Source of the DNA: a virus
Reading direction: 5' to 3' (one strand)
IMG/VR virus record: IMGVR_UViG_3300022853_001424
Location: 1 to 26,087 of that record
Length of the DNA: 26,087 nucleotides
Part shown: positions 1-26,087 of the stretch, one piece after another
How positions within the stretch are numbered: the stretch's first letter is position 1
Layout: every line of letters begins with the position of its first letter
The notes under the pieces: generated by a model
Told to the model about the DNA's origin: nothing
The model's database searches: none
The model's input: the letters and a program-made list of their open reading frames with translations, nothing else
Translations under genes and position numbers: made by a program

Positions 1-1
1 C

Positions 2-1048
2 ATCAGAGCCGGGCGATTGCCGACAGGCGCGGCACGGATCACCGATAAGGAGCGGAAGCAGATCGCTGAGATGCTGCAAGCCGGGCAAGGCGCCCAAGAG
101 ATTGCCGCCGCAACCAAGCGCAGCCTCTCCACGATCTACAACCACATGAGGGACATCAGAAGAGCCGGGCGATTGCCGACAGGCGCGGCATGGATCACCG
201 ATAAGGAGCGGAAGCAGATCGCTGAGATGATGCAAGCCGGGCAAGGTGCCCGAGAGATTGCCGCCGCAACCAAGCGCAGCCTTCCCACGATCTACAGGCA
301 CATCAGCGACATCAAAGCCGGCCGATCGCCGGAAGAAGCCAGGCGGCGGTGGCGGCAACGCCGGGATCTGGAGGCGGGCGGTTCCGGCTGCCTGCCGGCT
401 GATCAGCCTGTCAATGTGCCGCTGCTGATCGAGCGCTACGCCCTGGGGGCCTCGATCGGAAGCCTGGCCAGTAGTTTGCGGATCGGCTATCACCGTGTTC
501 GAGCATTGATCGTTGATGCCGGGGTGCCAATCCGGCGAAATGGAGCCAGGGGGCCAGGCCCTGAGAGGAAAGGACACCTGTGGACCACGGCAGAGGCCTC
601 AGCCTGCCGCCGAATGATGGCCCAGGGCCAGCGCCAGGCAATCATCGGCATGGCGCTGGGGCGAAGTGAGGCCTCAATAGGGGCATGGCTCTACGACCAG
701 TCGAGGCCCGGCCGGCCCGAGCGCGCCGCCACGATCTCCCGCCGCCGCCGCGGTGACCTGCTCCCTGAAGAAACGCCAGAGGTGGAGGTGATGGATCGGA
801 TCGTTGCTGGTTGGCTGGATGGCGAAAGCGTGGTGGATCTGGCGGTTCGCCATCGCCTGCCGAGCCCGATCATCTCCGGTGTGCTGCGGCAGCGTGGTCA
901 CCATTCAAAGAAAGGCCGCAACCCGGCGAAGCTGAAGAAGCAGGCCCAGCAAGCCGCCCTGGCTACCTGCGCCAAGCACCTGCCGGCCTTTGGCGGTAAC
1001 GAACTGGTCCTAGCTTCACTTCAGGCGCGAGCATCAGGCCGTGGCTGA
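2..1048 (+). CDS. Multi-HTH DNA-binding protein (5'-partial)
   Basis: The reading frame is open from the first bases of the window, so the true start lies upstream; a TTG at 17 is only the first possible start in view. The protein is a chain of helix-turn-helix-like units. Two near-identical 52-residue units, built around ITDKERKQIAEM and IAAATKRSLSTIY, are encoded by a 156-bp tandem DNA repeat (about 5-160 and 161-316). Three more divergent HTH-like segments follow, near residues 135-170, 195-225 and 255-290. It overlaps the start of the terminase small subunit gene by 8 bases, so it is probably co-transcribed and translationally coupled. A role in recognising the packaging site or in regulating late genes would fit its place. 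No enzyme domain is visible, and I do not recognise a named family. Confidence 0.75.
   Translation: MRAGRLPTGAARITDKERKQIAEMLQAGQGAQEIAAATKRSLSTIYNHMRDIRRAGRLPTGAAWITDKERKQIAEMMQAGQGAREIAAATKRSLPTIYRHISDIKAGRSPEEARRRWRQRRDLEAGGSGCLPADQPVNVPLLIERYALGASIGSLASSLRIGYHRVRALIVDAGVPIRRNGARGPGPERKGHLWTTAEASACRRMMAQGQRQAIIGMALGRSEASIGAWLYDQSRPGRPERAATISRRRRGDLLPEETPEVEVMDRIVAGWLDGESVVDLAVRHRLPSPIISGVLRQRGHHSKKGRNPAKLKKQAQQAALATCAKHLPAFGGNELVLASLQARASGRG
5..316 (+). repeat. 156-bp tandem duplication inside the HTH gene
   Basis: Two adjacent copies with a period of 156 bases (52 codons) start at 5 and 161 and differ at only a few positions. A degenerate third beginning (catcaaagccggccgatcgc) follows at about 312. 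The frame is preserved, so the repeat doubles one HTH unit. The high DNA identity points to a recent duplication. Confidence 0.9.
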
Positions 1049-1469
1049 GGTCAAGGCCATCTCAAAGGCGGCTGAACGCCGCTACCAGGTTCATGCCCTT
1101 CATCGCTGGGTGGTGCGCGATGGGTACGGGCCAAAGCAGCTGATGGACGCCGCCATCAAAGGCTGGAAGTGTTCCCCCCGGGTGGCCTCTGGATTGGTTG
1201 CCGAGGCCCTTGAGCTGTCGGTGACAGCGATCAGCCACTACGACCGCATTCGGATGGCATCTGTTCAGGTTGAGCGGATGGAGGCCCTGCTGCAGCGCTC
1301 CCTCCAGCAGGGTGAGCTCCAGGTGGCCCTGGGCGTCAATCGTGAGCTCAACGCCTTGATCTTCAAAGTGGCTGAGTTTGAAGCGGCTCAAGAGGAAGCG
1401 GCGGCCGCCATTGCCCCATCACTGACAGAGGAAGAGCAGGAAGCGGCTGATCGCGCCGGGGACTTCTAG
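1041..1469 (+). CDS. Terminase small subunit (putative)
   Basis: This 142-residue protein is called from position and shape. It starts at GTG 1041, inside the end of the previous gene, and ends 3 bases before the large terminase. The N-terminal part (about residues 10-65) is helical and HTH-like, with a segment reading YGPKQLMDAAIKGW. The centre and C-terminus (about 75-130) look like a long amphipathic or coiled-coil helix that could support ring assembly, and the tail is acidic. Terminase small subunits recognise pac or cos DNA and pass it to the large subunit. Sequence similarity to a particular Pfam family is not obvious by eye, so the assignment rests on synteny and architecture. Confidence 0.7.
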   Translation: MAEVKAISKAAERRYQVHALHRWVVRDGYGPKQLMDAAIKGWKCSPRVASGLVAEALELSVTAISHYDRIRMASVQVERMEALLQRSLQQGELQVALGVNRELNALIFKVAEFEAAQEEAAAAIAPSLTEEEQEAADRAGDF

Positions 1470-1472
1470 CCC

Positions 1473-3014
1473 ATGGCATGGGATGACAATGCGTGGGCTG
1501 AATACGACGCCAAGAATCGGGCCCTGATCACCCCCTACCAGTTCCCGCATCACGGCTTGCACCGCCCGCGCAAACGGGTGCAGCCCATCTTGCGGCACCT
1601 CCCGCGCAGGCCGCTCTTCACTGGATTGATCGGATCCAATCTGTGGGACAACCTGCCGAAGCAGTGGCCGCATTTCGCGGCGCGAACAACAATTGCGTCT
1701 CAGGGGAAATACCTGCCCTTCATTCCCTGGGAGGTCCAGCTGGATCTGGTCCGAATGATTCGGAGCACCCAGAACGTTTACTGCCTGAAATCAAGGCAAA
1801 CCGGCGTTTCCGAAACGGTCATCAATTACATGCTGATGATGGCCATTGAAAACCCAGCTTGGGTGGGCATCGTTTTCAGCAAGACCGGCGAGGATGCGTC
1901 AGAGCTGGCGGCCCGCATCAAAGGCCAGGCGGCCAGCCTTGGTTCCTTCTGCCCGCCCCTGCCAAAGGATTCTGCCCGCAAGCTGCAATTCCTTGGCCGT
2001 GGATCGCTTCACTTTCTGCCGCCCACTGAACGAGCGGCCAGGGGAATCCCATCGGCCTCCATGGTCCTGTTCGATGAGGGCGCCTTCATTGAGAGGCTGA
2101 GCGGGATTGAAACCGGCGCCATGCCCACCCTGAGCCTCCTGGGCCCCAGGGCGCGGGCGGTGTGGGTCAGCACCCCCAACGGCCGCAGCGGCCGCTTCCA
2201 TGAGCACTGGACCACTGATCACGGCGAAATCCCGCTAGGGCCGGCCACGGTGAACGGGATTCCAACCCTGGCCCGTTCACCCGATGGTCAGTTCGGCAAG
2301 GTTGCGATCCACTGGAGCCAGCATCCAATCTTTGCCGCTGACCCTGACTACCAGGAGAAGACCAAGCGGAAGTTTCAGCTCACCCAGCAGCGCTACCAGC
2401 AAGAGTTTGAGCTCGACTTCACTGCCACCGATGCCGAGGTCTACCCGCACGAACTGATCGAGGCTGCTGAGGCCATCGGTGCCCTGGATGATCCAACCAG
2501 CGGGAACGTCTACGTGATCGGGATCGATCCCAACGGCGGCGCCGATGATGAGTTCGTGACCACGGTTCTGGACGTGACAGCCAGCCCCTGGCAGGTGGTG
2601 GCCCGGTTCAACGACTCGCGCCGCAGCAGGGATTACGGCCTGCAGCGCAGCGCCCGGCTGATTGACCAGTTCGCCCCGGAGCTGATCGTCATCGAGAAGA
2701 ACGGCGTGGGTGCTGCGGTGGCCGAGAGCCTGGCCCGGCTTCGCCCTGGATACCCGATCGAAGAGGTTGCCACCAGCCGGCCGTCGAAGGTCGCTATGAC
2801 CGATCGGGTGCTGCTGCTGCTGGAGCAGGGCGAGCTGGGCCTGCCGCCCAACGACATCTACGGGGAACAGATGCGAGTCTTCCGCCAGCACCCAGACGGC
2901 ACCCGCGAGGCCGCCGCTGGCGCGCACGATGATGCCGTGATGTCTCTGGCCATGGCCTGCGAGGCCGGCGCCCGCACCCGGCCGATGGTGGCCGAATGGG
3001 TCAACATGACCTAG
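1473..3014 (+). CDS. terL: Terminase large subunit (ATPase and nuclease)
   Basis: This is the motor that pumps phage DNA into the prohead and cuts the concatemer. The N-terminal ATPase has a Walker A-like loop, KSRQTGVS (about residues 106-113), a Walker B, MVLFDE (197-202), and a coupling motif, WVSTPNG (231-237). The C-terminal RNase H-like nuclease shows acidic residues in IGIDPNG (near 352), IVIEKNG (near 408) and HDDAVMS (near 483). The 513-residue length is normal for TerL. It starts at ATG 1473, just after the small subunit. It belongs to the Terminase_6-type large subunits. No frameshift or missing motif is apparent. Confidence 0.95.
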   Translation: MAWDDNAWAEYDAKNRALITPYQFPHHGLHRPRKRVQPILRHLPRRPLFTGLIGSNLWDNLPKQWPHFAARTTIASQGKYLPFIPWEVQLDLVRMIRSTQNVYCLKSRQTGVSETVINYMLMMAIENPAWVGIVFSKTGEDASELAARIKGQAASLGSFCPPLPKDSARKLQFLGRGSLHFLPPTERAARGIPSASMVLFDEGAFIERLSGIETGAMPTLSLLGPRARAVWVSTPNGRSGRFHEHWTTDHGEIPLGPATVNGIPTLARSPDGQFGKVAIHWSQHPIFAADPDYQEKTKRKFQLTQQRYQQEFELDFTATDAEVYPHELIEAAEAIGALDDPTSGNVYVIGIDPNGGADDEFVTTVLDVTASPWQVVARFNDSRRSRDYGLQRSARLIDQFAPELIVIEKNGVGAAVAESLARLRPGYPIEEVATSRPSKVAMTDRVLLLLEQGELGLPPNDIYGEQMRVFRQHPDGTREAAAGAHDDAVMSLAMACEAGARTRPMVAEWVNMT

Positions 3015-3094
3015 GGCCGGCCTCTCGCTTGAGCGCCTGCAGCCCCAGGGCCCGGGCCTGATCAGCAGGGCTCCGCCCGCCCGGGTTCAGCGGT

Positions 3095-3391
3095 TCAGCG
3101 GCCATTGTCAGGCCCCTGATAGCGGCCTTCGAGCATCTCACCCCGCAGTTCTGGGCCTTGTGACTGATCCCAGAGCACCCGCAGCGTTCGCGGTTGCCCG
3201 CGGGTCCAGCTCACGGCACCCGCGGCTCTCAGCCCTAGCAGCGCCGCCTGGACGCTTGAGGTGGCCTTCAGGCCCCGCGCCCGCTGCAGATCCCGAACGG
3301 TGGGGGCGTAATCATGCCGGCGCCCGAAGGCTCGGATCGCTTCCAGCGTTTCCGCTTGGGGCCATGTGAGAGCTTCCTCTTGGGCGTCCAT
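3095..3391 (-). CDS. LexA-type winged-helix protein without peptidase domain
   Basis: Residues 8-70 follow the LexA N-terminal DNA-binding domain closely. LTWPQAETLEAIRAF, then YAPTVRDLQRARGLKATSSV, then a wing ending in RGQPRTLRVL, correspond to the LexA pattern of a Q-rich first helix, a PTVREIA recognition region and a basic wing. At 98 residues it has no S24 peptidase domain, so it cannot self-cleave as LexA does. It lies 47 bases downstream of the sigma factor gene on the same strand, so the two may form a regulatory pair. The gap holds an imperfect AGTA-N7-TACT inverted repeat (3412-3426) that could be an operator; this is weak. The likely role is a phage regulator that uses LexA-like DNA contacts, or one that competes with host LexA. 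Confidence 0.75.
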   Translation of the reverse strand: MDAQEEALTWPQAETLEAIRAFGRRHDYAPTVRDLQRARGLKATSSVQAALLGLRAAGAVSWTRGQPRTLRVLWDQSQGPELRGEMLEGRYQGPDNGR

Positions 3392-3438
3392 CCTGCGGTT
3401 CTTTGCCTGTAAGTATGCACTCTACTGGCACACCTGCA

Positions 3439-4320
3439 CTAGCGTCGAAAGGTGCTGAACAGGCCCAGCTGGTCGCTTTCCCTGCCCTCCAAGCGTTCTC
3501 GCAGGTTGATGAGCCCGGAACGGCTGAGGCCTTTGGCCTGCTCCAGGCCCAGCCCCATCCCTCTGGCCACCTCGGCGAAGGTTTCGCCGTCAAGGCGCCG
3601 CAGCATCACCTCTTGCTGTTGTGGCCAGGGCGCCAGGGCGCAGCTGACTGCCTGCAATTGCTGCTGTCGCCGTGTTGAGGCATTGTTTGAGCTCGCCTGA
3701 ATCGCTGTCAACAGCGTGTTGCTTTCGCTTTCGTCATCATTGATCAGGACATCCAGCGAGGCCTGCCTGTGGCAGGCTGCCGCCAGGGCCAGGGTCTGGA
3801 GGTCAGCAGGCGATAGATCCATCCCCGCCATTGCCTCTACATCGGTGGCCGGCCGGCCATGCTCAAGCTGGAACCGCTCCCGCCACTGCCGCAGCTGGTG
3901 CATCCGTTCGCTTCGCTTCACCGGCACCCTGATGCCGTTGGCGGAATGGATCAACCGGATCATGCTCTGCCGGATCCAAGGCACGGCATAGGTCGAGAAC
4001 TTGTAGCCGCGCATCGGGTCAAACTTTTCAACTGCTCGCGCCAGCCCGATCGAGCCCTCCTGGATCAGATCGGCGACATCCAGGGAGATGATGCCCGCGA
4101 CATTGAAGGAGCGGCTGCACGTCACGACCAGCCGCATATTCCGGGCCACCATCTGCTCGCGGGACCGCAGCCCTGAACGCTTCACCCGCAACGGGGCGTC
4201 AGCTGGCGACGGTGGCCAGTCTTGCCAGGCTCGAATGGCTCGGCCATGGATCAGTTGCTCTTCAAAGGAAGGGATTGGCAAGCGCGAGTACGCCTGTAGC
4301 TGATCGTCCAGCGAGCTCAC
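3439..4320 (-). CDS. Sigma-70 family RNA polymerase sigma factor
   Basis: The 293-residue protein has a short region 1.2-like start (LQAYSRLPIPSFEEQ), a full region 2 at about 57-127 (ARNMRLVV, DLIQEGSIGLARAVEKFD, YKFSTYAVPWIRQSM), region 3 at about 130-200, and a diverged region 4 at about 222-277 ending in an HTH. The region 2 core-binding and -10 recognition helices are well conserved, so it should bind host core polymerase. It resembles cyanobacterial group 2 sigma factors. It starts at GTG 4320; an in-frame stop lies six codons upstream, so no longer start exists. It is antisense to the packaging genes, between terL and the portal gene. It probably redirects the polymerase to phage promoters. 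Region 4 divergence suggests altered -35 or activator use. Confidence 0.9.
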   Translation of the reverse strand: MSSLDDQLQAYSRLPIPSFEEQLIHGRAIRAWQDWPPSPADAPLRVKRSGLRSREQMVARNMRLVVTCSRSFNVAGIISLDVADLIQEGSIGLARAVEKFDPMRGYKFSTYAVPWIRQSMIRLIHSANGIRVPVKRSERMHQLRQWRERFQLEHGRPATDVEAMAGMDLSPADLQTLALAAACHRQASLDVLINDDESESNTLLTAIQASSNNASTRRQQQLQAVSCALAPWPQQQEVMLRRLDGETFAEVARGMGLGLEQAKGLSRSGLINLRERLEGRESDQLGLFSTFRR

Positions 4321-4425
4321 AAAGGGGAGGTCTGATCAGGCCGGCCCTACCCTACGGGGTTCGTCATCGTTGCTCAGCAATCAACAGGGGCAGCATTAAC
4401 CTGAAACCACGTAGAAGGCTACAGA
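4321..4425. promoter_or_regulatory. Divergent control region between sigma and portal genes
   Basis: These 105 bases separate the leftward sigma gene from the rightward portal gene and must hold the sigma gene's promoter. I see no convincing paired -35/-10 boxes. A purine-rich GTAGAAGG, about 7 bases before the portal TTG start, is a plausible ribosome-binding site. No clear Shine-Dalgarno sequence precedes the sigma gene's GTG. Confidence 0.4.
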
Positions 4426-6336
4426 TTGGCCATCGGATTCCTTCAGGATCAGGCGCCTGATTCCAACCGGATGGATGGGCCGCTGTTGAACGTGCTCACC
4501 GGCATGGGCACGTCCAACGACCGCAGCCAGGCCACTGGCATCCAGGGCGGCCGTGCTCTGGGCGAGGCAGAGATCAATGCGCTCTATGAGCAATCCTGGC
4601 TGCTCCGCCGGGTGGTTGAGAAGATTCCCATGCAGGGCACCCGCAGCGGCTGGGACCTAGGCCTGGGCGATGAAACCACCACCACCGAGCGCAGCAAGCT
4701 CGATGATCTGGTTAGTTGGACAGAAGAGCTGAAGCTGCCGCAGGCCGTGACCACTGCCGCCACCTACGCCCGCCTGTATGGCGGTGGTGCGCTGGTGGTG
4801 TTGGCGGATGATCGCACCCCCATCGACAAGCCGCTCAACCTCAAGCGGCTGCGCAGCATCAAGGGGTTCTACCCCATCGATCGCTGGAGGTTGTACCCGT
4901 CTGCAGGTTGGACGGGCATCGGTTCGCCTGAAAGCTATTGGTTTGAAACACAGCAGGATCGCGACCTGACGAAGGCTTCAGGCGATCCAGGCCTGGCTGA
5001 TGCGTTGCAGGTCGATATTCATGCCAGCCGCATCATCCGCTTTGAGGGCCTGCCCTGCAGCTGGCGCACCATGCAGTCGCGCCAATGGTGGGGGCTGTCG
5101 GTGGTCGATCTGTGCTGGGACGTGTTCAAAAGGTTCGAGACAGGCCAGCAGAGCGCCGCGGACATCTTGCATGATTTTGATCTGGTGGTTCACACCCTCC
5201 CGAACCTGCAGCGGATTCTGGACGCGGGCGGCGAGCAGAAGCTGCGCGAACGGCTGCGAGTCAACAGCATGGCCAGGTCTGTCTATGGGGCCTACGTCCT
5301 GGGCGAGGGCGAAACCCTGGCCAACCTCAGCCGATCAGCCGCAGGCATCGCCGACATCCTCGAAGGCCTGAAGGGCGAGATCACCGGTGCCTCAGGACTG
5401 CCCCACACCATTCTGTGGGGTGAAAGCCCCAGCGGCATGGGAGCAGATGGCCGCAGCGAGCAGGCCGCGTTTGGCAATGACGTGGCTGATTGGCAGGACC
5501 GCGATCTCCGGCCGCCCCTCCGCCGAGCGTTTGAGCTGGCCATGGCCTGCTCCGATGGGCCGTGGAAGGGGAAGGATCCACCGGAGAGCTGGGCGGTGGA
5601 GTTCCGCCCCAACTACACGCCAACAGAAGATGAGCAGGCTGATTTGCGCGGCAAGGTGGCCAACGCTGATGTTCAATACATCCAGGCCGGTGTGCTGTCG
5701 ACCAACGAGGTGGCGCTGGCCCGCTTCGGCAAGCCGCGTTTCAGCCTCACGACGACGTTGATCGATCGCGAGGAAGATGGCAGCCTTAAGCAGCCAGAGC
5801 CTCCGGCCGGCGCTGCTGGCGATGAATCCGAGATTGAGTTCGGCGAAAGCCTGGCCGAGCAGGAGGCCGATCCAGGCGGTGCCCCCCCTGATCCAGAGGA
5901 AGAGCCCCCCTCGAGCCGGGGTGATCAGGCTGACGCCTGCTGTGACGATTGCGAGGCCCGATCCCAGGAGCTCGCCCTTTCAATCACGGCGAACCGCCGC
6001 CGCCGCAAGCAGCGGAAGGACGCCCCGGCCATCCCCCGCGCTGACGCGGCCGGCGACGTGATCGAGCGCTGCGGGGTGAACATCCGAATTGATAGCCAGG
6101 GCCTCGGACGCATCCTTGCCCCCTATGGGCAGGAGCTGCCCCATCCGGTAGCGGTGGGCCCAGACATCAGCGGCGCCTGGGAGGTGTTTGAGCCATCGAC
6201 TGGCGCCTACCTCCTGGCGATCGGCCACCAGCACGTCCGCGGCATCCGCGATTCAATCGGGCCAGGCCCCACGATCCGGCAGATCGATGGCACTGATCTG
6301 GTGGCCCTGGGGGCCCGCTGTGACGCCTATTCCTGA
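4426..6336 (+). CDS. Phage portal protein (DUF1073 type) with C-terminal extension
   Basis: The portal is the dodecameric ring at the capsid vertex through which DNA enters and leaves. Residues 40-430 carry the features of the PF06381 (DUF1073) portals: SWLLRRVVEKIP, ARLYGGGALVVL, IKGFYPIDRWRLYP, the glycine-rich LPHTILWGESPSGMGADG loop, and a long helix before FRPNY. It starts at TTG 4426, just after an in-frame stop at 4402; ATG 4471 is the next option. A proline- and acid-rich linker (about 455-505) and an Arg-rich stretch lead to an extra C-terminal module (about 545-636) of unknown function, making it longer than most portals. Proteins with this fold are now often labelled Acb1-like at the N-terminus, but no 2H phosphodiesterase HxT/S pair is present. 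Confidence 0.92.
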   Translation: MAIGFLQDQAPDSNRMDGPLLNVLTGMGTSNDRSQATGIQGGRALGEAEINALYEQSWLLRRVVEKIPMQGTRSGWDLGLGDETTTTERSKLDDLVSWTEELKLPQAVTTAATYARLYGGGALVVLADDRTPIDKPLNLKRLRSIKGFYPIDRWRLYPSAGWTGIGSPESYWFETQQDRDLTKASGDPGLADALQVDIHASRIIRFEGLPCSWRTMQSRQWWGLSVVDLCWDVFKRFETGQQSAADILHDFDLVVHTLPNLQRILDAGGEQKLRERLRVNSMARSVYGAYVLGEGETLANLSRSAAGIADILEGLKGEITGASGLPHTILWGESPSGMGADGRSEQAAFGNDVADWQDRDLRPPLRRAFELAMACSDGPWKGKDPPESWAVEFRPNYTPTEDEQADLRGKVANADVQYIQAGVLSTNEVALARFGKPRFSLTTTLIDREEDGSLKQPEPPAGAAGDESEIEFGESLAEQEADPGGAPPDPEEEPPSSRGDQADACCDDCEARSQELALSITANRRRRKQRKDAPAIPRADAAGDVIERCGVNIRIDSQGLGRILAPYGQELPHPVAVGPDISGAWEVFEPSTGAYLLAIGHQHVRGIRDSIGPGPTIRQIDGTDLVALGARCDAYS

Positions 6337-7718
6337 TGGCTGATCGTTCCGTTGAACTGCTCGAGCATCTCGATCTGGAGATGCGTGGCCTGGAGGATCA
6401 GCAGCTCAAAAAGCTGCAGGGCATCTTCAACGAGGCCCTAAGCCGCACGATCCGCTCCCTGATCGACCGGCTGGAGAAGATCGACGCCCAGCCGATCTAC
6501 GATCCCAAGCGCACCCCAGGCGCCTTTCAAGGGTCAACGCCTGCAGGGCCCGAGATCATCACCCCGCTGCAAAAGAACCAGGCCAGCCTCTACCTCCAGG
6601 GCCAGCTGCTGCAGGATCTGCAGGTGATCATCGGTCGCTTCCCGCAGGACAAGGCCGCCGGCCGGGCCCTGGACACTGAACTGGTGGAGCTCTTCCGCCG
6701 CGCTCACGACCTGGGCAGCGAGTACGCCATTCAGCTCAGCCAGAACATGCTGGAGCCTGCGGCCAAGCTCTCGGCCACTCACCCGCTGATCACCCAGGCC
6801 GGCCAGGTGCCGCCGCCCGCAGCGCCTGCAGCACCAATCACCCCAGGCGGCGGCTACCAGGAAGGGCAGTCATTCACCCGGCTGGTCAACATCGGCGCAA
6901 CGGTCGCCGCCGCCGAGCGTGATTTCAAGAGCCTGTCGGAGAACTACCGCCGGCAGCGCGATGCAGCCACCAGTGAACGGGTGGTCGCGGCGAAGGATTA
7001 CTTCTATCGGTGGTGGCGTGACTGGGGCGATGCGGTGCAGGTGGAAACAGCCACCCAGCTGGCAACGGGCCTCGATAGCAGGGCGCTGGCCCGCACCCTC
7101 AAGGCAAGGCTGCCGAACATCAATGAGGCCTTCCGTAACCGGGCCGAGACAGTGGCCCGCACCGAAACCCACATCGCGGCCGGGGAGGCCAGAGAGCGCA
7201 CGTTCCGCCGGGTTGGAGCTGGCTTTGTGCGCTACATCACCACGGCAGACGATCGGGTGTGCGAATGGTGCGCTCCACGGATGGGTTGTTTATACTGGGC
7301 AGGCAGTATTAAGACGCCGATTCATCCAAATTGTCGTTGTGCATTGTCACCTATTACCCTTGAATCGCTGGTGATTCAGAATAGCTTAGCGGCCAAGGCG
7401 TCAGAGCGCTGGGAGCAGGAGCAGCAGGCCCTGGCTGCCGTCACCCGCACCAAGTATGAGCAGGCCAACAGCAGGCCATGGCGGCCAACCGGTGGAGGTG
7501 ACCAGCCAAGAGGCGCGGGCGATTTCCCGCTGATGGAGAAGACCAGCCTGCCGGCCACCCAGCGGCGCCGTGGGCCCGGTGCAGCGGTGGCGAATGCTGG
7601 CGCGCAGGCATGGCCTGCAGGCGATCCGGTGTGGGCTCCTGGGCGGGGCTGGCTGGATCAGGGGGCCCGGGTGGCCTATGAAGCGATGGTCAGAGAGGTT
7701 GCTGAGATAGCGGAGTGA
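6336..7718 (+). CDS. Head morphogenesis protein, phage Mu gpF-like
   Basis: The stop of the portal gene and this ATG share one base (TGATG), implying coupled translation. The C-terminal half has the Mu F family signature: an ARTETHIAAGEARE helix (about 273-286), TTADDRVCEWCAP (about 302-314) and IHPNCRC (about 329-335), a Cys/His set likely to bind metal. Such minor head proteins sit at the portal vertex and help assemble the procapsid. The N-terminal half is helical with a Pro/Ala-rich linker near 155-170. A patch at 7286-7385 covering the HPNCRC motif has about 43 % GC with A/T-ending codons, unlike the rest of the gene. The last 29 bases overlap a convergent tiny gene. Confidence 0.9.
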   Translation: MADRSVELLEHLDLEMRGLEDQQLKKLQGIFNEALSRTIRSLIDRLEKIDAQPIYDPKRTPGAFQGSTPAGPEIITPLQKNQASLYLQGQLLQDLQVIIGRFPQDKAAGRALDTELVELFRRAHDLGSEYAIQLSQNMLEPAAKLSATHPLITQAGQVPPPAAPAAPITPGGGYQEGQSFTRLVNIGATVAAAERDFKSLSENYRRQRDAATSERVVAAKDYFYRWWRDWGDAVQVETATQLATGLDSRALARTLKARLPNINEAFRNRAETVARTETHIAAGEARERTFRRVGAGFVRYITTADDRVCEWCAPRMGCLYWAGSIKTPIHPNCRCALSPITLESLVIQNSLAAKASERWEQEQQALAAVTRTKYEQANSRPWRPTGGGDQPRGAGDFPLMEKTSLPATQRRRGPGAAVANAGAQAWPAGDPVWAPGRGWLDQGARVAYEAMVREVAEIAE

Positions 7719-7842
7719 CCACCTTGAGCGCAAGGGAATCATCTGGCAGGTGGATTTCGGCGAAACTTTTTTCAAGTTGTGCGTAACCCTTAAATCTCGC
7801 AGTTGTTTCTTCATCCATAGCTGTAGAGGGTGGTAAGGGCAT
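7690..7842 (-). CDS. Small leftward gene with conserved phage leader (50 aa)
   Basis: The frame reads MPLPPSTAMDEETTARFKGY and ends PLSQQPL before TGA at 7690-7692. It is called because its ATG (7842) is preceded by CCACCGCTCCCCACAC, the leader that precedes most small genes of the leftward block, and an 11-bp hairpin lies 13 bases further upstream, as at the other copies. It is hydrophilic and acidic in the middle, with no recognisable domain, and less GC-rich than its neighbours. It is the last gene in the leftward direction in this block and overlaps the head morphogenesis gene's end by 29 bases in a convergent arrangement. Function unknown; an anti-defence or regulatory peptide is only a guess. 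Confidence 0.6.
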   Translation of the reverse strand: MPLPPSTAMDEETTARFKGYAQLEKSFAEIHLPDDSLALKVVTPLSQQPL

Positions 7843-7871
7843 GTGTGGGGAGCGGTGGCTGTTGAGGTGGC

Positions 7872-7898
7872 GAACCTGTAAGCCCCCCTTACAGGTTC
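7872..7898 (-). repeat. Perfect 11-bp hairpin upstream of leader
   Basis: GAACCTGTAAG (7872-7882) and CTTACAGGTTC (7888-7898) are perfect inverted repeats around a five-base loop. On the minus strand this hairpin would lie in the 5' leader of the 50-codon gene, a few bases before the conserved pyrimidine-rich motif. Other copies of the motif have a hairpin in the same place. Confidence 0.85.
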
Positions 7899-7902
7899 AA
7901 GC

Positions 7903-7942
7903 TTCCCCAATAAAGGAAGCGGTCATTTCCTTTATTGGGGAA
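7903..7942. repeat. Perfect 16-bp inverted repeat
   Basis: TTCCCCAATAAAGGAA (7903-7918) and its exact reverse complement (7927-7942) flank an eight-base loop. The stem is long and perfect but has no T-run on either strand, so it is not a standard intrinsic terminator. It could stabilise the 3' end of the methyltransferase transcript, bind a protein, or mark a recombination scar. Confidence 0.85.
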
Positions 7943-8022
7943 TCGCCTTCAGGGCTTGGCAAGCTCGCGCTCAAAAGCGGCAACGCATCGGCAATCTTCG
8001 GCGTGAGCCAGCAGCAGATCGC

Positions 8023-8085
8023 TTTGCTCACCGGAAAATTAGGAGCGCAGCGAGTAATTTTTCCGAGTGCAGCAACTTGTTAAGT
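8023..8085 (-). repeat. Imperfect inverted repeat, attC-like, at the methyltransferase 3' end
   Basis: TTTGCTCACCGGAAAATTA (8023-8041) pairs imperfectly with TAATTTTTCCGAGTGCAGCAA (8055-8075), leaving single unpaired bases in one arm. Just outside, GTTAAGT (8079-8085) fits the integron core GTTRRRY and contains the methyltransferase stop codon, as in gene cassettes. The matching RYYYAAC on the other side is missing, so this is at best a degenerate attC. Confidence 0.35.
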
Positions 8086-9246
8086 GCTTTTGGGTTTGAG
8101 AACACGAAAAATGGATTGCCCGACTTTTTTCCCAAGCTCAGCAGGGACTGCATTTCCAAGTTGGCGCATTACTTCACCCCAAGAGCCTTCAAAGTCAAAG
8201 TCATCAGGAAATGTTTGAATTCTAGCGCTTTCACGAACAGTAAAGTAACGAACACTTCCATCTTCAAAACGAATCATATTCTCGCCTCCCGGAATACCAT
8301 GCCCTCCAGCCTTCAACGCCTTGGAAGGCTCGTCAATATAACTGCCTGTATGGCCGGGATAGATTTTGGCACCACCTTTAAAAACATGATGGTTAAATTC
8401 ATTAGCTTTTTTAGATTCAGGGTTAGGGAGATCTGAAATGGCATCGCGAACTGTGACCCATGGCTCCAACTCCGGTTCAAACATTCCATATTTTTGCTTT
8501 AACCTTTCTACTCTATTCTCTGTTTTTTCGTCCATTTTTGAGCATTGAACTTTATGCTTTTTCCAGTATTCTTTTGTAACCCATTTACTCCAGAGCAAAG
8601 CGTCCTCGGAGTGTGTTGACTGAGGAAACGACCAGTTTGCATCAACGTCTGACCTGAAACCAACGATAAATACCCGCTCTCTTTTTTGAGGGACGCCATA
8701 GTCTGCTGCATTTACAAGACGATACAATACGTTATATTCGAGATCTGCATACTTATTCTTAGTATGGTGTTTCTCTAATCGCTCTCGATGCTTTTCCCAT
8801 TCTTCATTCCTTTTCTTTTCTATCGAGGGATATTGCAATTGTAATACTATATATTCAAAATATTCGAAAAAGCTTTTTCTCAACAAGCCTTTTACATTTT
8901 CAAATACGAATGCTCTTGGTTTTTTCTCTCTAATAGCCCTAACGGCTTCTGGAAACATATCTCTGGCGTCATCGTGGCCATTCGCTTTGCCGCCAAGGGA
9001 GAAAGGCTGGCAAGGTGGCCCACCTGATATTAATTCTATTGTTTCTGGTACGCTTAAATAATCGAACTTGGTTACATCACCTTCATATACTCCAGCCCCC
9101 CGAGTAAGCAATTTATTTGCTCTTAGAGTTCGGCAAGCATCTTTGTTAAATTCAACTACTGCCTTTGGAGTAAAGCCGGCGCTGTGAAGCCCTAACGCTA
9201 ACCCACCTGCACCTGCGAACAATTCAATTGAAGACATTTTAGCCAT
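8080..9246 (-). CDS. DNA C5-cytosine methyltransferase
   Basis: The 388-residue enzyme transfers a methyl group from SAM to C5 of cytosine in a specific DNA site. The motifs appear in the usual order: ELFAGAGGLALGL (I, 8-20), GGPPCQPFS with catalytic Cys79 (IV), ENVKG (VI, 116-120), QKRERVFIVG (VIII, 187-196), a target recognition region (about 200-335), RESARIQTFPD (IX, 338-348) and QLGNAVP (X, 362-368). All are intact, so it should be active. No nuclease gene lies beside it, so it is probably a solitary methylase that protects phage DNA. It is clearly AT-richer than its surroundings, indicating recent acquisition. A copy of the phage leader lies about 40 bases upstream rather than at its start, as if the gene had been inserted behind it; AAGAAGG at about 9259-9265 may serve as its ribosome-binding site. 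Confidence 0.95.
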   Translation of the reverse strand: MAKMSSIELFAGAGGLALGLHSAGFTPKAVVEFNKDACRTLRANKLLTRGAGVYEGDVTKFDYLSVPETIELISGGPPCQPFSLGGKANGHDDARDMFPEAVRAIREKKPRAFVFENVKGLLRKSFFEYFEYIVLQLQYPSIEKKRNEEWEKHRERLEKHHTKNKYADLEYNVLYRLVNAADYGVPQKRERVFIVGFRSDVDANWSFPQSTHSEDALLWSKWVTKEYWKKHKVQCSKMDEKTENRVERLKQKYGMFEPELEPWVTVRDAISDLPNPESKKANEFNHHVFKGGAKIYPGHTGSYIDEPSKALKAGGHGIPGGENMIRFEDGSVRYFTVRESARIQTFPDDFDFEGSWGEVMRQLGNAVPAELGKKVGQSIFRVLKPKST

Positions 9247-9267
9247 TATCTAATTAACCTTCTTAAC

Positions 9268-9299
9268 ATTGTAACTAGCGATTTCTGGAGAGCGGTGGG
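9268..9299 (-). promoter_or_regulatory. Displaced leader copy and TACAAT box before the methyltransferase
   Basis: The leader copy CCCACCGCTCTCCAG lies at 9285-9299 (minus-strand reading), followed by TACAAT (9268-9273), which could be a -10 box for the methyltransferase. No -35 box is evident. Elsewhere the leader touches the start codon; here 38 bases separate the two. Confidence 0.5.
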
Positions 9300-9333
9300 A
9301 CGTGGCCGGGCAAGCCCCGACGGGCTGTTGGTG
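9285..9333 (-). repeat. Intercistronic element, copy 1
   Basis: On the plus strand this copy runs from ctggagagcggtggg to gggctgttggtg. It matches 9500-9549 along its length. The centre forms a CGGG-CAAGC-CCCG hairpin. Confidence 0.75.
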
Positions 9334-9334
9334 G

Positions 9335-9496
9335 TCAGTCGGTCCAACGGGCCCATTCATCGGGATCGGGGAAAGCCTCATCGTTTTCGCCAAACATGAG
9401 CACCCTGTTGTATGCAGCGATCTCGGCGGTGGTCAGGCCTTCATAGGGCTGTTTGCCCGCGGCGTAGTTGGCGTTCACTTTGTCTTTGGCGGTCAT
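9335..9496 (-). CDS. Small acidic protein of the leftward block (53 aa)
   Basis: The frame is open further upstream, but ATG 9496 is chosen because the leader CCCACCGCTCCCCAGC ends two bases before it. The product, starting MTAKDKVNANYAAGKQPYEG and ending DPDEWARWTD, is acidic at its C-terminus and rich in aromatic residues. It has no membrane segment and no recognisable domain. It is the last small gene before the methyltransferase. Acidic small phage proteins are sometimes DNA mimics or inhibitors, but nothing here shows that directly. Confidence 0.6.
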   Translation of the reverse strand: MTAKDKVNANYAAGKQPYEGLTTAEIAAYNRVLMFGENDEAFPDPDEWARWTD

Positions 9497-9499
9497 CAG

Positions 9500-9549
9500 C
9501 TGGGGAGCGGTGGGGCAAGTGCCAGACAAGCTCTGGCGGGCTGTTGGTG
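9500..9549 (-). promoter_or_regulatory. Conserved leader plus hairpin, intercistronic element copy 2
   Basis: The motif at 9499-9514 (minus strand CCCACCGCTCCCCAGC) ends two bases before ATG 9496. The hairpin CCAGA-CAAGC-TCTGG lies just upstream. Compared with the copy at 9285-9333, both stem arms differ in a compensating way while the loop is unchanged, which supports a conserved RNA structure. No purine-rich ribosome-binding site is present. Confidence 0.7.
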
Positions 9550-9741
9550 TCAGGCAAAGCGGCCGGCCACGTTCCAATCAGGGTTTGGTTCGCCAGCCCT
9601 GCGGTAGTTTTCTTCAAACAGAGCATTCAGATTGCGAGCACCCAATCCTTGATGGCTTCGACAAATAAAGATTGCGCCTTCAATTGCGTGGTTGCTCATT
9701 GAATCAAGGTTGTAATCAAGGGCGATAAAAGCTGCGGGCAT
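9550..9741 (-). CDS. Small leftward protein of unknown function (63 aa)
   Basis: It starts at ATG 9741, one base after a full copy of the leader, and ends at the edge of the next intercistronic element. The product has a hydrophobic start (MPAAFIALDYNLDSM) and a middle reading AIFICRSHQGLGARNLNALF, which looks like a compact alpha/beta fold rather than a membrane segment. No family is recognised. Its start region (9739-9804) is repeated almost exactly in front of the 55-residue gene at 18865-19032, so the two genes are probably regulated together. Confidence 0.65.
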   Translation of the reverse strand: MPAAFIALDYNLDSMSNHAIEGAIFICRSHQGLGARNLNALFEENYRRAGEPNPDWNVAGRFA

Positions 9742-9804
9742 GGCTGGGGAGCGGTGGGGCGCGAAGGCCTCTCGCCTTCATTCATATTGTAGCACGTTGC
9801 TAAC
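9739..9804 (-). promoter_or_regulatory. 66-bp start cassette: operator, -10 box, hairpin, leader (copy A)
   Basis: Read leftward it holds GTTAGCAACGTGCTAC (9789-9804), TACAAT (9786-9791), a GAAGGC/GCCTTC hairpin (9763-9779), the leader (9743-9758) and the ATG. It matches 19030-19095 at 65 of 66 positions. The operator-like site overlaps the stop codon of the upstream gene. Confidence 0.8.
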
Positions 9805-10048
9805 AGCAGGGATTATTCTCTTCCGCCCATTCCGCTGCCTCTTGCTCTGTCGCAAAAGGCCCAGCCCAGGTAACGATGCTGGCTTGCTCTCCCAACGGGC
9901 CGAGCGGGTGCCTGCGGAAAAAGCTGGCGCCTTGCTTCTGGATTGCTACCGCGTCAAGACCGTCCGCCAGGTCACCCCAGAAAAGGATGGCCGCTATCCA
10001 GCCATCAGGAGCAAGGCCTACATCTTCCGCCCAGCTGGCTTTGGTCAT
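9800..10048 (-). CDS. Leftward accessory protein, unknown (82 aa)
   Basis: It starts at ATG 10048, which overlaps the TGA of the upstream gene by four bases (ATGA), so translation is coupled. Sequence such as GWIAAILFWGDLADGLDAVAI, and a C-terminal region with TEQEAAEWAEE, suggest a small soluble alpha/beta protein. It ends in two cysteines (NPCC). Its stop codon lies within the operator-like site of the next gene. I do not recognise the family. Confidence 0.65.
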   Translation of the reverse strand: MTKASWAEDVGLAPDGWIAAILFWGDLADGLDAVAIQKQGASFFRRHPLGPLGEQASIVTWAGPFATEQEAAEWAEENNPCC

Positions 10049-10428
10049 CGCTGGAGGCCTTCGGCGGTGGACACCTGCCGGTCGAGCAGCTCCGCCAGAA
10101 CAAGGTCGCCATCTTGTCTTGGTACGTTCTCCCAGCGGTGGCCTTCCATCCGCCAGAACACGATCAAGGGCATCGCGTCGCGCATCGCCAGGATGTCTTC
10201 CAGCTTCATGTCCATCGACCAGTCAGTGACTGGTATCAGCAGCCGCCAGCCCGCCACTCCCCCGACAACGTGCTTCGCCAGGGAGGGCGAGCTGCAGGCC
10301 AGTTGGATTGGCCACCCGTAGACATCAACTCGATCGGGGAAAGTGCTGCAGCGAACGCCGATGATCACGCCGGGCTTTCCCCAAGCAACGGACGCGATCA
10401 GGGGCCTCTGAGATTTCAATGGCATCAC
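10045..10428 (-). CDS. Leftward accessory protein, unknown (127 aa)
   Basis: Start GTG 10428 or the adjacent ATG 10425; the ATG is equally likely. It lies 27 bases after the upstream gene and has no copy of the conserved leader, so it is probably read as part of the same transcript. The N-terminal half is beta-rich with several tryptophans (VAWGKPGVIIGVRC, VDVYGWPIQLAC, VAGWRLLIPVTDW), followed by a helical part (MKLEDILAMRDAMPL) and a charged end. It forms a translationally coupled pair with the 82-residue gene that follows, which suggests that the two products act together. Confidence 0.65.
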   Translation of the reverse strand: MMPLKSQRPLIASVAWGKPGVIIGVRCSTFPDRVDVYGWPIQLACSSPSLAKHVVGGVAGWRLLIPVTDWSMDMKLEDILAMRDAMPLIVFWRMEGHRWENVPRQDGDLVLAELLDRQVSTAEGLQR

Positions 10429-10455
10429 ACGGTTACCGACAATTTGGAGCGGCGC

Positions 10456-10821
10456 TCACGCCAACGCACTTCTGACCTGTCGCCGGCTGATGCCCAGGTG
10501 CCTTGAAATGCGGCGCTGGCTCCAGCCATCACTGAACAGCAGGGCTACGATCGAAACGGCCGAGTTTTGAACTGTCAAGCCTGGCTTGACAGTTGGAACC
10601 TCTGGCCCAACTACCGAGGATTCCTCGGCAGTTGAAATCTTGAGCCCAGTTGCCCCTGTGAGCGTGTGCGGGTGTGCCCAGGCAGCCAGCCAGTCGTTCA
10701 GCCTGTGGACGGCCTCGCCCAGGCTGTAGCCGGCGACGTAGGCCACCACAGCAACGGCGGCGATAGCGCGGATGGTCGCTTCAATGCTTTGGCCCCAATC
10801 GGCCTTGATCATGTCTTTCAT
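10456..10821 (-). CDS. Membrane-anchored protein with C-terminal HTH (121 aa)
   Basis: ATG 10821 follows a full copy of the leader by three bases. The N-terminal region (about 15-37, AIRAIAAVAVVAYVAGYSLGEAV) is hydrophobic enough for one membrane helix. A Ser/Thr/Val-rich linker follows. The last 28 residues contain a resolvase-type HTH (DGWSQRRISRHLGISRRQVR). A membrane helix joined to a DNA-binding HTH in 121 residues is unusual; it could tether DNA or sense the membrane state. No enzyme domain is present. Confidence 0.65.
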   Translation of the reverse strand: MKDMIKADWGQSIEATIRAIAAVAVVAYVAGYSLGEAVHRLNDWLAAWAHPHTLTGATGLKISTAEESSVVGPEVPTVKPGLTVQNSAVSIVALLFSDGWSQRRISRHLGISRRQVRSALA

Positions 10822-10824
10822 TTC

Positions 10825-10840
10825 GCTGGGGAGCGGTGGG
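10825..10840 (-). promoter_or_regulatory. Conserved pyrimidine-rich leader
   Basis: Minus-strand CCCACCGCTCCCCAGC followed by GAA and ATG. A GC-rich self-complementary stretch (about 10847-10857) lies immediately upstream. No Shine-Dalgarno sequence is present. Confidence 0.7.
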
Positions 10841-10913
10841 ATTTGCCGGCGGCGCCTGTAGCGCGCTCAGCGGCCACACCATAGCCCAGAAAATGCGATC
10901 CGCCAGCTGCTGC

Positions 10914-11066
10914 TCACGTCATTTCCCGGCGGATCAGCGGCCGCGTTGTCGTTGGCCGCGTTTGGCCCTGGCGGGCCCCCTCGCGGCGGATCGCGTCCTG
11001 CTCTGCTGCGCTCAAACGCACATAGGCCGGCCGGCGCAAGGCAAAGCCGTCTTCTGCCAGAGTCAA
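10914..11066 (-). CDS. Small basic protein (50 aa), coupled to the upstream gene
   Basis: The chosen start is TTG 11066, which overlaps the upstream stop in a TTGA arrangement. A longer version from 11117 would overlap the secreted protein gene by 55 bases. The product, beginning LTLAEDGFALRRPAYVRLSA, includes SAAEQDAIRREGARQGQ and a basic Thr/Arg-rich end. It reads like a small helical, nucleic-acid-binding peptide, but no family is recognised. Confidence 0.45.
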   Translation of the reverse strand: MTLAEDGFALRRPAYVRLSAAEQDAIRREGARQGQTRPTTTRPLIRREMT

Positions 11067-11380
11067 AGCGCCTGCCCTTTCGAGGCCTGGTAGGCGCGCA
11101 CCAGCTCCCGGCCGCACAACTCGGCGGTGGCGTTGGCGGCAAGCCGGCCGAAGTCTGGGTCACGGGTGGACGAGCCCCAGAGGCTGCGCACCCCGTCAAC
11201 GCCCAGCACCATGGCCCGGGAGAAGGGGACGCCGGCTCGCAGCGCTTGGCAGGTCACAATGGCCGTGTGCCAGGCAGCCGTGACGGGATCAGCCTTGCTC
11301 ACCGGCATCAGGCCAATGGCGGCACCAAGGCCCAAGGCGGTGAGGTTGATCAGGATCAGGGTCGAGGTGGATGGTTTCAT
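11063..11380 (-). CDS. Exported small protein with signal peptide (105 aa)
   Basis: ATG 11380 is chosen because a variant of the leader (CCCTCCCCAGCGAA) ends directly before it; a longer frame from 11422 would read through that leader. Residues 1-30 form a typical signal peptide: a short polar start, a hydrophobic core (LILINLTALGLGAAIGLM), and a likely cleavage after VSKA. The mature part is helical, with two cysteines that could form a disulfide. It is first in this leftward block, so the whole block may be read from the promoter just upstream. A periplasmic role, such as superinfection exclusion, is possible but unproven. Confidence 0.65.
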   Translation of the reverse strand: MKPSTSTLILINLTALGLGAAIGLMPVSKADPVTAAWHTAIVTCQALRAGVPFSRAMVLGVDGVRSLWGSSTRDPDFGRLAANATAELCGRELVRAYQASKGQAL

Positions 11381-11383
11381 TTC

Positions 11384-11462
11384 GCTGGGGAGGGACACGG
11401 CCGAAATTGTAGCCGCTTCCATAGCTCACGTGTATCATTCGTTGGCACTTGCCTGATTCGCA
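11384..11462. promoter_or_regulatory. Divergent promoter region
   Basis: This short gap separates the leftward exported-protein gene from the rightward 87-residue gene. On the minus strand it has TACAAT (11406-11411) and a variant leader (11384-11397). On the plus strand, TATCAT near 11432 could be a -10 box for the rightward gene. No good -35 box is seen for either. Confidence 0.4.
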
Positions 11463-11726
11463 ATGAAACCCTCCAGCCCCGTCCTGCCTGATCTGTCGCG
11501 CCCCCAGCGGCGCATGGCCGAACCTCGCACCGCCTTCCCGCGCACCCGCCGCCGCACCCGCAGCCAGCAGCGGCCGGCCGCTTCCCCGGCCTTGCGCCAG
11601 AACTGGATTGGGATGGCGATCGTTGCCGGTTCAGCTGCTCTCACTATTGGTGGCCTGGTGGTGTTCAGCGGCATTCGCGACAGCCAGGCTTTGCGGTCGC
11701 CCGTACCCGCAGCGCTGCAGCCATAA
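11463..11726 (+). CDS. Small single-pass membrane protein (87 aa)
   Basis: It starts at ATG 11463. The first 45 residues are rich in Arg, Pro and Ser (RTRRRTRSQQRP), followed by one strong membrane helix (about 48-70, WIGMAIVAGSAALTIGGLVV) and a short tail. By the positive-inside rule the N-terminus should be cytoplasmic. No family is recognised. Downstream, a GAGGC-TTA-GCCTC hairpin (11734-11746) separates it from the next gene. It is a rightward gene flanked by the leftward block and may be a small phage membrane protein. Confidence 0.5.
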   Translation: MKPSSPVLPDLSRPQRRMAEPRTAFPRTRRRTRSQQRPAASPALRQNWIGMAIVAGSAALTIGGLVVFSGIRDSQALRSPVPAALQP

Positions 11727-11769
11727 AGGCGGGGAGGCTTAGCCTCGGAGCAGCACGTCACTTCCAGCC

Positions 11770-12039
11770 ATGACTATCGCTGATCGGCTCCACGCGGCCA
11801 CCGGACTGAAGCGCTTCCTCGCCACCGTTGGCCCAATCGAAGCCGTTCAAGCAATGGAGGATGCGATCAAGCTGCTCCGGGAAAAGCCCAAGCTCTCGGC
11901 AGCTGAAATAGTGGAAGAGCTGGAGGCGATTGCCCTGGCGCCGCCGGCCGCCCCGAAGCCGCCCGCGCCGATCGCCCCCAAGCCCCCATCCAAGGCTGTG
12001 CAACCACTGAAAGAGAAGGCGCCGGATCCTCAGCCCTAG
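11770..12039 (+). CDS. Helical protein with Pro-rich tail, ending at an in-frame TAG (89 aa)
   Basis: From ATG 11770 the protein is helical (LHAATGLKRFLATVGPIEAV, then a charged helix with AAEIVEELEAIAL), followed by a Pro/Ala/Lys linker. The frame stops at TAG 12037-12039 but stays open afterwards for 93 more codons that read like a globular domain. The linker-then-stop layout suggests that the original gene was longer and was truncated by a nonsense mutation, or that the TAG is read through. Function unknown. Confidence 0.5.
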   Translation: MTIADRLHAATGLKRFLATVGPIEAVQAMEDAIKLLREKPKLSAAEIVEELEAIALAPPAAPKPPAPIAPKPPSKAVQPLKEKAPDPQP

Positions 12040-12321
12040 ACTGAAGGCGGCTACGGCACCTACGACGAAGAAGGCCTGGAGATCACCCCGCCGACCCGAC
12101 TCAGCGGGTACTACGTGAACGTGCATGGCCGCCTTCCACCTGAGGCTGAGGCATTCCGCGTCCGCTATGGCATCGCTGGTTACTTGCTGGCTGGAGGCGT
12201 GAGCGAAGCCCTAGCGACCTATGAAAGTTCCAAGGAACAACCGAAACAGAATCACCCATCGGTTCCAAGGATGCTTAAAGCTGTGCTTGTATTTGGAAGC
12301 CGTGTAATAGCCTCTGTCTGA
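12040..12321 (+). pseudogene. In-frame continuation of the preceding gene after TAG
   Basis: In the same frame as the gene ending at 12039, the sequence continues TEGGYGTYDEEGLEITPPTR and later GYYVNVHGRLPPEAEAFRV, then RYGIAGYLLAGGVSEALATY, with coding-like composition until about 12230. A GTG at 12115 could start a separate 68-residue frame, but coding character begins before it. The 3' part overlaps the end of the leftward transglutaminase-like gene and looks non-native, so the original end may have been lost when that gene arrived. Confidence 0.45.
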
Positions 12322-12630
12322 TCGGATGCCTAGGATGTTGTCTATGTATTCTTTCTTGTATTCAAGAACGGTGTGATTGCCCCGGCGGCCATCCTCAACA
12401 ATCGTGCAGTAGTGGAAGACAACATTCTTGCCGCCAAACAGTAGGTTGCGTAGGAACACTGAGAAGCGCTTGTCCGAGATAAGCCACAGAATCGTGGCTA
12501 TGTAGTCTTCACAATTACCCCTTGCCGACTCTTTCCGGGTATCAAGAATGTGCCACGGATCCAAGCCTGGCCTGTCAGGCCGATACTGGAAAACCTTGTT
12601 CAGGGTGTAGGCGGCTTCCTGGAGGTGCAT
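12211..12630 (-). CDS. Transglutaminase-like cysteine peptidase-type protein (putative)
   Basis: Residues 38-100 follow the pattern of bacterial transglutaminase-like cysteine proteinases: RGNCEDYIATILWLI with a nucleophile-like Cys40, then HTVLEY with His86, then YIDNIL with Asp97, giving a possible Cys-His-Asp triad in the usual order. The protein is 139 residues, shorter than typical family members, with a basic aromatic C-terminus. Its GC content is clearly lower than the surrounding phage genes, and it lies antisense between rightward genes, so it was probably acquired. It could process or cross-link a protein or peptide. A GATAAT box upstream (about 12650) may be its -10. Family placement is by motif only. 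Confidence 0.5.
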   Translation of the reverse strand: MHLQEAAYTLNKVFQYRPDRPGLDPWHILDTRKESARGNCEDYIATILWLISDKRFSVFLRNLLFGGKNVVFHYCTIVEDGRRGNHTVLEYKKEYIDNILGIRSDRGYYTASKYKHSFKHPWNRWVILFRLFLGTFIGR

Positions 12631-12735
12631 GGATCAGTGATCAGACGGTTCATTATCAGGTTATTGGCCCTTTCCCTGCAGCTTGATCAGCCACGGAGCG
12701 GGCCCATACTGAGTTCAAGGCAAGACAAGTCAGAG

Positions 12736-12996
12736 ATGGATCGGCGGCAGGAGATGGTTCAGCTGGCCACCCAGCTCTTGATGGAGCAGATCAACCCGGT
12801 GCGGATTCTTTCAATGAGCGATGAGGGCGGGATCCCGTCCGGCACCTTCGAGAGCAACCGCCAGCAGTTCACCTTCAAGTTCACCCGCTCCGGCCTGGTC
12901 ACGTACAAGCCCCAGCGGCAGGGATCTGCTGGCCGGGAAGACAGTGGGCTCTCTGATCGCTTGGCCCGGCTTCAGGATCGCTTGAGCTCGCTGTGA
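12736..12996 (+). CDS. Small phage protein, unknown (86 aa)
   Basis: An upstream extension to 12550 is open but is antisense to the leftward gene; ATG 12736 is the first sensible start, and coding character begins there. The product has a helical N-terminus (MDRRQEMVQLATQLLMEQ), a beta-like middle (GTFESNRQQFTFKFTRSG), and a charged helix at the end (SDRLARLQDRLSSL). It overlaps the next gene by four bases (GTGA). It probably belongs to the rightward structural operon. Confidence 0.6.
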   Translation: MDRRQEMVQLATQLLMEQINPVRILSMSDEGGIPSGTFESNRQQFTFKFTRSGLVTYKPQRQGSAGREDSGLSDRLARLQDRLSSL

Positions 12997-13391
12997 GCAT
13001 GTTCTCCAGGATTGTCGCCGCAACAGTTGATCCGTTCGCTCGGCGGGCGGCCGCCACGTTCAGCGCTGAGGTGACCACCCAGGTGCGGGTCACCCTGGCG
13101 GTGGAGCTCCAGAATGCAGAGCTGCAACTGCAGCGAGCAGGCCAACGCCTGGGTGACCAGATCAGGATTGCCGCGGCCGGATCGTTGGGCCGATCGCTTG
13201 ATCCATTGCGCGAAGAGCTGGCCAAGGTGTCGCGGGTAGCAGATGCCCTGGCCGTCTACGGGTTGGCGCGACCTGTGCCGCAGGAGAGTGAATCGCCGCA
13301 TCAGCAGGCGGTGTTGCAGGCCCAGGCGGAGCAGGTCGAGGGCCGGCTGCTGCTGGTGGTTCCGCCTGGTGGCCAAGAGGTGGATCGATGA
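12993..13391 (+). CDS. Helical phage protein, unknown (132 aa)
   Basis: Start GTG 12993 overlaps the upstream stop; ATG 12999 is an alternative. Residues 20-95 are almost entirely helical with heptad-like spacing (FSAEVTTQVRVTLAVELQNA, then LQLQRAGQRLGDQIRIAAAG), which suggests a coiled coil and possible oligomer or scaffold function. It overlaps the next gene through ATGA. The three-gene chain 12736-15595 is tightly coupled, so this product may act with the ParB-like protein. Confidence 0.6.
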   Translation: MSMFSRIVAATVDPFARRAAATFSAEVTTQVRVTLAVELQNAELQLQRAGQRLGDQIRIAAAGSLGRSLDPLREELAKVSRVADALAVYGLARPVPQESESPHQQAVLQAQAEQVEGRLLLVVPPGGQEVDR

Positions 13392-15595
13392 AGAGCTCTG
13401 ACGGCCTGCGGAATCGCCTGGCGGCCGTGGAAGCGTTGCTGCCAGTCCGGGACCACCCCGGTCCCAGCCCGGCCCCTCGATGGGACCATGCCGATCAGGT
13501 GAGCTTGCTGGTGCAGCAAGTCATGGCGGAGGCCAGGCCCGGGGCGTTGGTGCTGGATTGGCAGCTGGCGCCGCGTGGCGTGGTGGCAGGGCGGATGGCT
13601 GTGGACGGCCTGCTCTACCGGTTTCGCTGCGATGCTGACGTGGTGGCGTTTCGCCCGGCGTGGGACGGGGTGAATGAGCGCAGCTGGGAGATCCGATCTG
13701 ATTCGTTTCTGCAGCTTCGGGCCCCTGAACAGCGCCTGGATTTTCGTGGCGGCGCGGTGCGGGCGGGGAAGAAGTGCAGCGTTGGCTATGGCTGCGGGAA
13801 CAAGTGCATCACGGTGCGGAAGGAGTGCCTGGTCAGGCCAGGCAGTGCGATCGGGAAGGGTCGCCTGAAGAGGCTGCTGGCCCTGGCTGCTGGAGGTGAT
13901 AAAGCCGCGGCCGGCGCGGCCCAGCGGGTGACTGCCGGCCGTGGGTCCAAGGCGGCAGAGCTGCGTCAGGGGCGCAATGTGAAGCGGCTGGAGGCCTTGC
14001 TGCAGCGGCCTGAGATTGCCGAAATGGTGCGGACCGGCAAGGTGCCCGAGAGCAAGCCAAAAGCTGGCGCTGTGCGCGACCTGTCGCCGGATGAGATCGA
14101 GTTTGATCCTGCGCGCTTCCAATACAAGATCAAAGCGACAGCGACCACCGGGGAGGTGGGAAGCCTTTCGGGCGTGAAGAAGTGGGCCCCGAACCTGGCG
14201 GGGGTGATCAGCGTCTGGCAGGACGCCGATGGGAAGACCTACGTGGTCAATGGTCACAACCGCCTGGCCCTGGCCCGCCGCCTGGGCGCCGAGGCGGTGA
14301 CCGTGAGATACCTGGACGCCCCGACCGCGAAGGACGCCCGGGCGATCGGCGCCATGCAGAACATCGCCGAGGGCGCCGGCACACCAATGGACGCGGCGAA
14401 GTTTTTCCGGGATACCGGCATTCAAACGCCTGCTGACGTAGAGGCCCGTGGGTTGCCGCTTAACAGCGGCCAGGCGGATAAGGGCCTGCGGCTCAGCAAG
14501 CTGCCCGATGACGTGTTCAAGGCGGTGGTGGATGGTGATCTGAGCATCAACCGCGGGGCGATCATCGGCGGCTCTGGCCTGGAGGCAGGCAAGCAGCAGG
14601 AGATTTTCAAGATGGTCAGCAGCCGGCGGGGGATCACCGACAAGACCCTGAGCGAGCTGGTGGATCACGCCCGCATCAGCGAGCAGCAGACCCAGACCAC
14701 CTTCGACCTGTTCGGTTCAAGCGAGGTGTCAAAGAGCAACCTGATCACCCGCGCCAAGCTCTCGGCAGGCCTGAAATCGAAGATCAGCCGAGAGAAGCGG
14801 CTATTTGGCACGGTCAGCAAGGCCCGATCAGCGGCCTCGTTGACGGAGAAAGCCGGGAACGTGATCAATCAGGAGGCCAGCAGCAGGGTGACCGCCGAAG
14901 CCGGGCAGGCGCTGCAGGTGTTCGAGCAACTCAAGAGCACCGCCGGCCCGATCAGCACCGCGCTGAACCGGGCAGCTGATCGGGTGGAAGCAGGAGAACC
15001 AGAGAGCGAAGTGCGCAAAGAGCTTGAATCTGACGTGTTCGCCGCGGTGGAGTTTGAGCTGGAGGCCGTTGGCCTGCGCCCGCGTAAAAGCGCCTTTGAC
15101 CGGGCCGATGGCGATTCGGCCGACTATTACCGCAACAACCCAGAAGCAAGGGAGAAAAAGAATGCTCTGCAGCGAAAGATCAACCGCCGCCCAGATCGGC
15201 TTTGGACGGAGCGGCGGCGGCGCGGAATGGCTGGCCAAGGTGGCCCGGATCTGAGCCACACGGAAGATGATCGGCTGATCAAGGAAGACCCCAAAGCGAA
15301 CCGGGCCCGTAATGGCCACGACGGCCGCAGCACCAAGCGGGCTGACAGCCTCCAGGAGCGGATTGATCGAGCGAAGGCAAAAGCGCCCCCTGGCCAGATG
15401 GGGCTGTTCGGTGCTGCCGGCGGCGGCAATGACATCCCCTGCGGGGCTTCGCACATCAGCCGGGCCAAGACTTGCCGGATTACGTCAGGAGCTCCGGCAG
15501 CACCGGCGCCAGCCGTGAAGGCTGAGAAGGCCGCGGCCACCACGGCCCCACCACCTTCTCCCCTGCAGCTTCCCGCTCCGCCAGCTCCAGGTTGA
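13388..15595 (+). CDS. ParB-like domain protein with Cys motif; 3' end probably replaced
   Basis: A multi-domain phage protein of 735 codons. Near residues 127-146 it has a compact four-Cys motif (KKCSVGYGCGNKC, then KEC). Residues 230-345 look like a ParB/DdrB-like domain: LSPDEIEFDP, then VNGHNRLALARRLGAEAVTV, then AMQNIAEGAGTPMDAAKFF. Such domains occur in phage polyvalent or virion-associated proteins. The rest is helical, with a Lys/Arg-rich region (about 590-690) and a second Cys motif, CGASHISRAKTC (about 682-693). The last ~38 residues (Ala/Pro-rich) are the complement of the restriction enzyme's 3' end, so the native C-terminus probably ended or continued near 15480 and was cut by that insertion. 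Confidence 0.75.
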   Translation: MKSSDGLRNRLAAVEALLPVRDHPGPSPAPRWDHADQVSLLVQQVMAEARPGALVLDWQLAPRGVVAGRMAVDGLLYRFRCDADVVAFRPAWDGVNERSWEIRSDSFLQLRAPEQRLDFRGGAVRAGKKCSVGYGCGNKCITVRKECLVRPGSAIGKGRLKRLLALAAGGDKAAAGAAQRVTAGRGSKAAELRQGRNVKRLEALLQRPEIAEMVRTGKVPESKPKAGAVRDLSPDEIEFDPARFQYKIKATATTGEVGSLSGVKKWAPNLAGVISVWQDADGKTYVVNGHNRLALARRLGAEAVTVRYLDAPTAKDARAIGAMQNIAEGAGTPMDAAKFFRDTGIQTPADVEARGLPLNSGQADKGLRLSKLPDDVFKAVVDGDLSINRGAIIGGSGLEAGKQQEIFKMVSSRRGITDKTLSELVDHARISEQQTQTTFDLFGSSEVSKSNLITRAKLSAGLKSKISREKRLFGTVSKARSAASLTEKAGNVINQEASSRVTAEAGQALQVFEQLKSTAGPISTALNRAADRVEAGEPESEVRKELESDVFAAVEFELEAVGLRPRKSAFDRADGDSADYYRNNPEAREKKNALQRKINRRPDRLWTERRRRGMAGQGGPDLSHTEDDRLIKEDPKANRARNGHDGRSTKRADSLQERIDRAKAKAPPGQMGLFGAAGGGNDIPCGASHISRAKTCRITSGAPAAPAPAVKAEKAAATTAPPPSPLQLPAPPAPG
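13768..13835 (+). repeat. Cys-motif module, copy 1
   Basis: 68 bases with 7 mismatches to 25728-25795, in the same frame. Encodes KKCSVGYGCGNKC and what follows inside the ParB-like protein. Confidence 0.85.
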
Positions 15596-18233
15596 GATCG
15601 AGCAGGTTGCTGAGGATGTCTTCGTTGGCCTTCCAGCCATAGGCCTTCAGCACCAAAGCATCGAGCGCTTGATGGAGCTTGGCAAGCTGGCTGGCGGGTT
15701 CGTTGAAGTAGGCGTTGTAGAGGTCGGTGATGCCCCAGTTCCGCGCCACCATCACCTCGTTGCGGTAGTCGTTGAGGGCTGTCATCGCCTGGCGGATCTG
15801 CTGCACCAGCTCAGGCGTGACGATCTGAGGGAAGGGGAAGGTCTCGAATATAGAGTCGTGGGTGTAGGCGATGTCGCCCTTGAGGGTGCCTTTCTGCGCG
15901 TGCATCCAGATGCGGTGTACGGAGGAAGTCAGCAGGCCCACAATATAGAAATCATAGCTGGCGAGCACGACATTCTTTTCTCCAGGCAGCCAATCCTTCT
16001 GGAATGGAATGAAAACAGCCCACTTGGAAACTCGGGGAACGGCAAAGTAACTTTTCAGTGGTTCGATAGCTGCCCGCATCGCTGGTCGTTTCTCCCCATA
16101 CCGCCACCAGTTCACCCGCGTGGTTTCGCGGCGGTTCTCCATGCGCTGGGGCCTCACCAGGTCTTTCACTTGCCGAAAGGGCTCGGCATAGGCTTCCGCC
16201 ACTTCCAGTGTGAGATCGTTGAAGTCGATGATCCAGCGGTCGGGCTGCCCCAAAGGACGCTTCGCCAGGTTGGTGCCCATCGAGAACGGCTTGACCACCT
16301 CGGCGTTCCTTGGATCAGCAGCCAACCACTCCGCCGCTGTCGCAGGGTCAACGTTGAAACCCTTGCCCACCGGAATCACCCCCTGAAAGCAATAGCCCTT
16401 GTTTGCCACCAAGGCACTGGCTTCACTCACATCCACGGTTGAGCGCAAACTGGTGTTGATGGTGGAAACATCCTCTCCATCCAGCCGGTAACTACCCGCA
16501 GCATCGCGGCTCCAGTTCACGATGCTCACGTGCACGTGGGCCTCCCCGGACCACGGCTGGGTTGAGATCGCCGCATGGATGTGACCGCCGTTGTCGCGGA
16601 TGTAGTCGAGGGAGGCCCGGCGGCTCTTGCCATGGCGAATCGAGTTGGTGGCTACCAGCCCAGCCCGGCCGTCGGGCTGGAGGTTGTCGTGGGCCAGCCG
16701 GAACCAGTAGGTGCAGAAGTCCACGCTGTCGTGCACCTCGGGGAACCGCTGAAAGACCCGCTCGACGTACTCATCCCCGAGGTTGAGCCGCATGTGTTTC
16801 CCACCCAAGAACGGCGGGTTCCCCACATATGCATCGGCCTCCGGCCAGGGGATGAACAACGCATCTGCGACCCTGATGTTTGCGTCGAGGTTGTCGAGGG
16901 GTAGATCCCGTTCTGTAAGCCCCAGGCGATCGTTGGCCACCTTGCGGGCAATCATCAGCGTCACCCGTGCCAGCTCCACCGCGAACGGGCTGGTGTCCAT
17001 GCCGAAGAACTGCAGTGGCGTCACCAACCCCAGCACTGCCTGGACCTTCTTCGCCTCTGAACTGCGGCGTTCAGCGATGCGCCGCAGGATCGTGACTTCC
17101 AGGTCCTTGACGGCGTTGTAGCCCATGTAGAGGAAGTTCCCGGAACCACAGGCCGGATCGCAGACGCGGTACTGCGTCAACGCCTGCCGTAGGCCCTCCA
17201 GCTCAGCGATGCTGCTGGCCTGCGCGACCCGCTCTTCCCACGGCTCAACGATCGTGGGCCGGATGATCTGCAGCATGTCCACCTCACTGGTGAAGTGCTG
17301 GCCGTGGGCGTGGCGGGTGGCGTCATCGCTGCTGGCTTCGAAGATGTTGCCAAAGATGCTGGGCCGCACCCGCTGCCAATTCTCCTCGGCGCTGGCGCTC
17401 AGCAAATCCAGCTCATCGGAGAGCAGCTCAAGCCTTGGGATGTGGGAGAAAAGCCCGCCGTTGAAGTAGGGCGTTCCCCGGAACTGCCCGCCGGGGGTGG
17501 TGCCGGGGGTGTTCATCTCACCGAACAGGTAGCCGAGCACGTCGTAGCTGCTCTGCCCCCCCCGACAGGCATCAAGAGCCTGGGTGAACTGCAGATTCGG
17601 CAGCAAGCCCCGATCCTCAGCGAACAGGCTCAGAACGCACTGGAGCACGAACCGCTGGGCCTCCAAGGCCGTGAAATCGCCGCTCTTCTCGCCCCGCTTG
17701 CGCAACCGACCGAACAGCTCCCCCATGCTCCGGGCCTGAGCTTCAGTTACCTCGATCTGGTTGAGGCCGAAGTGGACCGGCTGCTCAGTCTTGCTGAGGA
17801 AGGCCAGAGACGACGATTGGCTAGCCAGATCCTCCACCCGCAGCTTGACCAGGGGCTCATCCACCAGCTGGTTGAAGTCGTAAACCCACAGCTCATCGAA
17901 GTTGCTAAGCACCGAATAGTCCGGCTTGGGTGCGAGGTAGATCCAGTAGCGCTGCAGTTGCGGGAAGTGGGGCTCCAGAGCTTTGCCCCGGCTCTTCATC
18001 TCGATCAGAACCGTGGCCCGTGTTCCCTCGATCAGGGCGTCCGCCTTGCCCATGCCACCGGCCAGGCTGCCCTTGGGAATCTTGCGCTCGAAAGTGGTGC
18101 CCGCCTCTACAGAGTCAGCCCAGCCCCATGCCTGCAGCAGCCGATTCACGTAGGTCTGGGCCTCGCTGTCCTCATCCCCACGGATCGAGGCCACCCAGTG
18201 GGCGAAGTTCTGCAGGGCCTGGGGGGTGCTCAA
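15480..18233 (-). CDS. MmeI-like type IIL/IIG restriction-modification enzyme
   Basis: A single protein that both cuts and methylates DNA. The N-terminal nuclease has a D-x12-E-x-K signature (Asp65, Glu78, Lys80 in KADALIE and VLIEMKS). A helical spacer follows (about 150-290). The adenine-N6 methyltransferase has SAM motif I, DPACGSGNFLY (359-369), and catalytic motif IV, NPPFLGG (472-478). The C-terminal third (about 600-890) would be the target recognition and final helical domains. The 917-residue length matches MmeI (about 920). It starts at TTG 18233; CTG 18248 is the only alternative before a stop. The last ~25 residues look atypical and may come from host-gene sequence. It lies antisense in the structural cluster, probably as acquired defence cargo. 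Confidence 0.92.
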   Translation of the reverse strand: MSTPQALQNFAHWVASIRGDEDSEAQTYVNRLLQAWGWADSVEAGTTFERKIPKGSLAGGMGKADALIEGTRATVLIEMKSRGKALEPHFPQLQRYWIYLAPKPDYSVLSNFDELWVYDFNQLVDEPLVKLRVEDLASQSSSLAFLSKTEQPVHFGLNQIEVTEAQARSMGELFGRLRKRGEKSGDFTALEAQRFVLQCVLSLFAEDRGLLPNLQFTQALDACRGGQSSYDVLGYLFGEMNTPGTTPGGQFRGTPYFNGGLFSHIPRLELLSDELDLLSASAEENWQRVRPSIFGNIFEASSDDATRHAHGQHFTSEVDMLQIIRPTIVEPWEERVAQASSIAELEGLRQALTQYRVCDPACGSGNFLYMGYNAVKDLEVTILRRIAERRSSEAKKVQAVLGLVTPLQFFGMDTSPFAVELARVTLMIARKVANDRLGLTERDLPLDNLDANIRVADALFIPWPEADAYVGNPPFLGGKHMRLNLGDEYVERVFQRFPEVHDSVDFCTYWFRLAHDNLQPDGRAGLVATNSIRHGKSRRASLDYIRDNGGHIHAAISTQPWSGEAHVHVSIVNWSRDAAGSYRLDGEDVSTINTSLRSTVDVSEASALVANKGYCFQGVIPVGKGFNVDPATAAEWLAADPRNAEVVKPFSMGTNLAKRPLGQPDRWIIDFNDLTLEVAEAYAEPFRQVKDLVRPQRMENRRETTRVNWWRYGEKRPAMRAAIEPLKSYFAVPRVSKWAVFIPFQKDWLPGEKNVVLASYDFYIVGLLTSSVHRIWMHAQKGTLKGDIAYTHDSIFETFPFPQIVTPELVQQIRQAMTALNDYRNEVMVARNWGITDLYNAYFNEPASQLAKLHQALDALVLKAYGWKANEDILSNLLDLNLELAEREAAGEKVVGPWWPRPSQPSRLAPVLPELLT

Positions 18234-18299
18234 CGGGAAAGGCCTCAGGCCCGCCGATTGTGACTGGGATCAATTCCTGATGGGATTTCGGGGAAACAG

Positions 18300-18430
18300 T
18301 TACAGCAAGGAGAGATGCTTAGGCCCAGTAGCAGGGCTCGGTGTGTCACAGCTGCTGCCAGCCGGCAAAGGCTCAGCCACCACGCGGTAAAGCCGGGCCC
18401 GCTCCTCATCGATGCGGCAGCGGTGCGCTG
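18300..18430 (-). pseudogene. Possible 3' remnant of a foreign gene upstream of the restriction enzyme
   Basis: On the minus strand a frame ending at TAA 18300 reads IDEERARLYRVVAEPLPAGS, then CDTPSPATGPKHLSLL. It looks protein-like but loses coding character to the right of about 18430, where the rightward ADP-ribosyltransferase fragment begins. It may be the tail of the gene that stood upstream of the restriction gene in its former home. This is inferred from composition and order only. Confidence 0.3.
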
Positions 18431-18594
18431 CGGTGTTGATGGAGTTCGCCCTTGGCCACGGCGGCCGCGACATCTCAGGCCTGAGCGAGTTCCGCAATGA
18501 AAAAGAGGTGCTGATCCCCGCGGCAGAGCGCTTCACGGTGCTGAGCGTGAAGGATGACGGCAAGATGATCCAAGTCAAGGTCAAGCGCGCCTAA
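18412..18594 (+). pseudogene. C-terminal fragment of an ADP-ribosyltransferase-like domain
   Basis: The residues GGRDISGLSEFRNEKEVLIP, followed by AAERFTVLSVKDDGK, match the C-terminal end of VIP2/C3-type ADP-ribosyltransferase folds: a glycine turn, a serine, the ExE catalytic glutamates just before VLIP, and a final FxV strand. The NAD-binding first half (the Arg and STS motifs) is missing. Upstream sequence stops resembling it at about 18427. It is therefore the 3' stump of a rightward gene whose 5' part was separated or lost when the restriction enzyme segment was inserted. Phage virion proteins often carry such domains. TAA at 18592-18594 ends the frame, four bases before the next gene. 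Confidence 0.55.
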
Positions 18595-18598
18595 CACC

Positions 18599-18823
18599 GT
18601 GCCAACATCAAACCAACAGCAGGGCAGCAGCATGGCCAAGAGCAACCCCCCCAGCAGCACTCTCGGCGACCGGATGGCTAATGCGACCTTCAAGTGGGAA
18701 GGCGACCTGCAGGCCGCCCCTGAACGCCGGCAAGATGGTTCTGGCATCAACTGGGCCAAGGTGGCATCTGAAACCAAGGAGATGCTTCGCCTGAATCCGC
18801 AGAACAGAAAAAAGCCCCGGTAG
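18599..18823 (+). CDS. Small phage protein, unknown (74 aa)
   Basis: Starts at GTG 18599, or at ATG 18632, which gives 63 residues. The product has a polar Ser/Gln-rich beginning, then MANATFKWEGDLQAA and INWAKVASETKEMLRLNP, and a basic end. It lies four bases behind the ADP-ribosyltransferase fragment on the same strand and was probably co-transcribed with the original gene. Its last codons overlap the terminator of the leftward block. Confidence 0.5.
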   Translation: MPTSNQQQGSSMAKSNPPSSTLGDRMANATFKWEGDLQAAPERRQDGSGINWAKVASETKEMLRLNPQNRKKPR

Positions 18824-18831
18824 ACCGAGGC
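18808..18831 (-). terminator. Intrinsic terminator of the leftward Xre block
   Basis: On the minus strand, GCCTCGG-TCTA-CCGGGGC forms a seven-pair stem (one G-U wobble) followed by six T. The wobble pair forms only on the minus-strand RNA, which supports leftward use. Confidence 0.8.
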
Positions 18832-18850
18832 TTGCGAGTGCATGAGCACC

Positions 18851-18864
18851 CTTCCGATCGGAAG
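18851..18864. repeat. 14-bp perfect palindrome CTTCCGATCGGAAG
   Basis: A short perfect palindrome directly after the stop of the 55-residue leftward gene. It could add to transcript 3'-end structure or be a protein site. Confidence 0.6.
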
Positions 18865-19032
18865 CTAGGGCGGGGCCAAGGGCGCCAATCCTTGGATGCC
18901 CAACTCTTGGGCCATCGCCAGCAGGCTTGAGCGGGAGAGAAAGATCAGCTGGAACCAAAAGTCTCCCGTGACAGGGAGCTCGTCGGCAGCCATGCAAAGC
19001 ATGATCTCTTGGCGCAGGCGGTCATCTGTCAT
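18865..19032 (-). CDS. Small leftward gene with 66-bp start cassette (55 aa)
   Basis: The frame begins MTDDRLRQEIMLCMAADELP and ends QGLAPLAPP before TAG at 18865-18867. ATG 19032 sits one base after the conserved leader, and the 66-bp region in front is nearly identical to that of the gene at 9550-9741. The product has an acidic start, a hydrophobic middle (GDFWFQLIFLSRSSLLAMA) that is more like a buried helix than a clear membrane span, and a Pro-rich end. A palindrome and an intrinsic terminator follow. No family is recognised. Confidence 0.6.
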   Translation of the reverse strand: MTDDRLRQEIMLCMAADELPVTGDFWFQLIFLSRSSLLAMAQELGIQGLAPLAPP

Positions 19033-19095
19033 GGCTGGGGAGCGGTGGGACGCGAAGGCCTCTCGCCTTCATTCATATTGTAGCACGTTGCTAAC
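19030..19095 (-). promoter_or_regulatory. 66-bp start cassette (copy B)
   Basis: Contains the operator-like site GTTAGCAACGTGCTAC (19080-19095), TACAAT (19077-19082), the GAAGGC/GCCTTC hairpin, the leader (19034-19049) and ATG. It differs from copy A (9739-9804) at one base. Confidence 0.8.
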
Positions 19096-19109
19096 ACCCC
19101 ACAAGGGGA

Positions 19110-19334
19110 TCAGCCGGCCGCGGCCCGGTCTTTGGCTGCTGACCGCGCCTTGCGCGTCCGCTCCAGGGTCTTGGCCCGCTTGTCTGCCAGCCCTTCCGGC
19201 GTTGCCCACCAGCAGGCCCGGCAGAGGCCGCCTGGGAAGTTGCTGCGCAGGACCCGGTTGCAGTTGCATCGCGCTGCAGGTGGCTGCTTTCCTTTCAATC
19301 GCTCCCGGTAGAGCTGCTGGGTGTCGGCGGTCAT
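19110..19334 (-). CDS. Small Cys-rich, zinc-finger-like protein (74 aa)
   Basis: ATG 19334 is chosen over 19355 because a short form of the leader (GGCTCCCCAGCACA) ends just before it. The product has four cysteines in a CxC-x12-CxxC pattern (CNCNRV, then GLCRACWW) and a strongly basic C-terminal helix (DKRAKTLERTRKARSAAKDR). This looks like a small metal-binding, nucleic-acid-binding protein. It is the second gene of the Xre block, with its own operator-like site 27 bases upstream. No named family is recognised. Confidence 0.6.
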   Translation of the reverse strand: MTADTQQLYRERLKGKQPPAARCNCNRVLRSNFPGGLCRACWWATPEGLADKRAKTLERTRKARSAAKDRAAAG

Positions 19335-19376
19335 TGTGCTGGGGAGCCTTTCCACTCACCGTAGCACTTTGCTAAC
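19335..19376 (-). promoter_or_regulatory. Third operator-like site and short leader
   Basis: GTTAGCAAAGTGCTAC (19361-19376) differs at one base from the two other copies. TACAAT is replaced by TACGGT, so this site lacks the -10-like box and might act as an operator within an operon. The leader is reduced to GGCTCCCCAGC. Confidence 0.65.
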
Positions 19377-19378
19377 GA

Positions 19379-19627
19379 CTAGAGGCCCAGCAGCAGGGCC
19401 GGGTCAATGTTCAGCAAGATGCAGATGCTCCGAATCTGCCCAGGCTTTGCCGACCGCTCGCCCGAGCAGATACGGCTCACCGTGCTTCGATCCACCTCCA
19501 GCTGCTCTGCCAGCACCGCCTGGCTGATCTCCCGATCGCGCAACATCACGGCCAATCGAGCACCAAACAGCTGACGAATCAAAGCGTCAGGCAGGAGAGT
19601 TGGCACTGGTGCGTTTTTGGCAACCAT
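19379..19627 (-). CDS. Xre/cI-type HTH transcriptional regulator (82 aa)
   Basis: Residues 22-80 form a HTH_3 fold: ARLAVMLRDREISQAVLAEQ, then LEVDRSTVSRICSGERSAKPGQI, then a final helix ending DPALLLGL. There is no C-terminal peptidase or oligomerisation domain, so it is Cro-like in size. It heads the second leftward block and is divergent from the DUF2213 gene, with only 49 bases between them. An operator-like site lies directly behind its stop. It is the best candidate to bind GTTAGCAANGTGCTAC, but no sequence evidence links it to that site. Confidence 0.85.
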   Translation of the reverse strand: MVAKNAPVPTLLPDALIRQLFGARLAVMLRDREISQAVLAEQLEVDRSTVSRICSGERSAKPGQIRSICILLNIDPALLLGL

Positions 19628-19676
19628 CGCCAGATCGTAATAGAAGCGGCCTCAAGTTGCACACAGCTGCATTCAG
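19628..19676. promoter_or_regulatory. Divergent promoter region between Xre gene and capsid genes
   Basis: Only 49 bases, so the promoters must be compact or overlap coding sequence. TTGAGG and TATTAC on the minus strand are a weak pair at 10-base spacing, too short for a normal promoter. The palindrome-like TGCACACAGCTGCA (19657-19670) could be an operator. Confidence 0.35.
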
Positions 19677-20957
19677 GTGCTGTTGGAGTTCAGGTTCGAT
19701 CGCTCAGCAATTGGCAACTGGCAGGAAACCCCTGAAGGCTTCCTGCGCATTCGTGCGACCTTCGCCCGAACTGGTTGCCAGACCTATCGAAACTTCGATG
19801 GATCGCAACGTGTTGAGTATCGCCCTGAATCCGAGGTGGCCAGAGAGGATTCCTTCCTCTCCCTTGGTGGCCTCCCGGTCACCCTGGAACATCCGCCGCA
19901 GCTGCTCACCCCCGACACCGCTCGGCAGTACCAGCGCGGCGCCAGCGGCACCCACGTCACCTACGACAACGGTTTTGTTCACGGCACCGTGGTCTTAACG
20001 GACCGCGAGGCCATTGAGGCCGTGAAGCGTGGTGATGCCACTGAGCTCAGTGTTGGCTACCGCTGCGAATACGACGCAACCCCTGGCGTCGCACCCGATG
20101 GCACCCGTTTCGACGGCACCCAGAGGTCGATCAGCGGGAACCATCACGCCATCACCAGCAAGGCTCGCGCCGGCTCTGAGGTGCGCTTGCACTTCGACAG
20201 CGCCGATCAACCGTCCTGGGTTGGCATCAGCACCGAATCATTCCAAACCCCTACCGAGGAGCCCGACATGGCCGCCCGCACCGCCCGCACCGACATGAAG
20301 CCCGAGGCTCCTAAAGGTGGAATGCCCAAAGACGAAGACGAAGAAAAGCCCATGGCCTCTGATGAAGACATGGAAGACATGGAGGAAGACGACGACGACG
20401 AAGAAGGGATGAGCTTCCCTCCCGTCAAGCCGAAGGCCAAGGCCAAAACGGATTCCGCCGACAACCGCACCGTTCCCTGGGCCGTCTACAAGGCCTCCCT
20501 CGATGACCTGGCCGCGGCTGAGCAGCGGTTCGACGCCCTGGAGGAACAGATCACTGAAATCGAAAAGCAGCTGGACGCTCGCACCGACAGCTCCATTGAC
20601 CAGCAGCGGCTCGACGCCCTGGTGGCTGAACGGGTTGAGGTGCTCGACAAGGCGGCCGCCATCACCGGTGCGCGCAGTCGCCACGACGGCCTGACGAACC
20701 GCCAGGTGCAGGAGCTGGCCCTGAAGTCCGGTGGCGTGAAGGTGGATCAGATCGAAACCCGCAGCGACGACTACGTGGCCGCCCGTTTCGACGCGGCCCA
20801 TGAAGCGGCCGCCCCGCTCGTTTCCGGCACCGCCGAGGCCTTGGCCCTGCAGCTGCAGGGGCTCACTACCCCGCGCAGTGACGCGGCCCGCGACAACATC
20901 GCCGCCGCCGAGCAGGAGATGGCAGACACAACCTCGAACGCCTGGAAAAACTCCTGA
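19677..20957 (+). CDS. DUF2213 prohead protease fused to scaffold
   Basis: Residues 1-175 follow the DUF2213 family: an N-terminal beta unit, RIRATFARTGCQTYRN, SLGGLPVTLEHPPQLL, GFVHGTVVLTDREAIEAVKR, ELSVGYRCEYDATPG (putative catalytic Ser near 124) and ISGNHHAIT (His near 155-156). A long Asp/Glu-rich linker (about 215-250) follows, then a coiled-coil scaffold-like C-terminus (about 275-426). This is the usual maturation protease plus scaffold layout directly upstream of capsid genes. Start GTG 19677 was the only start giving the full domain; TTG 19683 is close. No strong ribosome-binding site is seen. Confidence 0.88.
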   Translation: MLLEFRFDRSAIGNWQETPEGFLRIRATFARTGCQTYRNFDGSQRVEYRPESEVAREDSFLSLGGLPVTLEHPPQLLTPDTARQYQRGASGTHVTYDNGFVHGTVVLTDREAIEAVKRGDATELSVGYRCEYDATPGVAPDGTRFDGTQRSISGNHHAITSKARAGSEVRLHFDSADQPSWVGISTESFQTPTEEPDMAARTARTDMKPEAPKGGMPKDEDEEKPMASDEDMEDMEEDDDDEEGMSFPPVKPKAKAKTDSADNRTVPWAVYKASLDDLAAAEQRFDALEEQITEIEKQLDARTDSSIDQQRLDALVAERVEVLDKAAAITGARSRHDGLTNRQVQELALKSGGVKVDQIETRSDDYVAARFDAAHEAAAPLVSGTAEALALQLQGLTTPRSDAARDNIAAAEQEMADTTSNAWKNS

Positions 20958-20993
20958 TCCAGACCATTTAACCCGCCCCTTTGCAACCGTCCA

Positions 20994-21563
20994 ATGGCCC
21001 AGACTTACACCACGAACGCCGGAACCGGCCCTGCTGTCGGCGTTGGCACCGACTACCCGATGCAGCTGGCCCCAGGCCAGGCCGGTGATCTGTTCGACAT
21101 CTCGGACACCGTCACAATCAGCGGGAACAACGAAACGGCTGCCCGCATCGCCTACGGCTCGCCGTTGGTGCGCAACGGCAGCGGCCTCCTGCCCAATTCC
21201 GTTTCCGTTGCGGCTGGCGCGGCCACCCTGCTGGGCATCAGCTACCGGACCGATCGGGATTCTCTGAATCACCGCGAGAACGCCGACCCTTACCTGGGCG
21301 GCCCGGCCATCGGCGATGCCGTCAACGTCCTGAAGGTCGGCGCGATCTACCTGCCGGTTTGGGAAGACGTTGCCGTTGCCGTTGCGCTCCGCTACTTCGC
21401 CACCGGCGCCAATGCCGGCCAGTGGGGCACTACAGCCTCTGCTGGCAACAGCCTCGCGCTGACGGCTGGCTCCTGGGAGATCGAGCGGCCGGCCAGCGCC
21501 GGTGGCCTGATCGTCCTGCGGATCAACACCCCGCAGGCCATCGCCGTCACGGCTGACGCCTGA
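20994..21563 (+). CDS. Head decoration or cement-like protein
   Basis: A 189-residue beta-rich protein between the DUF2213 protease/scaffold and the DUF2184 major capsid protein, which is where structural cement (Gp24-like) proteins usually sit. Sequence such as LVRNGSGLLPNSVSVAAGAA, and later PYLGGPAIGDAVNVLKVGAIYL, shows the beta-barrel, Gly/Ala/Val-rich pattern of these proteins, which bind the outside of the capsid. It starts at ATG 20994 after a 36-base gap. Family call from position and composition; exact Pfam membership not confirmed. Confidence 0.65.
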   Translation: MAQTYTTNAGTGPAVGVGTDYPMQLAPGQAGDLFDISDTVTISGNNETAARIAYGSPLVRNGSGLLPNSVSVAAGAATLLGISYRTDRDSLNHRENADPYLGGPAIGDAVNVLKVGAIYLPVWEDVAVAVALRYFATGANAGQWGTTASAGNSLALTAGSWEIERPASAGGLIVLRINTPQAIAVTADA

Positions 21564-21615
21564 TCACCGCATCAATCCCACCATCTCGACCACTTAACGC
21601 CCTGGAGGCAATTCA

Positions 21616-22560
21616 ATGAGCCATCGAACCGATGCCGACGCTTACCAATCCGGGGCGTTTCTGGCCGACCAACTGCAGCACCTCATCCCTGGAGTGCTGC
21701 GCAAGCCCTACGCGGAGATCGTCTACCCCCGCATCTGCCCAGTCAGCTATGAGGTGGACCCGGGCGCAACGTCCATCAAGCGCACCATCTGGGACCGCAC
21801 CGGTGACTTCGATCTGATCGGCGACGCCGCCGACGATCTGCCCCGGTCTGGCACGAAGGTGGGTGAAATCGTCAACGGCATCAGAACCTTCGGCGGTTCG
21901 TTCGACTACACCCAGGATGAACTGCTGGCCGCAAAGATGGCCGGCGTTTCGCTCACCACTGAGCGGGCCGACGCTGTGCGCGACGCCTACGAACGCCGCA
22001 ACAACCTCACATGCTTGTTTGGCCGCGGCGGCACGGGCCTGAAGGGGATGCTGAATCACCCGGCTATCTCCCGCGTTGCTGTCACCGGCAACAACACGGA
22101 CGCCTGGTTTGACGACGACGACATCACCCCGCAGCAGATGCTCGATCTGCTGAACTTCGGCGTCACCGCGATGCGGGCCAACAGCCGCCAGGTGGAGCAA
22201 CCCAACACCCTGTTGATGGCTGAATCTGACCACCGCATTGTAAGCACCACCTGCCGTTCAACCACCGACAACACATCGGTGCTGGAGCTGTTCCTCAAGC
22301 AGAACCCCGGCATCACTTCGGTGGAGCCGATCAACGAGCTCGATCCAGCCAACAGCGGCGGCAACCTCACCGCCAAGCGGATGCTGTTCTACCGGAAGGA
22401 TCCGACCAAAGGCAAGTTTCACATCCCCTTGAAGCTCACCTTTTTGCCCCCGCAGCCCAGAAACCTGAAGTTCATTGTCCCTTCGATGAGCAAGATCGGC
22501 GGCTTCATCCCTGACTTCCCGCTGGCCTTCATCTACATCGAAGACGGCGGCAACACCTGA
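21616..22560 (+). CDS. Major capsid protein (DUF2184, HK97 fold)
   Basis: 314 residues. Preceded by a strong GGAGG ribosome-binding site at about 21602-21607, fitting high expression. The protein shows the DUF2184 pattern: YAEIVYPRICPV, then GATSIKRTIWDRTGDFDLIG, KVGEIVNGIRTFGGSFDYT, a loop with GMLNHPAI, and a C-terminal region ending MSKIGGFIPDFPLAFIYIED. HK97-fold proteins of this family form the icosahedral shell. Placement after the protease/scaffold and cement genes supports it. Confidence 0.9.
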   Translation: MSHRTDADAYQSGAFLADQLQHLIPGVLRKPYAEIVYPRICPVSYEVDPGATSIKRTIWDRTGDFDLIGDAADDLPRSGTKVGEIVNGIRTFGGSFDYTQDELLAAKMAGVSLTTERADAVRDAYERRNNLTCLFGRGGTGLKGMLNHPAISRVAVTGNNTDAWFDDDDITPQQMLDLLNFGVTAMRANSRQVEQPNTLLMAESDHRIVSTTCRSTTDNTSVLELFLKQNPGITSVEPINELDPANSGGNLTAKRMLFYRKDPTKGKFHIPLKLTFLPPQPRNLKFIVPSMSKIGGFIPDFPLAFIYIEDGGNT

Positions 22561-22604
22561 TCCGGTTTCCTTCGCAGCACCTCCACCCCTCCGCCCCCGA
22601 GCCA

Positions 22605-23078
22605 ATGAGCACTACCCCCTCCAACCCTCCAGTGGCCGCCAAGAGCGCCAAGGATTCAGCACCCGCCGGCCTCCTGGCGATCGTCTACACCCCTGAGGTG
22701 AACGAGCCCAGCCTGCAGACCTGCCCCGGGGGCAGCATCTCCTGGGCTTTCGGCCCGATCAACCGGGCCACCACTCTGCGGATCAACCCAGGCCTCAATG
22801 GCCCGATTCCCCGCGATCTATGGGAGAAGGCCAAGGCCAGGCCAGACACCCAAATCCTGATGGGTCGCAACATCCTTCAGGAGATCGAGCTGCCGCCCGA
22901 TGGCGCGGCCGGCCCTGACCTGGAGATCAAGGCCTTGCAAGCGCCGGCTGCCACCCGGCTGATCTACGGCTGCCGCGACACGTCACGCCTGCAACAGTGG
23001 CTGCGCGCCGAGGATCGCCAGCAGATCCGCGAGCGCCTGGCCGCTCGAATCAAGGAGCTGGAGGAAGGCAAGCTCTGA
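22605..23078 (+). CDS. Conserved-position phage structural protein, unknown (157 aa)
   Basis: Lies between the major capsid protein and the DUF4054 connector. A flexible Ser/Pro/Lys start (1-20) precedes a beta-rich centre (SISWAFGPINRATTLRINPG) and a helical C-terminus (RLQQWLRAEDRQQIRERLAA). It overlaps the next gene by one base (TGATG). Such genes often encode small head-completion or assembly proteins. No family is recognised. Confidence 0.6.
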   Translation: MSTTPSNPPVAAKSAKDSAPAGLLAIVYTPEVNEPSLQTCPGGSISWAFGPINRATTLRINPGLNGPIPRDLWEKAKARPDTQILMGRNILQEIELPPDGAAGPDLEIKALQAPAATRLIYGCRDTSRLQQWLRAEDRQQIRERLAARIKELEEGKL

Positions 23079-23386
23079 TGGCCATTCCCACCATGGCGGA
23101 GTTCATCGACCGGTTCCCTGAGCTTCAGGTCCACAGCTTCGCCCAGCGGGACGAGGCCCTGGCCGCGGCCGGCCGCCGGTGCCCCGAATCCGTCTGGGCT
23201 GATCTTCAGTTCGACGGTGCCGGCTTCTATGCCGCGCACCTCATTGCCTCCCGTGTTCGCGAGGTGGGGGCCCAGGTGGGCCAGCCGGTGCAAAGCGCTG
23301 GCAGCGGCCTGCTCTCCACTCATTACGGCCAGCAGTTTGACGAGCTCTCGCAGTGCTTGCCCTGCACCAGTGGATTCTCAGTCTGA
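23078..23386 (+). CDS. DUF4054 head-tail connector (gp6-like adaptor)
   Basis: 102 residues. The ATG shares one base with the upstream stop, so this start is preferred over longer upstream options. FIDRFPEL, then RDEALAAAGRRCPESVWADL, FYAAHLIASRVREVG, and a Ser/Gly-rich loop are typical of DUF4054 adaptors, which form a ring beneath the portal. It sits in the usual order, capsid then connector. Confidence 0.82.
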   Translation: MAIPTMAEFIDRFPELQVHSFAQRDEALAAAGRRCPESVWADLQFDGAGFYAAHLIASRVREVGAQVGQPVQSAGSGLLSTHYGQQFDELSQCLPCTSGFSV

Positions 23387-23790
23387 TGTTTTCTCCTGAG
23401 CCGGCCACCAACTACGGCAACCTGGCCAACGCCAGCCTGGCGTTCACCGTGGCTGGGCCTGACCTGACGGTGGACACCACTACCGGCAATGAGGTGGCCA
23501 ATTCCGTTGTGGTGGAGTACCTCGCCACGTTGAAGGTGAGCAACGCCACATGGGCCAAGCAGGTGGGCGTGGATGAAACCACATTTCCCTGCTCCGGCCG
23601 GCTGCTCAGCCCTGCTCAGCTTGATCCGCGCATCGTGTCGGGGAGCAAGGCGGCCGCCGTGATCAACGGCCGGCAGGGGCGGTTTGAGCTACGGGAAGAC
23701 CTGGGCGCCCCGGTGGGTGCCATGCCGTTGCTTCGCCAGCAAATCACCGGGATTTTCCGGGTCACTGGAGGCCGCGGCGATGGCGCTTGA
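23386..23790 (+). CDS. Putative head closure or neck protein (134 aa)
   Basis: Start ATG 23386 shares one base with the upstream stop (TGATG). The protein is beta-rich: NLANASLAFTVAGPDLTVD, VANSVVVEYLATLKVSN, a hydrophobic centre, and a C-terminal GRFELRED and FRVTGGRGDGA. Its place between the connector and the HK97-gp10-like gene fits a head-closure (Hc1) protein. Family not confirmed. It overlaps the next gene by 11 bases. Confidence 0.6.
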   Translation: MFSPEPATNYGNLANASLAFTVAGPDLTVDTTTGNEVANSVVVEYLATLKVSNATWAKQVGVDETTFPCSGRLLSPAQLDPRIVSGSKAAAVINGRQGRFELREDLGAPVGAMPLLRQQITGIFRVTGGRGDGA

Positions 23791-24196
23791 TGCTCAGCTG
23801 CAGGGCGTTCTTGACGATGCGTGGGGCCGTTTCAGCGCCTACGTGGATGAACGCCTTACCAAGGAAATCACAGAACCGAAATGGCCATGGCCCAACGGTG
23901 AATCACCGCGGGACATCGTGGACACGGGGGACCTGCGCGCTTCCCAGTCCATGACTGTGGCCAGCCAGCCAGGAACGCTCGAGACGAAATACCGGTGGAG
24001 CGCCCCCTATGCCCCCACGGTTCACGACGGCGCCGTTTTCAAGGCAACGGACGCCGAAGGGAACGCCCGCACCATGACTGCTAGGCCCTGGACCCGTGAG
24101 GTGATCCGGGATCGCGTCAGGCTTCAGACAGCGTTCAAGCTTCACTTCACCATGGCCGCGAAACGCCGGGCCGGCCGCCTGGGGGGGACGCCATGA
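23780..24196 (+). CDS. HK97 gp10-like tail completion protein
   Basis: 138 residues from ATG 23780. The pattern DTGDLRASQSM, then YRWSAPYAPTVHDGA and TARPWTREVIRD, matches the HK97-gp10/tail-completion family, in which the conserved DTGxLR and YAPxVHxG motifs mark a beta-sandwich at the head-tail joint. It overlaps both neighbours, which suggests coupled translation. Acts between neck and tail tube. Confidence 0.82.
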   Translation: MALDAQLQGVLDDAWGRFSAYVDERLTKEITEPKWPWPNGESPRDIVDTGDLRASQSMTVASQPGTLETKYRWSAPYAPTVHDGAVFKATDAEGNARTMTARPWTREVIRDRVRLQTAFKLHFTMAAKRRAGRLGGTP

Positions 24197-24615
24197 CGGA
24201 CCCCTGCCTGGTGGAGCTTGGCGCCAGCGTCCGCGAGGTGGCCGACGACCTGCGCGAGCTGTTCGGCGGCCTGCTGGGCACCTACAGCAGGCCAGGCGGG
24301 GCCCCCATCCCAGCCTTCTGGGTGGTGACCCCCGGCCAGGTGCGCCCGAGCTTCACAGCGACGGGCATCGAAGCGGTGCTGAACAAGGCCCCGGAGCGCG
24401 AGCTTCTGGGCGGCGTGACGCGCACCCTGACGACTATGCGCCGCTGGACCGTCACCTTCACCCAGTTCGACACGGCCAGCGATCTGGAGGCGGTGCGATT
24501 GCTCTGCTTCCGGGCATGGCCAACCTCGAACCAACGTCATCAGCCTCAAACTGATGACAGCTATGAGCGGCTCATCACTGAGTTGCCCGACCCAATTCTC
24601 ACCCTGTCGCTCTAG
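24193..24615 (+). CDS. Putative tail terminator (140 aa)
   Basis: ATGA overlap with the previous gene. The protein has an N-terminal helix (SVREVADDLRELFGGLLGTY) and a beta-rich core (PAFWVVTPGQVRPSF, then TMRRWTVTFTQFDTASDLEA). It occupies the tail-terminator position: after the gp10-like protein and just before the major tail protein. Tail terminators cap the tube and stop its growth. Assigned from synteny; no family signature is certain. Confidence 0.6.
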   Translation: MTDPCLVELGASVREVADDLRELFGGLLGTYSRPGGAPIPAFWVVTPGQVRPSFTATGIEAVLNKAPERELLGGVTRTLTTMRRWTVTFTQFDTASDLEAVRLLCFRAWPTSNQRHQPQTDDSYERLITELPDPILTLSL

Positions 24616-24630
24616 GAGGAGCTGATTCAA

Positions 24631-25650
24631 ATGGCCGACTTCGCTATCGGGCAAACGTTCATCAAGGCGCACCGCAGCATCCTGCTGATGACGCCGCTCA
24701 CCGCCCCATGCCGCTACTTCCCCACGCGGGACAGCATGGGCTGGATCACCCGCCCCACCCTTGACACTGGCGACTGGGCGCGAGAGCTCCAGACCGTGAA
24801 ACAGGTCAGTTTCTCCGTTGACAACAACGACCGAGAGTTCCGACTGATCGGCGATGACGGGTGGAGCGATTCCGTAACCACTGGCAGCATGGTATCTGCC
24901 AGCTTCGATACGTTTTTCTCGAAGGCGATCGTTCGGAAGCCGACAGGGAATTGCCCTGAGTTCATCGGCGATTACTCCGAAGAGTTCGGGATTGTTGCGC
25001 AAGCCCGCGACAACACCGACTTCGAGGTGTTCATCGAGATGTTCAAAGAGCTTGGCCGCTCTGATGGCGGTTCCGGCAACTACATCTACGATTACGCCGG
25101 GTTCAACTGCGCGCTGCGGAACTACAAAGAGCCGCAAACTGCTGAGGATCTGATCAATGTGACCTTCGACGGCAAGAGCCGCGGCCGGGCCGTGTTTGGT
25201 CGCTTTGATGCCGGCGGCGCTCCGCTCTCCAGTGGAGCAATCCAAAGCGTGATCCTGGCGACTGATCCAGCCACCGGCGGCCGCCGCTATGCGCTGGCCC
25301 CGGCTGACAACGCTACCGACGTAACGGCTACCGGCAACATCACGGTGACCTACACCAGTGATGGCAGCACCGCCCTGCCCCAGCTGGCGCTGGGTGCGAG
25401 CGATGGCAGCGGCTTCCGCCTGGAGGTTGCTTCCAGCGGCGTTCAGGTGCCGGCTGCGGTGAGCCTCAACGCTGGCACCGGTGTGGTGACAGTCAACCCA
25501 GATGCCACGCTGGGGGCCTCGACCATCTACCGCCTGGTCGCCCGTAACGGTGCGATCGTTCAAGCCGTGGATGCGTCGCTGGTTGCTGATGCAGCTGGCA
25601 TCCAGCGCCCGCTGGCCGGCTTCGCCAGCACCTTCCGCACCGCGTCCTAA
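24631..25650 (+). CDS. Major tail protein with C-terminal Ig-like domain
   Basis: 339 residues. Preceded by a strong AGGAGG ribosome-binding site (24615-24620), as expected for an abundant protein. The first ~200 residues are the tube domain (beta-rich, VSFSVDNNDREFRLIGDDGW, then IYDYAGFNCALRNYKEP). From about 218 onward a separate module begins, with YALAPADNATDVTATGNITV and VVTVNPDATLGASTIYRLVA, the pattern of a SbsA/Big_5-type Ig-like fold. Such domains decorate the outside of siphovirus and myovirus tails and may bind cell-surface sugars. A short hairpin with a T-run follows the stop. Confidence 0.85.
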   Translation: MADFAIGQTFIKAHRSILLMTPLTAPCRYFPTRDSMGWITRPTLDTGDWARELQTVKQVSFSVDNNDREFRLIGDDGWSDSVTTGSMVSASFDTFFSKAIVRKPTGNCPEFIGDYSEEFGIVAQARDNTDFEVFIEMFKELGRSDGGSGNYIYDYAGFNCALRNYKEPQTAEDLINVTFDGKSRGRAVFGRFDAGGAPLSSGAIQSVILATDPATGGRRYALAPADNATDVTATGNITVTYTSDGSTALPQLALGASDGSGFRLEVASSGVQVPAAVSLNAGTGVVTVNPDATLGASTIYRLVARNGAIVQAVDASLVADAAGIQRPLAGFASTFRTAS

Positions 25651-25655
25651 GGACT

Positions 25656-25673
25656 GGGGCCTCTGGCCCCTTT
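25656..25673 (+). terminator. Possible terminator or attenuator after the major tail gene
   Basis: GGGGCC-TCT-GGCCCC followed by TTT. The stem is strong but the T-run is short, so partial termination is more likely than complete. Confidence 0.45.
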
Positions 25674-25680
25674 CCAAGCA

Positions 25681-25812
25681 ATGAACCGTCGCTACCGAGC
25701 TCTACAACAGCGCATTGACGCCGCCCGGAAGAAGTGCGGCGTTGGCTACAGCTGCGGCAGCACGTGCATCACGGTGCGGAAGGAGGGCCTGGTCACCCCC
25801 GATCCGCGATGA
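25681..25812 (+). CDS. Tiny Cys-motif protein (43 aa)
   Basis: The frame starts MNRRYRALQQRIDAARKKCG and ends VTPDPR before TGA 25810-25812. Residues 17-36 repeat the four-Cys motif of the ParB-like protein at 13388-15595, with three of the four cysteines kept and the last changed to Gly. The DNA shows about 90 % identity over 68 bases between 13768-13835 and 25728-25795, pointing to recent copying of the module. A free-standing Cys module could bind zinc or iron-sulfur, or may be a non-functional leftover. Nothing shows which. Confidence 0.5.
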   Translation: MNRRYRALQQRIDAARKKCGVGYSCGSTCITVRKEGLVTPDPR

Positions 25813-26043
25813 ACCGGAACCGGAACGTGGCTGACCCGTGACGCCACAGCCCGCCCAGCGGCGCCAGCGGTGGCCCAGGGCCGGCTCATCAGGCCTCCAG
25901 CGGTCGTGCCAATGGGCAATCGCGGCATAGGCCTCAGGGGGCCAGCCGGCGGCATCACCCAGTTGCTGCAACGCCTTCAGCTCGGCTGCGGCCCTATGTG
26001 TCGGCTTGATCGCCGGCTCTCCCTTAGGGGCGAGCAGCGGCAC
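25702..26043 (-). CDS. Doubtful leftward frame (113 aa)
   Basis: From GTG 26043 the frame reads MPLLAPKGEPAIKPTHRAAA, then a Trp/Arg-rich stretch, AYAAIAHWHDRWRPDEPALG. The part upstream of the Cys-motif gene (25813-26043) has no competing frame and could be real; the rest is antisense to the tiny gene. It has no leader of the kind seen at the other leftward genes and no recognised domain. If real, it would belong to a third leftward insertion. Confidence 0.3.
   Translation of the reverse strand: MPLLAPKGEPAIKPTHRAAAELKALQQLGDAAGWPPEAYAAIAHWHDRWRPDEPALGHRWRRWAGCGVTGQPRSGSGSSRIGGDQALLPHRDARAAAAVANAALLPGGVNALL
25728..25795 (+). repeat. Cys-motif module, copy 2
   Basis: Partner of 13768-13835. 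Encodes KKCGVGYSCGSTC and what follows in the tiny gene, with the fourth Cys replaced by Gly. Confidence 0.85.
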
Positions 26044-26067
26044 ACTTGCGCTATTGTTGGACCAATT

Positions 26068-26087
26068 CCATCCCGATTTAGGGATGG
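26068..26087. repeat. Inverted repeat at the window end
   Basis: CCATCCC (26068-26074) and GGGATGG (26081-26087) flank GATTTA. It may be an operator or a hairpin upstream of the doubtful leftward frame. Cut off by the window end, so its full extent is unknown. Confidence 0.6.

Follow-up and report, generated by a model that had tools for sequence, protein, structure and literature searches.

Why does a phage carry one and the same short leader directly before the start codons of unrelated genes, in the place of a Shine-Dalgarno (SD) sequence? We addressed this question in IMG/VR record IMGVR_UViG_3300022853_001424, of which positions 1 to 26,087, the whole 26,087-nt stretch of DNA analysed, are called the window here. 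The window holds four exact copies of the 16-mer CCCACCGCTCCCCAGC, all on the minus strand (Table 1), and on the same strand two further ones at 9284-9299 (2 mismatches) and 7844-7859 (3 mismatches). With up to 3 mismatches there are 7 matches to the 16-mer in the window compared with a mean of 1.08 in shuffled sequence, and none of 100 shuffles reached 7; the remaining match, at 22587-22602, lies on the other strand and is probably due to chance. Two partial copies, at 11384-11397 and 19338-19348, were found by direct reading, the former having CTCCCCAGCGAAATGAAA in common with the copy at 10825. The copies listed in an earlier note on this DNA are thus real and, as that note had also held, seven of the eight are followed by an ATG at a distance of 1-4 nt; only the copy at 9285, before a methyltransferase gene, departs from this. 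For a random minus-strand point the chance that an ATG begins 1-4 nt later is 0.053, which for seven of eight gives about 9e-9 if the copies are independent, a figure that overstates the evidence because leader copies are repeats. The description of a start-linked leader without an SD sequence was borne out as well, since an SD-like match is absent at six of the seven starts and present (AAGG) only behind the short copy at 19338. The meaning read into the resemblance of the leader to the anti-SD sequence found no support: complementarity of the 16-mer to 16S rRNA is at the chance level, and pairing with 16S rRNA was rejected.

The positions given earlier for the copies stand, but their boundaries had been drawn too narrowly, as each of the two intercistronic copies is the 3' end of an element of ~55 nt that begins with the stop codon of the preceding gene and extends to the start of the following one. 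The order of this element is CCCACGGCCC, a 6-bp hairpin (consensus GCCGGA-GCCYA-UCCGGC), a C-rich and G-poor leader, and the ATG. After the second element the next start is that of the methyltransferase, 30-40 nt further on. A scan for sigma-70-type promoters found no promoter-like match near the window's intercistronic elements. Part of the leader set in the window is placed behind promoter-like and operator-like sequences, and the leader CCCAYCGCTCCCCAGC of the window's lineage also stands behind promoter-like sequence with other hairpins; the element hairpin is missing at the copies 10825, 11384 and 19338. By sequence comparison, the element's 3' leader exists in different versions, of which the 16-mer is one, and in the window's lineage this version has been copied verbatim in front of unrelated genes. 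This extends the earlier note, as the leaders that other phages carry in the same larger element differ, true SD leaders included.

Table 1. Leader copies, hairpin elements and adjoining genes in the window.
Feature	Position	Strand	Details
Partial copy CCACCGCTCCCC	7847..7858	-	4 nt before ATG; hairpin 7872-7898 upstream
C5-cytosine methyltransferase	8080..9246	-	41.8% GC; behind second element
Second element	9280..9334	-	R1 match 50.1 bits, E 2e-7
Parts of second element	9280..9334	-	53-aa gene stop, hairpin 9305-9321, leader copy 9285-9299 (2 mismatches)
53-aa cassette gene	9335..9496	-	no family
Complete intercistronic element	9494..9550	-	R1 match 56.8 bits, E 9e-9
Parts of complete element	9494..9550	-	63-aa gene stop, unpaired ACCAACAGCCC, hairpin 9521-9537 (GCCAGA-GCTTG-TCTGGC), exact 16-mer 9499-9514, 2 nt before ATG of 53-aa gene
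63-aa cassette gene	9550..9741	-	no family
Promoter-type copy, exact 16-mer	9743..9758	-	1 nt before ATG of 63-aa gene
Upstream of 9743 copy	9763-9779; 9790-9802	-	hairpin; inverted repeat with TACAAT
121-aa gene, C-terminal HTH	10456..10821	-	homologues in G409 and G413 each lie directly upstream of an element
Exact 16-mer	10825..10840	-	3 nt before ATG of 121-aa HTH gene
Variant copy TGTCCCTCCCCAGC	11384..11397	-	3 nt before ATG
Exact 16-mer	19034..19049	-	1 nt before ATG of 55-aa gene
Upstream of 19034 copy	19054-19070; 19081-19093	-	hairpin; inverted repeat; near-identical to 9743 copy
Short copy GGCTCCCCAGC (read as GCTCCCCAGC)	19338..19348	-	3 nt before ATG of 74-aa gene
Upstream of 19338 copy	19362-19374	-	inverted repeat

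In a first alignment of 18 elements, 92.6% of the stem cells were paired and 11 were double-changed (0/500 shuffles), and in 130 elements 99.4% of cells were paired, with 27 double-changed. The inner pair of the stem covaries, being A-U in 101 and G-C in 26 of the 130, and the search pattern for the hairpin core did not fix this pair. Single elements fold no better than their own shuffles, and in the first alignment G-U cells were about as common as A-C cells, so that covariation alone cannot separate RNA from single-stranded DNA. At the starts themselves, mean predicted folding energy was -1.8 kcal/mol for 78 SD-less starts compared with -8.55 kcal/mol for other ATGs of the same contigs, which were arbitrary ATGs and not other real gene starts, and the G content of SD-less leaders is about 2% at -20 to -13. 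An unstructured, G-poor leader does not need a verbatim 16-mer, so the copies may instead owe their identity to a specific binder or to having been copied recently. Moreover, the unpaired ACGGCCC and the GCCYA loop are near-invariant across phages with unrelated terminases, which suggests that some factor may recognise them. The hairpin also precedes true SD leaders in an unrelated phage group, and is therefore not specific to SD-less initiation.

We propose, with a probability a little better than even (about 0.55), that the element is a modular translation-start junction, in which the hairpin would insulate an unstructured, SD-free leader and small genes could be swapped. Ribosomes would start on the unfolded leader without an SD sequence; unstructured regions are a known site of initiation for SD-less genes (PMC3121790), and cyanobacterial genes make up for a missing SD sequence by unstructured start regions (PMC6847405). 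At the same time, the hairpin would prevent base pairing between leader and upstream gene and would keep the two translation units apart. Since every junction would bring a start signal of its own, recombination at near-identical junctions could add, remove or exchange a single small gene and still leave it expressible, and in the window's lineage the leader CCCAYCGCTCCCCAGC would have been copied verbatim before unrelated genes. The RNA or translation-level role that had been suggested for the leader gains support from sequence comparison. If the proposal is true, many uncultured phages plug small accessory genes into arrays via one standard junction, and this junction marks where to seek new host-takeover and anti-defence genes. 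It would also offer a natural, testable set of SD-free starts, and the two functions are separated by the fact that one hairpin occurs with SD leaders as well as with non-SD ones.

The alternative raised in the earlier note, an exchange site for accessory genes behind a constant start, now has comparative support, as neighbours are shuffled at the junctions: among 132 junctions there are 116 junction types joining tiny genes, with at least 2 downstream partners for 25 of 28 recurrent upstream families, and the reverse holds for 22 of 26. It is possible, though in our judgement rather unlikely, that the element is primarily such a site at the DNA level, a counterpart of the T4 PeSLs in which near-identical junctions are kept for recombination and translation is secondary. 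The homology of G002 and G003 begins precisely where the 16-mer does, as a recombination breakpoint would, the low-GC methyltransferase lies at a junction, one gene is present twice behind the same junction (L535), and the gene following another junction looks deleted (G004). However, DNA exchange alone leaves the strict orientation, the compensatory stem changes and the G depletion unexplained. Sharing only one neighbour barely increases element similarity, so that no cassette unit is resolved, and a tyrosine integrase exceeded the curated cut-off in none of 12 records, which may be fragments and gave one weak match, in G408. More speculatively, the translation-start junctions could form a phage-specific cassette system shared by unrelated uncultured phages, in which a near-invariant RNA hairpin would join tiny swappable genes with their own starts, and a dedicated factor would promote both expression and exchange with no integron-type integrase. 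The proteins encoded downstream of junctions have a median length of 87 aa, most of them lack a match to any known family, and some of the joined tiny genes carry an AcrF31 anti-CRISPR domain.

We consider it improbable that a phage or host factor, either an RNA-binding protein or a small RNA, binds the element and in this way jointly controls a regulon of small genes. The near-invariant unpaired bases and loop, and the verbatim leader behind different promoters, would fit such a binding site, yet no binder was identified, Rfam gave no match at gathering for stretches from 4 sources (and none at E up to 5 for two short stretches), and most relatives have other leaders in place of the 16-mer. 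T7 early transcripts are cleaved at RNA-processing sites into stable single-gene messages, and one hairpin per junction in small-gene arrays might likewise cut a polycistronic transcript, but this is very doubtful given a stem of 6 bp and a near-invariant sequence that is unexpected for a structure-only nuclease site.

Among known systems the closest are the mycobacteriophage SAS/ESAS and the T4 PeSLs, and the element is neither. SAS, a short and conserved sequence, precedes the starts of many non-structural genes by a few nt and mostly keeps to one orientation; about half of its copies have an inverted repeat upstream, different gene families share it, and it is essentially absent from hosts (PMC3203893). 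The leader described here is likewise found within a few nt of the starts of several gene families in one orientation, but SAS is a 13-bp GGGATAGGAGCCC with the SD core AGGAG before the start (PMC3203893), whereas here the leader is CCCAYCGCTCCCCAGC and mostly lacks an SD-like match. ESAS repeats do not support RNA pairing according to their own authors (PMC3203893) and were later interpreted as promoters (PMC11373665); in contrast, the stem here covaries, the intercistronic copies begin at the stop codon, and the sequences are unrelated to SAS/ESAS. According to a paper (PMC4503421) that cites the original work (Arbiol 2010, Comeau 2014), PeSLs are an early promoter plus a terminator-like stem-loop in T4-type phages, small intergenic modules linked to a shuffling of small genes between phages that is also seen here. 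Compared with that description, the intercistronic elements lack a U-run after the stem (0/153) and those of the window have no sigma-70 promoter-like match nearby. An intrinsic terminator was rejected on the same missing T-run. Integron attC sites also separate the small genes of an array by a folded conserved site, but the element here carries the next gene's start leader in addition, and attC was rejected, as GTTRRRY (RYYYAAC / GTTRRRY core) occurs in 0/153 elements. As in SD-independent unstructured starts, the start region here is less folded than other AUGs; for those starts no conserved motif or structure was found (PMC3121790, PMC6847405), unlike the verbatim leader and defined hairpin found here.

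The hairpin core was found in 111 IMG/VR stretches, including contigs unrelated to the window's phage. In 82% of cases in sense it lies between a closely preceding stop and a closely following start, with start codons taken from ORF predictions, compared with 0.9% in antisense and 1.1% at random sites. Searching 970 kb of relatives with R1 gave 24 matches at E<1e-6, whereas 775 kb of unrelated phage contigs contained none at E up to 1. Neither the 50,697 annotated phage records nor the 386 cyanobacterial genomes searched gave a match to the element, and a host element was rejected, with ACCGCTCCCCAGC near an ATG in only 3 and an R1 match in 2 of 400 Cyanobiaceae genomes. The carriers are a group of uncultured, mostly cyanophage-like phages. 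A recurrent GCTCCCCAGCGACATG in relatives (G407, G409, G001 28979 and others) was rejected as a leader, as the translations and a conserved ORF across the site suggest that it lies within a coding gene, in another frame. Among the matches listed, exact 16-mers in IMG/VR and GTDB outside the window's virus (L017, L025, L031, L037) and its relatives (L024, L026, L033) are single copies and mostly do not precede an ATG.

The hairpins were noticed upstream of copies of the 16-mer leader, and an HMM built from five intercistronic copies then found more of them. The element alignment comprises 18 distinct members, which run from the stop codon of a small gene to the start of the next and consist of an unpaired ACCCCCACGGCCC, a 6-bp stem closing a loop of some 5 nt, AACCCATCCCAYYGC and an end that varies. 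The stem covaries: 92.6% of its cells are paired, a percentage that leans towards the structure since this was derived from the same sequences, with 11 compensatory cells and none of 500 shuffles equal to it, and pairing falls to 14-47% when the stem partners are slid. With a covariance model, relatives totalling 970 kb gave 24 copies at E<1e-6, and contigs of unrelated phages totalling 775 kb gave no hit with E of 1 or below. Among 130 distinct aligned copies 99.4% of stem cells were paired; that alignment is model-fitted and the search itself had fixed most of the outer pairs, which leaves the inner pair alone informative, and it reads A-U in 101 copies, G-C in 26 and G-U in 2.

A search pattern with the core fixed and the inner pair left free matched 111 stretches in IMG/VR. 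The element lies between genes: of 106 usable copies, 90.6% have, 5-12 nt upstream, the stop codon of an ORF of 40 or more codons, 91.5% have, 34-60 nt downstream, the ATG of such an ORF, and 82.1% have both, compared with 0.9% on the antisense strand and 1.1% at randomly chosen positions. A homologue of a tested window gene is present in 31 of 108 contigs. Seven of the 108 have a common terminase, unrelated to that of the window (L497, L537, L473, L491, L500, L541 and L493), and there the hairpin stands mostly immediately 5' of AGGAGG. The element had no match in 386 cyanobacterial genomes, none in Rfam for the stretches tested, and none among 50,697 annotated phage records with hits up to E 1 allowed.

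The genes on either side of the element are shuffled. Across the 132 junctions whose two flanking genes each encode 40 aa or more, 76 upstream and 69 downstream families form 116 junction types. Most recurrent families, those that occur two or more times, have at least two partners: 25 of 28 on the upstream side and 22 of 26 on the downstream side. A common neighbour gene on one side raises junction similarity only slightly. Between contigs G002 and G003 the first base of the 16-mer is the exact onset of blastn homology, and in contig L535 one gene start is present twice, both times behind the same junction. The window's element at 9280 precedes a C5-cytosine methyltransferase instead of a small gene; the low GC (41.8%) of the methyltransferase suggests recent acquisition. 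Recombination would take place at the junctions.

After the hairpin, the majority leader type is rich in C (49%), poor in G (7%) and without a Shine-Dalgarno sequence (SD). The 16-mer is one version of it; a further phage, L460, has CATCGCTCCCCAGCCATG 3' of the hairpin. SD-like leaders follow in 22 copies, every one in contigs without a homologue of the tested window genes, often with AGGAGGACAACATG immediately 3' of the stem. The predicted folding energy is on average -1.8 kcal/mol at 78 SD-less starts, compared with -8.55 at other ATGs of the same contigs, which may not be gene starts. SD-independent starts lie within unfolded regions (PMC3121790), and unfolded start regions compensate for a missing SD in cyanobacterial genes (PMC6847405). 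We hypothesise that the leader acts as a translation start and that the hairpin would insulate it. A dedicated RNA-binding factor recognising the element would account for the conserved unpaired bases and is a less likely reading. Complementarity of the 16-mer to 16S rRNA is at chance, and the element lacks the defining features of a terminator or of attC.

All eight leader positions listed in the earlier note are correct, four being the exact 16-mer, and the spacing of 1-4 nt to the ATG that it described is confirmed in seven. At up to three mismatches the window holds 7 matches against 1.08 expected; the leader is not host sequence. Other exact IMG/VR copies, among the matches listed and read, are single and mostly not near an ATG, except in G002, G003 and G004, a second lineage of the window's clade in which the motif again precedes small genes; the majority of these copies lie on the structural-gene strand, before different genes, between the terminase and the sigma gene. 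One G004 copy has no ATG in place, and its gene looks deleted because the sequence behind the leader resembles, by eye, the end of the G003 gene behind the same leader.

Since the 16-mer also stands 3' of promoter-like sequence and unrelated hairpins (window 9743 and 19034, and contigs G004 9950, G416 9545 and L383 3285), leader and element hairpin are separable modules. Upstream of the two window copies lie a TAGCAACGTGCTA inverted repeat and TACAAT. The inverted repeat TAGCANNNTGCTA precedes three leader genes, is adjoined by the -10-like TACAAT at two of the three places, lies beside a Cro/C1-type HTH gene and is likely a repressor operator. In four relatives (G409 8497, G413 23211, G416 18557 and G004 1850) a conserved 51-aa ORF stands behind another C-rich leader, GCTCCCCACCCCCATG.

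In anatomy, the closest published analogues are the start-associated sequences (SAS/ESAS) of cluster K mycobacteriophages, and ESAS have since been interpreted as promoters (PMC11373665). In evolutionary effect, the T4 promoter early stem-loops (PeSLs) come closest, going by a paper that cites their description (PMC4503421). The element behaves in part like each of the two and belongs to neither. A keyword search of the literature gave no earlier description, and, the check being by keyword only, one may exist under another name.

The downstream proteins are short (median 87 aa), and a Pfam scan of 74 of them (73 representing one family each, plus an additional copy) gave few matches, with single members carrying AcrF31, SSB, helicase C-terminal or HTH families. 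A second protein matches AcrF31 in L454 (E 2e-11), and relatives recur in three further contigs. These profile matches establish a common domain, short of anti-CRISPR activity.

Features of the window and of cassette genes in compared contigs
Feature	Record	Coordinates	Strand
Element, covariance model member	window	9494-9550	minus
Element, covariance model member	window	9280-9334	minus
C5-cytosine methyltransferase	window	8080-9246	minus
TAGCANNNTGCTA inverted repeat	window	9790-9802, 19081-19093, 19362-19374	
Cro/C1-type HTH gene	window	19379-19627	
Terminase	window	1473-3011	
Sigma-like factor	window	3442-4320	minus
Portal	window	4426-6333	
Head morphogenesis protein	window	6336-7715	
MmeI-like protein	window	15483-18233	minus
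Head maturation protease	window	19677-20954	
Major head protein	window	21616-22557	
Cassette gene with AcrF31 domain	L448	2142-2477	
Cassette gene with AcrF31 domain	L454	771-971	
Cassette gene, close relative of AcrF31-domain gene	L501	3396-3596	
Cassette gene, close relative of AcrF31-domain gene	L521	5311-5511	
Cassette gene, close relative of AcrF31-domain gene	L535	2339-2539	

The window, a linear fragment of 26,087 bases from an IMG/VR virus record, is extended by the near-identical records G001 (54.6 kb) and G005 (26 kb), and its clade comprises about 40 more IMG/VR records with terminase identity of 73-80%. By terminase, the closest annotated phages are cyanophages, at about 29% identity, and none of 400 Cyanobiaceae genomes has a close terminase. 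An MmeI-like restriction-modification protein of 917 aa, with Pfam MmeI domains, lies antisense amid the structural genes, and a roughly 150-base, near-perfect tandem repeat stands at the beginning of the ORF at 17-1048 (window 1-300), as read from the sequence.

Follow-up and report, generated by a model that had tools for sequence, protein, structure and literature searches.

Replacement of part of a modular head-cluster gene by a host-type MmeI-like restriction-modification gene in an S-CBS4-like cyanophage

How a complete restriction-modification (R-M) gene came to lie inside a gene of a phage head cluster, and what was lost in the process, is the question raised by a 26,087-bp IMG/VR virus record (IMGVR_UViG_3300022853_001424, here called the window). 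The head gene cluster of the window is on the plus strand, where profile matches identified the terminase (1473–3014), portal (4426–6336), MuF (6336–7718), head protease (19677–20957) and major capsid protein (21616–22560) genes. These virion genes surround a modular plus-strand gene, P0001 (13388–15595, 735 aa), which is placed between the MuF and protease genes together with the R-M gene P0002 (15480–18233, minus strand), the two overlapping by 116 bp. The closest named-phage match to the capsid protein was Synechococcus phage S-CBS4 (45%), and the window phage is an S-CBS4-like cyanophage, a virus of picocyanobacteria. No phage integrase was found above the cut-off in 19 records, which, as several of these are fragments, is no more than an indication of a lytic life style.

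A preliminary description of the locus had proposed that an MmeI-like enzyme was inserted into a phage gene, splitting an ADP-ribosyltransferase (ART). Our reading, to which we assign a probability of about 85% with the inferred route and role included, is that a host-derived Type IIL R-M gene replaced part of the modular head-cluster gene, and that its alleles recombined within the phage group.

The MmeI-type enzyme and its host homologues

Type IIL enzymes such as MmeI cut about 20 bases from their site and methylate one strand. The product of P0002 (917 aa, TTG start) matched all four Pfam MmeI domains above the cut-off, was covered by the PADLOC Type IIG model over residues 4–901, and matched MmeI (PDB 5hr4) over residues 18–871 with an E-value of 8.6e-47, which confirmed the proposal of a complete MmeI-type gene within the phage gene. 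As in the MmeI family, a single chain combines an N-terminal PD-(D/E)XK nuclease, a helical spacer, an N6-adenine methyltransferase, one recognition domain and a C-terminal bundle. The sequences DPACGSGNF and GNPPF are present, which we take to be methyltransferase motifs I and IV. In an alignment with MmeI, in which P0002 residue numbers were counted by hand, D65, E78 and K80 correspond to D70, E80 and K82, the nuclease residues of MmeI according to PMC4833311, and the nuclease D...E-x-K is thus kept. K785-D787 align to the MmeI pair E806-R808, and with a K-D pair at this position, according to the same paper, base 6 is read as G:C. Only 8 of 50,697 phage records contained matches to the enzyme, and none of these covered more than 80% of P0002. 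Unlike MmeI, P0002 is phage-borne, carries a tail of approximately 18 residues read from phage DNA and has a recognition domain exchanged between sister phages; its activity is predicted.

A search of genome_contigs yielded 24 enzyme loci in all, more distant relatives included. Picocyanobacterial homologues were 77–92% identical to the enzyme in the best segment, the closest being those of CS-1328 (92%), UW140 (88%, partial), CS-1325 (82%), Cruz-8D1 (79%) and a LacPavin MAG (77%), and by this similarity the enzyme is of picocyanobacterial origin. Within the host family the gene is patchy, as only 4 of 251 genomes gave a match at 1e-100. Some host copies are broken, with two stop codons in Synechococcus CS-1328 (L042) and only fragments in Synechococcus sp. 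1G10 (L054). Its orientation against that of the late genes, its absence from related phages and its host origin make P0002 resemble phage "moron" genes and phage-borne methyltransferases, which are also extra genes. Unlike these, P0002 replaced a module inside a gene, and it represents a complete cutter and marker.

The interrupted gene and the junctions

The front of P0001 (13388–15539), consisting of a ParB-like domain and Cys motifs, is broken at 15539. Residues 222–532 matched phrog_21 (E = 2.7e-54), whereas the ParB-like PHROG matches were weak (E = 0.006–0.013), the motif being otherwise recognised by eye, and no Pfam model matched the front. An AlphaFold prediction of residues 1–573, based on nine sequences, had a pLDDT of 43. 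The first Cys motif (CSVGYGCGNKCITVRKEC, 13767–13835, plus strand) is phrog_33618-like, and the last (CGASHISRAKTCR, 15440–15478, plus strand) aligns to residues 1125–1162 of the homologue in the related contig L019 (E = 0.002). A 90% copy of the DNA of the first motif is present at 25727–25795, outside any long open plus-strand frame, and is a decayed copy.

No relative of P0001 was found in genome_contigs. A search with the capsid protein gave 18 related loci, of which 12 cover the P0001 gene and one (L017) reaches only slightly into it, with the remaining five being either fragments without this gene or the window's own relatives. In all 12 contigs covering the gene the homologue is one open frame without the enzyme, with seven different lengths: 663 aa (3 loci), 812, 898, 1068 (3 loci), 1144, 1327 (2 loci) and 1411 aa. 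The first 566 residues are conserved at 64–66% identity, and beyond approximately residue 566 the homologues vary and carry copies of the phrog_33618 Cys motif. These contigs (L010–L014, L016, L018–L022 and L026) suggest that S-CBS4-like cyanophages have a modular gene family in the head cluster, in which Cys motifs act as linker between the conserved front and exchangeable ends. In one of them (L020, slot at 6780–7600) the gene ends early, after 812 aa, and behind it lies an open frame of 107 aa and of no assigned kind on the minus strand (7047–7370). In the relatives, the variable slot is bounded on its right by a conserved small gene of 63 aa, which the window has at 18632–18823 (plus strand). 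Neither S-CBS4 nor any of the 14 related records has the enzyme; four of the five records in the window's own group carry it, and the remaining one ends at window position 15195.

It had been predicted that an uninterrupted relative would contain the ParB-like part, a Cys motif and an ART in one gene, and such a gene was found in L019. Its 1411-aa frame has a ParB-like front and Cys motifs, lacks the enzyme, and ends in a nearly complete ART (PF01129, E = 6.4e-10 at residues 1222–1395, profile positions 46–203 of 222), directly preceded by the Cys motif that CGASHISRAKTCR matches, and its downstream neighbours are the small gene and the regulator gene also present in the window. In the window, a frame at 18421–18594 (plus strand) contains the last approximately 55 aa of an ART, with 45% identity to L019 residues 1353–1410 in BLASTP (58 aa, E = 4e-12). 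This frame comprises only the last strands of the ART and is preceded by a stop codon, and positions 18433–18591 matched only positions 175–214 of the 222 in the Pfam ART profile (E = 3.4e-5). The suggestion that the C-terminus of an ART lacking its first half stands here was therefore borne out, with the missing front half holding most of the profile. A complete ART fold carries R, STS and ExE motifs, and with profile positions 175–214 only, the remnant does not represent the complete fold of an active ART. There was no separate complete ART in the window or in its four sister contigs, all of which are fragments; the ART tail matched a sister contig as sole match in viral_contigs, and gave five weak matches (E of 0.06 or worse) in named phages.

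The limits of the host-type DNA were placed by DNA identity to host copies, which starts at 15540 (15544 in one copy) and ends at 18237–18268. The left junction is located at 15539/15540, because host identity ends there and the tail of P0002 is the complement of phage linker DNA. The stop codon and last approximately 18 codons of the enzyme (15480–15539, minus strand) are phage DNA, and where intact host enzymes end in GPWAPA or similar, the window enzyme runs on as GPWW-PRPSQPSRLAPVLPELLT, so that its native last 2–3 residues are replaced by approximately 18 residues read from phage DNA. Conversely, the P0001 frame stays open beyond 15539 and reads the complementary strand of the enzyme gene as far as 15595. 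The preliminary description had recognised this effect and placed it near 15480, but the phage frame continues approximately 60 bp further to the right. On the other side, the 18234–18268 stretch upstream of the enzyme (minus strand) is host-like by DNA identity to host loci, the host-derived part reaching 18262–18268, and the right junction lies between 18268 and 18421. That the insert carried some of its old surroundings is thus shown for approximately 35 bp upstream of the enzyme.

The remaining stretch at 18269–18420 is of ambiguous origin, giving weak and conflicting matches. A leftward remnant had been described at 18300–18430, but no gene could be identified there: searched as protein against 251 host-family genomes, it gave many weak matches, the best of them at E = 5.8e-4 in a single genome, and none pointed to a clear gene, and as DNA the 18240–18425 region gave short matches in 300 genomes. 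Those at 18380–18422 fall in one conserved 128-aa open frame in the three loci examined (84% over approximately 43 bp), and PF03496 extends over this region on the opposite strand, interrupted by a stop codon.

The preliminary proposal of an insertion is retained in that a host-type enzyme lies within a phage gene; the event was, however, a replacement and not a clean insertion, as the front half of the ART is gone. A host defence gene is caught here in the course of moving into a phage, with its left junction defined to the base and its right junction to approximately 150 bp, and the price of its gain was the loss of the ART module. There was no repeat flanking the junctions within 15350–18640, and no transposase gene was called among the window frames scanned. 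With these results, and the lack of an integrase above the cut-off in the 19 records, we rejected the enzyme as cargo of a transposon or integron. As neither a transposase-like gene in the frames searched nor a junction repeat was found, we infer non-homologous recombination during infection as the likely route.

The ART remnant could instead be a separate and unrelated small gene, with the 735-aa gene ending naturally near 15595 and the enzyme lying between two genes. The presence of an ART at this place in only one of 12 relatives (L019), the other 11 having no ART match and ending in other modules, fits this alternative, as does the wide range of gene lengths in the relatives (663–1411 aa). 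However, the P0001 codons from 15540 onwards are the complement of enzyme DNA, the 18421–18594 frame has only the last strands of an ART after a stop codon, and L019 has the Cys motif, linker and ART in that order in one frame, followed by the next gene, and we therefore consider a separate gene very unlikely. The preferred reading is also consistent with the absence of any enzyme-free contig with the same gene end: the phage DNA that borders the junction on the left, used as exact pattern, was found in two sister contigs only, both with the enzyme. Against the preferred reading, no near-identical phage without the enzyme was found, and as only one of the 12 relatives has an ART at this place, a fully L019-like ancestor of the window's gene can only be presumed.

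Virion-packaged ARTs are known from phage T4 Alt and from MuF-ART fusions. The ART of L019 is likewise an ART of a phage head cluster, and matches the last part of the head-protein family phrog_595, to which the MuF neighbour of P0002 also matches with its own part; unlike in these systems, it is joined to a ParB-like carrier, and the window holds only a remnant. The product of the modular gene also resembles the polyvalent proteins described by Iyer et al. 2017 (PMC5512222), being large, multidomain, located among head genes, ParB-like and equipped with variable modules, such as the ART end in L019. In contrast to those polyvalent proteins, among which that paper has a DdrB-type ParB family, it varies at its C-terminus with repeated Cys motifs (phrog_33618), and its ParB-like assignment is by weak PHROG matches. 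By analogy with polyvalent proteins, the interrupted protein may be a virion-packaged effector carrier, and the phage would have given up an injected ART in return for an R-M enzyme. Both the enzyme family and effector carriers of this sort are known kinds; the variant seen here is that one has taken the place of the other and that the recognition domain is switchable. A limited literature search found no publication in which a Type IIL enzyme of a phage had displaced an effector module.

Enzyme alleles in sister phages and possible role

Three contigs cover the left junction: the window, G001 (L002/L005) and G002 (L003/L006), and all three share the phage-derived chimeric tail, while the right side is the same in the two contigs that cover it (2112/2116 bases). 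The enzymes themselves differ. The L006 enzyme (L006:125–2881) diverges from that of the window over residues 433–825 approximately, with DNA identity down to 44% per bin, and is identical after approximately residue 825. The G001 enzyme equals that of the window at residues 1–198 and from approximately residue 430 onwards (except for one bin), and equals L006 in between. Residues 481–785 of the window enzyme (15879–16793, minus strand), comprising the target-recognition region and the end of the methyltransferase domain, are exchanged in L006, and the recognition regions (570–800) of the two are 46% identical, with the nearest host recognition regions among the 24 loci being those of L031 (64%) and L042 (55%). 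As the position of MmeI R810 is occupied by A in the window and by R in L006, the two enzymes are likely to read different DNA sequences. The L006 enzyme is preceded by 124 bp that have no match in the window or in the host loci and that gave nothing clear in 300 genomes.

The alleles recombined or diverged within the phage group after insertion, with assembly chimerism as an alternative for the mosaics, as these are metagenome contigs. The whole join could be an assembly artefact that combined a phage contig with enzyme DNA of a host. The phage contigs all come from metagenome assemblies, the alleles look mosaic, and assemblers apparently struggled here, as several contigs end in or near the enzyme (L004 at 15195, L007 at 17635, G001 exactly at 18233 and G002 approximately 120 bp beyond). 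Such an artefact is nevertheless extremely unlikely, since three contigs agree on the left junction to the base, phage-derived tail included, two agree on the right side, and none of the host copies found is the same as the phage copies of the enzyme.

If active, the enzyme would methylate its sites in both phage and host DNA and cut unmarked DNA, as predicted from its sequence. Its likely role is self-methylation, which would protect the phage genome from host enzymes of like specificity, and/or restriction of competing phages by cutting; for a lytic phage, such self-methylation seems more useful than lasting protection of a lysogen. An exchanged recognition domain would change methylation and cleavage together, and an active enzyme would thus represent a phage R-M system whose specificity is switched by recombination in a natural population. 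More speculatively, the end of this virion gene may be a variable "effector slot", where injected modules are exchanged for a host R-M enzyme and the recognition domain is re-shuffled to track the specificities of hosts and rivals, a scheme that we regard as tentative and rather improbable.

Alternatively, the enzyme may be a non-functional passenger, carried transiently in a slot prone to recombination and without benefit to the phage. Methyltransferase motif I of the L006 enzyme reads GPGN instead of GSGN, which may indicate an impaired allele, host copies decay too, and the enzyme is opposite in strand to the late genes. Against this, there are three full-length open phage alleles, the residues aligned to the MmeI nuclease residues are kept, and exchange of the recognition region with the frame kept open would suggest selection, which makes a mere passenger doubtful. 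The dN/dS over residues 1–480 of the enzyme was 0.059–0.10 in eight comparisons, which may at least partly reflect selection in hosts before transfer.

A second replacement and other features of the window

Comparison with L003 identified a second replacement in the window, of 1,261 bp (8021–9281), containing an AT-rich C5-methyltransferase gene (8080–9246, minus strand, 42% GC vs 62%). At the corresponding position L003 has 120 bp of other sequence (5772–5891), and the flanks compared, of 71 and 109 bp, are identical in both; the C5-methyltransferase gene likewise arose by replacement and not by clean insertion. By eye, the 120 bp of L003 form part of a small open frame on the minus strand. 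Furthermore, the G002 contig has a weak second methyltransferase-like match at 1388–1504 (E = 1.9e-4), located in a 949-aa frame.

An Rfam search of the window found nothing. The left edge contains a 154-bp tandem repeat (5–314, 94%) inside an HTH-repeat gene. The palindrome TAGCAnnnTGCTA is present in three exact copies (9790–9802, 19081–19093 and 19362–19374), with a chance expectation of 0.25 when one mismatch is allowed. Two of the three copies are contained in a 67-bp repeat (9739–9805 and 19030–19096, 99%), and the third adjoins a Cro/C1-type regulator gene (19379–19627, minus strand); these palindromes are probably operators.
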